The notes beneath the pieces are model-generated. The model saw only the letters and a program-made list of their open reading frames with translations, was not told where the DNA came from and did not search any database. The position numbers were made by a program, and so were the translations under genes. Positions 1 through 64,000 of a DNA stretch of 64,000 nucleotides are shown piece after piece. Source of the stretch: Aquimarina spongiae (GTDB lineage: Bacteria; Bacteroidota; Bacteroidia; Flavobacteriales; Flavobacteriaceae); contig NZ_FQYP01000004.1 of the NCBI RefSeq assembly GCF_900141785.1, positions 186,001-250,000 of the forward strand, read 5' to 3'. Position 1 is the first letter of the stretch; each line of letters starts with the position of its first letter.

Positions 1-149
1 TGAGGTTCATAAATAGGTACTACACCTTTCCTCATATTCTCAATTTTATTGACGTCGATATCAACACAAATAACTTCGTTTCCAGTTTCAGCCAGACAGG
101 TGCCTGTTACTAAACCTACATAACCCGTTCCTATAACCGATATTTTCAT
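1..149 (-). CDS. ugd: UDP-glucose 6-dehydrogenase, N-terminal fragment (runs off the window)
   Basis: Only the first 49 residues are in the window; the rest lies beyond the left edge. They read as a Rossmann-fold start with GTGYVG at residues 7-12, then a beta strand ending in VDID, and the segment KGVVPIYEP, which is typical of the UDP-glucose/GDP-mannose dehydrogenase family. The family oxidises the C6 hydroxyl of a nucleotide sugar to a uronic acid in the cytoplasm; UDP-glucose to UDP-glucuronate is the likeliest reaction, but the fragment cannot exclude another UDP-sugar substrate. The ATG overlaps the stop of the preceding WecG-family gene by 4 bases (ATGA), so it is the distal gene of the same polysaccharide operon. 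It is distinct from the WecC-type dehydrogenase at 13084-14298. Confidence 0.85.
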
Positions 150-889
150 TTACTTCTATATCTTTCTTTAAGTACTAAAAGTACAAATTTCGTATTACCA
201 ACTAAATAGCGTTTCCACATTCTTCTTGGCTCTTGAATAAATCTATAAAACCATTCTAATCCAGATTTTTGCATCCAAAGAGGAGCTCTTTTCACTTTAC
301 CGGCTACTACATCAAAACTTCCTCCTACTCCCATAATGAAATTTACCTTTGACAAAATTTCTCTGTTCTGATAAAGAAAATTTTCTTTTGTGGGAGAACT
401 AATTGCGACAAAAAGAATATTAGCTCCACTATCCGAGATTTGTTTTGCGATTGTTGTCTCATCTTCCTTATTGAAGTATCCATTGCGATAACCTGCTACA
501 ATTTCTGGAGAATACTTTTCAGAATAAATATCAACTACTTTCTTTACAACTTCCTCTTTTGCTCCGAAAAAAAATATTTTATATTGTTTTTCCTCTGCTT
601 TGGAAACTAGATTTTGCATCAGATCAATTCCTGCTACTCTTTCTTTTAGTGGTTTTTTTAAAAATCTTGAAGCCCATACAACCGCTTGTCCATCTGCATT
701 AATTAAATCACTGCTGTTCACGCTTTCCCTTAGTTGGAGGTCACTTTGCATTGAAACAATTTTACCAGCGTTTACAACTACGTGATGAATTTGATTTCCT
801 GTTTTGATAGTATCCTCTATCTCAGAAATCGTATCCTGCATAGACAAATTATCAATAACCGTATTAAGAATATGTATTCTATTTTCCAT
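146..889 (-). CDS. WecG/TagA/CpsF family glycosyltransferase (GT26)
   Basis: A 247-residue cytoplasmic, membrane-associated glycosyltransferase. The family moves N-acetylmannosamine or N-acetylmannosaminuronic acid from UDP onto a lipid-linked acceptor. Family marks are NADGQAVVW near residue 64, where the Asp corresponds to the family's catalytic Asp; RVAGID near 84; FFFGA; SPTKENF (the P-x-x-E segment); and the C-terminal [16 protein letters not shown]. The start was placed at the ATG at 889 (MENRIH), one base after the stop of the upstream gene; the in-frame ATG at 919 would overlap that gene and adds a non-conserved tail. With wecB and wecC in the same operon, UDP-ManNAcA is the probable donor; this is inference. 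Confidence 0.88.
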
Positions 890-890
890 G

Positions 891-2045
891 TTACTTTTTA
901 TAATAATAAGAGAACGCATAAAACATCCATGCCTGGGCCCATCTTATGTAAGGTATTTTGGAATTAAACAATTTCTTTTTTTGATAATAAAAATACCCCT
1001 TACTTGACTGCATATTATTAATAGTCCATTCTAAAACTCTATCCACTAAAGCAATATTCTCTTTGAGAACATCCAACTTACTTAACGTAACTACTAGTTG
1101 TGCAGGTGCATGAACATCTATTGGATATATCGAGTCGTTATAGTACTTTGAAATACCTTCTTCTGTAAAAAAAGTTTCCAAATAATACGTAAGTCCTTTG
1201 GTGATATGCTCTGAAAATGTATTATCTCCAGACATTTTTTGATAGGTATAAATACACTCCAGATTGTATCCCGTATGAAAATTATCCACCCACTGATGAT
1301 AAGGCAAAGTACTATATGACCAAGCCCCGTTTTCTTTTTGAAAATTACACGCATATCTCACCGCCTTTTCTGCTTCATTCAACAAAGCTTTGTCCTGTGT
1401 ATATTCGTATACCTGGCTTAAAAGCTTCGCTCCGAGTAATGAGGCATTGAAAACTTGAGTTTTATCTAATGGAGAATAGGAAAAAGAAAAATTTCCCTGG
1501 TTGTCATAGGTTCGATTCAAATCATTTAGAATAAATTTTGATGCATCTATGGCTGTATCCAGATAAACTTGATTCTTGGTAATCTTAAAGGCATCAATGA
1601 GAGCGCTTGCGATAAAAGTAGTAGCCACCACTGTTGGAGTACCTTTGGGTTGAAAAAACGCACGAGCTTGCCAATCAAAATTATATCCCCAACAAGCTCC
1701 AGAATACCCTGGGCTTTTTAACTCCAATAATTGATCCGAAAGTTTAATTATCTTCTGAAGATATTCTTCTTTAGGCTCCAAATTATAAAGGTTACAGTAC
1801 CCTGTTACAAAAAGCCCCAATCCCTTTGGGTTATATCCCTTTTCTACGATCGTTACCCCTCTAAGATTAATCGGGTTTCTTTTAAACAATTGAATCCAGG
1901 CAAGTCTAATAAACCTGCTTTTTGAAAACCCAGGAATTGCCTGAAAAACTTTACTGTTCAATCCATCATAAGGATCCCAACCTTTAAAGTTTTCTTTTTC
2001 ACAATACGATTTTAGCTTTTCAAAACTATCTTTGAATTTATTCAT
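891..2045 (-). CDS. Conserved polysaccharide-locus protein, alpha/alpha-barrel-like, function unknown
   Basis: A 384-residue protein with no signal peptide. It is rich in Trp, Tyr and aromatic helical segments, and has repeated helix-hairpin phrases such as GYSGACWGYNFDWQARAF and PYHQWVDNFHTGYNLE. That pattern is usual in alpha/alpha toroid folds (six-hairpin glycosidases, epimerases, lyases). Related proteins in Bacteroidota polysaccharide clusters are often labelled delta-aminolevulinic acid dehydratase by databases; nothing here supports that reaction. No catalytic motif could be assigned. Its place between a lipoprotein gene and the WecG-family transferase suggests a role in making or modifying the polysaccharide. 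It could be an epimerase or lyase acting on a sugar intermediate. Confidence 0.6.
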   Translation of the reverse strand: MNKFKDSFEKLKSYCEKENFKGWDPYDGLNSKVFQAIPGFSKSRFIRLAWIQLFKRNPINLRGVTIVEKGYNPKGLGLFVTGYCNLYNLEPKEEYLQKIIKLSDQLLELKSPGYSGACWGYNFDWQARAFFQPKGTPTVVATTFIASALIDAFKITKNQVYLDTAIDASKFILNDLNRTYDNQGNFSFSYSPLDKTQVFNASLLGAKLLSQVYEYTQDKALLNEAEKAVRYACNFQKENGAWSYSTLPYHQWVDNFHTGYNLECIYTYQKMSGDNTFSEHITKGLTYYLETFFTEEGISKYYNDSIYPIDVHAPAQLVVTLSKLDVLKENIALVDRVLEWTINNMQSSKGYFYYQKKKLFNSKIPYIRWAQAWMFYAFSYYYKK

Positions 2046-2089
2046 TTCTATTGGTTCGAAACTTTTAATAAACAGATAACAATAAAAAA

Positions 2090-3493
2090 TTACTCGATGT
2101 ATTCATATCTATACTCTTTGCCATCGTCAAATATTTTTGATATAACCCTATTTTGAGTATCACTTTCATAAGAATCTATAGTAAAGGCAGTTGAACCTCT
2201 TCTTATAACCCTTTTAACTTCTAATCCATAATCCTTTTCCCAAATACCATATTCTACCCGAAAATCATTCACATTATGATTAAATTCACTCTCCACATTA
2301 TTTAGAGTTTCTGTAGGATCAACATTTTTTTTAGAAATCAAGTAACCTCTACTATCATAATCTAAATCGAAAATCCCAGTAAGATAATAGCTCATACCAA
2401 CACCATTAACTGTTAATTTTCTTGGTTTTTCATCAACAAAATCAGAATATTCTTCAGTGTCTGAAAAATCACCTCCACAAGTTATATCGATAAAGGTCTT
2501 TTTGATTAATAGTCCTTCATCGTTGTATTTGAATCCTTCAGAAATGCATTGATTTCTGTAGGATTCAATCTTTATTCCCTTCGGAGTATCTATCCATAAA
2601 TAGGAGCTAGTACCTCCATTCGTTCCTGGATTAGTCTGATACTTCAAATAACCATTTTCATCATATTCGTAGTCCGAAGTTGATGCAATCCAAAGTGAAT
2701 AATAATCCTCTCTAAATGCAATTGTTGTACTTCTAATTTCTCTCCTCATCAAATGATCATCAAAAAAATAATAAACATCAGTGCGCCCATTATTCTTTTT
2801 TACGACCACCTTATTATTAAAATTAGACACTACTTTGGCGTTCTTAAATGATTTTAATACTTCTCCTTCATATAGTACATCAAAAGAAACCTCTGGATCT
2901 TTAATGATAGAATAACTTTTAATACTGATATTAAAAAAATCTTCAAATGGTTTAATCAAAATAATTAAATCATTATTTGTAGCATTGGAAATACTTAAAT
3001 CATCTATAGAAAAATCTGCAAAGACACTGTTATTATTGAAAACCTTAAAATTATGACCCAGATAATAGTCAAAAACGACCTCATCGCCAACAAGAGTATT
3101 TTCTTCATCATCATTTCTTAAGGATAATATTTGTTCTGAAAAAAGAGAGCCTGAAACCTCAAAAGAAGCTAAGTCCAGATACTTGATGGTAAAAGAAAAA
3201 TCTTGACTTACACTTGCATCGGTTTGAAATGATAAAGAGAAGGTTGAGGTATTCATATCATAAACCTTATTAATAACTACATTTTCATTAGAATTATCAA
3301 TAATATGTATATCCTCTTTCTCGTAATTTTCAATGTCGTTTATGGTAATTATATATGTTGCCTCTTTTGAAAGATCAAGAGTATTAGAGGTATACACTTC
3401 TCCATTTAACTTTAAAGAATACTCAATGTCCTCGGTATCATCTTTACTGCACGCCAAAAAGATCAATATTAAAGCCAATGCAAAAAGCTTCAT
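2090..3493 (-). CDS. Putative lipoprotein with YD-like repeats
   Basis: A 467-residue exported protein of unknown function. The start at 3493 gives MKLFALALILIFLAC, a clean type II signal peptide with the lipid-carrying Cys at residue 15, followed by SKDD. An upstream in-frame ATG at 3571 would bury this signal and was rejected. The N-terminal half is beta-rich and resembles Ig-like or plug-in sheets. The C-terminal half has successive YxxDxxGxL phrases (YEYDENGYLKY, YNDEGLLIKK, LDYDSRGYLISKK), a loose form of the YD/RHS-type repeat common in Bacteroidota lipoproteins. It sits in the polysaccharide operon with a 112-base gap before it, the widest internal gap there. It could be a surface protein hitch-hiking in the operon. 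Confidence 0.65.
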   Translation of the reverse strand: MKLFALALILIFLACSKDDTEDIEYSLKLNGEVYTSNTLDLSKEATYIITINDIENYEKEDIHIIDNSNENVVINKVYDMNTSTFSLSFQTDASVSQDFSFTIKYLDLASFEVSGSLFSEQILSLRNDDEENTLVGDEVVFDYYLGHNFKVFNNNSVFADFSIDDLSISNATNNDLIILIKPFEDFFNISIKSYSIIKDPEVSFDVLYEGEVLKSFKNAKVVSNFNNKVVVKKNNGRTDVYYFFDDHLMRREIRSTTIAFREDYYSLWIASTSDYEYDENGYLKYQTNPGTNGGTSSYLWIDTPKGIKIESYRNQCISEGFKYNDEGLLIKKTFIDITCGGDFSDTEEYSDFVDEKPRKLTVNGVGMSYYLTGIFDLDYDSRGYLISKKNVDPTETLNNVESEFNHNVNDFRVEYGIWEKDYGLEVKRVIRRGSTAFTIDSYESDTQNRVISKIFDDGKEYRYEYIE

Positions 3494-3605
3494 AATTGAA
3501 ATTCTATTTAAAACTTCAAAATCAATTCCTCGATTCATTCTTATCAATTCATTATTAATTGGCATATCCAAATAACCAACTCCGCTAATCTTAAATCCAA
3601 AAACC

Positions 3606-5747
3606 CTATATCTCTTGTGGAAGTCCTGTTGCTATTGAATCTAATATCTTAAATGTAGTAAGCGTAGTTAAATATATCGACTCAAAAGAGATGGGAGCTT
3701 CTTGATCAGATGTTAAAGAATTAATGAAGGATTGTACCTCCTGTTTATGTCCTTTACCATCCAATTTTACCTTAATGGTTTTATTGTTTTTGTGAATTGT
3801 TCCATTTCTGAAATCATGAATTCGACCTATTTTCCCTCCAGAGAAAACTTCTATCAATTCTTTAGGTAAAGACTTATCCCCATTTCCTAAATACAAAAGG
3901 TTACCAATTGATCCATCTTCAAATGAAATGGTAATAGAAATATTGTCTTCGGGAGTTATCTTGTCATTTGAGGATTTTATACAATCAGCATATACTTTTA
4001 CAGGTTTTGCATCAGTATAAAATTGCATTAGGTCAACAAAATGACACATTTCTCCAATTATTCTACCTCCACCTAAGTTTTTATTTTGCGTCCAGTGATC
4101 CTTTGGTATATGTCCAGCATTTACTCTGATATTTATTACCTTAGGTTCTCCGTTGTTTAAAAACTCTTCTTTTATCTTTACAGCAACTGGCGAAAATCTT
4201 CGATTAAAACCTACCATCAACTTTGCCTGGCCTGCTGCATATACTGCTTTCACTTCTTCAAGTTCTTCATAGTTCATTGCCAAAGGCTTTTCTACAAAAA
4301 CATGTTTATTGGCTTTTAAAGCTTTAATTGTGTAAGGAGCATGAGAATTATGCGGTGTCGCGATAAATACAGTATTAATTTCTGTATTATCGATAATATC
4401 ATTTGCCTCAGAAGAGGCATTATTAAAAGAAAATTTTTGAGCAACATTCTTTGCAGTAATGCCTTTGGTAGTTACTACAGTGTCTAGAGAAGCTCCATTA
4501 TTCTTTGCATGTGGAATTAAATAACTTTGAGCAAAACTACCTGCTCCAATAAATCCAGCATTAATTTTTTGAACAGGGCTTGACTTGATATTTACTTTTG
4601 TTGTTGATTTCTCTTCGTTATCCGGATAAGACAATAAAATCCCTATATGAGGTTCTTCAACTTTTCCTAATACAATATCGTACGCTTTTTGCGCATCACT
4701 AACATCAAAAGTATGTGTAATTAGGTTCTTTAATTTGACCGTGCCTTGCGAAATTAGGGTGAGAAAGGTTTCCATGTTACGCTGTTCTGTATAACGCACA
4801 TATGCATACGGATAATCATTTCCGTCTTCCTCATAACTTGTATCATATCTTCCAGGTCCGTACGAACAGGACATTCGCAGATCTAATTCTTTTCTATAAA
4901 AATCAGGATCTCTTGGCACATCCATCTTCACTGCTCCAACCACAATTACTTTCCCTTTTTTTCTACTTATTACTGCAGATAGTTCTATAGGATCATTGGT
5001 AGGTGCCGCCGCTGTAATGATAACACTATCAAAACCATGACCGTTTGTAAAATTGTCTATTGCTGTCAACAAATTGGAATCATTTCTTAGCAATGCTTGA
5101 TCTGCCCCACTATCTTTTGCCAGGTCAATTAGTCCTTTTGATAAGTCTGTACCAAATACTTCACATCCATTTGCTTTCAGTAACTGAACGGTTATCTGGC
5201 CCAATAATCCCAAACCAATTACGCAAACCTTATCTCCTAATCTTGGTTCTGCCTGTCTTACCCCTTGCAACGCAATTGCTCCTAAAGTGGTAAAGCTTGC
5301 TTCTTCAAAACTAACGTTATCAGGTATCTTCGCCACCAAATTTTGAGGAATACTAACTACTTCTGCATGTGACGCATAATCCTGTCCGGCGCATGCAACT
5401 CTATCTCCGGGTTTGAACCTGCTATCGCTGTCCATTGAAGCAGCCACAACTCCCGAAGTGCTATATCCTAATGCCTTTAGTGAGTCTAGTTTTGTTTTCA
5501 CTTTATCAAGAGTAGCTTTGATTCCTTCCTTCTTAATATTTTGAAGTACCTGAGCTACCAAATCTGGTCGCTGTTTGGCTTTACCTATAAGGTTGGCCTT
5601 GGCTACTTTTACTGTTCCTCTTTCGGTTCCTGCGCTTATTAATGAGAATTTGTTTTCTACCAAAACCATTTTTTCTGCAATAGAAGGTTTTGGTACATCA
5701 TCGACGTATAATTCCCCTGTTTTAAAATTCTGTATTACCTGTTTCAT
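3606..5747 (-). CDS. Two-domain oxidoreductase: zinc-alcohol-dehydrogenase-like plus Gfo/Idh/MocA-like
   Basis: A 713-residue natural fusion of two NAD(P)-binding enzymes. Residues 1 to about 370 are medium-chain dehydrogenase-like, with GDRVACAGQDYASHAE and the nucleotide-binding VIGLGLLGQ. Residues of about 390-713 are Gfo/Idh/MocA-like: FIGAGSFAQ, the EKPLAMNYEEL segment with the family's Lys, GFNRRFSP, and GGGRIIGEMCHFVDLM with the conserved His and Asp. Such fusions recur in bacterial polysaccharide loci and are thought to oxidise or epimerise a nucleotide sugar; the substrate is not known. I do not see the usual Cys zinc-ligand cluster of classical alcohol dehydrogenases. The ATG overlaps the end of the upstream glycosyltransferase gene by 26 bases. 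Confidence 0.85.
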   Translation of the reverse strand: MKQVIQNFKTGELYVDDVPKPSIAEKMVLVENKFSLISAGTERGTVKVAKANLIGKAKQRPDLVAQVLQNIKKEGIKATLDKVKTKLDSLKALGYSTSGVVAASMDSDSRFKPGDRVACAGQDYASHAEVVSIPQNLVAKIPDNVSFEEASFTTLGAIALQGVRQAEPRLGDKVCVIGLGLLGQITVQLLKANGCEVFGTDLSKGLIDLAKDSGADQALLRNDSNLLTAIDNFTNGHGFDSVIITAAAPTNDPIELSAVISRKKGKVIVVGAVKMDVPRDPDFYRKELDLRMSCSYGPGRYDTSYEEDGNDYPYAYVRYTEQRNMETFLTLISQGTVKLKNLITHTFDVSDAQKAYDIVLGKVEEPHIGILLSYPDNEEKSTTKVNIKSSPVQKINAGFIGAGSFAQSYLIPHAKNNGASLDTVVTTKGITAKNVAQKFSFNNASSEANDIIDNTEINTVFIATPHNSHAPYTIKALKANKHVFVEKPLAMNYEELEEVKAVYAAGQAKLMVGFNRRFSPVAVKIKEEFLNNGEPKVINIRVNAGHIPKDHWTQNKNLGGGRIIGEMCHFVDLMQFYTDAKPVKVYADCIKSSNDKITPEDNISITISFEDGSIGNLLYLGNGDKSLPKELIEVFSGGKIGRIHDFRNGTIHKNNKTIKVKLDGKGHKQEVQSFINSLTSDQEAPISFESIYLTTLTTFKILDSIATGLPQEI

Positions 5748-6744
5748 CCTTTAATATCTTTACATACATATCAATCAACTGATTGTGATATATCAAATTT
5801 TCTTTTTTGTTTAAAATCTTATCTTTTGAAGTATTCATTACATAGCTTACGCTTTTTGATAAATCTTCAATATCATCACTTTTGAATAAAATAGTTCCTT
5901 TTGGCCTTTCACATACGTCGCTTGCAATAGCTGGAATACCTAAATCCATAGCCTCCTGAATAGAGACTCCATAGCCGTCAGACAAATTAGGTCTTAGAAG
6001 GAACTTACAATTCTTAACATAATCCACTAGGTTTTCATTAAAAACAACTTCTATGTTTTCGGTCACGTCATACTTTTGCATTAATTCTTCCAAGTACTCC
6101 ACATCTGAATCTGATTGACTTCCAATCATAAAAAGCATGGTAAATTTATCTTTGTTTTCACTTAAAAACTGAAAGGTCAAAGGTACATTATATATTTCAT
6201 TTGATAGCTTTTGATTGAACTTCCAAACGCTGAAAAGAAATATTTCTTTAGTACTATTAATTTTCTTGTCAGCAATCACTGTAGGAGGAACATACGCGGG
6301 TAAAAATATAGATGACACTCCCTTCTCATTTAAGTAGTCATTCAAGTTCTTTGATACCGAAATAAATGTTGTCTTTCTGGTAACCGCCAGCAAAAGCAAT
6401 ACCAAAGATCTTACAATTTTGTGATACCCTAGTATCCTCTCAGAATGGATGGTAACAAAAACCTTCTCTCTTCTGAATAGTGAAAACAGAGGATAGTATA
6501 AGAAGTGGAAGAAAAAAAATTGATGGAAATGAAACAATCCATATCTTTTGGTAAACAATAGTTTTATATACCAAAAAAGGTTCTTTTTTGTAGCAAGCAC
6601 ATTTTTTTGTTCCTGATAGCCATGATTGTAGATCTGATATGGAATCTTACTTTCATTCAAAAAAGGTTCTATTCTCTTTACATGAACAGATATACCACCT
6701 AAAGGTGGTGGATAAGGTCCGAAAATAGCTAGTTCTTTATTCAT
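5722..6744 (-). CDS. Glycosyltransferase family 4-like
   Basis: A 340-residue GT-B type transferase, probably cytoplasmic and membrane-associated. The N-terminus has FGPYPPPLGGISVHVKR, the glycine-rich first loop typical of GT4 enzymes. The C-terminal half has LRPNLSDGYGVSIQEAMDLGIPAIAS, which matches the GT4 E-x7-E region where the donor nucleotide binds, although the first acidic position reads as Asp-Gly. It would add one sugar to the growing lipid-linked repeat unit. The donor and linkage cannot be read from sequence. It overlaps its upstream neighbour (O-antigen ligase-like) by 8 bases and its downstream neighbour by 26 bases, so translation is likely coupled. Confidence 0.85.
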   Translation of the reverse strand: MNKELAIFGPYPPPLGGISVHVKRIEPFLNESKIPYQIYNHGYQEQKNVLATKKNLFWYIKLLFTKRYGLFHFHQFFFFHFLYYPLFSLFRREKVFVTIHSERILGYHKIVRSLVLLLLAVTRKTTFISVSKNLNDYLNEKGVSSIFLPAYVPPTVIADKKINSTKEIFLFSVWKFNQKLSNEIYNVPLTFQFLSENKDKFTMLFMIGSQSDSDVEYLEELMQKYDVTENIEVVFNENLVDYVKNCKFLLRPNLSDGYGVSIQEAMDLGIPAIASDVCERPKGTILFKSDDIEDLSKSVSYVMNTSKDKILNKKENLIYHNQLIDMYVKILKDETGNTEF

Positions 6745-7978
6745 GAGTTTTTGATAGTAAAAAGCAATAAAAAAATCCTACAAACATTATTCCTTGAGCT
6801 CTAAATAAAGTCTCTGTAACTGCAGTAGCTGCAACGATCAAAAAAAAGGAATACAACACAAAATCTTTTCTTTTAATACCTTGATAAAGCAACATGAACA
6901 CTATAGAAAGGAAACTTAAAAGCAATGGCAACCCACCCATCAAAAGGGATTCTAAATAAGTATTGTGCACATTATAGGTTCTTTCAAGAAAAATCGAATG
7001 TCCTTCTTGCTTATATTTTTGTAATAGTATTTTCTTGTTGGATCCAGTACCGTGTCCAAGAATTGGGTTATCCTTTATTAAATCCAAAGCATCTTGCCAC
7101 AATAACAGTCTGCCTTGTTCCTCGGCCGTTTTATTTTTAATAAATTCTTTGTTGTTATACTTATATTCATACTTGTACCCAAGGGTATATAAGACCCGTT
7201 CTTTAACGATAGGAATATTCCAAGCTACAATAAGTAAAAATAGGATGGATAACAAATACGCTAAAACCGTTTTGATAATTACTTCTTTAGATTTTGAGCT
7301 TAATACCTTTGTGATATAGAGCAGGGAAATCCCTAAAAAAACCACATAACCCATTCTACTTCCTGCTAGTAATACACCGGCTATTTGTATCAATAAGGTT
7401 ATCCAGAACAGCCCCTTTTTTTTGAATAATAGATCTTTGTTAAAAACAACTAAGCTTAGAGATAATAGCGTGTACATGGAAACATAGGTAGGGTGCTGAT
7501 CAAAAATTTCCAGAAAATCAAACCTATAAAAAAAGTACCAGTTAAAATGTCCTCCAGATAAAGAAAAAACAACTTGCCGATAAACAGCATTGATCAAACA
7601 TACTACGTATAAAAGTGTTACTGCATGTATAAACACCTTTGAAACTAAATGACGCTGACTTTTTTCTAATGGTTTTATTGTCAAAAAAACCAGAGGAAGA
7701 ACTAAATATGGAAGATGTCTATTTATAACTTTAAACCCTTCTTTAGGTACTTCGGAGTATGTCAATCCAAGTGCCAATAAAACAAAAAATAAGATTAATA
7801 ACTGCACACTATTTGGCCTTACAATATTTTTGAAATCAAGATCCTTAAAATTAATAAGCCAAGTAGCCAACAATGCCATTAGCCCAATAGAGGCTGTTGC
7901 AATCGAAAATAAGTATCCTATTGCAGCAATAGAACATCCTATTGTAAACAAATTTCTTCTGTTAAGAGTCAATCCCAT
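6737..7978 (-). CDS. O-antigen ligase/polymerase family membrane protein (Wzy_C type)
   Basis: A 413-residue integral membrane protein with about ten to twelve hydrophobic segments. The large loop between residues of about 260 and 350 carries GHGTGSNKKILL and YNVHNTYLESLLMGGLP, the His-Asn-x-Tyr and G-x-G pattern of the Wzy_C/WaaL family. An Arg-containing LAGSRMGYVV is also characteristic. Family members either join polymerised O-antigen to lipid A core or polymerise repeat units on the periplasmic face. A second polymerase-like gene lies at 8521-9744, so I favour a ligase role here, but the two roles cannot be separated by sequence alone. It overlaps the acyltransferase gene by 17 bases. 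Confidence 0.82.
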   Translation of the reverse strand: MGLTLNRRNLFTIGCSIAAIGYLFSIATASIGLMALLATWLINFKDLDFKNIVRPNSVQLLILFFVLLALGLTYSEVPKEGFKVINRHLPYLVLPLVFLTIKPLEKSQRHLVSKVFIHAVTLLYVVCLINAVYRQVVFSLSGGHFNWYFFYRFDFLEIFDQHPTYVSMYTLLSLSLVVFNKDLLFKKKGLFWITLLIQIAGVLLAGSRMGYVVFLGISLLYITKVLSSKSKEVIIKTVLAYLLSILFLLIVAWNIPIVKERVLYTLGYKYEYKYNNKEFIKNKTAEEQGRLLLWQDALDLIKDNPILGHGTGSNKKILLQKYKQEGHSIFLERTYNVHNTYLESLLMGGLPLLLSFLSIVFMLLYQGIKRKDFVLYSFFLIVAATAVTETLFRAQGIMFVGFFYCFLLSKTHE

Positions 7979-8543
7979 ATTCTTTATAAATACCTAAAAT
8001 TTGATCTACCGTGTATTTGCTGCCTACATTTGTTAGTACTTCTTGTAAATCTTCGGTTGTAAACCTCCTTTTATATTTCTTTGCTGGTATTCCATATGCA
8101 ATACAATAAGGAGGGATATAATGATTTACTATGGCTCCGCTCGAAACAACTGCTCCTTCGCATATGTATGCATTTGTAAGCATTGTTGTATTAGCTCCAA
8201 CCCAAACACCATCTTCTAAAACAATTTTTTTGTCTACAACAGCTTTTTCTGGAGCAAAACGAATATGATTGTCTGTATACTCTAAATCGTGATCGCCTCC
8301 AAAAATTTTACAAAAAGGTCCAAACATTATGTGATTGCCTATTTCAACAGGAATATATTTGTTGGTTACAAAGTATCCATATGGACCAGAATAAAAATTA
8401 TCTCCTATCCTAAAAAATTGTGGGTTCCTTAATTCTGAAGCGTATCCAAACTTAAAATTCTTTCCACAAAAATTTAGTTTCCATTTCAGGTATGGCCTAT
8501 AGATAAATATGTTGTAGCACCTATGTATGAATTGAAGTATCAT
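7962..8543 (-). CDS. Hexapeptide-repeat (left-handed beta-helix) acyltransferase
   Basis: A 193-residue sugar O- or N-acyltransferase of the LbH superfamily. The centre shows the isoleucine-patch pattern of hexapeptide repeats: FRIGDNFYSGPYGYFV, VEIGNHIMFGPFCKIFGGDHD, VLEDGVWVGANTTML, ICEGAVVSSGAIV. The segment GGDHD supplies the likely catalytic His. It would acetylate a sugar of the repeat unit from acetyl-CoA in the cytoplasm. The protein has an N-terminal extension of about 35 residues rich in aromatics, possibly membrane-contacting. The start overlaps the preceding polymerase-like gene by 23 bases. Confidence 0.85.
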   Translation of the reverse strand: MILQFIHRCYNIFIYRPYLKWKLNFCGKNFKFGYASELRNPQFFRIGDNFYSGPYGYFVTNKYIPVEIGNHIMFGPFCKIFGGDHDLEYTDNHIRFAPEKAVVDKKIVLEDGVWVGANTTMLTNAYICEGAVVSSGAIVNHYIPPYCIAYGIPAKKYKRRFTTEDLQEVLTNVGSKYTVDQILGIYKEYGIDS

Positions 8544-9744
8544 TGTTGTTTAATTTTAGGTTTAGTGCAGGATCATATAAAGCATTAGATCTATTGATAT
8601 ATATAGCTACAATTACAAAATATAATGCATTTACAGCCGAAGCAAAGAAGTGTCCTCCAAAAAAGGCCAAAAAGAAATAAGAAAACATGAAAAACATTTG
8701 AAATGGCAGTTTATAACGCCCTGCAAAGATAAATTTCATTGTTAACAATAAGTAAATTATCGCTCCTAATAATCCAAAGAAGAAAAACAAATCCAAAAAA
8801 TCCATTTCAAAAGCCTTTATATTTTGATTTTGTCCACCCATCAAAAAATTAATAATATTCCAATCGCCAACTGTTCTTGTAATCTCGTTGTAAAATATAA
8901 TATCTCTTCCAGAGAGCAGCATTGTCGTTAATCCTACCCGTTCAGCTTGGCTTGAATAATATTGATAGATTGTTGTTTGAGGAAAAATGATCACACCAAT
9001 GATAATTCCTAGGATAATCACAATAAAAAAGTTCCTCAAGAAATTTTTATTGGCTCTAAAATGAAACAAGAATAAAAACACCAAAAAGATATAAATACCT
9101 TTGGTCCCTAGAAGGATAGCTCCTAGTATAGACAGTAAAAACAACAATCTTTCTTTTCGTCCCAACACAACAAATCTAACATAAGAGACCGTAACGCCAA
9201 GTACATAAAACAAGGTTGCTTCATTTCTTTTAGGAATCAACCCACTAAACCCAAATCTATCTCTAAAAGGGTACGATCTTACGATTTCTAGATCTAGCAA
9301 AAGACCTGCAATTGCTATAATAATATTAATGAGAAATAGGATATAAAAGCAATAAACCAATTTCAACAGCAAATCTTCCCTTTTACCAAAAACGTATTCT
9401 ACTATTGGATAAATGAGTAAAGCAAAAATATATTTGTTGAATATTTTGACATTTACTGCAAAATCTCCCATAGTTTGAGCCATTTTGCTTAATAATGTGA
9501 ATTGTCCTAGCAGAAAAAAAACAAGTATAATAGCCAGCCCTATATACAACTCTACAATTCTCTTATTAGCTATGGATAAGGCAAGAGCAATAAAAATAAT
9601 TTCGAATACAAATCGTGCAAATATAGAAACCGACTGACCAGAACCATGCACATCTAAATATTTGTTGGTCGCATCTGCAATAAAAAACATGATCATTGCA
9701 AACAATATCAAATAATATAAACCTTTACTAAGTTTGATATCCAA
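8521..9744 (-). CDS. Polytopic membrane protein, probable O-antigen/exopolysaccharide polymerase (Wzy)
   Basis: A 407-residue protein made mostly of hydrophobic helices (about ten to twelve), with one polar loop around residues 255-310 (TTIYQYYSSQAERVGLTTML, SGRDIIFYNEITR). It has no strong sequence signature, which is normal for Wzy polymerases. The segment FRDRFGFSGLIPKRNEATLF resembles an exposed periplasmic loop with Arg residues. Wzy enzymes join lipid-linked repeat units in the periplasm after Wzx flips them. The assignment rests on topology and on the position among wzx, glycosyltransferase and acyltransferase genes. There is a 23-base gap to the GT2 gene upstream. Confidence 0.65.
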   Translation of the reverse strand: MDIKLSKGLYYLILFAMIMFFIADATNKYLDVHGSGQSVSIFARFVFEIIFIALALSIANKRIVELYIGLAIILVFFLLGQFTLLSKMAQTMGDFAVNVKIFNKYIFALLIYPIVEYVFGKREDLLLKLVYCFYILFLINIIIAIAGLLLDLEIVRSYPFRDRFGFSGLIPKRNEATLFYVLGVTVSYVRFVVLGRKERLLFLLSILGAILLGTKGIYIFLVFLFLFHFRANKNFLRNFFIVIILGIIIGVIIFPQTTIYQYYSSQAERVGLTTMLLSGRDIIFYNEITRTVGDWNIINFLMGGQNQNIKAFEMDFLDLFFFFGLLGAIIYLLLTMKFIFAGRYKLPFQMFFMFSYFFLAFFGGHFFASAVNALYFVIVAIYINRSNALYDPALNLKLNNNDTSIHT

Positions 9745-9767
9745 AATTTAGAATTTAGAATTGTGTA

Positions 9768-10718
9768 CTATTTGGTTCTTCTTTTATCCACATAATTATA
9801 AAGGTTGACAACAATAAAACTGGGTAAAAAAGTAACCATATAAAGAGCTAAAGTTGCTAGTTTAAAATGGTTTTTTAAAGATATTCTTAGATTTTTCCTT
9901 GATTTCTTCTTATTTACATTTTTCCACAAATACAATTTACCAAGATAGAGATGATATTTACTCTTTTTGAAATTTAAATTGGTATTACCGTGCTTTTTTA
10001 TTTCAAAAAGCCTATCTCGATCTTCATCCGAGATGGATTCATTGACTAGCGTCCTTTGTCTAATCGCCAGATATTCTGACATAAACTCTTTGTTCGACGT
10101 AATAGATGTAGAAACTAATCTATAGTGTAACAAAGGTTCTTGTAGACTATATAAATCTCCGTATTTGAGCATTTTTTTAAATAGCAAATGATCTTCAAAA
10201 TACTGTTTTATTTTTTCATAGTATCCTCCGCATTTTTGAGCTACATCGGTTCTATAAAAAACAGTAGGATGTGCAATAGGACACATCTGAAGTATATTTT
10301 CTCTTATTTGATCCGGACTCATTGTATTTACATAAGAAAATATGAGATCACCTTCTTCTTCCATGTAGGTAATACCACCTCCCAAAGCAACAAGGTTAGG
10401 GTTTTTTTCCATATAATCAAATTGCTTTTCAAGTCGATCCGGTACACTAAAATCATCTGCATCCATTCTTGCAATGTACTTTCCTTTAGCAACAAATAAT
10501 CCTGTATTCAGTGCAGCAGAAAGCCCTCCATTTTCTCTCTTTATATAGCGAATCCGATCATCCTGATATTCTTGAATGATCTTTTCAGAGCTATCCGTTG
10601 ACCCATCGTTTACGATAATAAATTCAAAATCTTTAAACGTTTGATTCAAAATACTATCGATAGCTTCTCGCAGATGTCTCTCGCCGTTATACACCGACAT
10701 TAGAACAGAAATATCCAT
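9768..10718 (-). CDS. Glycosyltransferase family 2
   Basis: A 316-residue GT-A transferase. The N-terminus MDISVLMSVYNGERHLREAI, then FIIVNDGSTDSSEKII, and ARMDADDFSVPDRLEKQ (the D-x-D metal site near residue 96) are diagnostic of GT2. Residues of about 100-210 form the acceptor half, including GGGITYMEEEGD. A short basic and hydrophobic C-terminal stretch (residues of about 265-316, with LATLALYMVTFLPSFIVVNL) probably anchors it to the inner membrane. It adds one sugar to the lipid-linked repeat unit. Donor and linkage are unknown. Confidence 0.92.
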   Translation of the reverse strand: MDISVLMSVYNGERHLREAIDSILNQTFKDFEFIIVNDGSTDSSEKIIQEYQDDRIRYIKRENGGLSAALNTGLFVAKGKYIARMDADDFSVPDRLEKQFDYMEKNPNLVALGGGITYMEEEGDLIFSYVNTMSPDQIRENILQMCPIAHPTVFYRTDVAQKCGGYYEKIKQYFEDHLLFKKMLKYGDLYSLQEPLLHYRLVSTSITSNKEFMSEYLAIRQRTLVNESISDEDRDRLFEIKKHGNTNLNFKKSKYHLYLGKLYLWKNVNKKKSRKNLRISLKNHFKLATLALYMVTFLPSFIVVNLYNYVDKRRTK

Positions 10719-10730
10719 AACAAACTCCTT

Positions 10731-11726
10731 TTAGGATTTCAATTCTTTGTAAATAACAATTGCTTCTTCTACATCTTTGGCAAAGTACGAGTCGTTTACA
10801 TTGCTTAACCAGGTTTCATAAAATCTCTTGTTTTTACCATAACTATTGTCGACTATAATGGACGGAATTCCTAATAGCAGAGAAAGAATATGCCCATGAA
10901 GTCTGGTGGTAATATTTAGGTCGTAACTACTCAAAAAATCAATTCCTATATCCACAAAATTATCTCTTTTACGATATGGTAGAAAACCAAAAGTTCTAAA
11001 AGAATCCAGACCTTCTTTATCATTGTTAAGAAGAGTTTCGGAAATTCTTCTATTAAGTCCAGTATATTTCTTCTTAATATATTCTATAACATCCATATTG
11101 TATGTGGGCCAATCCTTTACTTCAAAATCTGAAAATTGCTTCTCATCTATCTCAGAAGCTAATTCTTTATCAATACGTTTTAAAATAAGATCTTTAGATT
11201 TTGTTGTCTTCACCTTTTTTTCTAATGAAGATGAAAAAGCCATATCCGGCACCATTAAGATTTTACAAGAATTAAAATGTTCATTTAATAATTCATAAGA
11301 AAATGAGTCTCTAGCGCAAATAGTGATGTTACCATGATTATTAAATATCTTGGCTGCTTCTACCAGTTTGCTTTTATCCCCAAATTGAACGGATTGTGGG
11401 AAAATAATAATCCTGTTTTCAGGGTAATCTTTTATGATTTTTTCTCTGAATTTTTGATGTAAAACCCAAACATCGCCAAAATTACCTCCACCATGTAACA
11501 AGATAATAGTGTCTTTATCAATTTTTGGATTTCTATGATATCCTAATGAAGATATAAACAAACAATTATGAGGAATTTGCTTTAAAAAATCATGCTCTCC
11601 TCTCCATATTAATTGATCTCCAATATTCCTATGTTCAGGTACATCGAATAGAACATAATCACCATCAATTAAATCGAATAGATTATCATTAATTATTTTT
11701 TTTAAATCTAGAATAGAATTAATCAT
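10731..11726 (-). CDS. Polysaccharide pyruvyl transferase family protein
   Basis: A 331-residue cytoplasmic enzyme of the CsaB/ExoV-type family, which transfers pyruvate from phosphoenolpyruvate to a sugar as a ketal. Supporting segments are YVLFDVPEHRNIGDQLIW, LHGGGNFGDVWVLHQKFRE, CARDSFSYELL, and near the C-terminus TTRLHGHILSLLLGIPSIIVDN followed by YGKNKRFYETW. The HG and Arg-Leu-His-Gly motifs are the family's hallmark. It predicts a negatively charged pyruvate on one sugar of the polymer. It overlaps the flippase gene by 8 bases and is followed after 12 bases by the GT2 gene. Confidence 0.85.
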   Translation of the reverse strand: MINSILDLKKIINDNLFDLIDGDYVLFDVPEHRNIGDQLIWRGEHDFLKQIPHNCLFISSLGYHRNPKIDKDTIILLHGGGNFGDVWVLHQKFREKIIKDYPENRIIIFPQSVQFGDKSKLVEAAKIFNNHGNITICARDSFSYELLNEHFNSCKILMVPDMAFSSSLEKKVKTTKSKDLILKRIDKELASEIDEKQFSDFEVKDWPTYNMDVIEYIKKKYTGLNRRISETLLNNDKEGLDSFRTFGFLPYRKRDNFVDIGIDFLSSYDLNITTRLHGHILSLLLGIPSIIVDNSYGKNKRFYETWLSNVNDSYFAKDVEEAIVIYKELKS

Positions 11727-13059
11727 TAGCTTGTTTTTTCAAATTGTAAATCATTCTTTTAGAAAATAGTATAACGGGGTATATCTTAAATATATTAATA
11801 TACCCTTCTGTTTGAAGAAAAAAAACTTCTCTAGTCTTTTTATTCATTAGATTCATAAGATAAGATGCCAAAATCTTGGCACCCAAAGTAGCATATGCTG
11901 CTCCAAGCCCTCCATACAAGGGTATCAAAGCAAAATTTAGACTAACATTAACCAAGGCGCCTACACCAGTTCGATAAAAGGTATATTTCTGTAAATCTGT
12001 AGCTACATACCAAACACCACTAACGACCGCAGAAAACACGATTAAACAGGACCATATATGAACATTAAATATCGGAACAGAAGATGCATATTCTTGCCCA
12101 TATAAAAATGTAATAATCACTTCAGAAAACAGACTAAATCCTAATATAAGTATTACAGATAAAAAAGATAAAAGAGTCATTAATTCTAATATCCTGTCCT
12201 TAAACTTTTTATAATTTGTGTTTTTTAATGCAACGATTTCGGAATAAAATGAATTTACTACTACCGTAGGGATAAAAAACCATACTTCTGACAATTTATT
12301 GGCTACGGCGTAGTACCCTACTTGTTCGGAATCTGATAGAAATTCAATCATCACTTGATCCAACTTGGTATATACCACATAAAAAATACTAGATAAAATA
12401 AGTGGAGATGAACTTATCAATAGTTCTTTGGCCAATGATGTATCAAAATATGAAAACTTAAACTCTACCTCACTCTTGTTAAAAAAGTATATTAAGAGAA
12501 GTAGTGCGATAAAAAATTCAATCAAAATTGCGTAGGCAAAGGTCAATAAGCTTACGTTTAAGAAGATCAGTATTAATTTTAAAATACTAGAAATAATAAA
12601 TCCAACATTTTTGGAAATAACAACATACTTGGATTTTACTTTTGCAAGGAATAAGGATCCAAAAACATCTCCTGCTTGGAAAAAAAGTTGAAATGAAATT
12701 ATTAAAATAAAAAAAAACTTAGATAACCCATATAGGTAAAATGCTGTCAACACCGATACGACAAACAATATAAAACCTGAGCATATTCTGAGAACGATAC
12801 TGGTAGAAATAATTTCATCCGTTTTTGATGGGCTTTTGGTTATTTCTCTTACCAAGATAGGTTCCATCCCTAACATTGAAACAACCAAAAAAAAGTATAA
12901 GAAAGAAACACAAAAGCTCAATTCTCCATATTCTGTAGGACCTAAGTATTTGGCTAAATAAATACTAACCAAAACCCCCAAGCTCATTCTTAGAATTTTA
13001 TCAAAAAAAAGCCATAGAATATTCTTTACAATTTTATTTTGTTGTTTAAAGAATTTCAT
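11719..13059 (-). CDS. Wzx-type oligosaccharide flippase
   Basis: A 446-residue polytopic membrane protein of the MOP/MVF superfamily, with about twelve to fourteen hydrophobic helices. Typical features are the N-terminal amphipathic start followed by SIYLAKYLGPTEYGELSFCV (the P-x-x-Y-G family motif), ILVREITK, and late in the protein NFALIPLYGGLGAAYATL. Wzx proteins flip the undecaprenyl-diphosphate-linked repeat unit from the cytoplasmic to the periplasmic face. It lies directly after the UDP-ManNAcA genes with a 24-base gap. Flippase substrate specificity cannot be predicted here. Confidence 0.9.
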   Translation of the reverse strand: MKFFKQQNKIVKNILWLFFDKILRMSLGVLVSIYLAKYLGPTEYGELSFCVSFLYFFLVVSMLGMEPILVREITKSPSKTDEIISTSIVLRICSGFILFVVSVLTAFYLYGLSKFFFILIISFQLFFQAGDVFGSLFLAKVKSKYVVISKNVGFIISSILKLILIFLNVSLLTFAYAILIEFFIALLLLIYFFNKSEVEFKFSYFDTSLAKELLISSSPLILSSIFYVVYTKLDQVMIEFLSDSEQVGYYAVANKLSEVWFFIPTVVVNSFYSEIVALKNTNYKKFKDRILELMTLLSFLSVILILGFSLFSEVIITFLYGQEYASSVPIFNVHIWSCLIVFSAVVSGVWYVATDLQKYTFYRTGVGALVNVSLNFALIPLYGGLGAAYATLGAKILASYLMNLMNKKTREVFFLQTEGYINIFKIYPVILFSKRMIYNLKKQAND

Positions 13060-13083
13060 TCAAAACAATAAAGTTATAATATT

Positions 13084-14298
13084 CTAATTAAGCACTCCAC
13101 AAAAATCCAGTACCACCTTATTCTCTGGGATATTCAAACCTTTGAACTCATCATGTGCAACCAAAAATACTACTATGTCAGCTTTTTCTGCAGCCTCCGC
13201 GTAGTCTGTTAACTTAAATATGTTATGAGATTCAATATTTGGCTCTACTATATAGTACTCTTCGTTATTGGCATTTTGCAGTACTTTTTGAGCAATATAT
13301 TTTGCCGGAGATTCTCTTAAGTCATCAATATTTGGTTTAAAAGCAAGACCCATTAATGCAATTCTTGGCTTTTTACCATTTTTTAGTTCAAATTCAAGTT
13401 TTGCATTTTTAACCTTCTCGGCACACCAAAATGATTTATAATTATTTATCTCTCTTGCTTTTCCTATAATCTGAGATTCCATTGGGTAATCTGCTACTAT
13501 AAAATAAGGATCTACCGCGATACAATGACCTCCTACTCCACAACCAGGTTGTAAGATATTTACTCTTGGGTGCTTGTTCGCCAATTGTATCAATTCCCAA
13601 ACATTGATATCTGCTTTATCACAGATTAGAGATAATTCATTGGCAAATGCAATTTGAACATCTCTAGAAGAGTTTTCTACCAATTTACACATCTCTGCGG
13701 TTCTGGCATTAGTCTTATGCAAATCCCCTTTGATAAACTGGCGATAAAAATCAGCAGCTTTATCCGTAGATTTCTGATCAACCCCTCCTATTACTCTATC
13801 ATTATGCACAAGCTCATACATCACATTACCCGGAAGAACTCGTTCTGGGCAGTATGCTACATATAATTTATCTTTTAACTCTGGACGTTCACCATAAATT
13901 AGATTCAGCATTTTTTCGGTAGTTCCAATTGGAGAAGTAGATTCTATGATATATAAATCCCCTTCTTTTAACAACGGAATAATTCCTTTGGTTGCTGATT
14001 CTACAAAAGAAATATCAGGTTCATTTTTACCCTTGAAAGGTGTTGGAACCACTATAAGATAAGTGTCGGCTTCTACAGGAGTAACAGAGGCTTTTAAATA
14101 CCCTCCTTTTACAGCATTTTCCACTGCTTGATCCAATTCAGGTTCGATAATATGGATCTTTCCATTATTTACAGTTTCTACAACTTTCGGATTGATATCA
14201 ACCCCATGAACATATGTTTTATTTTGAGCAATTAACGCAGCTGTTGGGAGCCCAATGTATCCCAAACCGATCATTACTACCCCTGGCTTAGTGTCCAT
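13084..14298 (-). CDS. wecC: UDP-N-acetyl-D-mannosamine dehydrogenase
   Basis: A 404-residue UDP-sugar 6-dehydrogenase. It oxidises UDP-ManNAc twice to UDP-ManNAcA using NAD+. Visible features are MIGLGYIGLPTAALIAQ (NAD-binding loop), VVPTPFK, ESTSPIGTTEKML, LVENSSRDVQIAFANELSLI, CGVGGHCIAVDPYF with the catalytic Cys, and LMGLAFKPNIDDLRESP, which is the family's C-terminal UDP-binding motif. The length is that of WecC-type enzymes. The gene overlaps wecB by 11 bases, so epimerase and dehydrogenase are made together. Other UDP-HexNAc dehydrogenases (for example of the WbpA type) are the alternative, but the wecB pairing favours ManNAc. Confidence 0.92.
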   Translation of the reverse strand: MDTKPGVVMIGLGYIGLPTAALIAQNKTYVHGVDINPKVVETVNNGKIHIIEPELDQAVENAVKGGYLKASVTPVEADTYLIVVPTPFKGKNEPDISFVESATKGIIPLLKEGDLYIIESTSPIGTTEKMLNLIYGERPELKDKLYVAYCPERVLPGNVMYELVHNDRVIGGVDQKSTDKAADFYRQFIKGDLHKTNARTAEMCKLVENSSRDVQIAFANELSLICDKADINVWELIQLANKHPRVNILQPGCGVGGHCIAVDPYFIVADYPMESQIIGKAREINNYKSFWCAEKVKNAKLEFELKNGKKPRIALMGLAFKPNIDDLRESPAKYIAQKVLQNANNEEYYIVEPNIESHNIFKLTDYAEAAEKADIVVFLVAHDEFKGLNIPENKVVLDFCGVLN

Positions 14299-15424
14299 AA
14301 TCAGTACTTTTTATGTATTCAACAATTCGTTGGCAGGCTTTTCCATCTCCATATGGATTGTGAAGTTTACTCATGCTTTCGTAGGATTTGCTGTCCTTCA
14401 AAAGCCTCTGAGCTTCAGCAACTATTTTCTCTTTATCTGTTCCTACCAAAATTACTGTGCCTGCTTCAACCGCTTCAGGCCTTTCTGTTGTGTTTCTCAT
14501 TACCAATACAGGTTTCCCTAAACTTGGAGCTTCTTCTTGAACACCACCACTATCTGTAATAATTAGATACGATTGATTCATTAACCATACAAAAGCTGGA
14601 TATGATTGTGGTGCTATTAGTTGAATGTTTTCGACCGTATCCAGAAGCTGATAAACCGGTTTCTGGACATTAGGGTTCAAATGTACCGGATAGATAATTT
14701 GAGTGTCAGGATTCAATAGTGCAATTTCATTTAAAGCCTCGCAAATTCTAATAAATCCTTCTCCGTGGTTTTCTCGTCGGTGTCCTGTAACTAAAATTAG
14801 CTTTTTTTGATTGTCAATGATTTTCTTAAGCTCGTTAACTTCGTTATCCTCAAAATCATTGGAGTTTACTTTTTCTACACTGAACTTTAAGGCATCTATA
14901 ACTGTATTTCCTGTTATCAGTATCGTATCTTCTGACTTATTTTCATTAATCAGATTTTGCTTCGAAGTTTCGGTTGGAGAAAAATGAATGTCTGAGATTA
15001 CTCCAGTTACGGATCTATTCATTTCTTCTGGAAATGGAGATTGCATATTAAATGTTCGTAAACCCGCTTCTACATGACAAACTTTTGCTCCGGAATAAAA
15101 AGCTGCAATACTCGAAGCCATAGTCGTCGTGGTATCACCATGCACAAATACAAAGTCAGGACTGAAATTCTCCAAAACATCTTTCATCCCAGTGATAATA
15201 TCAGAAGTAAGTGTGTACAGGTTTTGATTTGGTTTCATAAGATTCAAATCAAAATCAGGAACAATATCAAAAAATGCTAAAACCTGGTCTAGCATTTCTC
15301 TGTGTTGGGCAGTAATACAAACCCTTGTATCAAAAATATCTTTATGTTTTTGGAATTCTTTTACTAAAGGAGCCATTTTGATTGCTTCAGGCCTTGTTCC
15401 AAAAACGATTAAGTTTTTTTTCAT
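14288..15424 (-). CDS. wecB: UDP-N-acetylglucosamine 2-epimerase (non-hydrolysing)
   Basis: A 378-residue cytoplasmic enzyme converting UDP-GlcNAc to UDP-ManNAc. The N-terminus IVFGTRPEAIKMAPLVKEF, then VFVHGDTTTTMASSIAAFY, CHVEAGLRTFN, PFPEEMNR, TGHRRENHGEGF, and ITDSGGVQEEAPSLGKPVL are all canonical for the WecB/MnaA family. The length is normal. It shares a single base with the rfbD stop upstream and overlaps wecC by 11 bases. Together they supply UDP-ManNAcA, probably for the WecG-family transferase at 146-889. Confidence 0.96.
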   Translation of the reverse strand: MKKNLIVFGTRPEAIKMAPLVKEFQKHKDIFDTRVCITAQHREMLDQVLAFFDIVPDFDLNLMKPNQNLYTLTSDIITGMKDVLENFSPDFVFVHGDTTTTMASSIAAFYSGAKVCHVEAGLRTFNMQSPFPEEMNRSVTGVISDIHFSPTETSKQNLINENKSEDTILITGNTVIDALKFSVEKVNSNDFEDNEVNELKKIIDNQKKLILVTGHRRENHGEGFIRICEALNEIALLNPDTQIIYPVHLNPNVQKPVYQLLDTVENIQLIAPQSYPAFVWLMNQSYLIITDSGGVQEEAPSLGKPVLVMRNTTERPEAVEAGTVILVGTDKEKIVAEAQRLLKDSKSYESMSKLHNPYGDGKACQRIVEYIKSTDYGH

Positions 15425-16293
15425 TAGTTAATCGAATGTAAATTTCTTAACGAATCTTTCCAGTGCAAAATGGTATTTTTCAAAACTTTAATTGTTTTCT
15501 CTTTGCTTAAAACACCATATTTTGGTCTGACTGCAAAAGTAGGGTAATTATCTGTTTTTTCTAGTTTTATCTCACTAAGTTTTCCTGAAGCTCTTAAAAT
15601 TTCTTCTGCAAAATCATGCCATGTAGCTTCACCGAGATTACTGTAATGATAAAGACCGTAATCTGAGGAATTTGAAGACACTATTTCAAGAATAAATTTG
15701 GCTAAATCATGAGCATTTGTAGGGGTTCCTGTTTCTGAGGCAGTAATAGTAAGTTGCTTTTCTGTTCTAGATTTTCTCAAGATTGTTTTGAAAAAATTAT
15801 GTCCATACTTTGAATATAGCCATGAAGTTCGGATGATAAAATATTTATCCAGTATCTTCAGAATTTCTTTTTCACCTTCAAGCTTAGATTTTCCATATTC
15901 GTTGATTGGATTAGGAAGGTCCTCTTCGGTATATGGTGTCTCTTTTTTTCCATCAAAAACATAATCGGTAGAAATGTGAATCAACGTCGCATCATTTTTT
16001 TTACAAGCTTCTGCTATATTTTTGACACCAATAGCATTTACCATAAATGCTTTCTTTGATTCTTTTTCTGCTAGCTCAACATTGGTGTAGGCGGCGCAGT
16101 TAATCACTATATCATAAGAAACTTTATCAAAGTAATCCTCTATCTCTTTTGTATTGCTAATATCTAGTTCTTCGGAACTAGTGAAATCAAAGTCGAAATC
16201 AGGATATTGATCTTTTATATCAAACAAGCACTGTGCCAGTTGGCTTTTGGATCCTGTTATTAAAACGTTCTTTCTTTCTGAATTATAATTCAT
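15424..16293 (-). CDS. rfbD: dTDP-4-dehydrorhamnose reductase
   Basis: A 289-residue short-chain dehydrogenase that makes dTDP-L-rhamnose, the last step of the pathway. The N-terminal nucleotide-binding loop reads LITGSKSQLAQCLF. DYVFDGKKETPYTEEDLPNP and YGKSKLEGEKEIL contain the catalytic Tyr-x3-Lys. IRTSWLYSKYGHNFFKT and TETGTPT-like SETGTPTNAHDLAKFI are family features. It overlaps rfbC by 11 bases at its start and touches wecB at its stop. The set rfbB-A-C-D is complete and in order. Confidence 0.95.
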   Translation of the reverse strand: MNYNSERKNVLITGSKSQLAQCLFDIKDQYPDFDFDFTSSEELDISNTKEIEDYFDKVSYDIVINCAAYTNVELAEKESKKAFMVNAIGVKNIAEACKKNDATLIHISTDYVFDGKKETPYTEEDLPNPINEYGKSKLEGEKEILKILDKYFIIRTSWLYSKYGHNFFKTILRKSRTEKQLTITASETGTPTNAHDLAKFILEIVSSNSSDYGLYHYSNLGEATWHDFAEEILRASGKLSEIKLEKTDNYPTFAVRPKYGVLSKEKTIKVLKNTILHWKDSLRNLHSIN

Positions 16294-16834
16294 TTAATAG
16301 CTCCTTAAAAGAAGGTAGTTCTTTGTCCTTGTCGGATAAAATAATTTCACTCTTATCCCATTTCCAATCGATACCGAGATCTGCATCATCAAATCTTATG
16401 CCTGACTCTGATTCTTTATGATAATAGTTATCGCATTTGTATGAAAAAATAGAACTTTCACTTAAGGTTAAAAAACCATGTGCAAAACCCCTGGGAATAT
16501 ACAATTGATAATTATTTTTTTCATTCAATATTACCGAAAAGGACTGCTTAAAGGTCTTCGAATCTTTTCTAAGATCTACCACAACATCTAACACTTCTCC
16601 TCTAACTACTCTCACCAACTTGGCTTGCGCAAAATCTCCTTTTTGAAAATGAAGCCCTCTTAGAACTCCTTTTGTCGAAAAGGATTGATTATCTTGAATA
16701 AAATCGACATCAACTCCTGTTTTTCCGACAAATTCTTGTTGATTAAAACTCTCAAAAAAATAACCTCTATTATCCTTATAAACTCCTGGTTCGACAATAA
16801 AACACCCTTCTAAAAAAGTAGGTTTTACATTCAT
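16283..16834 (-). CDS. rfbC: dTDP-4-dehydrorhamnose 3,5-epimerase
   Basis: A 183-residue cupin-fold epimerase that inverts C3 and C5 of dTDP-4-keto-6-deoxyglucose. Diagnostic segments are FVQ-like [20 protein letters not shown] with the catalytic His, [20 protein letters not shown], and [15 protein letters not shown]. The length is standard. It overlaps rfbA by 4 bases (ATGA) and rfbD by 11 bases, so the rhamnose genes are translationally coupled. Confidence 0.96.
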
Positions 16835-17694
16835 CTCTGATCTAATTGTAGTAAGTACTTGCCATATCCACTTTTTATAAGTGGTTGTGCTAAATTATGT
16901 AGTTGTTCTTTGGAAATAAATCCTTTTTTAAAAGCCATTTCTTCTATGGCTCCAATTTTTAATCCTTGTCTTTCTTCTATGACTTGTACAAATTGAGAAG
17001 CTTGCATTAATGATTGAAATGTGCCGGTGTCCAGCCATGCAGTTCCTTTGTCTAATATGCTTACTTTTAATTTTCCCTTCTTTAAATACGCATTATTAAC
17101 ATCGGTTATTTCCAATTCTCCTCTTGCACTTGGTGTAATTGCTTTTGCGATTTCTACTACCTCATTGTCGTAGAAATATATTCCAGGCACCACGTAGTTT
17201 GACTTTGGTTGCTTTGGTTTTTCTTCAATAGAAATTGCGTGACCGCTTTTGTCAAACTCTACTACACCATAGCGTTCTGGATCTTGTACATGATAAGCGT
17301 AAATAATTCCTCCATCAGGATTATTATTGCTCTCTAAAAGATCTTCAAGGCCAGAACCATAGAAAATATTATCTCCCAAGATTAGGGCTACCTTATCCTC
17401 ACCAATAAAATCTTCTCCAATAATAAACGCTTCGGCTAATCCATTGGGTTGTTCTTGTGAGGCATATTCAAATCTACATCCGTATTGCGTTCCATTACCC
17501 AATAATTTTTCAAAAAGAGGTAAGTCTTCTGGTGTAGAAATGATTAAAATTTCCTGAATACCAGCACTCATCAATGTAGAAAGTGGATAATATATCATCG
17601 GTTTATCATACACTGGCATTAATTGTTTACTAACTGCTAATGTAAGCGGATGCAATCTTGTTCCAGAACCTCCTGCTAGTATTATTCCTTTCAT
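16831..17694 (-). CDS. rfbA: Glucose-1-phosphate thymidylyltransferase
   Basis: A 287-residue nucleotidyltransferase that makes dTDP-glucose from dTTP and glucose-1-phosphate. The N-terminal [20 protein letters not shown] is the nucleotide-binding signature. [17 protein letters not shown] holds the metal-binding Asp, and [20 protein letters not shown] and [20 protein letters not shown] are conserved RmlA motifs. Normal length. It overlaps rfbB by 4 bases and rfbC by 4 bases. Confidence 0.97.
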
Positions 17695-18707
17695 TTGCTA
17701 TACTTATTAATATACCATCTTATTGTTTTCAGAATACCGGACTCAAAGTTTTCTTCTGCTTTCCAACCTAATTTGCTTTCAATTTTGGTAGCGTCAATTG
17801 CATATCTGAAATCATGTCCCGGGCGATCTTTTACAAATGTAATTAGTTCTTGATAAGATGCTGAATTCTTTCTAGGCCTTAACTCATCAAGTACCTTACA
17901 TATTGTTTTGGCAATATATAAGTTATTTCTTTCATTTTTACCTCCAATATTATAGGTTTCTCCACTTTCTCCGTTAAAAAAAGCAAGTTCAATACCTTTA
18001 CAATGATCTAATACGTATAGCCAATCCCTAATATTCTTACCCTCACCGTAAATCGGAATTGGACGTTCAGCAAGTGCATTTCTTATAATTGTAGGGATCA
18101 ATTTTTCATCATGTTGTTTAGGTCCATAATTATTTGAGCAATTGGTCGTAACGACATTCATCCCATAGGTATGAAAATAACTTCTTACAATAAAGTCAGA
18201 AGAAGCTTTTGAAGCGCTGTACGGACTATTGGGTGCATAGGGTGTAGATTCTTCAAAAAGACCTGTATCACCTAAACTTCCATATACCTCATCGGTAGAA
18301 ATATGATGAAAACGGCATTCTTTATACTCTTCTTTATAGGTATTGGGAGATTTCATCCAGTAATTCCTAGCTACATCAACAAGAACAAATGTACCAAAGA
18401 CATTTGTGTTAATAAATTCATCCGGACTTACAATAGAATTATCGACATGGGATTCTGCAGCAAAATGTATTACTCCTTTGATATCATATTGCTCAAAAAC
18501 ATCTTGTATCAGCCCTCTGTCGCATATGTCTCCTTTTATGAATGTGTAATTTTTTGCTTCTGCAACTTCAGAAAGGTTATCTACCGTTCCTGCATAGGTA
18601 AGTTTATCTACATTAACTACATGGAAGTCGGGGTACATCTTTATCAAATAAGGAATAAAATTAGATCCTATAAACCCGGCTCCACCAGTAATTAAAATGT
18701 TTTTCAT
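17691..18707 (-). CDS. rfbB: dTDP-glucose 4,6-dehydratase
   Basis: A 338-residue extended short-chain dehydrogenase converting dTDP-glucose to dTDP-4-keto-6-deoxyglucose. [10 protein letters not shown] at residues 8-17 binds [27 protein letters not shown] (Asp-Glu active site pair) and [16 protein letters not shown] (Tyr-x3-Lys) are all present, as is [17 protein letters not shown]. It is the first rhamnose gene in transcription order, 3 bases after manA, and overlaps rfbA by 4 bases. Confidence 0.97.
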
Positions 18708-18710
18708 AAT

Positions 18711-19685
18711 TTACTTAATATAAACTTCTAATAATTTCATATCAGAATGATCACTTTCTAACTGAATATTCTTAATCATGGAAGGGATTAAAATAGTTTC
18801 TCCCATGGATATAGGAATATCACTATTCTCGGAAACTATCTTACCTTGTCCTTCTACACAAAGGAAAACGACAAAAGAATCTATATCATTATACACTCTG
18901 CTAAAACTTTTATCAACTTGAATAAAATTAGTTGTAAAATATTGATTAGAGATCATTTCATTGGGTTGATTTGACCCTTCTTTATATTTAATCTTTGAAC
19001 TGTTCTTATTCTCGTAAGCAAGAGCTTCCAAAGCCAGTTCTGTATGTAATTCCCTTCTGTTTCCTTGATCATCAACTCGATCCCAATCATAAACCCGATA
19101 GGTAATGTCTGAGGTCTGTTGTATTTCTGCTATCATCGTCCCCTTACCAATGGCATGAATAATACCAGCAGTAATAATATAACTATCTCCTTTTGTAATA
19201 TGTTCAATGTTCAACAAATCAACTAATCGATTCTCTTTCAGGTACTGTTGATATTCTTCTTGATTTGTGGCCTTGTTGAAATCTACAATTAGCTTTGCAT
19301 CATCATCTGCCTGAATTACATACCACATTTCTGTCTTCCCAAAAGAATTATGACGTTCTTTTGCCAAACGATCATCTGGATGTAACTGAATTGACAGATC
19401 ATCGTGTGCATCTATAAATTTGATCAACAAAGGAAACTGATCACCAAACGACTCATATACTTTATTCCCTAATAAACTACCTTTATGTTTTTTTATTAGA
19501 TGATTTAATTTTTCACCTTCAAAAATCCCGTTAGATACAATAGAAATGTTCTCTCCAACGGTAGAAATCTCCCAACTTTCTCCAATATTTCCATCTATAT
19601 TTGGTTTGTTGAGAATTGTTCTTAATTTATCTCCCCCCCATATTTTGTCTTTCAGAATAGGATAAAATTTGAATGGATATAACAT
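18711..19685 (-). CDS. manA: Mannose-6-phosphate isomerase, class I (short bacterial type)
   Basis: A 324-residue zinc cupin enzyme interconverting fructose-6-phosphate and mannose-6-phosphate. The class I motif is clear: SIQLHPDDRLAKERH with the metal-binding Gln and His, KTEMWYVIQAD with the Glu, and GIIHAIGKGTMIAEIQQTSD with the C-terminal His; TYRVYDWDR follows. The length matches the Bacillus-type enzyme rather than the longer enterobacterial one. Its place at the head of the rhamnose genes suggests mannose or GDP-mannose is needed for the same polysaccharide, but no GDP-mannose pyrophosphorylase or phosphomannomutase gene is in the window. Confidence 0.92.
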   Translation of the reverse strand: MLYPFKFYPILKDKIWGGDKLRTILNKPNIDGNIGESWEISTVGENISIVSNGIFEGEKLNHLIKKHKGSLLGNKVYESFGDQFPLLIKFIDAHDDLSIQLHPDDRLAKERHNSFGKTEMWYVIQADDDAKLIVDFNKATNQEEYQQYLKENRLVDLLNIEHITKGDSYIITAGIIHAIGKGTMIAEIQQTSDITYRVYDWDRVDDQGNRRELHTELALEALAYENKNSSKIKYKEGSNQPNEMISNQYFTTNFIQVDKSFSRVYNDIDSFVVFLCVEGQGKIVSENSDIPISMGETILIPSMIKNIQLESDHSDMKLLEVYIK

Positions 19686-19742
19686 GATAATAGGTTTTAC
19701 ATAGTTACTTTCAATTTTTTAAGGGGTAATTACATAAAGACT

Positions 19743-20711
19743 CTATTCTTGGTTTACAAAATTAACCACGGATTTAAATAAGAAACTAAAGAAATATATG
19801 CCAATTGCTATTCCTACAAAAATTAATGGAATAACAAATAGCATTCTTTTTGACAGTTGTTTTTGTTTTGAAATAATGCCAGTATCCTTAACAACAGAGT
19901 AAATTTCCTTATTTAATTCTAATGATCTTTCTTGAAATCGAACCGTAGTCAACAATTCTTCTTTTCGTTTTATTAATGATGCAATAGTTGGTGTTTCTGT
20001 CTCTGAAGCAAATACAATTTTACCTTCGTTCTCATTAGGATTCTTGCTCAAATTATCCAGGTAATCATTAATAAAAGCTAATGTTTTTCTGTTTTGTTCG
20101 ACTTCTCCCTTAAGTTGTTGGAGTTCTAAACTAACAATCTTTTTGAAATACTCATTAGATTTTAAGTGCTTCAGAATTGCGGCAACTATTTTTGTATTCT
20201 CTGGATTTGAATTTTTAAAGATTAATGTAAGCTTATGTTCTTTATAGAAATTACGATATTTTCTTTCTCTAAGAAGGTTATCGTCATAATCCTCAGTAAA
20301 AGATTCTTTATCCTGTATTTGAGTTAATATTTCTTCTGAACGAATTACAGGCTGCAGAGTAATCTTATCTACATTTTTTACCAACTCCAAATCTAAACCA
20401 AATTTCAAAACATAATTATCATCCTTGAAGTTGTCCTGTAGATCTTCAACAAAATCGTATAAATACTCTACTGATTTATACTTTGGCTCTATAATCACTT
20501 CTTGAACAAAACTGTTTTTTTTGTCTTGAAATTGGTCCATAAAATAACCCAGTCCTCCCCCAAGTACTCCTAATATGAGAAAGAGAATTATTTTTTTCTT
20601 AATGAATAAAACTGCATCAACAAATAAACTTAATACTTTTCTAAAAAACTCTTTGATCATTGCAAAAAGTTGCATTAAATCCATTTCTTCGTTTTGATTG
20701 GCTTGACTCAT
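19743..20711 (-). CDS. Wzz/chain-length-determinant family membrane protein
   Basis: A 322-residue inner-membrane protein with the two-helix layout of Wzz-type co-polymerases. There is a short N-terminal cytoplasmic tail, a first membrane segment at about residues 40-60 (IILFLILGVLGGGLGYFM), a long periplasmic helical region (about 62-285), and a second membrane segment at about 287-311 (MLFVIPLIFVGIAIGIYFF). Wzz proteins set the modal number of repeat units made by Wzy. There is no cytoplasmic kinase domain, so it is not a full Wzc. It is 3 bases after the upstream gene and 57 bases before manA, at the proximal side of the polysaccharide genes. Confidence 0.75.
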   Translation of the reverse strand: MSQANQNEEMDLMQLFAMIKEFFRKVLSLFVDAVLFIKKKIILFLILGVLGGGLGYFMDQFQDKKNSFVQEVIIEPKYKSVEYLYDFVEDLQDNFKDDNYVLKFGLDLELVKNVDKITLQPVIRSEEILTQIQDKESFTEDYDDNLLRERKYRNFYKEHKLTLIFKNSNPENTKIVAAILKHLKSNEYFKKIVSLELQQLKGEVEQNRKTLAFINDYLDNLSKNPNENEGKIVFASETETPTIASLIKRKEELLTTVRFQERSLELNKEIYSVVKDTGIISKQKQLSKRMLFVIPLIFVGIAIGIYFFSFLFKSVVNFVNQE

Positions 20712-20714
20712 TTT

Positions 20715-22409
20715 TTATCGTTCGTTAAATATTTGTTCTATAATTTTTTCGGTGATTAGATAAGTAGGTTTTACTCCTGTGGTTCCTAATCCTCCTGAAG
20801 CCAATGTACTTCCCGTCTCTAGTGGGTTATCAGAAGCATAATAAGCATATCTTACTTTAACTTTTGGGCTAATACTACTTCGTAATCGAGAAGCAGATTG
20901 AATGGCTTTTTGATAATGTGCTCCTTCCATTTCCAGACCAATCACATTCCAGGTAGAATCGTGGAAAAACTTCAGAATATCTCTGTTCTGCAGTGAAGTA
21001 CCCAAAACAGTGATCATTGCGCCATCATAGATATCAATCCCTTGACCTTCTAAATCTTTTTTGTTCAGCTGATTTTTGAATGGATAATTATCGGCTGTAC
21101 CTTCAAAAACATGAGCAGAAGGGATCATGATATCTCCTTTTCCTCCTTCAAGAATACCAGCTTTCCCCATAATTGAAATCGATTTCACATTCATTCGAAT
21201 TTTGTTCCCATCGAGATTAGCATAAGGTTTTAGTAATTCGTCCATAGTCTCATACGCCTGTTCTCCAAATGCATAATCCATTACTATAATTACCGGTTTT
21301 TCTTTGTCCTCTTTGTTGACTATAAGATCTCCATACGCTCCATCACCATACTTTGCCGTATCAAAAACTTGTACATTGATATTGGCACCACTTTGATCAT
21401 CGATAAAAGTCATTCCTTTTTGTAAGGCCAACTTCTCTACTCTCTTTCTAAGTTTGTCGTTGGCATCATCGCTCAACGACTCATAAATATCAAAGGTACT
21501 CTTGTTCTTTAGTTCATTTTTTAAGGCCAAAGGTGCATATAATGTATTCATTACACTATGCATATTGGCACTAATAATATGAATCGGACGATCAAATAGA
21601 TCTAGTTCTTCTAGTTTACTTTTGATAGTATTGGCCCAGATCTCTCCATGAATATGGTGTCCTAAACGTTCCCTAAGTACAGGACTAAAAGTCACGATTC
21701 TTTTCTTGTCCTCTACATACTCTTCGATAGCAAGTTTCCCTAACCAATAAATGATATGTAGAAAACGTTCTTTATTCTCCGGACAGGAAAAGCTATCATA
21801 AATAGAATTGGCCTCTTCAAAAGTTCTACCTAGAATATTTGCCGTATGTGTTAACGCAACTTCCTTTTGGGCCTTGGTCAATTCTTTCTTAGACAATACA
21901 GCATTTTCTAATTTTTGCCAATCTCTGGTTACATTACCCTCTTCGTTAATCACCACACGATTCATGATCTTATGCGACTCGATAAACAAAAAGGTAAGAT
22001 GCGTAAGGATATCATAGATTTCGGATCGACCACGGGTAATCTCAATATTCATTTGCTCTTCGTCGATACGATAGCAATTTCTTCTTCTCTTTGGAGGGAC
22101 AATAACTTTAAAATGAGAGTTTTTATATCCTTCGTCACTGGTAAGATTGATGTAGCGACACTCTTCTATCCCTATTGGTAATCGATCGATCACATATAGT
22201 AATCCGTTGAGCTCTACTTTTTCTTCGGCTACAGAACCATAAATCTCCGGTCGTAAGGTGAGTAGTGCTTCCCTCAAGGTATCTCCGGACACTCCCATCG
22301 GTTTGTAAAAACCCCTGTTAAACAAATGACGCATAGTAATATACATGCGTTCTATTGCACTAGAGCTTTCTTGTGCTCTTGTTCTTCCTTGTAATATTAA
22401 GTTTGCCAT
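20715..22409 (-). CDS. Conserved Bacteroidota protein with a nucleoside phosphorylase/nucleosidase-like C-terminal domain
   Basis: A 564-residue cytoplasmic protein found, to my knowledge, as a conserved uncharacterised family in Bacteroidota (I believe DUF6909; not checked). The first 330 residues are helical and Arg/Glu-rich with no motif I can name. From about residue 330 the order of elements resembles the PNP/MTAN/AMP-nucleosidase superfamily: ISIMGKAGILEGGKGDIMIP (compare the glycine-rich phosphate loop), VIGLEMEGAHYQKAI (compare the MEGAA segment that holds the ribose-binding Glu), then YAYYASDNPLETG (compare the SD motif that holds the catalytic Asp). The nucleosidase link is my inference. 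It sits between GH3 (23-base gap) and Wzz (3-base gap). Confidence 0.7.
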   Translation of the reverse strand: MANLILQGRTRAQESSSAIERMYITMRHLFNRGFYKPMGVSGDTLREALLTLRPEIYGSVAEEKVELNGLLYVIDRLPIGIEECRYINLTSDEGYKNSHFKVIVPPKRRRNCYRIDEEQMNIEITRGRSEIYDILTHLTFLFIESHKIMNRVVINEEGNVTRDWQKLENAVLSKKELTKAQKEVALTHTANILGRTFEEANSIYDSFSCPENKERFLHIIYWLGKLAIEEYVEDKKRIVTFSPVLRERLGHHIHGEIWANTIKSKLEELDLFDRPIHIISANMHSVMNTLYAPLALKNELKNKSTFDIYESLSDDANDKLRKRVEKLALQKGMTFIDDQSGANINVQVFDTAKYGDGAYGDLIVNKEDKEKPVIIVMDYAFGEQAYETMDELLKPYANLDGNKIRMNVKSISIMGKAGILEGGKGDIMIPSAHVFEGTADNYPFKNQLNKKDLEGQGIDIYDGAMITVLGTSLQNRDILKFFHDSTWNVIGLEMEGAHYQKAIQSASRLRSSISPKVKVRYAYYASDNPLETGSTLASGGLGTTGVKPTYLITEKIIEQIFNER

Positions 22410-22432
22410 ATGTTTTTCGCAACAAATATAGT

Positions 22433-23932
22433 CTATTTGTCAATCATAACAGAAAGGGCATCTGCAATATTTCTATCATTCGACAATCTCGGAAGTTTAT
22501 TTTGTCCACCTAACTTTCCGATCGATTTCATATAGTTTTTAAATCCCTCATTAGGAACCACAGTAATTTTTAGTGTTTTCAGGATCTTTCCTTCTATCAA
22601 ATCGTCGTAGTAGGTGTTTTGATTTCTAAGGGACTTATCTATCGCTAATGCCAATGCGTCTATGTCTTTTGGTAGTTCTTTAAACTCAATAAACCATTCG
22701 TGGTACGGTAATTCATTATCTTCAGGATTTACTTGCGGAGCCACTGTAAAGTCATTGATCATGGCACCTACTTCTTCAACGCCTTCTCTCAATGCCTGAT
22801 CCACTTCTTTACCAATTACATGTTCTCCAAAGGCCGAGATAAAGTGTTTGATCCGTCCAGATACAACTACTCGATAAGGGTTTGTATTGGTAAACATCAC
22901 CGTATCCCCGATATTATAAGCCCACAATCCTGCACTTGTAGAAACCAACATCACATAATTTACTCCCGTTTCGACTTCACCAATAGTTAACCTCCTAGGA
23001 TTTTCATCAAAAAACTCATCCGCTTTTACAAACTCATAAAACATCCCCGAATCCAATTGCAAAAGCATACCTTTTTCATCCTGACGGTCCTGAAACGCAA
23101 AAAATCCTTCAGAGGCAGGGTATAATTCGATCCCTGCGACTTTTCTTCCTATCAAATTTTCAAAGGTTTTACGATAAGGCTCAAAGTTTACTCCTCCATA
23201 GATGAACAATTCAAAACCTTTAAAAAGCTCACCAATAGTTTTGTTGGTTCGTTGCTGTAGTCTTTCAAAATACATCTGTACCCAGGGTGGTATCCCACTA
23301 ATGATACTCATGTTTTGATCTATAGTCTCCTCTACGATGGCTTCTACCTTTTGCTCCCAATCTTCGATACAGTTGGTTTCCCAACTCGGCATTCTGTTTT
23401 TCTGAAGATACTGTGGAACGTAGTGTGCAACGATACCTGAAAGTCGTCCTAATTTCACTCCATTTTTTTCGCTGAGTTCTGGACTTCCTTGTAGAAAGAT
23501 CATTTTACCATCTACAAAACCTGCCTTTCCGCTTTCTTCAATATAACACAAAATCGCATTTCGAGCGGCATTGATATGTGTTGGCATTGAGGCTTTGGTT
23601 AGTGGAATATATTTGGCTCCACTTGTGGTTCCCGAAGTCTTTGCAAAATATAGCGGTTTTCCTGGCCATAAAATATCAGATTCACCTTCTACTACCCGAT
23701 CCACATACGGTCTTAACGCTTCATAATCTCGAATTGGAACTTGCTTTGCAAAATCGGCATAGGTTTTAATATTTCTGAAATCATGATCCTGACCAAAGGC
23801 AGTATTTTGAGCTGTTTTTATCAAATCCCGAAATACACGTTCCTGTGTACCTACCGGATCCGAAGCCCACTTATTAATTTTTTTACGAATACGTTTTGCG
23901 AAAATCTTAGCGCCTAATGCTTTTAACGACAT
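22433..23932 (-). CDS. GH3 auxin-responsive-promoter family protein (acyl-adenylate-forming)
   Basis: A 499-residue member of the GH3 branch of the ANL adenylating enzymes. The ATP-binding P-loop YFAKTSGTTSGAKYIPLTK lies near residues 98-116. IYGGVNFEPYRKTFENLIG, ELYPASEGFFAFQD and WAYNIGDTVMFTNTNPYRVVVSGR are the further adenylation motifs, followed by the mobile C-terminal domain. Plant GH3 enzymes join amino acids to hormones; the bacterial substrate is unknown. The gene is 5 bases after the M23 peptidase stop, so the two are co-transcribed. Confidence 0.9.
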   Translation of the reverse strand: MSLKALGAKIFAKRIRKKINKWASDPVGTQERVFRDLIKTAQNTAFGQDHDFRNIKTYADFAKQVPIRDYEALRPYVDRVVEGESDILWPGKPLYFAKTSGTTSGAKYIPLTKASMPTHINAARNAILCYIEESGKAGFVDGKMIFLQGSPELSEKNGVKLGRLSGIVAHYVPQYLQKNRMPSWETNCIEDWEQKVEAIVEETIDQNMSIISGIPPWVQMYFERLQQRTNKTIGELFKGFELFIYGGVNFEPYRKTFENLIGRKVAGIELYPASEGFFAFQDRQDEKGMLLQLDSGMFYEFVKADEFFDENPRRLTIGEVETGVNYVMLVSTSAGLWAYNIGDTVMFTNTNPYRVVVSGRIKHFISAFGEHVIGKEVDQALREGVEEVGAMINDFTVAPQVNPEDNELPYHEWFIEFKELPKDIDALALAIDKSLRNQNTYYDDLIEGKILKTLKITVVPNEGFKNYMKSIGKLGGQNKLPRLSNDRNIADALSVMIDK

Positions 23933-23937
23933 ACTTA

Positions 23938-24807
23938 TTATTCAAAATCGACAAAGTTTGTAGGATCTGTTGGGTATCCATCCCTCCACAATTCAAAATG
24001 CAAATGAGGTCCTGTAGAAAGTTCTCCTGTAGAGCCTGCTGTTGCAATCACTTCTCCCGCTTTGACCTGTTCTCCTTGTTGTTTGGTCAAAGAAGCGTTG
24101 TGTTTATATACGGTAAGCAGATTATTAGCATGTTTCAAAATAATGACATACCCCGTTTCCGCCGTCCATTCTGAGAAGATTACCGTGCCGGCAGAAGCTG
24201 CTTGTATTGGAGTATCTTTGGGAACAGCCACATCCACTCCATAGTGCTTTTGGGTAACATCATAACCAGAAGTTATATTTCCTTTTACAGGAGAAAACAA
24301 GGAAAAATCAGAATTTGATTTTTCATTTTCGAACAAGCTGTACTTATCTTCTTTGGATACTTCTTCACGAAGTCTCATGTCTTGATCCGAGGGACTTAAG
24401 TCTATTTCTTCCAGATTTACCTTCTGAGATTGTACTGCAGAATCCAAATCAAATTCTACGGTTTTTACATCACCGGTAAGTACCTTTTTTATAGAATTGT
24501 AGTATTGCTGATTCACAACTATTCTTGACTCCAACGAATCCGTTGTTGCTACCAACCGAGTGGCTTTAAGATTTAATGAAGTAGACGAATATCCGGGAAT
24601 ATATTCTCTTAAGGGAGTAAAAGCAATCAAGAATGTAGTTCCCGACACCAAGAGAATCCCGGTAATGGTCACCATAACAAAAACATTAAGCCTATTCAGC
24701 TTAAAAGATATGCGCTCTTCAAAAGTATCCTCATTAAGAATTACCAAGCGATACTTGTTAAGCAGCTTCTTCGTAATTCTTTTTTGTTCCTTTTTCTTTT
24801 TTGCCAT
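23938..24807 (-). CDS. M23 family peptidoglycan endopeptidase, membrane-anchored
   Basis: A 289-residue protein. Residues 1-25 are very basic (MAKKKKEQKRITKK), one membrane helix spans about 43-64 (VFVMVTITGILLVSGTTFLI), a coiled linker follows, and the LytM/M23 domain fills the C-terminal 120 residues. All zinc ligands are present: HYGVDVAV (His and Asp), VYKHNA, and GPHLHFELW. The family cuts peptide cross-links in peptidoglycan; intact ligands suggest an active enzyme rather than an EnvC-like activator. The start at 24807 was chosen over the ATG at 24828 because the basic MAKKKK start is typical and because a promoter-like box occupies 24818-24825. Confidence 0.9.
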   Translation of the reverse strand: MAKKKKEQKRITKKLLNKYRLVILNEDTFEERISFKLNRLNVFVMVTITGILLVSGTTFLIAFTPLREYIPGYSSTSLNLKATRLVATTDSLESRIVVNQQYYNSIKKVLTGDVKTVEFDLDSAVQSQKVNLEEIDLSPSDQDMRLREEVSKEDKYSLFENEKSNSDFSLFSPVKGNITSGYDVTQKHYGVDVAVPKDTPIQAASAGTVIFSEWTAETGYVIILKHANNLLTVYKHNASLTKQQGEQVKAGEVIATAGSTGELSTGPHLHFELWRDGYPTDPTNFVDFE

Positions 24808-24817
24808 AAGTGAAAAG

Positions 24818-24825
24818 CAAATATA
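24818..24825 (-). promoter_or_regulatory. Promoter -7 box (TATATTTG) before the M23 gene
   Basis: On the minus strand the sequence reads TATATTTG, a full match to the Bacteroidota -7 consensus TAnnTTTG. It lies 10 bases before the chosen ATG at 24807, which implies a leader of only a few bases. A TTTTTG run 16 bases further upstream could serve as the -33 element, though that spacing is short. It is the only exact box I found upstream of the polysaccharide operon. Confidence 0.45.
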
Positions 24826-25014
24826 CATATTCTACGAATACCAAAAATACAACGTTTAAAGGGATATTAATAGTCTATGCGTTCCATTAATTTTATGCTA
24901 AAATTGATTTTTTGAGGATCACGATCATTTATAGGTTTTTATAAAGTGATATATGAATCTTTAAGATCGTTCGTTAAAGATTATATAAATGATGACGGAT
25001 TCATCATTTCTTGC

Positions 25015-25022
25015 TAACTTTG
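25015..25022 (+). promoter_or_regulatory. Promoter -7 box (TAACTTTG) before tatA
   Basis: TAACTTTG matches the Bacteroidota TAnnTTTG consensus and ends 20 bases before the tatA start, so a transcript would begin about 13-15 bases upstream of the gene. No clear TTG -33 element is seen at the expected distance. The rest of the 24826-25042 divergent gap is AT-rich and holds an imperfect hairpin near 24924-24950 but no gene. Confidence 0.45.
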
Positions 25023-25042
25023 TATTCTAATTTATTAAGATC

Positions 25043-25231
25043 ATGATGACATCAAGTATATTTTTAGGAATGATTGGTCCCTGGCAAATCGCTTTAATTG
25101 TAGTGATTGTGTTGTTATTATTTGGAGGAAAGAAAATTCCAGAATTGATGAGAGGATTAGGAAGTGGAATTAAAGAATTTAAAGACGCTTCAAAAGAAGA
25201 TGAGGACCCTAAAATTGATGAGAAAAATTAA
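25043..25231 (+). CDS. tatA: Sec-independent (twin-arginine) translocase subunit TatA
   Basis: A 62-residue single-span inner-membrane protein. The segment [36 protein letters not shown] is the TatA signature (given here by its parts: membrane helix near residues 12-27, FGGKKIPEL hinge, then the amphipathic helix). An acidic tail follows. TatA forms the pore that moves folded proteins across the membrane together with TatC, which is not in the window. Two adjacent ATG codons (25043 and 25046) are possible starts. The gene stands alone, facing tex across a shared terminator. Confidence 0.95.
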
Positions 25232-25248
25232 TTTTTAAATCAATATAT

Positions 25249-25279
25249 AAATAAAGCCCGGTATTTCCGGGCTTTATTT
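25249..25279. terminator. Bidirectional intrinsic terminator between tatA and tex
   Basis: A perfect 13-base stem (25249-25261 AAATAAAGCCCGG with 25267-25279) and a 5-base loop. The GC core is flanked by A-rich and T-rich arms, so it can end transcription of tatA on the plus strand and of tex on the minus strand. Confidence 0.85.
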
Positions 25280-25297
25280 ATTTGTATACTTTTCTAA

Positions 25298-27427
25298 TTA
25301 ATCAATAAGCGATAGTTGTATTCTTTTGCGCTGCAAGTCGATATCCATCACGGTCACCATTAGGTGTTGATTTAATTGCACAACGCTATTGACATCGCTG
25401 ATATATTCGTTTGCAAGTTTTGAGATGTGAATCAAACCACTTTCTTTGATTCCAATATCTACAAAACAACCAAAGTTGGTAATATTATTTACGATACCAG
25501 GTAGTTTCATCCCACTTTTCAGGTCTTCTATCGTTTTTACATTGGGATCAAATTCAAAGACGGCTGCTTTCTTTCTTGGGTCTACTCCAGGTTTTTCTAG
25601 TTCTTTTACAATATCATTAAGTGTAGGTAAACCTACCTCATCAGTGATATAGTTTTGCAACTTGATCTTTGCGATAGCGGGTTTGTTTCCAATCAATTCT
25701 GCGAGTGGTACACCTGCCTCCTTTGCCATTTTTGACACCAACTGATATCGCTCTGGGTGCACCGCAGAATTATCAAGTGGATGTGTAGGACTGGTAATTC
25801 TAAGAAATGCGGCAGCTTGTTCAAAAGCTTTACCTCCTAACCTGGGTACCTTTTTCAATTCTTCTCTGGATTGCAGTGCTCCATTTTCTGAACGATAAGA
25901 TACAATGTTCTCAGCCAATTTTTCCCCAATTCCTGAAACATAACTTAGCAAAGGAACACTCGCCGTATTTACGTTAATACCGACGCTGTTTACACAACTC
26001 ATCACCACGGTATCCAATTCATTTTTTAGTTTAGTTTGGTCTACATCATGTTGATACTGCCCTACACCAATCGCCTTGGGATCGATCTTTACCAATTCTG
26101 CCAAAGGGTCTGCCAAACGTCTACCTATGGATACTGCTCCCCGAACGGTAACATCATAATTTGGGAATTCTGCCCTGGCAATTTTTGATGCCGAATATAC
26201 CGACGCTCCGCTTTCGTTAACCATAAACACCTGCATCGATTGATCAAAAGGTATCTTTTTGATAAACGCTTCAGTTTCTCGAGCAGCCGTACCATTACCA
26301 ATACCTATTGCTTCTACCTTGTAGGCATTTGCCAACGATTTTATTTTCTTAATCCCTCCCGTGACATCTCGTTGCGGTGGGTGTGGGTATATGTTTTCGT
26401 TATGTAACAAATCACCTTGCTCATCAAGACAAACTACTTTACAACCTGATTTGAACCCCGGATCGATAGCCAAAATCCTCTTTTGACCCAAGGGTGAGGC
26501 CAACAATAATTGCTTTAGGTTTTGAGCAAACACTTTGATGGCATTATCATCTGCTTTTTCTTTGGCTTGATTAAGCACTTCGGTAGAGAGCGCCGGAGTC
26601 AATAACCTCTTATACGCATCAGAAATGGCAAGAAACATTTGGTCGGTACATGCCTCAACATTGGTTTTGATCATCACACCATCAATGATATCTAAGGCAT
26701 CATCTTCGAGTACTTCGATTTTTACGCGAACCACTTTCTCATTTTCTGCTCGCAAAATAGCCAACAATCGATGCGAAGGACATTTGTGCAACGGTTCTTG
26801 CCAATCAAAATACTGCTGATATTTTTGTGCTTCCTGATCTTCTTTTTTGGTTTTGATTACCGTCGACTTTATACTGGCTTTTCTTTGATAGAGTCTACGC
26901 AATCTATTCCTTACTTTTTCATCTTCATTAATCCATTCTGCAATAATATCTCTCGCACCTTGAAGGGCTTCTTCTTCGGTAGGAATCGTATCATTAAGGT
27001 ATTGAGAAGCAACAAAAAGGAGTTCTTCTTCCTTTTGTTGCAGGATTACTTTGGCCAAAGGTTCCAGTCCCTGTTCTTTGGCAACGGTAGCTTTAGTTTT
27101 TCGCTTTTTCTTATAAGGCAGATATAAATCTTCTACCTGAGTAAGGGTATCTGCCGTTTGAATTTTTTTCTCAAGTTCTGGAGTTAGTGCCCCCTGTTCT
27201 TTGATCGTACTCAGTACGCTTTCTTTTCTTTTTTCTAAAGCTTCGAAAGCTGTTTTATATTTTACAATCTCACCAATGGCTACCTCATCCAAATCACCTG
27301 TCATTTCTTTACGATATCTAGAAATGAAAGGAACAGTAGCTCCTTCATCCAAAAGTTTAACCGTATTGGTGATTTGCTTTTCAGAAACAGGAATATGTTT
27401 AGCGATATAAGAAACTGTGTTCATCAA
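25298..27427 (-). CDS. tex: Tex family RNA-binding transcription accessory protein
   Basis: A 709-residue cytoplasmic nucleic-acid-binding protein of the Tex/Spt6-like family. The order is: N-terminal helical Tex domain (about 1-190; EGATVPFISRYRKEMTGDLD is diagnostic), YqgF/RNase H-like domain from about residue 320 (RILAIDPGFKSGCKVV), helix-hairpin-helix region near 490-560 (LLSYVSGIGEKLAENIV, LKKVPRLGGKAFEQAAAFLR), and a C-terminal S1 domain (GIVNNITNFGCFVDIGIKES). Slightly shorter than the enterobacterial protein. Two adjacent ATG codons are possible starts. It lies 39 bases downstream of the last MG2/plug gene and could be partly transcribed from that array. Confidence 0.95.
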   Translation of the reverse strand: MMNTVSYIAKHIPVSEKQITNTVKLLDEGATVPFISRYRKEMTGDLDEVAIGEIVKYKTAFEALEKRKESVLSTIKEQGALTPELEKKIQTADTLTQVEDLYLPYKKKRKTKATVAKEQGLEPLAKVILQQKEEELLFVASQYLNDTIPTEEEALQGARDIIAEWINEDEKVRNRLRRLYQRKASIKSTVIKTKKEDQEAQKYQQYFDWQEPLHKCPSHRLLAILRAENEKVVRVKIEVLEDDALDIIDGVMIKTNVEACTDQMFLAISDAYKRLLTPALSTEVLNQAKEKADDNAIKVFAQNLKQLLLASPLGQKRILAIDPGFKSGCKVVCLDEQGDLLHNENIYPHPPQRDVTGGIKKIKSLANAYKVEAIGIGNGTAARETEAFIKKIPFDQSMQVFMVNESGASVYSASKIARAEFPNYDVTVRGAVSIGRRLADPLAELVKIDPKAIGVGQYQHDVDQTKLKNELDTVVMSCVNSVGINVNTASVPLLSYVSGIGEKLAENIVSYRSENGALQSREELKKVPRLGGKAFEQAAAFLRITSPTHPLDNSAVHPERYQLVSKMAKEAGVPLAELIGNKPAIAKIKLQNYITDEVGLPTLNDIVKELEKPGVDPRKKAAVFEFDPNVKTIEDLKSGMKLPGIVNNITNFGCFVDIGIKESGLIHISKLANEYISDVNSVVQLNQHLMVTVMDIDLQRKRIQLSLID

Positions 27428-27466
27428 TTTGTGTTTTTTTGAATCGCTAAATATATTACAAAATGT

Positions 27467-29857
27467 CTAATTCGGATTTATGTTTTTTAAGATATGCTGT
27501 TTCGAGATTAAACTTCCGTCTGAAGCCATTCCTTCTACAAAAAACTGAATGTTCTCTAGTCCAGTGTCTGGGATTTTAAATCTTCCGGTTCCCGATCTAT
27601 CAAATTGCAGATTAGGTTGCCAATGTATAGCGCCATAATCAACAAAGAGTGGATCCAAATAATTTGAATACCCAGGATTATAATATTCTTTTGTAGGTTC
27701 AAAACCTCTTTTCGCCACATAATATGAAGATACTTTATCCACTCCTTCTGGTTTTTTAAAATACTCTAAAGGTTCTCTTCTAGTATATATGCGTATGGAT
27801 CCTGCTAATCCTCTTCCTCCTACGCCATATCCAATTTGATCCATATAAATTCTTTCTACATCTATCAAATTGTATCCCCATAAAATTCCAAAGTCTTCAT
27901 AAGGAATATCATCGATAAACAGAATAGGCGAAACTGGTCCTCTTACACTTACTGGTCTTCGTGCTCTTATGAATACGTTTGATGGGTTATCACGAAATAC
28001 AATAAACTTTTTTGTGGATTCGATATAATCCAAAACGCTAAAATGCATGAATACCAACTCTTTTGTAATTTCTACAGAATTCTGCAGAAAGTACTTTGGA
28101 ATTCGGCTTCGTTCCCGAATGTGCTTTTTTGTTTTTCCCTGGATCACAACCTCTTCAAGAAGTTCTACCTCATCACTAAAAAACTCTTGCGGGATTTGGA
28201 TATTGGGTAATCCTAATTCTTCTGTATTCATACTCAAAGAAACGCTTTGAGAAAATGATTTTTTAAACCGATTGGATTGTAATTGTAAATACATACCATT
28301 CTTAACAAAACTTCCGTCTGGCATGACTGCTGCTACTCTGATTTTTTCATTTTTTTCAGGGAAAAAGTTATCAATTTGAAAGCTATTATCTTCCTTCAAA
28401 TCGATAATCCTGGACCCGCTGTTTTTGGTAGGAAAGATATACGCTTGACGAATATCCTCTTTTACATTTTGAAATTTTCCTACCACCTTAAATCCTTGAT
28501 TGAATTCATATTGTGGTATGGAATTATAATTAAATATATTATTCCAGCTGTATTTGCTCCAACCCTGCGTGATTAACAACAAATCCAAATCATATCTTTT
28601 TTTCCTATCCACTTGGTGAAAGTAGTATTTGGAATTCTCCACATATCCTTTTAAATAAGGTTTTAACCATAATGCAGATCGAATATCATCTTCTGGATTA
28701 TAAGATTTGGTATTTGTAGGCAATACTGAAACGCTCATATCAAAATTAAGTTTAGGGTCTGTAGAAGTTGATATGGCAATAGTTAATGAGTCATTTTCTC
28801 GGGATTCGACAACCAGATTAAAATTATCATTGTACTCCTGGGTTTTTATTTCATTATAAACCAATCGTTCCAATATTGGTGTATTGTCCTGAAAAAGTGT
28901 AATAGTATTGACTCCTGAATATAGTTTGGCACGATCAATTGCTACTTCTTTTTTGGTTTGATTGGACATAAATTTTACCTTCACTTTTTTCGATTGATGA
29001 TTTTGCCGAATCATTAATTCATAATCTTTCTTTACGATTTCTTTAAGTGTATTGGGATTTGTATTGAATTCTATTGCCAAATATTCTTCAAAAAGATTAT
29101 TTAGGGTCATTGCTATCCCTTTGCTCTTTGCCTTAGGAAGCAATGTTTCTATTGCTCGTTTATTAAATGCTATTCGTGCCCTATATCGAACACCTTGCCT
29201 AGGTGTTATACAAAACTTACCTATTCCAAATGCATTAGAACTAAATGTGGTGATCGTCTTACCTTGGTCATCAACAATACTACCCTCTGTGAAAGCCACA
29301 CTTCTTCCTGTTGTATTGATCAATTTAAAACCAACGGTGTTTTTAGTATCTGCCACCAAATGCCCCCCTTCAGGAAGCAGCTGAAAGTCGTATTGTATCT
29401 TCTTTGTTGTCTCATCTTTTGCAACTCCATTAATAATGTTGATCCTTTTGGTATAAGATTCGTCTTCCAAGAAATTGTTCATCCAATTGGTAGAAACCCT
29501 TAAATAATAAGTTCCACTTGTCAATGTCGAATCCACTTTTATATTGCCTTTCATACTTCCTTCGTATCCTAAAAAAAGGCCATCGTACACTTCCTTTCCT
29601 TGTTCATCAAATAGTTCTACATTGAAGTTTGTGGTATTAAAAGAAGGTCGTTGGCTTTGTTGGTCATAAGCGTATCCTTTGAACCAAATTTCTTCACCAG
29701 CAAGATAAGTGTCTTTATTAAGATGCAGATAGAGTGTTTCTCTGGGAAACTCAAAATAAGAAGCATTGGCTTGCTCTGGAGTAATCTTTACCTCATTTTG
29801 AGCGAGCATAGTATTTGAAAGAAAAAGTAAAACAAAAAGGCGTAAAAGATGATTCAT
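27467..29857 (-). CDS. MG2/TonB-plug protein, array copy 1 (most divergent)
   Basis: A 796-residue exported protein of unknown function. Signal peptide at about 1-19 (LLFLSNTMLAQ). Residues of about 35-140 form a macroglobulin (MG2)-like beta domain: PRETLYLHLNKDTYLAGEEI, WFKGYAYD, LTSGTYYLRVSTNWM. Beta-rich domains follow, including LLPEGGHLVADTKNTVGFKL. At about 620-710 comes a plug-like segment (ILFIDDIPYEDFGILWGYN, VERIYMDQIGYGVGGRG, GSIRIYTRRE) as in TonB-dependent receptors, but there is no beta-barrel. The last 70 residues are an Ig-like domain (NYGAIHWQPNLQFDRSGTGR). It is the distal member of the four-gene array and the least similar to the rest, and it has the shortest variable loop. 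Confidence 0.8.
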   Translation of the reverse strand: MNHLLRLFVLLFLSNTMLAQNEVKITPEQANASYFEFPRETLYLHLNKDTYLAGEEIWFKGYAYDQQSQRPSFNTTNFNVELFDEQGKEVYDGLFLGYEGSMKGNIKVDSTLTSGTYYLRVSTNWMNNFLEDESYTKRINIINGVAKDETTKKIQYDFQLLPEGGHLVADTKNTVGFKLINTTGRSVAFTEGSIVDDQGKTITTFSSNAFGIGKFCITPRQGVRYRARIAFNKRAIETLLPKAKSKGIAMTLNNLFEEYLAIEFNTNPNTLKEIVKKDYELMIRQNHQSKKVKVKFMSNQTKKEVAIDRAKLYSGVNTITLFQDNTPILERLVYNEIKTQEYNDNFNLVVESRENDSLTIAISTSTDPKLNFDMSVSVLPTNTKSYNPEDDIRSALWLKPYLKGYVENSKYYFHQVDRKKRYDLDLLLITQGWSKYSWNNIFNYNSIPQYEFNQGFKVVGKFQNVKEDIRQAYIFPTKNSGSRIIDLKEDNSFQIDNFFPEKNEKIRVAAVMPDGSFVKNGMYLQLQSNRFKKSFSQSVSLSMNTEELGLPNIQIPQEFFSDEVELLEEVVIQGKTKKHIRERSRIPKYFLQNSVEITKELVFMHFSVLDYIESTKKFIVFRDNPSNVFIRARRPVSVRGPVSPILFIDDIPYEDFGILWGYNLIDVERIYMDQIGYGVGGRGLAGSIRIYTRREPLEYFKKPEGVDKVSSYYVAKRGFEPTKEYYNPGYSNYLDPLFVDYGAIHWQPNLQFDRSGTGRFKIPDTGLENIQFFVEGMASDGSLISKQHILKNINPN

Positions 29858-29942
29858 ATATAGTGAGTATTAAAGTTAGTTACCAATTATTATCTCGTGT
29901 TCAAATATTTTGAAGCATTCAAACACGATATTCTTATTAAGT

Positions 29943-32393
29943 TTAGTTCCCCTTTGCTTTATTTACAATCTGAGTTTTAGAAATTAAAGTGCCATCTCCC
30001 AGCATTCCCTCGATGTGTAAGGTTATTTCATCAAGGCCTGTATTTGGGATTTTGAATATGGCTAGTCCATTTTCGTCAAATGCTAACTTGGGGTGCCAAG
30101 AAATCGTTCCATAATTCACAAAAAACGGATCGGTATAGGTAATGTATCCGGGATTATAAAACTCTTTTACGGGTTCAAACCCTTTTTTAAATTCGTATTC
30201 TAGATAATCCTGATTTGGTGTTCGTGTTCGAAGTAATGGGAATCGTCTGGTGTAAATACGTATCGAACCTCCTCGTCCTCCTCTAGAACCAGCACCATAG
30301 TTCGTTCTATCCATATAGATTCTATCCACATCTTGCGTTCTATAATCCCATAGGATACCATAATCTGATAATAAAACATCATCCAAATAAACAGCCACAG
30401 GTTTGGGTTGATCTTCCTCCTCGGGATCAGGAAGTGCTAGTTGTCCACTGCCACTAGTAGAACCTATCGAACTAACAACAGCACCACCAATAGGAAGTAT
30501 TGATATATCGGTTGGACTTTGATTGAACACTCTAAACTTTCCCGTTGACCTGATATAATCTAATATTGAAAAGTACTGCTCGGCTTTCTCTAAAGTTATT
30601 TTTGTCGAATTCAAATGAAAATACTTCGGAATGCTTATTCGACTTGTTTTCTTTAACTCCTTTTGGCTACTCCCTTTTAACTGTACTGCCTCCAATTCTT
30701 GGATATTGTAAGTAAAATTATACGGTACTACTACCTTGTTCTGTATTCTTTGTTCAGATTGTCTTTCTGAAATTGGAGATATGTTGACAAAAGGTCGATT
30801 GATTCTTTCGGATTGTACCTGAAGATAAGCTCCTGATTTTTTAAAACTTCCCTTAGCCATAATCCCAGAAATTTTAAGTTTCTCTCCTTTTTGTGGGAAA
30901 AAATGCGCTACCTCAAAAGTGTTGTCTTGATTCACCTGCACTAACTTGGCTCCATTATTAATCGACGGATAAAAATATACCTTATCGACCTTGATCTTTT
31001 TCTTGTTTTGAATCTTACCAGTAATCTTAAAACCTTGATTGAAATTATAGCGAACCTCTGGAGTGTGCTTAAAAATATTTTCCCAGGTATATTTACTCCA
31101 CCCTTGAGAGATCAATAGTACATCCAGATCATATATTTTATCACGATCAATATTGGTAAAATAATGCTTCGCATTTTCTATATATCCCTTAAGGTAGGGT
31201 TGTAGTAACATTGCAGACCGTATATTATCTTGATGTTCATATGCTTTGGTCTCTGACGGCAATACAGAAACACTAAGATCATAGGCAGCATATGTATTTG
31301 GTGCTTGCACTGCTATAGATACAGAATCTGATGAGCTGGTATTTCTCACAATAGTAATCTTGTCCTCTTTGGCATCGACAGGATTAAAAATCAATCGTTC
31401 CAAAACAGGTGTATTCTCTTTGAAAAGGGTTATGGTGTTCACTCCTGTATACAAATCCGAACGTGGAATAGAAATCGTTTTCTCTAGTTCTTTTGGTTTG
31501 AAATATATTTTCATCTTTTTTGAAAGATGATTCTTTCGGATGAGTACCATATAATTGCTAAACACTAATTCTTTTATAGTTGCCTCATTAGTATTAAACT
31601 GCATGACTACCTCATTTTCCAAAAGGTTATTAATGCTCAAACTAACACCTTTATCATGAATCTCTGGGAATGCTGCTTCAACTTCATGTCCATCTTTAAG
31701 TCTAATGAATGCCCGATATTGTTTACCTGGTACTGGAGTGATGTTGAATTTACCCAATCCTAAAGTATTCGAAGAAAAGGTAGTCACTTCATTACCCAAC
31801 TCATCTTGAACTACACCTTGATCAAACCCAACACCATACCCTTGATCATTAATTAATTTGAAACCTATAGTGTTGAATGTATTGTACACTACATGCCCAC
31901 TTTCAGGAAGTAGTTGGAAATCATAGCTTTCTATTTTCTTTGGAGTTTGTGCAGGAAGTTCATCCTTGATGATACGTATCTTTTTGGTGTACGTCTCATC
32001 TTCTATAAAATTATGCATCCAATGGGTAGATGCTCTTATGTAGTAGGTGCCACTATTCCAGTTAGAATCTACAAGAATATTCCCTCGAAAACTACCATTG
32101 TTTCCCATAAAAACTCCATCATAGACTTCATTTCCCTGTTCGTCAAAAATTTCAACCTCAAAATTAGTGGTATTTAACGAAGGTAAATTGTTTTTTTGAT
32201 CATAGGCGTAACCTTTAAACCAGATTTCTTCTCCAGTAATATAGGTGCTCTTATTGACATGAAGATATAGTGTCTCTCTAGGGATATTAAAATAAGAAGC
32301 ATTGGCTTGTTCTACTGTAATGTCCTGATTTTGTGAAAAAACAGGGAATACAGAGAGTAATAGGGTGAACAACCCAAACAGATAGCTTTTCAT
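29943..32393 (-). CDS. MG2/TonB-plug protein, array copy 2
   Basis: An 816-residue exported paralogue with signal peptide at about 1-20 (LLLSVFPVFSQ). The MG2-like domain has PRETLYLHVNKSTYITGEEI and SGTYYIRASTHWMHNF. Shared landmarks down the chain are QLLPESGHVVYNTFNTIGF, NTITLFKENTPVLERLIFNP, LSVSVLPSETKAYEH and LLISQGWSKYTWENIF. The plug-like segment (VAVYLDDVLLSDYGILWDYR, VDRIYMDRTNYGAGSRGGRG) is preceded by the longest variable loop of the array, rich in Ser, Gly and acidic residues (GSTSGSGQLALPDPEEEDQP). No beta-barrel and no T9SS sorting domain are seen, so the protein is probably periplasmic or attached to the outer membrane by partners. Confidence 0.8.
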   Translation of the reverse strand: MKSYLFGLFTLLLSVFPVFSQNQDITVEQANASYFNIPRETLYLHVNKSTYITGEEIWFKGYAYDQKNNLPSLNTTNFEVEIFDEQGNEVYDGVFMGNNGSFRGNILVDSNWNSGTYYIRASTHWMHNFIEDETYTKKIRIIKDELPAQTPKKIESYDFQLLPESGHVVYNTFNTIGFKLINDQGYGVGFDQGVVQDELGNEVTTFSSNTLGLGKFNITPVPGKQYRAFIRLKDGHEVEAAFPEIHDKGVSLSINNLLENEVVMQFNTNEATIKELVFSNYMVLIRKNHLSKKMKIYFKPKELEKTISIPRSDLYTGVNTITLFKENTPVLERLIFNPVDAKEDKITIVRNTSSSDSVSIAVQAPNTYAAYDLSVSVLPSETKAYEHQDNIRSAMLLQPYLKGYIENAKHYFTNIDRDKIYDLDVLLISQGWSKYTWENIFKHTPEVRYNFNQGFKITGKIQNKKKIKVDKVYFYPSINNGAKLVQVNQDNTFEVAHFFPQKGEKLKISGIMAKGSFKKSGAYLQVQSERINRPFVNISPISERQSEQRIQNKVVVPYNFTYNIQELEAVQLKGSSQKELKKTSRISIPKYFHLNSTKITLEKAEQYFSILDYIRSTGKFRVFNQSPTDISILPIGGAVVSSIGSTSGSGQLALPDPEEEDQPKPVAVYLDDVLLSDYGILWDYRTQDVDRIYMDRTNYGAGSRGGRGGSIRIYTRRFPLLRTRTPNQDYLEYEFKKGFEPVKEFYNPGYITYTDPFFVNYGTISWHPKLAFDENGLAIFKIPNTGLDEITLHIEGMLGDGTLISKTQIVNKAKGN

Positions 32394-32451
32394 ATGTTTT
32401 CTATGAATTAGATGTAGTTAGTTACTTAGATTATAAATGTTGTATTGGGAG

Positions 32452-34857
32452 TTATTTTATCTTGTGTGTTTTAGAAATCAAGCTACCATCGCTCATCATT
32501 CCCTCCAGGTGCAAGGTTATATTTTCTAAGCCTGTATTGGGGATCTTAAACACAGCCGTGCCTGTATTATCAAAATGCAATCTGGGTTGCCAGTGTATAG
32601 CTCCATAATTCACAAAAAAAGGATCTTTATAATTGGTATATCCAGGGTTGTAAAATTCTTTGGTAGGCTCAAAACCTTTGGTAAACTCATATTCCAGATA
32701 GTTCTTATCTCCATCATGGGTTCTTACTAATGGATATCTTCGTGTATATAACCTAATCGTTGGTCCTGCTCCTCTTGCACCTGCACCATACCCAATAAAA
32801 TCAGTATATATTCTATCCACATCTGCGGTTCTCAAATCCCATAAAATTCCCAAGTCCGCAAGTAGAAAATCATCCAAATAAACATTTACACCTGTTCCAA
32901 CTCCAATAGGTGGTGCCTGACCAACTGGTAAACTTATAGTAGTTCCTCTTCTAGTAAGAATACGTACAAATGAAGCATTGTCTCTTTGCACATTAAATTT
33001 TCCTGTGGATTGAATATAATCTAATATTGAATAATACTGCTCTGCTTTCTCTAGCGTAATCTTTTTAGAATTCAACTCAAAGAATTTTGGGATTTGTATG
33101 CTACTTGTTCTTTCCAATTCCTTTTGGCTACTTCCTTTTAGCTCTACAGTCTCCAGCTCTTGTACATCACTCAAAAAATTATAGGGTACTACTACCTTAT
33201 TTTGGATCTTTTGGGTATACTGTTTGTCTGCTACAGGAAAAGTATTGAAAAATGGTCGGTGTATCCGGTCAGATTGCACCTGCAGATATAGTCCTGATTT
33301 CTTAAAATCTCCCTTGGTTTTAATCCCTGAGATTCTTAGTTTTTCTCCTTTTTGCGGGAAGAAATTATCGATTTCAAAAGTATTATCTTGATTTACCTCA
33401 ACAAGTTTTGCCCCATTATTGATCGTTGGATATAGATATACATTATCCACTTCTTCTCTTTTCCTGTCCTGAATCTTACCTGTAATTCTGAAGCCTTGAT
33501 TAAAGTTATATTTAACTTTTGGACTGCTATTAAAGATGTTTTTCCATTTGTATTTACTCCATCCTTGGGTAATCAGTAACAAATCCAGATCGTATATCTT
33601 ATCTCTGTCAACATTGGTAAAATATCGCTTCTCGTTTTCTATAAAACCTTTTATGTACGGTCTTAGCAACATTGCCGAATGAATATTATCTGTATGCGCA
33701 TAGGCTTTGGTCTCCGATGGTAATACAGAAACACTAAGATCATACGCATGGTCCCAACTGGGTGCCGCAACTTCTACCATCAAAGAATCCGTTGTTGTGC
33801 TGTAAGTACTTACTTTGATCCCATCATCTTGTATATTGATCGGGTTAAATACCAGACGTTCCAAAACAGGCATATCTTCTTTAAAAAGGGTCAATATGTT
33901 CATTCCTTCATATAAGTCTGAACGTTTTATCGACAGTTTCTTTTTCAACTCCTTCGCCTTAAAGCGAACTTTTACCTTTTTAGAGAGATGATCATTTCTA
34001 ATAAGTATTGCATAGTTGTCCTTTATGAGTTCCTTTATAGTAGCAGTATTCGTATTGAGCTCTACCGCGAGTTCCTCATCAATTAAATTATTAATGCTTA
34101 TACTAACTCCTTTCTTTTCAATTTGTGGAAATTTCCCTTCAATTTCACGACCATCTTTAAGTTTGATAAGCGCTCGATAGGTCTTACCCAACCTAGGTGC
34201 AATATTGAACTTACCTAGACCTAATGCATTTGATGAAAAGGTAGTCACCTCATTACCCAGCTCATCCTGAATCACACCACGATCAAAGGTAATACCATAT
34301 CCCTGGTCATTGATGAGTTTGAAACCGATGGTGTTAAAGGTGTTCGCAACTACATGCCCTCCTTCAGGAAGTAATTGAAAGTCATATTGAGTGTTTTCTG
34401 AAGTTACCACCTCTGGTAGCTCGTCCTTGATGATGCGTATCTTTTTGGTGTACGTTTCATCCTCGACAAAATTGTGCATCCAATGGGTAGAGGTTCTCAT
34501 AAAATACGTACCACTACTCCAGGTAGAATCTACTTTTATATTCCCTTGAAAGCTGCCATTGCTGCCTATAAAGACCCCATCATAGACCTCATTACCTTGT
34601 TCATCAAAAATCTCGACTTCAAAATTGGTGGTATTGATAGAAGGAAGGTTATTTTGCCGATCATAGGCATATCCTTTAAACCAAATCTCCTCGCCAGTAA
34701 CATAGGTGCTCTTGTTAACATGAAGATATAAGGTTTCTCGGGGAACTTCAAAATAAGAAGCATTGGCTTCTTCTACAGTAACAATATCTCCGCCTTGTGC
34801 AAAAACGGGGAGTGAAATAAACAGTAAGGCCAAAAATTGAAATAGATGGTTTTTCAT
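32452..34857 (-). CDS. MG2/TonB-plug protein, array copy 3
   Basis: An 801-residue exported paralogue, closest to copy 4. Signal peptide at about 1-20 (FLALLFISLPVFAQ). The MG2-like domain spans about 35-145 (PRETLYLHVNKSTYVTGEEI, SSGTYFMRTSTHWMHNFVED). The middle shares LPEGGHVVANTFNTIGFKL, SVSVLPSETKAYAHTDNI and LLITQGWSKYKWKNIF. The plug-like part has VNVYLDDFLLADLGILWDLR and VDRIYTDFIGYGAGARG but reads GPTIRLYTRR, where the other copies have GSIRIYTRR. The variable loop is about 20 residues (TTISLPVGQAPPIGVGTG). The C-terminal Ig-like part ends in SDGSLISKTHKIK. Confidence 0.8.
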   Translation of the reverse strand: MKNHLFQFLALLFISLPVFAQGGDIVTVEEANASYFEVPRETLYLHVNKSTYVTGEEIWFKGYAYDRQNNLPSINTTNFEVEIFDEQGNEVYDGVFIGSNGSFQGNIKVDSTWSSGTYFMRTSTHWMHNFVEDETYTKKIRIIKDELPEVVTSENTQYDFQLLPEGGHVVANTFNTIGFKLINDQGYGITFDRGVIQDELGNEVTTFSSNALGLGKFNIAPRLGKTYRALIKLKDGREIEGKFPQIEKKGVSISINNLIDEELAVELNTNTATIKELIKDNYAILIRNDHLSKKVKVRFKAKELKKKLSIKRSDLYEGMNILTLFKEDMPVLERLVFNPINIQDDGIKVSTYSTTTDSLMVEVAAPSWDHAYDLSVSVLPSETKAYAHTDNIHSAMLLRPYIKGFIENEKRYFTNVDRDKIYDLDLLLITQGWSKYKWKNIFNSSPKVKYNFNQGFRITGKIQDRKREEVDNVYLYPTINNGAKLVEVNQDNTFEIDNFFPQKGEKLRISGIKTKGDFKKSGLYLQVQSDRIHRPFFNTFPVADKQYTQKIQNKVVVPYNFLSDVQELETVELKGSSQKELERTSSIQIPKFFELNSKKITLEKAEQYYSILDYIQSTGKFNVQRDNASFVRILTRRGTTISLPVGQAPPIGVGTGVNVYLDDFLLADLGILWDLRTADVDRIYTDFIGYGAGARGAGPTIRLYTRRYPLVRTHDGDKNYLEYEFTKGFEPTKEFYNPGYTNYKDPFFVNYGAIHWQPRLHFDNTGTAVFKIPNTGLENITLHLEGMMSDGSLISKTHKIK

Positions 34858-34915
34858 ACGCTTTTTATGAATTAGATAAGTTAGTTGCTTCGTTTAGAAC
34901 TACTTTGTTGTTTGA

Positions 34916-37342
34916 TTACTTTACCTTTTGTGTTTTAGAAACTAAGCTCCCATCACTCATCATTCCTTCGATGTGTAAGGTTACATTTTCTAATCCCGTA
35001 TTTGGGATTTTAAACACAGCGGTACCTGTTTTATCAAAACGTAATCTAGGCTGCCAATATATGGCTCCATAATTCACAAAAAACGGATCTTTATAATTGG
35101 TATATCCGGGATTATAAAACTCTTTGGTAGGCTCAAAACCTTTGGTAAACTCATATTCCAGATACTCCTTATCCTTATTATCACCTCTTACCAACGGATA
35201 TCTTCTAGTATATATCCTAATCGATCCAGCTGCTCCAGCTCTGGCACCTCCTCCATAACTAACTCTATCCATATAAATACGATCTACATCGGCGGTTCTT
35301 AAATCCCATAGAATACTTAATTCTGAGAGTAAAATTTCATCCAGATAGACAGCTACATCTGTTCCTTCCGACAATTGATCCAATATTTCTAACGTCGGGT
35401 CTTGCCCAACAGGAAGGCTATATTCTGGAGCCCAGGGAGGTAAAATACGTACAAAAGATGCATTATCTCGTAGTACTTTGAACTTTCGTGTGGACTGAAT
35501 GTAGTCCAAAACAGAATAATATTGTTCTGCTTTTTCGAGTGTAATTTTCTTAGAATTCAGTTCAAAGAACTTTGGGATTTGAATACTGCTAGTTCTCCCG
35601 AATTCTTCCTCAGCTTCTCCTTCTAATTCTACAGTCTCTAGCTCTTGTACATCACTCAAAAAGTTATAGGGTACTACTACCTTATTCTGGATCTTTTGGG
35701 TATACAGTCTATCCACTACAGGAAATGTATTCAAGAATGGTCGGTGTATTCGGTTGGATTGTACCTGAAGGTATAGTCCCGACTTATTAAAATCCCCTTG
35801 AGCTGCTATCCCCGAGATCCTTAATTTCTCTCCTTTTTGTGGGAAAAAGTTATCGATCTCAAACGTATTATCTTGATTTACCTGTACAAGCTTTGCTCCG
35901 TTGTTGATGGTTGGATATAGATATACTTTATCTACCGCTTCTCTTTTTTTGTCCTGGATCTTACCTGTAATTCTGAAGCCTTGATTAAAGTCATATTTAA
36001 CCTCTGGATTGGTATTAAAGATGTTTTCCCATTTGAACTTGCTCCATCCTTGAGTGATCAGTAACAAATCCAAATCGTAAATGTTATCTCGATCAATATT
36101 GGTAAAATAACGCTTCTCGTTTTCTATAAAACCTTTGATATAAGGTCTTAGTAACATTGCCGAATGGATATTATCTGAATGCGAATAGGCTTTGGTCTCT
36201 GTAGGGAGTACGGATACACTTAGATCATATGCGCTATCCCAATTAGATAATGCTACAGCGATTGACAAAGAATCCTTTGTCGCGCCATAAGCACTTACTT
36301 TGATCCCATCATTTTGTATGTTGATTGGATTAAACACTAGGCGTTCCAAAACAGGCATATCTTCTTTAAAAAGGGTCAATATGTTCATTCCGGCATATAG
36401 GTCTGACCGCTTTATGGATAGTTTCTTTTTTAACTCTTTTCCTCTAAAACGGACTTTTACCTTTTTGGAAAGATGATCATTTCTGATGAGTATCGTATAA
36501 TCGTCTTTTAGTAACTCCTTTATCGTATTGGTATTGGTATTAAGCTCTATCGCTAACTCATCTTCGATCAGATTATTGATACTTATACTAATTCCCTTTC
36601 TTTCAATTTGTGGAAATTTACCTTCAATTTCACTGCCATCATTGAGTTTGATCAATGCACGATAAGTCTTGCCTAATGTAGGTGTAATATTGAATTTACC
36701 TAATCCCAATTCATTAGAAGAAAATGTAGTCACTTCATTGCCCGACTCATCCTGAATCACACCACGATCAAAAGCTACACCATATCCCTGATCATTAATC
36801 AATTTGAAGCCAATAGTGTTGAACGTATTAGCTACCACATGTCCTCCTTCTGGAAGTAACTGAAAATCATATTGTACATTTTCTGAAGTTACTACTTCTG
36901 GTAACTCGTCCTTGATAATACGTATCTTTTTGGTATAGGTCTCGTCCTCTGCAAAATTATGCATCCAATGGGTAGAGGCTCTCATAAAATAGGTACCACT
37001 ACTCCAGGTAGAGTCCACTTTTATATTTCCTTGAAAACTACCATTGTTGCCCATAAAGACTCCATCGTAGATTTCTTTACCCTGTTCATCAAAAATTTCA
37101 ACTTCAAAATTGGTAGAATTAATCGAAGGAAGATTGTTTTGTCGATCATATGCATATCCCTTAAACCAGATCTCTTCTCCAGTAACATAAGCACTCTTAT
37201 TAACATGAAGATACAAGGTCTCTCGGGGAACTTCAAAATAAGAAGCATTGGCTTCTTCTACAGTAACAATATCTCCGTCTTGCGCAAAAACGGGAAGTGA
37301 AATAAACAGTAAGGCCAGAAATCTAAATAGATGGTTTTTCAT
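34916..37342 (-). CDS. MG2/TonB-plug protein, array copy 4 (first transcribed)
   Basis: An 808-residue exported paralogue and the promoter-proximal member of the array. Signal peptide at about 1-20, nearly identical to copy 3. Same layout: MG2-like domain, middle beta domains with LLITQGWSKFKWENIFNTNP, the segment VPYNFLSDVQELETVELEGE, plug-like VAVYLDEILLSELSILWDLR and VDRIYMDRVSYGGGARAG, then GSIRIYTRRYP and an Ig-like end. The loop before the plug strand is about 30 residues and differs almost entirely from copy 3 (PEYSLPVGQDPTLEILDQLS), although flanking residues are nearly identical. The 37343-37375 leader is short; I see no exact TAnnTTTG box in it. Confidence 0.8.
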   Translation of the reverse strand: MKNHLFRFLALLFISLPVFAQDGDIVTVEEANASYFEVPRETLYLHVNKSAYVTGEEIWFKGYAYDRQNNLPSINSTNFEVEIFDEQGKEIYDGVFMGNNGSFQGNIKVDSTWSSGTYFMRASTHWMHNFAEDETYTKKIRIIKDELPEVVTSENVQYDFQLLPEGGHVVANTFNTIGFKLINDQGYGVAFDRGVIQDESGNEVTTFSSNELGLGKFNITPTLGKTYRALIKLNDGSEIEGKFPQIERKGISISINNLIEDELAIELNTNTNTIKELLKDDYTILIRNDHLSKKVKVRFRGKELKKKLSIKRSDLYAGMNILTLFKEDMPVLERLVFNPINIQNDGIKVSAYGATKDSLSIAVALSNWDSAYDLSVSVLPTETKAYSHSDNIHSAMLLRPYIKGFIENEKRYFTNIDRDNIYDLDLLLITQGWSKFKWENIFNTNPEVKYDFNQGFRITGKIQDKKREAVDKVYLYPTINNGAKLVQVNQDNTFEIDNFFPQKGEKLRISGIAAQGDFNKSGLYLQVQSNRIHRPFLNTFPVVDRLYTQKIQNKVVVPYNFLSDVQELETVELEGEAEEEFGRTSSIQIPKFFELNSKKITLEKAEQYYSVLDYIQSTRKFKVLRDNASFVRILPPWAPEYSLPVGQDPTLEILDQLSEGTDVAVYLDEILLSELSILWDLRTADVDRIYMDRVSYGGGARAGAAGSIRIYTRRYPLVRGDNKDKEYLEYEFTKGFEPTKEFYNPGYTNYKDPFFVNYGAIYWQPRLRFDKTGTAVFKIPNTGLENVTLHIEGMMSDGSLVSKTQKVK

Positions 37343-37375
37343 AAGCTTTGTGAATTATTGAGTTGATTACTAGAC

Positions 37376-37423
37376 AAAAACACCCCATTGTGAATATTTT
37401 AAAAATACTCAATAAATGGGGTG
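37376..37423 (-). terminator. Intrinsic terminator downstream of the DUF4837 gene
   Basis: Read on the minus strand, CACCCCATT (37423-37415) pairs with AATGGGGTG (37389-37381), the interior forms a further imperfect AT-rich stem, and a run of five T follows (37380-37376). It separates the mltD-like/DUF4837 unit from the MG2/plug array. The region 37424-37493 between it and the stop is AT-rich with no gene. Confidence 0.75.
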
Positions 37424-37493
37424 AATTCTGTTTATAAATTCACAAATATTATACCGATCTTAAGAGATTTAAGTTAATTTTTTGCCAATACTT

Positions 37494-38480
37494 CTAATTA
37501 AATGTTATGGTTTTCATAATTGCCTCTAACTCAAACATATTATCTCGTTTGTTTACCGAAGGGGCAAATACAAAACCTTCTAGCACTAGTAGTCTATTAT
37601 TTGGCTTATCTTCTATAGCGTAGTTTACAAAAGGACCCGCCATAAATCTATTTTTGACTTCCCAGGTTCCTTTGGTTTCGAAAGCAAACCTTCCATCAAG
37701 ATTTGTTTCGTACAAATAGGGTGCATACGCTTGTTCTGTAACAAATTTCCCTACCTCTTCAGTTGGAATTTTTACAGCGCCGATAGAATCTCTCATCTTT
37801 ACAATACTCGCTACCGTATTCGAATCTTTACTGATGGTATTCATAGGTAGCTCGTATATCATCAAATTCATGCTACCGTGTTGAATATCTTTACGAATCC
37901 AGAAAAAATCTTCTTCCTCTACTGCAATACGATACGCACTAGGTATATCGAGATTGATTCCTAATTTTTCTGGTAATTGAGGTATCTTTTCTAATGACTT
38001 TCTAATTCTTGTTTGTTTTTCTTTAGTTTCGACCAGTTTGAATTTGGCGACGATGGTTTCATAGTTTTTGATCAATTCATTTGCCACATCTTCTTCTGTT
38101 TTTCCTGAAATCACATATCCTACCTGAGGGGTAGCAAACTTATTGGTAAGTACCTGAAAATTGTTTTCTCCTCCTTTATTGAGTTGCAAAAAAGTTCTGT
38201 TCTTTCGTGCTAGTCCAGAAAAAGCTGTTTTTGGCATTTGGCGCATCGAAAACAAAGGTTCTTCCTGAGGAAGCCCTGGAACTTCGGCTCCAAAATACTT
38301 GCGGATGGTATCCCCTAGTTTTCCTTTCCATAAATCATTATCAATAACGACCGAAAGCTCGTTGATCTTTCCAACAGAGTGGGCCATCGCCCCTTGCGAA
38401 GACTTCTTTTTTTCAGTTTTGGTTTCTGTGCATGCAAGTAAACACAGCGCACCAACAATGGTGAGTGCTATTTTTTTCAT
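37494..38480 (-). CDS. DUF4837 family lipoprotein
   Basis: A 328-residue putative lipoprotein. The signal ALTIVGALCLLAC places the lipidated Cys at residue 17, followed by a polar TETKTEKKKSS stretch. The body begins with INELSVVIDNDLWKGKLGDT, typical of the DUF4837 family, which is confined to Bacteroidota and has no known function. It lies 16 bases after the lytic transglycosylase stop, so it is probably co-transcribed and may assist cell-wall metabolism; that is inference from position. Confidence 0.85.
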   Translation of the reverse strand: MKKIALTIVGALCLLACTETKTEKKKSSQGAMAHSVGKINELSVVIDNDLWKGKLGDTIRKYFGAEVPGLPQEEPLFSMRQMPKTAFSGLARKNRTFLQLNKGGENNFQVLTNKFATPQVGYVISGKTEEDVANELIKNYETIVAKFKLVETKEKQTRIRKSLEKIPQLPEKLGINLDIPSAYRIAVEEEDFFWIRKDIQHGSMNLMIYELPMNTISKDSNTVASIVKMRDSIGAVKIPTEEVGKFVTEQAYAPYLYETNLDGRFAFETKGTWEVKNRFMAGPFVNYAIEDKPNNRLLVLEGFVFAPSVNKRDNMFELEAIMKTITFN

Positions 38481-38496
38481 AAGATATTGTTTGCGG

Positions 38497-40116
38497 TTAT
38501 GACTTCGAAAGCTTCAGTTTCATACCTGGCTTTATACCACTACCGCTAATATCGTTCCAATTTTTAAGATTTTCGACGCTTATCCCCTTAAATTTTTGCG
38601 AAATACTCCATAAGGTGTCTCCAGACTTGACAACGTAAGTCTCAATATTGGGATCAATAGGCTTACTTTTTATGGGTGTCTTCTTTTTTACGGGAGCGTC
38701 TACAACAGGTCTTCTTGGATAGATAGTAAGTCGTTGTCCTATTCTTAAATTATTGCTTCGTAAACCATTCCATCGCTTAATCTGGCTTACTCGTACTCCG
38801 TATTTTCTTGCTATTCTCCCCAGGTAATCTCCACTTCGAACACGATATCTGATTCTATCATTAGCTTCAAAATATTTTGGCAACGGTTTTTCGCGCTTAT
38901 CGAATTCTGCCTTAGCTCTTGCATAGATTGTATCCTCGTTGGCTACAAAGGCTCCCACCTCATTCAAAGGTAATCGAAGTACATAGTCTTCGTCCTTGAT
39001 ATAAGGAATAATATCTAGCTTGTAAGAAGGGTTTAAGAACTGTAATTCTTCAACATCGATATTCATGTATTCTGAAACCTGATCCAAAGTAATCATCTGT
39101 TTTACCTTGATCGTATCAGTTTCAAAATATCCAAACTCTGGTCTTTTGGGTTTGAAACCATGCTTGTCGGCATACTCAAAAATATACATGGTTGCTAGAA
39201 ATGCTGGTAAATACCCTGCTGTTTCTCTAGGTAGGTTGTGTCGTATATTCCAATAATTGGTATATCCTCCACTGCGTCTTATGGCTTTGGTCACATTCCC
39301 TGGACCAGAATTATAAGAAGCTAAAGCCAAATCCCAGTCCCCAAATATTTCATACAACTTTGCCAAATACTTACACGCCGCTTTGGTGGCCATGATAGGA
39401 TCCATACGCTCATCTACATACGAGCTTACTTCTAATCCATACATTTTTCCTGTTCCGTACATAAACTGCCATAATCCTGTAGCTCCTACTCTAGATTTTG
39501 CTCTAGGCTTCAGCGCAGACTCTACAATGGCTAAGTATTTAATTTCTAGGGGAATATTTTGGTTATCTAGCTCTTGCTCAAAAAGAGGGAAGTAAAAATG
39601 ACTTAGTGCCATAAGTCGCTCCAGATGCTCATGTCTATTTTTGAGGTATCTTTTGATCACACTTTCCAGAGAAGGGTTGTATTCTACATTAAAAGGCGTA
39701 CGTGCATTAAGTTCTGCCAATCGGGCCTTTAGTGTATCCGTGGGTAAGTCTACATATTCTACCGGTTCGTATTCGAGTTCGGTTACCGATTTATAAATGC
39801 TGTCAAATAAACTAGAATTGTATAGTTCTTGTTTCCACAGAGAATCCAGTCGTGATAACTTTGGGTGATCCTTTGCGGCATAAATCACAGAATCTTTTAC
39901 ACTAGTAGAAGTAACCGTTGTTGTCTGTAATTCAATTCCCGTTTTGATGATCTTGGTAGTATCTACAACCGTCACCGTATCTTGTTGAAGGCCCACATTT
40001 TTTTCCAGTACAATTTCCTTGGTGTTCTCTGGATCGGTTTCAGGTGTAGGTTCCTGAGCCGAAACTGTAGTTAGTATTGCCAAAAAACAAAAAAATAATG
40101 CATACTTATTTTTCAT
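38497..40116 (-). CDS. MltD-like membrane-bound lytic transglycosylase with two LysM domains
   Basis: A 539-residue exported peptidoglycan lytic enzyme. Signal peptide at about 1-21 (FCFLAILTTVSAQ). An unstructured Thr/Val-rich segment follows, then the GH23-type SLT domain at about 175-330: KYLAIVESALKPRAKSRVGA with the catalytic Glu, GLWQFMYGTGKMYGL, and ALASYNSGPGNVTKAI. LysM 1 is YRVRSGDYLGRIARKYGVRV near residue 415 and LysM 2 is YVVKSGDTLWSISQKFKGIS near 488, both binding glycan strands. The start at 40116 (MKNKYALF) was preferred over 40125 because it starts the signal peptide cleanly. Confidence 0.93.
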   Translation of the reverse strand: MKNKYALFFCFLAILTTVSAQEPTPETDPENTKEIVLEKNVGLQQDTVTVVDTTKIIKTGIELQTTTVTSTSVKDSVIYAAKDHPKLSRLDSLWKQELYNSSLFDSIYKSVTELEYEPVEYVDLPTDTLKARLAELNARTPFNVEYNPSLESVIKRYLKNRHEHLERLMALSHFYFPLFEQELDNQNIPLEIKYLAIVESALKPRAKSRVGATGLWQFMYGTGKMYGLEVSSYVDERMDPIMATKAACKYLAKLYEIFGDWDLALASYNSGPGNVTKAIRRSGGYTNYWNIRHNLPRETAGYLPAFLATMYIFEYADKHGFKPKRPEFGYFETDTIKVKQMITLDQVSEYMNIDVEELQFLNPSYKLDIIPYIKDEDYVLRLPLNEVGAFVANEDTIYARAKAEFDKREKPLPKYFEANDRIRYRVRSGDYLGRIARKYGVRVSQIKRWNGLRSNNLRIGQRLTIYPRRPVVDAPVKKKTPIKSKPIDPNIETYVVKSGDTLWSISQKFKGISVENLKNWNDISGSGIKPGMKLKLSKS

Positions 40117-40270
40117 TCCAATCATCTTACGATACGGTTTAATTCTTTTTAAAACTATTTAGGGAATTCTGGGGTAAAAAGCATTGCTGTCAACATGTTA
40201 TCAACAATACATCAGCGAAAATCGCATTTTTTTTCTAAAATCCAAAAGATCAAGACGTTAAAAACATTAA

Positions 40271-40295
40271 AAAACCGGTTCAAATGACCGGTTTT
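40271..40295. terminator. Intrinsic terminator downstream of pgk
   Basis: AAAACCGGT (40271-40279) pairs with ACCGGTTTT (40287-40295) around a 7-base loop. Read on the minus strand the stem is followed by a T run, so it ends the pgk transcript. The rest of the 40117-40346 gap is AT-rich with no gene and must hold the promoter of the transglycosylase unit, though no exact box is visible. Confidence 0.75.
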
Positions 40296-40346
40296 ATCTT
40301 AATTCTTACAAAAAATGTTGATTTTCCTACTAAAATCTACTATTTA

Positions 40347-41534
40347 TTAGTTTTCTATTGCTGCAATTCCAGGAAGTGTTTTTCCTTCTAAACTTTCCAG
40401 CATCGCTCCTCCACCGGTAGATACATAACTTACTTTATCTCCAAAACCGAACTGTTTTACCGCTGCTACCGAATCTCCTCCACCTACTAGCGAAAACGCT
40501 CCATTTTGTGTAGCCTCGGCAATCGAATGTCCAAGTGCTATCGTTCCTTTGGCAAAATTTTCCATCTCAAAAACACCTAATGGACCATTCCAAAGAATGG
40601 TTTTTGATTGCAAAATAACGTCATGAAAATTCGTCAACGTTTCAGGGCCTGCATCCAATCCTTGCCATCCTTCTTTTATAGCATCTACCTTCATGATTTC
40701 AGTATTGGCATTGTTATCAAAGGCATCCGCTCCCAAAACATCTACAGGCAAATGTATCTGAACTCCTTTTTCTGCAGCCTTCTTTAAAATTTCTAGGGCC
40801 AATTCTTGTTTATCATCTTCGCAGATCGAATCCCCGATTTGTCCTCCTTGAGCTTTTACAAAGGTATAGGTCATTCCTCCACCTACGATCAAATGGTCTA
40901 CCTTATCCAAAATGTTTTCGATAATGGTAATTTTTGAGGACACTTTTGATCCTCCTAATACTGCAGTAACTGGTTTCTCTCCGCTACTTAAGACCTTATC
41001 AATACTTTCGATCTCTTTGGCCAATAGGCTTCCAAAACATTTCTGATCCGGGAAAAACTTAGCCACCACCGTTGTAGAAGCATGAGCTCTATGTGCAGTT
41101 CCAAAGGCGTCGTTTACATAAATATCTCCTAGTTTGGATAATTGTTCGGCAAAAGCTTCATCTCCTGCTGTTTCGCTGGGATGGAATCGTAAATTTTCTA
41201 ATAACAATACCTCTCCTGGGTTGAGTGCTTCTACAACATCTTCGGCTTCCTGACCAACACAATTTGCTACAAACTTTACCTGCACACCCAATACTTCGGA
41301 TACTTTTTCTACAATATGACGTAACGAAAACTCATCCTGAACCCCTTTTGGTCTTCCTAAATGCGACATCAAAACCGCACTACCCCCATCTTCAAGAACT
41401 TTGATAATGGTAGGCTTGGCTGCCTGAATTCTTGTGTCATCGGTTACCTTGAATTCTTCATTCAAAGGCACATTAAAATCAACTCGTATTAGGGCTTTTT
41501 TATTTTCGAAATTATAGTCACTGATTGTCTTCAT
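40347..41534 (-). CDS. pgk: Phosphoglycerate kinase
   Basis: A 395-residue cytoplasmic glycolytic enzyme transferring phosphate from 1,3-bisphosphoglycerate to ADP. Signatures: [67 protein letters not shown], and the C-terminal [14 protein letters not shown] nucleotide-binding turn. Normal bacterial length. It is monocistronic, with its own terminator, and transcribed away from holB. Confidence 0.98.
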
Positions 41535-41758
41535 TTTACTGGTATTGGATTGAGCAAACGAAAATAATTTTATTTCATTAAAAACCTCCGAATTATCAAG
41601 AAAAAAATCTACGAAAACGATAGTAAATTTTAAGTTTTATTGATTTTTTACAAAAACCGCTTTTTTGATGGAAAAATGATATTCCATAAACTTGTCACAA
41701 TCCTAATTAATAGTGCTTCATTTTATGGGGTACCTCATACTTCTTTTTATATTTGCCT

Positions 41759-42913
41759 ATGCTTTTTTCCGAAATTTTAGGACTGCAACATATCAAAAGT
41801 TATCTCACTACAAGTGCAGATCGACAACGTATTCCGCATGCACAACTTTTTGTAGGTCCTAATGGGAGCGGTACACTCCCGATGGCGATTGCCTATGCGC
41901 AATATATTTTATGTCAAAATAAAAACGCAGAAAACACAGAAGGGAACCATGCCTGCAATATCAAATTTGATCATCTGGCACATCCGGATTTACATTTTGT
42001 ATATCCCGTAGCTATCAATGATAAGGTAAAAAAGCATCCTACATCAGATCAGTTCGCCGAGGAATGGAGAACATTCGTTAAGGAGAATCCCTACGGAAGT
42101 ATCTTTGATTGGTATCTCTCTTTGGGCATTGAAAACAAGCAAGGACAAATCGGGGTTGATGAAGCCTTAGAAATTGTAAAAAAGCTTTCCCTCAAAAGTT
42201 ATGAAGGTGGCTACAAAGTGATGTTGATCTGGATGGCGGACAAAATGAATATTGCGGCTTCCAACAAGTTGTTGAAACTTATCGAAGAACCACCAGAGAA
42301 AACCATATTTATCTTGATTACCGAGGATCAGGAACAGCTTATCCAAACGATCAGATCCAGATGTCAGGTTTTACATTTCCCTCCTTTGGGAGAGCAAGTG
42401 ATTCAGGAAGCGCTTCAAAAAAATGAAAACCTATCCGATACTCAAGCTTTGAAAATTGCCCATCAAGCCAATGGGGATTACAGCAAGGCATTACATTTGT
42501 TGCACCACGATGGTGGTGATGAACAGTTCGAAGAATGGTTTATACAATGGGTACGAACAGCTTTTAGAGCAAAGGGCAACAAATCTGCTGTAAATGATTT
42601 GATCACCTGGAGTGAATCGATTGCCAAAACAGGTAGAGAAACCCAAAAACGTTTTTTGAACTATTGTCTTGATTTCTTCAGACAAGCACTCTTACTCAAT
42701 TACGGAGCCGAACAATTGGTGTTTTTGGAACCTCAGACCAGTGGATTTCAACTCGAAAAATTTGCGCCTTTTATACACGGAGCAAACATCATGGATATTT
42801 GTAATGAATTGCAGGATGCTGCTTATCATATCGAACGTAATGGGAATGCTAAGATCATACTCACGGATCTCTCAATTAAACTTACGCGATTGCTACATCG
42901 CAAAAGTGTTTAA
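41759..42913 (+). CDS. holB: DNA polymerase III delta-prime subunit
   Basis: A 384-residue clamp-loader subunit of the AAA+ family. The N-terminus MLFSEILGLQHIKSYLTTSA and HAQLFVGPNGSGTLPMAIAY match Bacteroidota HolB. The P-loop lacks the Walker Lys (GPNGSGTL), as expected for the non-hydrolysing delta-prime subunit. The sensor segment TIRSRCQVLHFPPL carries the SRC motif. Of the usual zinc-binding Cys set only two or three Cys remain (ILCQ, HACN). The ATG at 41759 was chosen; a TTG two codons upstream would only add two residues. Confidence 0.92.
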   Translation: MLFSEILGLQHIKSYLTTSADRQRIPHAQLFVGPNGSGTLPMAIAYAQYILCQNKNAENTEGNHACNIKFDHLAHPDLHFVYPVAINDKVKKHPTSDQFAEEWRTFVKENPYGSIFDWYLSLGIENKQGQIGVDEALEIVKKLSLKSYEGGYKVMLIWMADKMNIAASNKLLKLIEEPPEKTIFILITEDQEQLIQTIRSRCQVLHFPPLGEQVIQEALQKNENLSDTQALKIAHQANGDYSKALHLLHHDGGDEQFEEWFIQWVRTAFRAKGNKSAVNDLITWSESIAKTGRETQKRFLNYCLDFFRQALLLNYGAEQLVFLEPQTSGFQLEKFAPFIHGANIMDICNELQDAAYHIERNGNAKIILTDLSIKLTRLLHRKSV

Positions 42914-42945
42914 GTCCATTATTTTATCTTCTTAAATCTTACCTC

Positions 42946-42953
42946 TATATTTG
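42946..42953 (+). promoter_or_regulatory. Promoter -7 box (TATATTTG) before the DoxX-like gene
   Basis: TATATTTG, an exact TAnnTTTG match, lies 22 bases before the start codon at 42976, a normal distance for a short leader. No convincing -33 TTG is seen upstream. It lets the small membrane protein be expressed separately from holB, which ends 32 bases before the box. Confidence 0.45.
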
Positions 42954-42975
42954 AGCTTTACAAAATCGCTCAACT

Positions 42976-43374
42976 ATGGATAATTTTATGACGCATATCG
43001 TCTCAATTACTATTCTATTATTTCTTTTAATCACCTTTTTACAATCCGGGATTGACAAACTAGTAGATTGGAAAGGAAATCTTTCTTGGTTAAAAGAACA
43101 TTTTGCAGCCACTTTTATGGGCAAAATGGTCCCACTTTTACTATTGGTCGTTTTGGTGATAGAGGTTGTAACTGCTGTGTGCAGTATCATTGGTATTTAT
43201 CATCTCATTATGGACGGCAATACCTATTTTGGTACCCTAGCTATGTTTTTGGGGTGTATTACACTCTTGCTCCTTCTTTTTGGTCAACGTGTAGCCAAAG
43301 ACTACCAGGGAGCGCTCACTATTACTTGTTATTTTATTGTAGCTATTTTTGGTTTGTATGTAATCACACCATAA
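42976..43374 (+). CDS. Small DoxX-like integral membrane protein
   Basis: A 132-residue protein with four hydrophobic helices: about 8-24, 52-70, 84-101 and 112-130. The segment FLQSGIDKLVDWKGNLSWLKEHF after helix 1 (given by its landmarks, SGIDKL and WLKEHF) resembles the first loop of DoxX family proteins, whose role in bacteria is largely unknown. It follows holB by 62 bases with its own promoter-like box, and its stop codon is built into the terminator stem at 43374-43408. A second ATG at 42988 is a possible start. Confidence 0.65.
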   Translation: MDNFMTHIVSITILLFLLITFLQSGIDKLVDWKGNLSWLKEHFAATFMGKMVPLLLLVVLVIEVVTAVCSIIGIYHLIMDGNTYFGTLAMFLGCITLLLLLFGQRVAKDYQGALTITCYFIVAIFGLYVITP

Positions 43375-43408
43375 AAAAAGGAGCATCGGTAAATGATGCT
43401 CCTTTTTT
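43374..43408. terminator. Bidirectional intrinsic terminator between the DoxX-like gene and the short adhesin
   Basis: A 14-base perfect stem (43374-43387 with 43395-43408) with core GGAGCATC/GATGCTCC, a 7-base loop, and A and T runs on the outer arms. It serves convergent transcripts from both sides. Confidence 0.88.
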
Positions 43409-43430
43409 CTTCTTCTTATATATTGACTCA

Positions 43431-46400
43431 TTATTCTTTAATGAGTTTTACAATCACTTCTCTACGGTTCGAAGTTTTGATTTTTGCAAAATAGATTCCA
43501 TTGCGCAAACCAGCGATGCTATATGAGTTTTGATTGGTTTTCATCACCAGTTTCCCCATTACATCATAGATCAGCACTTCTTCTACTTCCTTATTTAATC
43601 GAACTCTATCTTTGGATGGATTAGGAAATGCTACAATCTCTTTATCTATAGTAGTTACTTCGCTTTCTACTCTGAAATAATAGATTTTTTCGTTGTTACC
43701 AGAACGCGTGATAAAGTTAACCACTACTCGATATTCTCCTGCTTCAGTAAATGTATTGCTCGTTCCGTTTCCTATGTCAAACCAATCTGAAGTACATACA
43801 GAGTCCGAGGTTGGACAATTATCTTCTAATTCGATATCACAAGTAATCTCATCCAACTTCTGCCATACTATAGAAAGTACATTGAGTAAAGGAAGATCTA
43901 CTACCTCTCCTTGTTCGTCCTGTATGGTAACCACTGGATAACTTTGACCTGTGATGGCACAAACTAAAATCTCTTCGGCATAAGTAACAATTGGATTCTT
44001 GTCTTCTTCAACAATAGTTACTGTTGCAGTTTGTACACTACATCCACCATTATCCGAAACCACTACGTGATGGTCTCCAGCTGCTACCTGAGTAAAGACG
44101 TAATTGTTGTTCTCTACAATAATTGGAGCCTCATCATCCAAAGTAATACTGAACGGTCCGTTTCCTGCGATAATATTAACCAGGATTTCTCCATTTTCTC
44201 CTGGGTTGGTAGGATTCGTGCCTTCTACCACAATACTTACTTCTTCATACTCTTCTACCAGAATCGTTCCCACAGAGACTTCGCATCCACCTGCACTTAG
44301 GGCGCTTCCTTCGTACTCACCAGGCTCCACAGCAAATATTCCTGATGTATTACTCGTTTCTGAAGGATTTGGAGTTCCATTAATTCCCGCTAGCCAGTAA
44401 ATCACATCTGTGTTTGGTGTATTACTGTCCAATTCTATACGAACTTCATAAACCGATGTTGGTGTACCACTATCCGAAGCACATGTTGCATTGGCAATAA
44501 GCGTTCCTCTAAGATCAATTCCTTCTGAAATTTCTATCGGAAACGTAACTCTGCAACCATTAGCATCGCTAACAAAAATGGTAGTTATACCAGCAGGTAA
44601 ATTTGAATAACTGAATTTATCGATTACAAGATCAGCATCATTATTAGTAATGTTTGTGAAATATGGTGGCGTTCCTCCTGAAATGGCAATTGTAAATTCT
44701 CCATCACTATTTCCTGAACAAGTCTCAGGGATTATATTGATCACATCTGCTACAATTGGTGTGGGCTCAGGAATCACAACACTAATTACCTGACTACAAC
44801 CATTGGCATCCTGAACTAACACTTCATAATTACCAGCAATTAGTCCTTCAAAAGTATGAGCGTTTAACACTCCATCGGATTCATCACTAAAAAACAGACC
44901 TGGATTTGAAGCCAAAGCATACGAATATGGTGGTGTCCCCCCTGTTACTTGTACTCTTATGGTCCCATCATTATCTCCTACACATAAAATCGAAGTTGTT
45001 ATATCCGCTGCCCCAACCAACTCTTGAGGCTGCGTAATCACAAAAGGAATGGTAGACGGACTAACTCCATCACTTTCCACCGTGTAATTATAATTCCCTG
45101 CAGCCAAATCTCTAAACTCACTATTGGATTGTGGTCCAACAGTAATGGTATTACCAAAGAAGTTAGTTCCAGTAAGTGTATATTGATAATTTCCTGTGCC
45201 TCCTGTTACATCAGCACTTACCACAGCAGTGCTTTGTGCATAACAGTTGATAAAGGTGGAACCAAGATCCAAAGTCACCTCAAGATTATCAATTACAGGC
45301 TCTTGTAAAGTTACTGGAAATTCTACACGGCAAGAATTACTATCATCGATGCTTACTAAATAATTTCCAGGATCCAAATCAACAAATAAATTGGACGTAG
45401 CTGTGATTGGCCCAATACCATCACCCGTTAACGTATAGAAATATGGCGGTGTTCCTCCGGCAGTATCTATCTCAATTTGCCCTCCGGTTTGCGTGGTTGG
45501 ATCAGTTACTGTAAAACTGGCTGTTATGGGTTGCGGTTCTGAAACTACTACGTTTGCTGCAACGTTACAAAATGGTGCTTCGGAAGCAGTTATTTCCACA
45601 GTATACAATCCAGCCAACAAATTAGTAATAACAACAGGTCCCGCATTGGTATTTCCTGTTCCTGAAATGGTGGTAACATTGGTTACATTATAGTCATATG
45701 ATCCTGTATATCCAGAAACCTCAATAGTAATTGATCCATCACTATCTCCAAAACAAGTAATGTCTGAAGCAACCAATGCCTGTATTTCGACTGTATCAAA
45801 AGGATCAATCGAGTACGATGGTGTGTCAAAATTACACCCTGTCGCCAAATCTGTAATCCTAAATGTATACGATCCTACATTCGATAATGTGAACATTGCA
45901 GTTGTTTCTATTCCGACAGTCGCTCCGTTATCACCTGTACCTTGGGCAACGGTTTGACTTGGAACAACCCCATTAAGCTCTTCAAAAAGAAAAGGACCTA
46001 CACCTTCAGTAATGGAAACAATTACCGTTTCTGGATTATTGCATGAGATTTGTCCTGCGTTTATCGCAGAAACATCTCTAACCACTGTTGGATTATTAAT
46101 CGGAGAAGTAGCATCAAAAGTAAAGACTTTACTTAATGTACAAGAATTATCCGATCTTTGTGCTGTAACCGTATAGTTCACTCCTCCATCCAAAACAAAA
46201 AATCCCGTATTCGCATCTCCAGAGATAGGAGCTGGTGTAACCGAATACAAATATGTAGGCCCTGCTGGTGCAGCAGAAACCGTTACTTCAATGTTTTGGG
46301 TATTGCAATCTATATTTCCAATGGTTGCATTAATGTCATCTATTTCTAGCAAAGGGGCAACTGTAGTATCAAAAGACACAAAACAATCACCTGTTGCCTG

Positions 46401-49400
46401 ATTTCGTATATACAACGCATAGTTGCCTGCTGTACTCACAGGAATATCATAAGGATCTGCGGTAATGGCAGTAAATAGTCCTGTCGGGCTGAAGCTCCAT
46501 TCATAGCTTCCTGAACCACCTGAAATAGCATCTACTCTAATAATGGCGTCCTCTGTTCCAGAACTACAACTTAATTCACGTATTACGGATACCGTTGCAT
46601 CTATTGGTGAAGGTGCTGTTACCGTTTGCACAGCCGACGTAACAGCACATATAGGATCTGCTGACGGATCGGATGTATTGTTATGCAATACTTCGATATA
46701 ATAAAATCCATCAACAACATTGTCAAACGTTATGTCTCTTTCTGTACTAGTTAGTTTTTCTACTTCTGAATCTGCAGAAGTATCTACCAATCGATAGGTA
46801 TACGTTCTTCCTGCAACTGTTGGAGATACCTGAATACTGATCTCACCGCTATCTGTTGCACAAGCGGCATTAACCGTCTCTACGTTATCAATGTTTATAG
46901 CACTATATGTCTCAATACCTGTAATATTGGCTTCAATAATACAAGGAGGGATTCCTGCAGGAACATTAGTGTCTGTTACAAAAAAGGCATATGTAGCACT
47001 TGGATCTGCAGGGATTGGAATTTCAAATACATTGTTGGTTTGGAAATTGTTTGAACCATCATCATACTGGTAGTCTCCTGCTCCCGACGTAACATTTACT
47101 TGAACCAATGCCCCTGTGTCACATGTTTCTGGGGCTATTAACACGGCCTCTGCTGTAAAGTCTGGTGCGCTATTAATGGTTACTGTTTCGGTAAACACAC
47201 AATCTGGCGCCGGAAGATTAGTAACTACCTCAACTGTATAAGTTCCTGGCGCAAGACCAGTTTGGGTATAAACTCCATTATTAGCATCACTATTGAGAAC
47301 AACAATTGGTGAGCTCAAATTCCCTCCAGAAATAGTGTATTGATATTCTGGTAAACCGCCAATTACTTCTATGTTGATTCTTCCAAAACCATCACCATTG
47401 GCATCGTTGATACAAGTGGGGTCTGTAGCTGTAATCTGTACTGTTGGATTAATTTCAGGAACATTGATGGTTTCTGTATACTCGCATCCTGGGAATGTGG
47501 TATCTATGGCATACACTGTAATGTCTCCTCCACCCCCAGCAGGAATAGGGAATACTGTTGTGTTGCTATATGGCCCTCCAGAATTCAAACTAAACTCAAA
47601 ATTTAAGGGTGCATTGGTTACCTCAACGCTTCCAGCATTGCCACACTCTATAGGTTGCATAGTGAGTTCGGGCTGATAATCGGTTTTGGATACACTAAAA
47701 TAAAATGGATTGAAACAACCCCCGTCAAACTCTGCCAGGATTCTATAGTCTCCGGTTTCAGAAACTGTAAAACTAGGCGTATTCCCTCCTGGTTCCTCTA
47801 CCCAATTTGTATCCGTACAGTCTCCTGATAATAAAGAACAAGGATCATTTGCATCTGATGCACATGCACCACTTGGTGCTAATCGTTGCCACGAGATGGA
47901 TACTAAATTAAGCGTTGGATCAAAATTAGTTTCTAATAAAAAGTCCTGATCTCCACATAATAGAATTTGTGGAATATCGATTCCACTACAATTTTCAGAA
48001 ATGATACTGGTTCCGTTTACATAATCCAAAATTGGGTTTGAAATGGCTCTAAAACTTGAAACATTAAATTCTTCTGTAAGGGTTACACAGGTTCCATCTG
48101 CTGGATTTGTATCCTCTTTGCTCACAGTATAAGTTCCTTCTTGAGCATTGGCAAGGTCAAGAATGTTGGCATTAGCTCCTGTTTGTATTATTGGGGACAC
48201 AATTCCTGGCCCAGACCAAGTATATCGATCATACCCTAATCCAGCTACTAACTGAAGATTACCTGTACATGTCGTAACATCAGTACTACATGCAGGGATA
48301 TCTAGCAAAAAGCTTGTTGGCAGTGAGTTTCCTACCCCACAATTATCAACAGTGGTGCTACTTGGAACTCCTACAACCGAAATACCAGAAAATTCTCCTA
48401 TATAAGAAGAAGTTGCTGAACTTTGGATATTCTCTGAGCAAGTATTTCGAAGTGAAGCACAATCATTTATCACTCGTACTCTATATCGAATAAATATAGG
48501 AGCGTCTGTGGTTTCTACAATACCTGAAGGTATTACAAAATCTATTTTTCCTGGTACTGATTGATCATACACCACTCCAGCAGGTAAGCTTGCATCATCT
48601 ATATTTACCAAATCCATATTTGCTGGAATTTGAGTAGAAACAATTACAGAGCCATCTAAGAAATTCTCATTTCCGACATTTTCTATCGCTAGTTCATAAA
48701 ACAACTCATCACCCAAATCTAATGTGCTACCCGTGATGTCTGTGGCAGTTGTTGTGTTTAATCCTCTTTTTATGACTAAAAGTTCTGGTTCTATGTTTTC
48801 TGTAGCAAAAGCCGTTAGAAATACTCTGTAGCTATCTTGATCGGTTCTTAGCCTAAAACCAACATTTTCTTGATTATTTCCGATTAGAGAATTTCCGGGA
48901 TTTGGTAAATCAAAAATATCGATATCATATCCAAGCGTATTTTGTGAATTTGGATTCCTATTCGTTACAAAGGCACCATTGTTTGTAATTGAACTATTGA
49001 AAAAATTTGAAGATGGGTTATTCCCGCTTTGATCTCCCAGCGATTCATAGATATCAGAAGTGTTTAAAATACTTACTCTATCCCCTCCTAAGCCTTGATC
49101 TCCTTCTAGAGAAGAAATTCCAAACTTTGCGTTAATTGATAGTGGTGCAGGAAGCGTAGGAACCCCAGTATATGTAAAATCTACGTCTGGATTACTACTT
49201 ACAATCTGTACGAAACCATCGTTGGTACTAATAAACTTTGGAGTCGCTTGTGGGTCTTCATAGACTATCACCAATGTCCATCCTCCTACGGCACCAGAAA
49301 CTCCAGAAGTTTGACCAATTGTAGCATTCATATTAGCAATAGTAAACGTACCATTGGTATTGTTTTGATCAATAAGATTCGTGATATCTGCGTAACACAC

Positions 49401-50411
49401 ATACGGCACATCGTCTTGCGCAACGTTAGACGGATTCGTTGGCGTATTTCTGTATCCGTCGTAAATTACAGAAGTAGCAGTAACATCTATATAAGAACCT
49501 CCAGGTACTTTTACTTTGATGTTTCTAAAATCTGCATCTCCGACTTTTCTGGCATCTGCCAATGGTAAGTTGGTTAACTGTTCATCCCCTGTTGTTGTAT
49601 CTGCACTATTGACTAAGGTGGCATTGACCGTATTAGAAGACATTTCAGTAATGATGGTATTTCCATCTTCTTGGCTTACAGATACCGCCGGTATGGTTAT
49701 CGCAGCATCTCCTCCTGCTATGGTAAAGTTTCCTGGTCCGTTGTTTACAATAATGACAGCCACAGCTCCTGCATTCTGCACATTAAGTATTTTTTGAGTA
49801 AATGAGCAAAAACCTCTTCGAAGTACAGCAATATTACCATTCAGTTCTGCTGTGTTAACAAGGGTTCCACATCCATCATCTATTCCTCCACTATCTTGAA
49901 CCAATACCAAATCGGCAGTAATCCCGGGTGAGGTGGGTGCATCTATACCTCCAGGATCCAGTGTATTATTATTCACAGAATAATTACCCGCTATGGCAGT
50001 ATTATTAATGCTAAATATCAATTCGGTTTGCGGAATTCTTTCCAAATAATAGGTAGCAGACCAATACAGTCCTGCATAGGCAATAGTAGTACAACTTGGG
50101 TTTGGCGTTATCAGATCTGCACTACTAGAACTAAATGTAGTTGCATCACCATCGATATCGATATAAGCCGAAATGCTATTCCCATTATTTAAATTGCCAT
50201 TGTAAGCTGCATTTGGATCATACACTATATTATCTGTAAAACTATTCTCTAATCCAACGATAGAATTTCCTATCATGGTGAGATCTCCCTGGACCTGATT
50301 TAGCTTTACCCTTTCTGCAAGAGGAACAATCTCTTGAGCATAACTTCTTAGGCCATTAAAAATTAATAGTACTCCTAATACCAATAATTTAAAGTGTAAT
50401 GGTTTTTTCAT
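43431..50411 (-). CDS. Giant SprB-repeat adhesin with PA domain and T9SS type A sorting domain
   Basis: A 2,326-residue cell-surface protein. Signal peptide at about 1-26 (FNGLRSYAQ). Residues of about 30-160 begin a conserved N-terminal domain of SprB-like proteins (AYIDIDGDATTF, YAGLYWSATYYLERIP). A protease-associated (PA) domain follows at about 163-266 (NIAVLRRGFCSFTQKILN, AVAVIIVNNGPGNF). A DUF11-like module spans about 550-665 (LDLGDELFYELAIENVGNEN). From about 905 to 2140 there are many SprB-type repeats (DGTIRVQVTGGTPPYSYAL). The end, about 2250-2326, is a Por/type A signal: FPNPSKDRVRL, VLIYDVMGKLVM, GLRNGIYFAKI. It is paralogous to the next adhesin upstream. Confidence 0.9.
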   Translation of the reverse strand: MKKPLHFKLLVLGVLLIFNGLRSYAQEIVPLAERVKLNQVQGDLTMIGNSIVGLENSFTDNIVYDPNAAYNGNLNNGNSISAYIDIDGDATTFSSSSADLITPNPSCTTIAYAGLYWSATYYLERIPQTELIFSINNTAIAGNYSVNNNTLDPGGIDAPTSPGITADLVLVQDSGGIDDGCGTLVNTAELNGNIAVLRRGFCSFTQKILNVQNAGAVAVIIVNNGPGNFTIAGGDAAITIPAVSVSQEDGNTIITEMSSNTVNATLVNSADTTTGDEQLTNLPLADARKVGDADFRNIKVKVPGGSYIDVTATSVIYDGYRNTPTNPSNVAQDDVPYVCYADITNLIDQNNTNGTFTIANMNATIGQTSGVSGAVGGWTLVIVYEDPQATPKFISTNDGFVQIVSSNPDVDFTYTGVPTLPAPLSINAKFGISSLEGDQGLGGDRVSILNTSDIYESLGDQSGNNPSSNFFNSSITNNGAFVTNRNPNSQNTLGYDIDIFDLPNPGNSLIGNNQENVGFRLRTDQDSYRVFLTAFATENIEPELLVIKRGLNTTTATDITGSTLDLGDELFYELAIENVGNENFLDGSVIVSTQIPANMDLVNIDDASLPAGVVYDQSVPGKIDFVIPSGIVETTDAPIFIRYRVRVINDCASLRNTCSENIQSSATSSYIGEFSGISVVGVPSSTTVDNCGVGNSLPTSFLLDIPACSTDVTTCTGNLQLVAGLGYDRYTWSGPGIVSPIIQTGANANILDLANAQEGTYTVSKEDTNPADGTCVTLTEEFNVSSFRAISNPILDYVNGTSIISENCSGIDIPQILLCGDQDFLLETNFDPTLNLVSISWQRLAPSGACASDANDPCSLLSGDCTDTNWVEEPGGNTPSFTVSETGDYRILAEFDGGCFNPFYFSVSKTDYQPELTMQPIECGNAGSVEVTNAPLNFEFSLNSGGPYSNTTVFPIPAGGGGDITVYAIDTTFPGCEYTETINVPEINPTVQITATDPTCINDANGDGFGRINIEVIGGLPEYQYTISGGNLSSPIVVLNSDANNGVYTQTGLAPGTYTVEVVTNLPAPDCVFTETVTINSAPDFTAEAVLIAPETCDTGALVQVNVTSGAGDYQYDDGSNNFQTNNVFEIPIPADPSATYAFFVTDTNVPAGIPPCIIEANITGIETYSAINIDNVETVNAACATDSGEISIQVSPTVAGRTYTYRLVDTSADSEVEKLTSTERDITFDNVVDGFYYIEVLHNNTSDPSADPICAVTSAVQTVTAPSPIDATVSVIRELSCSSGTEDAIIRVDAISGGSGSYEWSFSPTGLFTAITADPYDIPVSTAGNYALYIRNQATGDCFVSFDTTVAPLLEIDDINATIGNIDCNTQNIEVTVSAAPAGPTYLYSVTPAPISGDANTGFFVLDGGVNYTVTAQRSDNSCTLSKVFTFDATSPINNPTVVRDVSAINAGQISCNNPETVIVSITEGVGPFLFEELNGVVPSQTVAQGTGDNGATVGIETTAMFTLSNVGSYTFRITDLATGCNFDTPSYSIDPFDTVEIQALVASDITCFGDSDGSITIEVSGYTGSYDYNVTNVTTISGTGNTNAGPVVITNLLAGLYTVEITASEAPFCNVAANVVVSEPQPITASFTVTDPTTQTGGQIEIDTAGGTPPYFYTLTGDGIGPITATSNLFVDLDPGNYLVSIDDSNSCRVEFPVTLQEPVIDNLEVTLDLGSTFINCYAQSTAVVSADVTGGTGNYQYTLTGTNFFGNTITVGPQSNSEFRDLAAGNYNYTVESDGVSPSTIPFVITQPQELVGAADITTSILCVGDNDGTIRVQVTGGTPPYSYALASNPGLFFSDESDGVLNAHTFEGLIAGNYEVLVQDANGCSQVISVVIPEPTPIVADVINIIPETCSGNSDGEFTIAISGGTPPYFTNITNNDADLVIDKFSYSNLPAGITTIFVSDANGCRVTFPIEISEGIDLRGTLIANATCASDSGTPTSVYEVRIELDSNTPNTDVIYWLAGINGTPNPSETSNTSGIFAVEPGEYEGSALSAGGCEVSVGTILVEEYEEVSIVVEGTNPTNPGENGEILVNIIAGNGPFSITLDDEAPIIVENNNYVFTQVAAGDHHVVVSDNGGCSVQTATVTIVEEDKNPIVTYAEEILVCAITGQSYPVVTIQDEQGEVVDLPLLNVLSIVWQKLDEITCDIELEDNCPTSDSVCTSDWFDIGNGTSNTFTEAGEYRVVVNFITRSGNNEKIYYFRVESEVTTIDKEIVAFPNPSKDRVRLNKEVEEVLIYDVMGKLVMKTNQNSYSIAGLRNGIYFAKIKTSNRREVIVKLIKE
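44000..47690 (-). repeat. SprB-type repeat array of the short adhesin
   Basis: About 1,230 codons of degenerate 70-100-residue beta-sandwich repeats. Each starts with a Cys-containing strand (CVGDNDGTIRVQV, CFGDSDGSITIEV, CSGNSDGEFTIAI), followed by GGTPPYxY and closed by LxAGxYxVxVxDxxGC. Repeats are diverged from one another at the DNA level, so the array is not a simple tandem repeat. Confidence 0.8.
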
Positions 50412-50536
50412 TCATTTATAGGTTAGTTAATAAAATTAATTTAGGTGTTGTTTCTATAAGTGTCTGTTTTCGAAAAACATTACCCTAAAAAGTGAGAAAA
50501 ATTTTGAATGGATAAATAAATAATGTTTCGGCGTAA

Positions 50537-50563
50537 AAAAACCACCCAAATTGGGTGGTTTTT
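50537..50563 (-). terminator. Intrinsic terminator downstream of the PorP/SprF gene
   Basis: AAAAACCACCC (50537-50547) pairs with GGGTGGTTTTT (50553-50563) around a 5-base loop; on the minus strand the stem is followed by a T run. It ends the transcript of the PorP/SprF gene before the short adhesin. The remaining 50412-50536 is AT-rich, presumably the adhesin promoter region, without an exact TAnnTTTG box. Confidence 0.82.
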
Positions 50564-50580
50564 GCCTGTATATATTTTCT

Positions 50581-51537
50581 TTAGTAAGTACATCCACATT
50601 TACTCTGCCTACAACCAAAGTCAAGTCCTAATGTAATCAAGTGTGATCCAGCTGCAGTGGTTGGCTGTAATACTTCATTTACATTTACCTGATATCCATA
50701 AGCCACATAAAAATTAGCTTTTTTGATTCCTATCATGGGAGAGACAGATAAAGGCTTGAAATCCTGATCTACCAGGGATCTAACACTAATTCCTGCCCAA
50801 TAATAATCTCCTCGATGTAGTTTACGAACTTTTAAGTTAAGGTCGGTTGTAGAACGTCCATCTCCAGCAAAATTCTGATACAATACCGAAGGTTCTATTT
50901 CTATATCACTAAATCGATGATAGAACGTATATCCGGTATAGATGTAATAGTTCTGGATGGTAGAAGGCTCTGTTGGATTAAAGTCGTCTATTTCCTTTTG
51001 TAATAAGTTTACCGCATTGGCACTCAAAAAGAATCGTCCTAAACGATATAGCAACGCAATATCGAAATTAGAATCATTTACGCTGATATCTGCCAATCCA
51101 GGAATTACCGGATTGTCAGGATCACCATTATTAAACTCTGAAGTATCAATACCAAACTGAGTAAACTTATAGCTTATCCCAAAAGATAGGTATTGATTAT
51201 TATATTCACTCAGTGTTAAATGGTGCGCAAATGACAACTGAATCCCTCTTTGGGTAGTAAAACCATTCTGGTCATTAAACAGAATAGCACCTACTCCCGA
51301 ACGATCTGATATCCGACCATCTATCGAAAGGGATTGTGTTCCCGGAGAGTCTTCAATACTTACCCATTGTTCGAAACCAGAAGCTCTGATCTGCCAACAA
51401 TCTCCGATTCCCGCATATGCCGAGGATATCAAGTAAGGGTTATCTGCGATGTATTGATTCTGCACAGGAGCAAAAAACTCTTGAGCAAAGGTGCAATAGC
51501 TTGCAAACAGACTTAATATTACAATATACTTCTTCAT
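50581..51537 (-). CDS. PorP/SprF family T9SS outer-membrane protein
   Basis: A 318-residue beta-barrel-type protein. Signal peptide at about 1-18 (VILSLFASYCTFAQ). The early segment NQYIADNPYLISSAYAGIGD and IRASGFEQWVSIEDSPGTQS are diagnostic of the family, followed by alternating barrel strands (HHLTLSEYNNQYLSFGISY). SprF-like proteins are needed for secretion or surface attachment of a neighbouring adhesin with a type B sorting domain. The gene follows the giant type B adhesin after 84 bases and ends in a terminator. Unusually, the C-terminus ends CRQSKCGCTY, a small Cys cluster instead of a barrel-strand aromatic end. Confidence 0.92.
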   Translation of the reverse strand: MKKYIVILSLFASYCTFAQEFFAPVQNQYIADNPYLISSAYAGIGDCWQIRASGFEQWVSIEDSPGTQSLSIDGRISDRSGVGAILFNDQNGFTTQRGIQLSFAHHLTLSEYNNQYLSFGISYKFTQFGIDTSEFNNGDPDNPVIPGLADISVNDSNFDIALLYRLGRFFLSANAVNLLQKEIDDFNPTEPSTIQNYYIYTGYTFYHRFSDIEIEPSVLYQNFAGDGRSTTDLNLKVRKLHRGDYYWAGISVRSLVDQDFKPLSVSPMIGIKKANFYVAYGYQVNVNEVLQPTTAAGSHLITLGLDFGCRQSKCGCTY

Positions 51538-51621
51538 CTACTATTTTTAATTACTGACCACTGACTTTTCGGTCGTTTGGCTATATCCACTTTGTTTTAT
51601 AACTCACTTCTAATCTATATA

Positions 51622-54600
51622 TTATCTATACAAGGTGAAGTGACCGGTAAACTCTCTATTGTCTATATCATTAAGGATAATCGTATACCAGTAATCTCCC
51701 GAAGGAAGTTCTTTACCTTGGTATGTTCCTTTCCATCCTTGTTGATCTCCTCTATACTCTGCCAACATTCTACCGTATCTATCGAATATGGTTACTTCCA
51801 TATTTTCGAAGAAGAACGGATCGTCTGCATTTGGAGTTATCTGTCTTGGATACCAGAACCTTTCTTCGGTTGTCGCATTCGGATCATCCGGAGTAAAGTA
51901 GTTTGGTATACGGATATTGATATACGTTAAGAACTGTGTTACAATCACCTCACAACCGCTTGAGTCTACTACACGTATGATGTAATCTCCTGTCTCGCGG
52001 ATTGCAAAAATATTGTCTTCCAATTCTATTTCATTTCCGTTGAAGGTCACAAAATAGGTATACGGTGGTACACCATCAGTCACAATAATCTCATACTCGT
52101 TAGGGTCTTGAGGATTATTGGTCATTTGTGCAACCGGCACAGACAATGGAACGTACTCTTCGATAATAATCGTTCCAACATCTACGGTACATCCTCCTGC
52201 ATGTTCCATCGTACCTTGGTATTCTCCTGGCGCCACTTCAAACTCTCCTGTTAAATTACTATTTGGTGCAGGATCAGCAGTACCATTAATACCGGTAAGA
52301 GTAAAGATGATATCTGTGTTCACCGAATCAGGAGATAATTCAAAGTCGATGAAATATCTTGGTCCTGTGGTAATATTCGCCGGATTGTTTGGATCTCTAA
52401 CCGGACACTCTAATCTAGGCGCAAGATCTGCATCAAGCATTACACCTGGATCGATCGTGATTGGTAAACTAATACGACAGTTATTAGCATCTCTAATGAA
52501 TACTTCGGTTACTCCTGAAGGTAAATTTGTATAGGTAAACAGATCTACCACAAAGTCACCATCATTATTCGTGATATTCGTCTCATACGGAGGTGTACCT
52601 CCAGTGATTTCTATCGTGAATGCTCCATCGTTATCTCCGAAACATGTTTCTGGCATATTGAAGGTTTCTGTAGCCATCAACGTATTTGGTTCTAAGATTT
52701 CTCTTGTAAACGTTACATCACAACCATTAGCATCCTGAGCCAACACTAGGTAAATACCTGGCGCTAAGTTCTCGAAGGTGTGCTCGTTAGGAATACCATC
52801 TGAAGCATCGTTAAAGAATGTTCCAGGCATAGAATCTATCGCAAACGAGTATGGTGGTGTACCTCCCGCGGCAACAATTCTAATCGTACCATCATCTTCT
52901 CCGTTACAAGTTACATTCGTAAAGAATGCCTCTGGTTCGAATAATGGAGGGTTATCTATAGTAAATGGACGAGTCAACGTACAGCTATTATCACTTACAG
53001 ATCTCGCCGTGTACTCATAGTTACCTGGAGGCAGATCTCTAAACTCTGTTGTAGACTGAGGTCCTAAAATTGTTGCTGTATCAAGATTTTCTAAGATAAA
53101 CTCATAATCTCCTATACCACCACCCAGATCAGTAATATTAATGATCGCTGTAGCTTCATCACGACAGTTGATCATGGCTGCACTAAGATCCAATTGGAAA
53201 GTAATTGGATTGATCGGTACAACTGGCACTGGGTCAGATTGTGGTGATCTACATCCATTACCATCTATCACATAGAACACATACTCACCTTGAGGAAGGT
53301 TAAATATGTTAGATGCTGTTGGTGCAGACTCCACTGGGTTAAGAGGGTCCGTTACATTAATCTGAACAAACTGAGGCGTACCCACTGCATTAGTAGCACT
53401 TAGTGTTACTGTAGCAGTATTATCACTACATGTTACTGGGTCGATATCTACAATATCAATCAGTACTTGTGGTACATCGTTGATCACAGCCGTTGTTTGC
53501 GCAGTACATCCTAATTGATCGTATACGGTAATTGTATACGTATCAGGACCTAGGTTCTCGAATCTGTTTACGGTTTGTTGTACACTTTCTGGTCCTCCAG
53601 TTGGTGTAATTGTATAACGTAATGGGATATCCGTTGCTGTTGCAAGTACCGTAATTACTCCATCCGTTTCTCCGAAACAGCTAATACTACTATCAGGGAT
53701 AGGCGTAATGGCCACATCGTCTGCTGGTGGTGTTACTGTTATCGTATCATCATCTGTACATGTAAATGTTCCATTATCATCTACAGCAGTTACTGTAAAG
53801 GTGAACACCCCTGCAGTATTGGTAGCTTGAGCAATTGATAATCCCTCAAACAATCCTGTGGTATTCACATCTCCAGTTTCTACAAGTGTGTAGGTTACAT
53901 TTCCTCTTGCTCCACTTACACTTGTCTGGAATGAAATATCATTTGCAGGATCACAACTTTCCTGATCGTTGATTGGTACTAATGTAATTTCAAACGGAGT
54001 TGCAGGCCCATCTATAGTTACAATATTAGAGCTTCCTGTACATAGTGGAGCATTACGCTCTATGATATCTACTCTGTAGTTACCTACCCCTAATCCAGCT
54101 GGTGGTGGTGGAATCACAAACGTATCTGCCGTTGCAGGATCCACATCTGTATTTAGGTCTACTGTACTAGTGAACACCGTTACTTCTGGTGTTACACCCA
54201 CATCAACGATTGTATATCCAAAGGCTCCTACATATTGCGAAACTGCAATCTGGATAGAACCATCAGCATCTCCGAAACAGGTTTCTGGAGTCTGTTGTGT
54301 AGCAACAATCTCAACCAGATCAAATGGGTCAATTGTATAATCTACCTCAACGAAACATCCTGTAGTTTGATCCGTGATTCTGAACACATATAATCCTACA
54401 TCAGTAAGCGTAAAGTTAACATTAGTAGCGTTGGTCTCTACAGCAGGAGTTCCTGGGTTGTCTGCGGTTCCTGCAGGCACATTATTTTGTGGTGCTACTG
54501 CAACTGGACCACTGATTACTTCAAAGTTGAATGGACCCGCTCCATCAGTAACACTCACTGTCACATCTTCTCCCGCAGGACAAGTGATCGCAGTAACCTG

Positions 54601-57600
54601 TGTTACTGTAGGATCTTCCATGATTGGTAGATCAATGGTTTCTTGAATTACCATCGGTACGGTTTCACAACCATTACTATCAGTAACTTCAATATCATAA
54701 GTACCCTCTTCTGCAGCTGTAAACTCATACTGTACTCCTACAGCTACCGCATCAGCATCTGTAATATTAGTATCAGTTATTGTAGCTCCAGAAGGTGTAG
54801 TATAACTTACGCTATACGGTGGTGTTCCATCTTGAATAGTTACGGTCACCGTTGGGAAGTTTTCTGTTGTTCCTGTACAAGTATAGTTCCCTGGATCAAC
54901 ACTAGCTATTACTTGAGTTGCATTTGGTATTACAAAAGCAACCAAACCAGAACATCCACTAGCCGAAGTTACCTCTACCAGGTACTCACCTGCTGTAGGA
55001 TGTGGTGCAGGAAGCGCATCAAAAGATAAACCTGTAAATGTTGGGTTATCTATTTGTGGTGCTCCTATTGCTGCTCCAGTAATGGCAAGAGTTCCTCCAT
55101 TATTTTCATACAATTGGTAAGAATATGGACCGTCTCCATCAGTTCCTGCTTGTAGGGTGATTACAACACTTCCGTCGCTATCGCCAATACAAGATACTCC
55201 CACTGGCGAAGCAGCTGCAGGTACTGGATCAACCGGTATAGGTAAAGAAACTGCTGTGTTTACAGAACATCCAGAACCAGTAGCCGGTGGTGTATTGCTA
55301 TCAACTACAGTTACCGTATATGATCCTGCAGTAACAGGCGTGAATACGTTTGCTCCTGCACCATTTTGTACGATTGGTGCGATTGGTGTTCCACTACTAT
55401 CCGTACCGCTTAAGGTAAACGTAAAGTTAGTAGGATTCGCGGCAAAATCAGAACCTCCTGTTACCGTTGCTGTGATCTCTCCTCCAACATCTGTTCTACA
55501 TTGTGGATCACCAGTAAATGTTGCAGTAATAGTCAATTCTGGTACAATGGTAATGGTTTCATCTGCAGAGACACAACCATTTTCGTCGTACACTCTTACG
55601 GTATATATTCCTGGTGTAGTCACCGTAAAGTCATGGGTAGTACCATTTACATTACCTGGTACTTGTCCGCTACCTGCTGGTCCTATTTCAAAGGTAAGTG
55701 CATTGGTAGCCGGTGCAACAACAGGCACATTACTAGTCCCTACTACTCTTATCGTATAATTATCATCAAACACACAAGGATCTGTCCAGGTTACTGAGTC
55801 TACCGTTGGATCTTCTGTTCTTTCTACTGTTTCTAATATAGAAACAGGATTAGAAATACAACTATTATCATCAGTTACTTCAATAGTATAGTTTACTGTT
55901 GTAGCTGGAGCTGTTACTGGTAACAAGAACTCATTAGTAGTGTTCGTTGTTGTATTCGTAATTACAGTAGCACCAGCGGTTGCTGTATAGGTATATGGAG
56001 GAGTTCCTCCTGTTACAACTACTGTTACTCTTGCGTCTTCATTACAATTTGCATTTTCATTATTTGTAATGCTAAATCTCAATTCTTCTGGTTGTTCTAG
56101 TGTAATTCTGTTTGAAGTTGCGTCACAGAATGGTGCATCAGTTGCAGTTACTACAACCTCGAACACTCCTGCTGGTAAACTTCCAACACTAATCGGGTTT
56201 GTAAATCCAGCAAGTTCAGAACCTGATGTTACCACACCTGCGGTGGTGCTTACAATATCATAATCAAAAGCACCGGTATAATTTGCAACCGAGAATTCTA
56301 ATGTTCCTGTATTTACATTAAAGCATGTTAAATCAAGACCAGCAGTTGCTGTTACTTCAATAACATCAAACTCAGGAACATCATATGTTGTTGTTATATC
56401 ACAGTTTAGTCCTAAACCATTAACATCTCCTTGATCTACAATTCTGAAGGTATATGTACCTATGCTTGGTAAATTAAAGAACTGCGCAAGACGAGTTCCT
56501 GGAGGTGTATCAATCGCTGGAGGCAGTGTAACACTTGCAGGTCCAGAAATCACCTCAAACAAGAAATCACCTGATCCTCCTTGAATAGAAACTTCAACAA
56601 TCTCGTCTCCAATTCCTGCCGGTGGAGGTGTTTGACAGTTGATTGCCTGCGTTTGTGTCACTAGTGGATCAAACATTGGTGTATAAGGCGCAATAACTAC
56701 ATTATCTATTGCAGAAGGACAGTTGTTGCTATCAAATATCTGAATGTTGTACGTTCCTGGTATTGGTGCTTCGATAGAAGTCGTAGGAAGCGTTACAGGA
56801 ATATTAGAAATTACCGTAGCATCTGGTCTAGTTACTTGAGCCGTATAAGGCGCACCATTTCCATTTAATACATTGGTAATTTCTATTGTTGCATTGGTAT
56901 TCCCATCACAATCAAATTGATCTGCTTGATCAGCATCAAAAGTTGGAACGGTAACATCATCTATTGTATAATCTTCTGTATCAATACAAACCACATCATC
57001 TGTTGCACCAGGACCATTTGGTTCTGTTGCTCTAACTTCAACGGTATAGGTACCAGGTCCTAAATTGTCAAATATAGGACTCGCCTGTGGTCCTCTAAGC
57101 GTTGGACCAGCAGTAATTTCATAGGTATATGTTGCCGTATTATCCACAGTCGATGGTGGTGGTGTAGTTCTTAAAATAGCTGTCAACGTGCCATCTGTAG
57201 CTCCGTTACATGAGATACTTGGGTTTGTTGTTGGCTGAATCAACACTGGTTCTATAGGTGCTTCAATACTTACTGGAGCCGTAAATGTACATCCAGGTGC
57301 TGGACCTCTTCCGTCGTCAGTAATTTCAACTACATATTCTCCAACCGGTACATTTTCAAATACTCCAGGAGAGGATTGAACCACTCCACCAGGAACAGTT
57401 GTACCATTAACTCCAGTGAGAACAAATGTTAATGTTCCTGCTGCAGTTCCTGTAGTTAGAGTCGTTGTAATGATACCATCTTCTGCCAAACAATTTGGTG
57501 CTGTGGTAAATTCTGCCTCAAACTCTAACGGATCAAATACGGTAATATTAATAGGTGTTGATGGACATCCATTTCCATCGATAACGGTAATCGTATATGT

Positions 57601-60600
57601 TCCCGCTGCAGTTACAGTAAACTCATGTGAAGTACCATCAGTAAACTGCTGTACATTTGCCGGAGTACTTACTTCAAAAATCTCATACAATAAAGTATTT
57701 GAAGGAGTAATAAGTATTCCCGTAGCATTAACCGTAAATGTATAATTATTATCGTACGTACAAGGATCATCCACAAATGGTGGAGTATCAAAAGACGCAG
57801 TTGGTAGTGCATCCACAGATGCTACCACTTGCTCATATCCTTGTATACAGTCATTATCGTCTATAACAGCAATATAGAATATCGCTCCATCTGTTGTTCC
57901 TAAATCGATAACATTACTTGTTAAGGTAAAATCACCTGGTACTAATGCAGCCAGTGCAGTTACAGGAGTAGTTCCTGATCCATCATCATCCACTCTTACA
58001 TAACGATATCCATCTGCCGTACCTGCAGTAAATGGTGTACCTCCTGTAGTAGTCATAATTACCGTTGAAGACACATTACAGTTACCATTGGATATTGGTC
58101 CAGCGTTCAATGTTATCGGATCTGCTTCATCAATAGTAAAGAAATCTGATGCTGTTGAACAAAGTCTTGCTCCATTTGTTTCTGTTACTCTAATAAAATA
58201 ATCTCCTGGAGGTAATCCTCCTCCTACTGGAGTAGAATCTGTGTTAGAGTTAATGGTCACAGGTCCTCCTGGAGCAGCCACATTTCCTACAAGAACAGGC
58301 GCTGCCGGTGGTGGGTCAAATCTTCTAAAGATTTCCCAGTCTATAGTTTGGCCAGCAACAACTTCATAGTTATCAACCACAAACTCTACGATACCATCGT
58401 CTGCACCATCGCATTGCTCCGGTGTCACTGTTCCTAGAGTTACATCTGGAGCACTTGGAGGTGTTATCTGGAAAATCTCCTGATAAACACAATTTGTAGT
58501 TTGGTCAACAATAGTAACCGTATAGAAAATACCAAACTCTAGTACCCCTGCTGCCACTTGGTGGTCATTAATTATACCAACTGGTGGTGGGAATAATGCG
58601 TTTGGCGGTGCTCCATCATTCAATGCAACTGGTGGCGTAACAATACCATCAATTTCGATGGTAAAAGGTCCTGTACCGTTTCTAACATATACGTCTAATA
58701 CAGCTCCAGTAGCACAACTACCCGCCGGGTTTAAAAATGCTCCTAAATCATCGACCTCATTTCTAATTTCAAAAGGATGTGTAATACTACACATATTACC
58801 ATCGGTAATATCTAGTTCATAATTACCAAAAGTTAAAGGTGTAATCAGTACTTGGTTAGGCAAAGGATGTGAAATTCCTGGTGCCACAACTACTGTACCA
58901 TTACGTCTAAGTACGTAAGTAAGACTAGAAGCATTTGCAGATGCATCTGGAGTTCCCCCATCAAGATCCAATAAAATGGACCCATCTTGTGGCACTCCAC
59001 CAACACTACAGTCAATATTAGTTATTACCTCATTGACTACTTGTAATTCATCTGGCTGAGTAACTGTGACCGAACCGTCATAATTACAACCTGTTACGGT
59101 ATTACTAAATGTATAGTTATATGTCCCAGCACTTTGATTTGGTATCGAGATGGTCGTATTAGTTACTGTTGTTGCAGCGCCACCATCATAAGTCAATTCG
59201 AAATCTCCTAGATTTGGTGCACTGAAATTAATAACAACTGTACCTGTATCTCCAAAACAGGCTAGATCAACCTGCGGTGAATTAAAGGTTGGCGCAACTG
59301 GTGCAACAAACTCGATCGGATCAGATAGTCCAATACAACTTTGTCCATCCATAATCCTGAACTGATAAGTTCCACCGGTTGTTGTTGTGAAATTAGTAAA
59401 AGCTGGTCCTGGCTCATTTACATGAAGATTCCATGTAGCTCCACCGTCGGTACTAAATTCAATAGTATAGTTTGGTGCAGGAGCATATCCATTTGCCACG
59501 GTAAATCCTACACTACCAGCAGTTAAAGGATCAGCAGGATTACCAGACACATTACATGTAATTTCTGATAATTTTGTCGCTGTTAATTCTACAGGTTCTT
59601 CTATAGTAACATCTAGTGTCGCCGAAGCACAACCTCTTTCATCTGTAACAATAAACTGATACACTCCTGCCTGAGAAAGCGTTGGTGGAGGTGTAGTTGT
59701 AAAAGTAAATGGAACGGCAGCTAAAGTTATATTTGTTGGTCCAGAAACAGGGTTCCCGTCTCTAGTAAGTGTATACGTATGTGCTCCTGTACCCAAAGCC
59801 GTAACTTCCACTACAAAACTCACTTCTCCATCTGGATTTAAACAGAAATCTGCAGAATCTAATCCTATTGCAGGAACAGGTAGAGGGTTTATAGTAATTT
59901 GTTGAGCTGCAGAAGGACAATTGTCGGTGTCCGTAACAATAATTTCAAACGTTCCATCAGGAAGGTTTTCGTAAGGTATCGCAATATCTCTTGGAGAAAC
60001 TACCGGATTAGCAAAAATATCATTAACTGGGTTTCCAGCACCATCTGTTAGTGAGTACTGGTATGGTCCTCCATTTCCTCCAGACACTCCACTAATGGTT
60101 ATTGTATTTCCATTAATACAAGATTGATCTGGTGTATCTATTGTAAAGTTAATCGGCGTAGGCTCGGTGATTACAACCGTTTCAGTATCTGTACAATTCG
60201 TATTTACAGTAGCGTCAGCATTGGTAACTTCGATGGTATAAGTACCATCTTCTAAACCTGTAACCGTTAACGGATCTGCTGGGAACGTACCTGTAGCCAC
60301 AACTGTTGTAGCCGGAGCAGGTCCCGTAACCTCAAATGTAAAGTTAGTAAAGGTTGCTGTATCTACATTAAACGTAAACGCACCATCGTTTCCATTAATA
60401 CAAGTAACTGGTTGCGTTTGGGCAGCACTTATAATTTCTATTTCATCTAAAAGAGGTTGATTAAAGTCTACAAAATCTGTACACTCATTATCACTTCTTC
60501 TTGCAGTTACTCTATACGTAACTCCATTGGTAAAGGTATAACTTGTTGTATTACTAAATGCTGTTGATCCTGTAGCGGCTGCACCAGTTGCTGGGTCTGG

Positions 60601-63600
60601 TGTAATACTAAATTCATACTCTTCAGGTGGCGTTAATGCCGGAGTAGCTGATAGGGTTACCTCAGTTGTTTGATTGGTACAATCCTGATCACCTGGGGTT
60701 ACCGTCACGGTATCTACTTCCAATATTGGATCGATGGTTATTGGGAAGGTTTCCAAACAGTCATCTGTAGCAGCATTTCTAACAGATAACGTAAAGTTTC
60801 CATCTGTGCTAAAGTCAATTGTAAACGCAGTAGTTCCCGCTGCGTTAAAGTTGGTACCATCTATACTCCACTCATAGCTTCCGGAACCACCTCCAAGTGT
60901 TACTTGCACTTGAGCATCTGGGGTAGCCGTACAACTAAGATCTCTGATATCTACAATAGCTGCCGTAATTGCTGCTGGATCATTCAAGGTAGTATTAAAG
61001 TCGAATGTACAAGGAGGAGTAGCTCCAGAACCATCTGTGATAGTTACTGTATGTAGGCCATCGTCAACATTACTGAAAGTAACCATAGTATCTCCCGTAG
61101 GTCCTATTTGAGTAGCTGCAACACCATCAAGAATATAAATAAATGGTCCTTCTCCTGCTGTAACCTCAACCTGTATTGTACCATCGGTAAGTCCATTACA
61201 AGATGGATCTTCTGGTGTTAAAGTAGCGGTGACAGCGTTAAACGGAGTCACTGTTACCGTATTCGAAAATGCAGTACAACCTGCATCGTCAAGTACTCCA
61301 ACCACATAATCTCCAGGTACCAATATCGCACTTGTAAATGGAGAGGCGATATTCCCTCCTCCTGCGATAGGGGTTCCTAAAGATCCTGCAGCATACAAAT
61401 CGAATCGGTCATAAGTTCCACTTCCATCTGCCGCCATAAATTCTATCGTAGCTTCAGGATTGTTACAATCTATATCTTGGGTTAACGTTGCTGTTATCGT
61501 TAACTCTGGATTAATTGTAAAGTTTTCTACCGCAGTTACACAGTTGGTAGTTGTATTGGTTACCGTAACTGTATATGCACCTGGGATTAATCCAGGGATC
61601 TCAAACGTATTTGCCGGAGCCGATACTGGAGGTGTAGTTGCTAAAAATGTAACCGCAACATTATTTGCCGTAACTGGGCCAGTTAAGGTATACTCGAATG
61701 GCCCTAAAACTGGTGGCGCTGGAGATGTACTTGGTGTAATTGTAATCCACTGTGTTGCCGGATCTGTATCCACACAAGCATCCCCTCCCGCTACTGCGGC
61801 AATTGTTGGTGGTACAAACTGATCTACTACACGTACTTCTGAAATTTCACAGGCATCGGTAGAATTTCCATCTCTTACAAATACCGTATAATCTCCAGCT
61901 GCAAGACCGGTAAATGAGTTATTGGTATTCGGATAAGCAAATCCTGTAACTGGTAAGCCTGTTCCGTTATCTATTAATTGGAATTGATACGTTCCGCTAC
62001 CTCCTGTAGCCGTAGCCGTTATGGTACCGGTATCAGCACCACAATTTGCAGGAGTTGAAGATGTACCAAGTGTTAAAGCGTTAGCTGGTTCTGTTATTAC
62101 AACGGTCTCACTATCTGTACAGTTTGCAGAAGGAGGTGTTAAAGCATTGTCAGTCACATCAATGGTATATGTACCTGCAGGTAAAGAACCTTCTGTGATG
62201 GTTATAGGATCTGTTCCGGTTCCGGTTCCTGTCCTGTTCACTGGTCCTGTAATTTCGTAATCAAAATTAGTACTATTAGCAACCGTAAATGTCAATTCTC
62301 CATCACTAAATCCAACACAACTTACAGGGTCGCTTTCTACGGCACTTGTAATTTGGATTTCTGGTATACTATCTTCAGTAAATTGCTCAGAATAGGTACA
62401 ATTATTAGCTGTATTTGTAGCGGTAACCGTATATATTATACCTCTTCTTAATCTAAATTCTCCCGCTCCAGGACCACTTGATACTGGTGCTGGTACTACA
62501 CTATAGGTATAGGTGGGTCCTGCTGGAACAGCAGTAGCCGTTATATTATAGGTTTGAGCCGAACAGTTTGATGCTCCTGGTACCGTAAAGTCAATATCAT
62601 CTACAGTAACCAAAGGATCAATATCTACCGGAAAGCTAACTGCACAAGTACCGGTTCCTTGATTACGTATATATACTGTATAACTTCCTGCAACACTAAC
62701 TGGGATATCAAAAGGATCTGAAGTAATGTTCGCAAATCCAGAGGTAGGATTAAAACTCCACTCAAAAGTAGAAGATCCACCGGATAATCCTGATATTGTT
62801 ATGATCGCAGTATCGTTTGGTGCCGGATTACAGCTTAACTCTCTAGTAACAGCTACCGTAGCATTGATATCTACTGGGCTAGCAATTGCAAAATCAGTAC
62901 CATCTACAGGACAAATAGGTCCTGCCGTTGGATCGGTAGTATTGTTATGGAATACTCGAACTCTATAAGATGTTAAATCTGGTACATTTACAAAAGTAAT
63001 ATCTCTAGAGGTAGACACAATCTCCTGTACTACAGTATATATAGGACTTACCGGATCCATATCAGTGGTATTTAACAACTGATAGGTGTATTCTCTACCG
63101 GCCACTTCTGGAGATACCTCTACTCTAACCTGTCCACCGTCTCCCGGACATGGTGGTTGTGTTACAGTTACATTATCTAGAACAATCGGTTCGTAAGGAG
63201 AGATCCCTGTAATACTTGCCTCAATAATACAAGCAGGAGTTCCTGCTGGTAAACTCGTATCACTAACAAAGAATGTATAGGTTGTTGAAGGATCTGCAGG
63301 TCTAGGAATTTCAAATTGATTACTTGGTCCAAAAGAACCAGTACCATCGTCAAATTCATAACTACCGGATCCTGATGTTACCACAACCTCTACAATTGCC
63401 CCACTATCACAAGTTTCTGGAGCAACCAATACTACATTTGCGGTAAACGGAGTGGCTGGATCAATCGTTACTGTTTGTGTCTCGATACACTCAGGGTCTG
63501 GTCTGTTTGAGATTACCTCTACAGTATAGGTTCCTGGGTTCAAGTTATTTTGTGTGTAGTTACCATTATTGGCACTACTATTTGGAATAATAATTGGCGA

Positions 63601-64000
63601 AGTAAGTCCACCTCCAGAAATGGTATATTGATATTCTGGAGAACCTCCTGTTACTTGAATCTGAATACTACCTGTACCTGTTCCGTTATCGTCATTGGTA
63701 CACGATGGGTTAGATCCTGTTATGTTAAAGGTAGGATTAATTTCAGGAACGTTGATCGTTGCCGTATACTCACAACCTGGGAAGGTGGTGTCTATACCAT
63801 ATACGGTAATGTCTCCTCCTGCTCCAGGCGCAATTGGGAATACCGTTGTATTACTATATGGCCCACCTGATGTTAAACTAAATTCAAAGTTTGTTGGTGC
63901 GTTAGTTACGCTTACACTACCTGGGTTACCACACTCTATCGGTTGCATCGCCAAGGTAGGTTGGAAATCATTTTTAAATACACTAAAGAAGAATGGAATC
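51622..64000 (-). CDS. Giant SprB-repeat adhesin with T9SS type B (gliding-motility-associated) C-terminal domain, 5' end outside window
   Basis: At least 4,125 codons, open to the right edge; the N-terminus and signal peptide are not seen. The visible first residues (FFSVFKNDFQPTLAMQPIEC) match residue 895 and on of the short adhesin. Nearly all the rest is SprB-type repeats (CNGLTDGTIQVEVTAGEGPF, CFNVNTGTLEFSVANYTGAF, CNGEDDGTIRIVAAGGTPPY). The last 100 residues are a type B sorting domain: IPNYFTPDDPNATTEERF, ITPNADDPFFFENMEVTIFD, RYGRMLAEYRG, GWKGTYQGKELPSGDYWYTI. Such proteins are exported by T9SS and held on the cell surface, as SprB is in gliding. The PorP/SprF gene lies 84 bases downstream. 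Confidence 0.9.
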   Translation of the reverse strand, partial: IPFFFSVFKNDFQPTLAMQPIECGNPGSVSVTNAPTNFEFSLTSGGPYSNTTVFPIAPGAGGDITVYGIDTTFPGCEYTATINVPEINPTFNITGSNPSCTNDDNGTGTGSIQIQVTGGSPEYQYTISGGGLTSPIIIPNSSANNGNYTQNNLNPGTYTVEVISNRPDPECIETQTVTIDPATPFTANVVLVAPETCDSGAIVEVVVTSGSGSYEFDDGTGSFGPSNQFEIPRPADPSTTYTFFVSDTSLPAGTPACIIEASITGISPYEPIVLDNVTVTQPPCPGDGGQVRVEVSPEVAGREYTYQLLNTTDMDPVSPIYTVVQEIVSTSRDITFVNVPDLTSYRVRVFHNNTTDPTAGPICPVDGTDFAIASPVDINATVAVTRELSCNPAPNDTAIITISGLSGGSSTFEWSFNPTSGFANITSDPFDIPVSVAGSYTVYIRNQGTGTCAVSFPVDIDPLVTVDDIDFTVPGASNCSAQTYNITATAVPAGPTYTYSVVPAPVSSGPGAGEFRLRRGIIYTVTATNTANNCTYSEQFTEDSIPEIQITSAVESDPVSCVGFSDGELTFTVANSTNFDYEITGPVNRTGTGTGTDPITITEGSLPAGTYTIDVTDNALTPPSANCTDSETVVITEPANALTLGTSSTPANCGADTGTITATATGGSGTYQFQLIDNGTGLPVTGFAYPNTNNSFTGLAAGDYTVFVRDGNSTDACEISEVRVVDQFVPPTIAAVAGGDACVDTDPATQWITITPSTSPAPPVLGPFEYTLTGPVTANNVAVTFLATTPPVSAPANTFEIPGLIPGAYTVTVTNTTTNCVTAVENFTINPELTITATLTQDIDCNNPEATIEFMAADGSGTYDRFDLYAAGSLGTPIAGGGNIASPFTSAILVPGDYVVGVLDDAGCTAFSNTVTVTPFNAVTATLTPEDPSCNGLTDGTIQVEVTAGEGPFIYILDGVAATQIGPTGDTMVTFSNVDDGLHTVTITDGSGATPPCTFDFNTTLNDPAAITAAIVDIRDLSCTATPDAQVQVTLGGGSGSYEWSIDGTNFNAAGTTAFTIDFSTDGNFTLSVRNAATDDCLETFPITIDPILEVDTVTVTPGDQDCTNQTTEVTLSATPALTPPEEYEFSITPDPATGAAATGSTAFSNTTSYTFTNGVTYRVTARRSDNECTDFVDFNQPLLDEIEIISAAQTQPVTCINGNDGAFTFNVDTATFTNFTFEVTGPAPATTVVATGTFPADPLTVTGLEDGTYTIEVTNADATVNTNCTDTETVVITEPTPINFTIDTPDQSCINGNTITISGVSGGNGGPYQYSLTDGAGNPVNDIFANPVVSPRDIAIPYENLPDGTFEIIVTDTDNCPSAAQQITINPLPVPAIGLDSADFCLNPDGEVSFVVEVTALGTGAHTYTLTRDGNPVSGPTNITLAAVPFTFTTTPPPTLSQAGVYQFIVTDERGCASATLDVTIEEPVELTATKLSEITCNVSGNPADPLTAGSVGFTVANGYAPAPNYTIEFSTDGGATWNLHVNEPGPAFTNFTTTTGGTYQFRIMDGQSCIGLSDPIEFVAPVAPTFNSPQVDLACFGDTGTVVINFSAPNLGDFELTYDGGAATTVTNTTISIPNQSAGTYNYTFSNTVTGCNYDGSVTVTQPDELQVVNEVITNIDCSVGGVPQDGSILLDLDGGTPDASANASSLTYVLRRNGTVVVAPGISHPLPNQVLITPLTFGNYELDITDGNMCSITHPFEIRNEVDDLGAFLNPAGSCATGAVLDVYVRNGTGPFTIEIDGIVTPPVALNDGAPPNALFPPPVGIINDHQVAAGVLEFGIFYTVTIVDQTTNCVYQEIFQITPPSAPDVTLGTVTPEQCDGADDGIVEFVVDNYEVVAGQTIDWEIFRRFDPPPAAPVLVGNVAAPGGPVTINSNTDSTPVGGGLPPGDYFIRVTETNGARLCSTASDFFTIDEADPITLNAGPISNGNCNVSSTVIMTTTGGTPFTAGTADGYRYVRVDDDGSGTTPVTALAALVPGDFTLTSNVIDLGTTDGAIFYIAVIDDNDCIQGYEQVVASVDALPTASFDTPPFVDDPCTYDNNYTFTVNATGILITPSNTLLYEIFEVSTPANVQQFTDGTSHEFTVTAAGTYTITVIDGNGCPSTPINITVFDPLEFEAEFTTAPNCLAEDGIITTTLTTGTAAGTLTFVLTGVNGTTVPGGVVQSSPGVFENVPVGEYVVEITDDGRGPAPGCTFTAPVSIEAPIEPVLIQPTTNPSISCNGATDGTLTAILRTTPPPSTVDNTATYTYEITAGPTLRGPQASPIFDNLGPGTYTVEVRATEPNGPGATDDVVCIDTEDYTIDDVTVPTFDADQADQFDCDGNTNATIEITNVLNGNGAPYTAQVTRPDATVISNIPVTLPTTSIEAPIPGTYNIQIFDSNNCPSAIDNVVIAPYTPMFDPLVTQTQAINCQTPPPAGIGDEIVEVSIQGGSGDFLFEVISGPASVTLPPAIDTPPGTRLAQFFNLPSIGTYTFRIVDQGDVNGLGLNCDITTTYDVPEFDVIEVTATAGLDLTCFNVNTGTLEFSVANYTGAFDYDIVSTTAGVVTSGSELAGFTNPISVGSLPAGVFEVVVTATDAPFCDATSNRITLEQPEELRFSITNNENANCNEDARVTVVVTGGTPPYTYTATAGATVITNTTTNTTNEFLLPVTAPATTVNYTIEVTDDNSCISNPVSILETVERTEDPTVDSVTWTDPCVFDDNYTIRVVGTSNVPVVAPATNALTFEIGPAGSGQVPGNVNGTTHDFTVTTPGIYTVRVYDENGCVSADETITIVPELTITATFTGDPQCRTDVGGEITATVTGGSDFAANPTNFTFTLSGTDSSGTPIAPIVQNGAGANVFTPVTAGSYTVTVVDSNTPPATGSGCSVNTAVSLPIPVDPVPAAASPVGVSCIGDSDGSVVITLQAGTDGDGPYSYQLYENNGGTLAITGAAIGAPQIDNPTFTGLSFDALPAPHPTAGEYLVEVTSASGCSGLVAFVIPNATQVIASVDPGNYTCTGTTENFPTVTVTIQDGTPPYSVSYTTPSGATITDTNITDADAVAVGVQYEFTAAEEGTYDIEVTDSNGCETVPMVIQETIDLPIMEDPTVTQVTAITCPAGEDVTVSVTDGAGPFNFEVISGPVAVAPQNNVPAGTADNPGTPAVETNATNVNFTLTDVGLYVFRITDQTTGCFVEVDYTIDPFDLVEIVATQQTPETCFGDADGSIQIAVSQYVGAFGYTIVDVGVTPEVTVFTSTVDLNTDVDPATADTFVIPPPPAGLGVGNYRVDIIERNAPLCTGSSNIVTIDGPATPFEITLVPINDQESCDPANDISFQTSVSGARGNVTYTLVETGDVNTTGLFEGLSIAQATNTAGVFTFTVTAVDDNGTFTCTDDDTITVTPPADDVAITPIPDSSISCFGETDGVITVLATATDIPLRYTITPTGGPESVQQTVNRFENLGPDTYTITVYDQLGCTAQTTAVINDVPQVLIDIVDIDPVTCSDNTATVTLSATNAVGTPQFVQINVTDPLNPVESAPTASNIFNLPQGEYVFYVIDGNGCRSPQSDPVPVVPINPITFQLDLSAAMINCRDEATAIINITDLGGGIGDYEFILENLDTATILGPQSTTEFRDLPPGNYEYTARSVSDNSCTLTRPFTIDNPPLFEPEAFFTNVTCNGEDDGTIRIVAAGGTPPYSFAIDSMPGTFFNDASDGIPNEHTFENLAPGIYLVLAQDANGCDVTFTREILEPNTLMATETFNMPETCFGDNDGAFTIEITGGTPPYETNITNNDGDFVVDLFTYTNLPSGVTEVFIRDANNCRISLPITIDPGVMLDADLAPRLECPVRDPNNPANITTGPRYFIDFELSPDSVNTDIIFTLTGINGTADPAPNSNLTGEFEVAPGEYQGTMEHAGGCTVDVGTIIIEEYVPLSVPVAQMTNNPQDPNEYEIIVTDGVPPYTYFVTFNGNEIELEDNIFAIRETGDYIIRVVDSSGCEVIVTQFLTYINIRIPNYFTPDDPNATTEERFWYPRQITPNADDPFFFENMEVTIFDRYGRMLAEYRGDQQGWKGTYQGKELPSGDYWYTIILNDIDNREFTGHFTLYR
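51950..63970 (-). repeat. SprB-type repeat array of the giant adhesin
   Basis: About 4,000 codons of SprB-like beta-sandwich repeats, each about 70-110 residues. They have Cys-x-G-x-x-D-G starts, GG-x-x-P-Y/F-x-Y turns and L-x-x-G-x-Y-x-V closures. Some blocks also recur in larger periods: DPCTYDNNYTFTVNATGILI and DPCVFDDNYTIRVVGTSNVP lie about 700 codons apart, pointing to duplication of multi-repeat blocks. Confidence 0.8.

Follow-up and report, generated by a model that had tools for sequence, protein, structure and literature searches.

Tandem macroglobulin-like proteins of Aquimarina spongiae carry a TonB-receptor plug at the bait site and may plug outer-membrane barrels in trans

Introduction

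What can the plug of a TonB-dependent receptor do in a protein that has no barrel to close? This question is raised by a locus of Aquimarina spongiae (Flavobacteriaceae) within the window, by which we mean the whole stretch of 64,000 nucleotides that was analysed (contig NZ_FQYP01000004.1, positions 186,001 to 250,000). A first-pass annotation made from the sequence alone had described four tandem genes for exported proteins, each joining an MG2 domain like that of alpha-2-macroglobulin (A2M) to a plug and a C-terminal Ig-like domain. Database names of homologs are "TonB-dependent receptor plug domain-containing" or "hypothetical", and in the open-licence literature, which excludes most subscription journals and bioRxiv, we found neither such MG-plug proteins nor a plugless SusC/A2M pair described.

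Results

Four tandem copies

The array is formed by four head-to-tail open reading frames (ORFs) on the minus strand at 27467-37342 of the window, separated by gaps of 85, 58 and 58 bp (Table 1). The four copies are homologous over their whole length, which confirms the tandem array, with identities of 50-85% across it. Identity is 50-53% between copy 1 and the other three and 84-85% between copies 3 and 4. Each copy begins with a signal-peptide-like segment, read by eye, before a Gln, in keeping with predicted export. A Gln lies within residues 18-36 in all 95 aligned homologs and a lipobox-like motif in one of them. A type IX sorting tail was rejected, the weak matches to PF18962, PF13585 and TIGR04183 falling within the MG2 domain (residues 70-124).

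Table 1. Positions in the window of the array, its flanking features and the parts of copy 4
Feature	Position	Strand	Basis or remark
Copy 1, MG-plug protein of 796 aa	27467..29857	-	Ton-box-like LEEVVIQG
Copy 2, MG-plug protein of 816 aa	29943..32393	-	Ton-box-like LEAVQLKG
Copy 3, MG-plug protein of 801 aa	32452..34857	-	Ton-box-like LETVELKG
Copy 4, MG-plug protein of 808 aa	34916..37342	-	Copy used for the structure model
MG2-type domain, copy 4 residues 41-143	36914..37222	-	PF01835 at 27.2 bits, sub-threshold; AlphaFold strands
Second MG domain (PEGG motif), copy 4 residues 158-242	36617..36871	-	AlphaFold model; profile alignment to full-length relatives
Third MG domain, copy 4 residues 252-338	36329..36589	-	AlphaFold model; profile alignment to full-length relatives
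Split MG6, first half (three strands), copy 4 residues 348-380	36203..36301	-	AlphaFold; alignments
Helices in the position of LNK, copy 4 residues 392-443	36014..36169	-	AlphaFold; conservation
Carboxypeptidase-regulatory-like beta-sandwich, copy 4 residues 456-528	35759..35977	-	AlphaFold; PF13620 in L134
Ton-box-like LETVELE, copy 4 residues 568-574	35621..35641	-	Homolog alignment
Plug domain, copy 4 residues 585-716	35195..35590	-	Profile searches, hhalign
MG6, second half, copy 4 residues 755-808	34919..35080	-	Equals first half of PF00207 in full-length relatives
DUF4837 gene	37494..38480	-	Flanks array upstream; kept neighbour in Aquimarina
LysM/lytic transglycosylase gene (mltD)	38497..40125	-	Upstream; possibly first in transcription unit
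tex gene	25298..27427	-	Flanks array downstream; kept neighbour in Aquimarina
Terminator-like hairpin, 15 pairs, past tex	25247..25281	-	Candidate end of transcription unit

Domain anatomy

The MG2 domain was borne out by Pfam: PF01835 matched all four proteins under its cut-off (23.0-27.2 against 32.8 bits) and a relative (L133) above it. The MG2 region of copy 4 gave a very weak profile match in the PDB to residues 112-198 of the complement C4 beta chain (E 2.2), and phmmer with copy 4 found no match there. The series of MG domains that forms the key-ring feature of the A2M superfamily is present as four MG domains, and MG6 is split by an insert of ~380 residues. In the AlphaFold model of copy 4 (mean pLDDT 87) its strands lie at 348-380 before the insert and 762-807 after it, and the model ends ~90 residues past the plug. 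The region once read as a separate C-terminal Ig-like domain is thus the second half of MG6. We take positions ~824 of C3 and ~787 of A2M to be near the end of MG6. C3 beta chains, which we assume the C3 chains of 632-640 residues to be, aligned to the window protein only as far as residue 447.

Neither Pfam nor NCBIfam found a plug in any of the four single window sequences. The plug region (~547-745) of a 95-homolog profile matched ten other ORFs of the same genome (E 1e-7 to 0.006), one of 804 aa and the rest of 977-1181 aa, and the SusC homolog chain 5t3r_D in the PDB (residues 91-238, E 0.0018). Using hhalign, the insert was matched to the N-termini of six TonB receptors from the same genome (97.8%, E 7.7e-13) in the Ton-box/plug part only. 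The plug domain alone gave weak matches in fold searches. Among relatives, Pfam detected PF07715 in L133 (9.3e-16) and PF13620, just under its cut-off, at residues 460-520 of L134. The latter match coincides with the carboxypeptidase-regulatory-like beta-sandwich that, in the copy 4 model, separates the MG part from the plug. The plug call therefore stands, on the 95-homolog profile and hhalign. Ahead of the plug lies a conserved Ton-box-like motif, L-[DEN]-x-[VI]; three of the four window copies differ from DEVVVTG, reported as the Ton box of SusC (PMC7782687).

Since the proteins stop after MG6, the thioester half of an A2M is absent: they have no MG7, CUB, thioester domain (Cys-x-Glu-Gln) or receptor-binding MG8. 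No 22-strand barrel was present in the copy 4 model or among the Pfam matches, as the annotation had held. These analyses show computationally that the window proteins are A2M-type MG scaffolds with a plug in the insert of a split MG6, at the site of the A2M bait region and the complement anaphylatoxin. By fold and sequence they belong to the A2M superfamily; they bear a plug yet are not TonB receptors.

Conservation and selection

A single protein search returned at least 184 homologs at E <= 0.001. Among the matches listed, the closest named proteins are from Aquimarina and the length class is 754-828 aa. Over 95 homologs the LNK helices (residues 386-447) are the most conserved part, at 54% mean pairwise identity, and a linker is the least conserved, at 14%; the sandwich and plug of the insert are also low, at 27-28%. 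Leu568 of the Ton-box-like motif is invariant in all 95 aligned homologs, and few points of the insert are as conserved as this motif.

Many dS values between the copies were saturated, so mainly copies 3 and 4 inform on selection. Between these two the plug (74%) and the first half of MG6 (71%) have the lowest identity, against 85-95% in other regions; by region, dN/dS was 0.03-0.19 and dS ~0.3-1.9. Wherever dS was unsaturated in the array dN/dS stayed below 1, with a maximum of 0.72 in a linker. We saw no diversifying selection, and the earlier idea that the array was selected for variety loses ground, though it is in the plug and the first half of MG6 that copies 3 and 4 differ most. Recent amplification for dosage is unsupported, since even these copies show such dS values. 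Judged from substitution rates, the four copies appear old and under purifying selection. Four diverged but constrained copies suggest service to several barrels or conditions, not dosage.

Genomic context

On the minus strand, one of the two longest terminator-like hairpins precedes the transglycosylase gene (40295) and the other follows tex (25281-25247); the scan found 16 such sites against 10.2 expected by chance. It is plausible from this layout that mltD, the DUF4837 gene, the array and tex form a single transcription unit. Pfam showed no SusD-type or other lid gene among the ten flanking genes scanned and, judged by Pfam names, no known defence gene. Elsewhere in the window, 43431-51537 encodes a 2326-aa protein with a PA domain, SprB repeats and a type IX tail that adjoins a PorP/SprF gene, and 51622-63954 is an ORF of 4110 aa.

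Relatives were encoded in 168 stretches of named genomes, of which the best 80 were used, representing 75 distinct loci. With fragments counted, these loci hold one copy in 42 cases, two in 22, three in 8, four in 2 and seven in 1. In Aquimarina (L007-L020) tex follows in 11 of 14 loci and the remaining three end at contig edges; these loci and the window have no groEL linkage and instead have tex, DUF4837 and mltD. The other 61 loci (L021-L081) include several short contigs and one locus, L042, that is titled Aquimarina and has no groEL. In 48 of the 61 a co-directional groEL precedes the family; in 44 of these 48 no other ORF of 120 aa or more intervenes, and the median gap is 134 bp. The survey for copy number and linkage thus found one to seven copies per locus and two settings. 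The groEL block often also holds what we take, by eye, to be miaB, a sigma-54-type regulator, a probable lptE and secG; the name groEL was likewise read by eye. One further locus (L139:1306-8212) has three tandem relatives of ~725 aa that the profile matches except at ~150-245, corresponding to the second MG domain.

Genome surveys scored the best 2-5 candidates per genome, so their counts are lower bounds. Matches at E <= 1e-30, full-length relatives included, occurred in at least 81 of 199 genomes of the taxonomic family and at least 36 of 198 of the phylum.

Full-length relatives and their neighbouring barrel

Distant matches include proteins of ~1500 aa. By Pfam, two of these (L127, L128) comprise MG2, Plug, PF00207, a thioester domain and a bMG10 or receptor domain, with PF07715 at 2.5e-14 and 1.6e-17, and six further full-length relatives show a like order. 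The window family aligns with these full-length plug-A2Ms through the plug into PF00207 over 721 columns (E 6.1e-71) and ends at column 889 of the 1527-column full-length template. In L128 the match is continuous (profile 155-788 to L128 237-898). A gap in the alignment shows that the window proteins are without one MG domain found after MG2 in the full-length relatives. This alignment independently supports the position of the plug at the bait site and the end of the window proteins where MG6 ends.

We examined 15 full-length plug-A2Ms in two sets, nine and six, one of the six being from another family of the order; a partial plug-A2M at a contig edge (G079) was left out. All 15 have the thioester motif GC-x-EQ, and a SusC-like gene of 806-996 aa lies 2-5 bp upstream of each on the same strand. 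In one example (L128) the barrel gene lies at 1645-4410 and the plug-A2M gene at 4414-9018, and the barrel is identical to a Pustulibacterium marinum protein; pairs matching L128:1645-9018 are in L146-L153 and L158-L163. The Ton-box-like sequence LDEVVVVG is on the A2M in all nine aligned (by eye) and in four of the six others (by pattern).

None of the 15 neighbouring barrels has a Pfam plug (nine searched at E <= 0.1, six at E <= 0.01). The NCBIfam SusC model matched all nine barrels tested under its cut-off (E 1e-32 to 2.5e-53) and the TIGR04057 plug signature none of them; a single control receptor matched both. A profile of the N-terminus of ordinary TonB receptors was used to separate the extension from the plug. 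It found both in all 99 control receptors, the plug without the extension in 15/15 plug-A2Ms, and the extension without the plug in 14 of the 15 barrels, with neither in the last. The 21 closest barrel homologs, which include the L128 barrel and probably that of L162, also have the extension without the plug; among the 120 of 526 barrel hits listed with Pfam annotations, the top 21 are without PF07715 and the other 99 have it. Thus, judging from these sequences, the pair looks like a receptor divided in two, with barrel and extension on one gene and the plug on the A2M.

The pair is uncommon, with at least 14 full-length examples in 397 genomes of the taxonomic family and at least three in 296 of the phylum. 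One thioester A2M with an insert that the plug-A2M profile skips (G324, L154) has no plugless barrel adjoining. Directly upstream of one pair (L163:391-2706) is a gene for a 771-aa barrel-less plug protein with a von Willebrand A domain and a type IX tail. Just upstream of another pair is one for a 156-aa protein (L150:3623-4093), which gave two weak matches of 7-11 bits to the plug end of the profile (638-705 and 636-696).

Candidate partners in the same genome

We searched the A. spongiae genome itself (5.35 Mb, 28 contigs). Profile searches found four full-length family members and two short, distant ones. No full-length plug-A2M was found among the best 2-5 candidates scored, nor was a plugless SusC of the barrel family of the full-length pairs. 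The one thioester A2M found in this genome (L170) is a protein of 1842 aa with the domains typical of bacterial macroglobulins, a bait region domain and no plug. PF00593 gave 44 matches, and for 41 of them Pfam also places a plug in that ORF (paired by position, by eye), in a survey that is not exhaustive because PF00593 misses most plugless SusC barrels. Among the other three, L164 has a plug by profile, L166 is not a receptor, and L165 is plugless. The last (L165:1358-3100), a 580-aa receptor-like barrel with no recognisable plug, encoded behind a TPR-like gene, is the sole plugless receptor-like barrel found, and its gene is nearly universal (181 of 199 genomes of the taxonomic family). Three further loci (L167-L169) match the barrel profile with uncertainty: one DUF4139 protein and two proteins of ~830 aa with carboxypeptidase-regulatory and DUF5686 domains and no plug match (L168:1163-3655, L169:951-3446). 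The L169 protein has a Ton-box-like LDEVVIYKG after its first domain.

At many loci a TonB receptor convergent to the family lies beside groEL. In the one sequence read by eye it seems to have a plug of its own, and it was therefore not taken as a partner. The two short family members, of 580 and 600 aa and barrel-less, are in operons (L119:3718-6739 with L123:531-4509; L124:1238-6383 with L120:1559-4531) that also hold a TonB receptor with its own plug and one to three DUF4249-like genes (one called by Pfam, the others by eye). A partnership of DUF4249 with a TonB transporter has been proposed (PMC11003636). Pfam found no match in either short protein; the N-terminal MG-like domain was seen by profile and the plug-like and MG6-like ends by eye.

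Discussion

The pairs of plug-A2M and barrel in the relatives are the strongest clue to the function of the array. Because the gene directly before each full-length plug-A2M examined encodes a SusC-like barrel in which no plug is detected, such plugs may act in trans, and the original suggestion that the plug binds a receptor made elsewhere gains support. Our leading, tentative reading, to which we give somewhat less than an even chance, is that the array encodes four predicted-exported proteins with a SusC-type plug at the A2M bait site, each inserting its plug from the periplasm into a separately encoded outer-membrane barrel. The window protein would be a periplasmic MG scaffold that presents the plug to the barrel in trans. 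TonB would pull this protein by its Ton-box-like segment, rather than the barrel, and the MG-plug protein would serve as a removable, scaffold-mounted gate. Export, docking and the action of TonB we infer, and trans-plugging is carried over to the array from the full-length relatives. A soluble FpvA plug has been reported to restore a plugless FpvA barrel (PMC10994204), and SusC plugs to exit the barrel whole in vitro (PMC7782687).

A wider scheme is possible, if rather unlikely as a whole. Here, some Bacteroidota TonB receptors would be split, with the SusC plug moved to the macroglobulin bait site, and pulling, displacing or cutting the plug would spring a thioester trap behind the pore. The array would then be a trap-less, multi-copy branch that supplies exchangeable scaffold-mounted plugs for barrels encoded elsewhere.

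The main rival to trans-plugging, which we regard as unlikely, is that the scaffold displays a plug-like target as a decoy or bait to proteases, bacteriocins or phage proteins that enter via TonB receptors. The plug does occupy the place of the A2M bait and the complement anaphylatoxin, and it is, with the first MG6 half, where copies 3 and 4 are least similar. However, the proteins stop before the moving and trapping parts (MG7, CUB, thioester domain, MG8) and, without the thioester half, would be unable to trap covalently by the A2M route. Selection appears purifying, not diversifying, and the ten flanking genes scanned include no known defence gene by Pfam name. Of the first-pass proposal of a presented ligand or an effector in envelope defence, only the kinship with A2M speaks in favour.

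The groEL linkage, in a block often shared with secG, probable lptE and miaB, would suit a role as assembly factors in outer-membrane biogenesis: the proteins would sit in or stabilise the barrels of TonB receptors, or accept barrels that have no plug. We consider this distinctly improbable: the Aquimarina loci and the window have the other neighbourhood, and a family matched in only the fraction of genomes given above, a lower bound, is not a general biogenesis factor. More doubtful again is that the Ton-box-like segment and plug bind TonB free of any barrel, the protein sensing TonB or competing for it. The conservation of the L-[DEN]-x-[VI] motif is consistent with such a ligand, but a pure TonB ligand would not need the plug fold, which is kept, and a barrel gene adjoins in all 15 full-length relatives examined. 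That the array is a decaying remnant of longer A2Ms, as C-terminal truncation relative to the full-length plug-A2Ms could suggest, is hardly credible given four intact frames, the low dN/dS between copies 3 and 4 and the shared length class of the listed homologs.

To the bait region and the anaphylatoxin as cargo of the macroglobulin bait site, the plug adds a third type, and it ties the A2M superfamily to TonB transport. The anatomy also provides a structural reading for proteins now filed under the database names given above. The barrel/plug-A2M pair is the more surprising object than the window array, for in the relatives a TonB receptor seems divided over adjacent genes. If plug and barrel meet in trans, an outer-membrane pore would give bacterial A2Ms a concrete sensor, and what they guard against would become testable.

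Comparison with known systems

Like A2M, complement C3, C4 and C5, and the bacterial ECAM and SaA2M, the window proteins have ordered MG domains and an MG6 split by a long insert that starts with a conserved, helical LNK-like part. They differ from this superfamily in carrying a plug in place of the bait or anaphylatoxin, and in having four MG domains with none of the parts that follow MG6. With SusC/RagA transporters they share the order of a carboxypeptidase-regulatory-like domain, a Ton-box-like segment and a plug; unlike these transporters, they have no 22-strand barrel and their plug lies inside an MG domain. The 580- and 600-aa proteins of the same genome resemble them in their MG-like N-terminus, their plug-like and MG6-like ends and their lack of a barrel, but are shorter and adjoin a receptor with its own plug and DUF4249 genes. 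The type IX SprA "Plug" protein (Fjoh_1759), described as a protein in its own right that closes a pore of the outer membrane (PMC9127263), is a functional analogue only, likened by description and not by sequence. The closest informative relatives are the pairs of full-length plug-A2M and barrel, which share the order MG, LNK, plug and MG6 and differ from the window array in keeping the thioester half, one more MG domain and an adjoining barrel.
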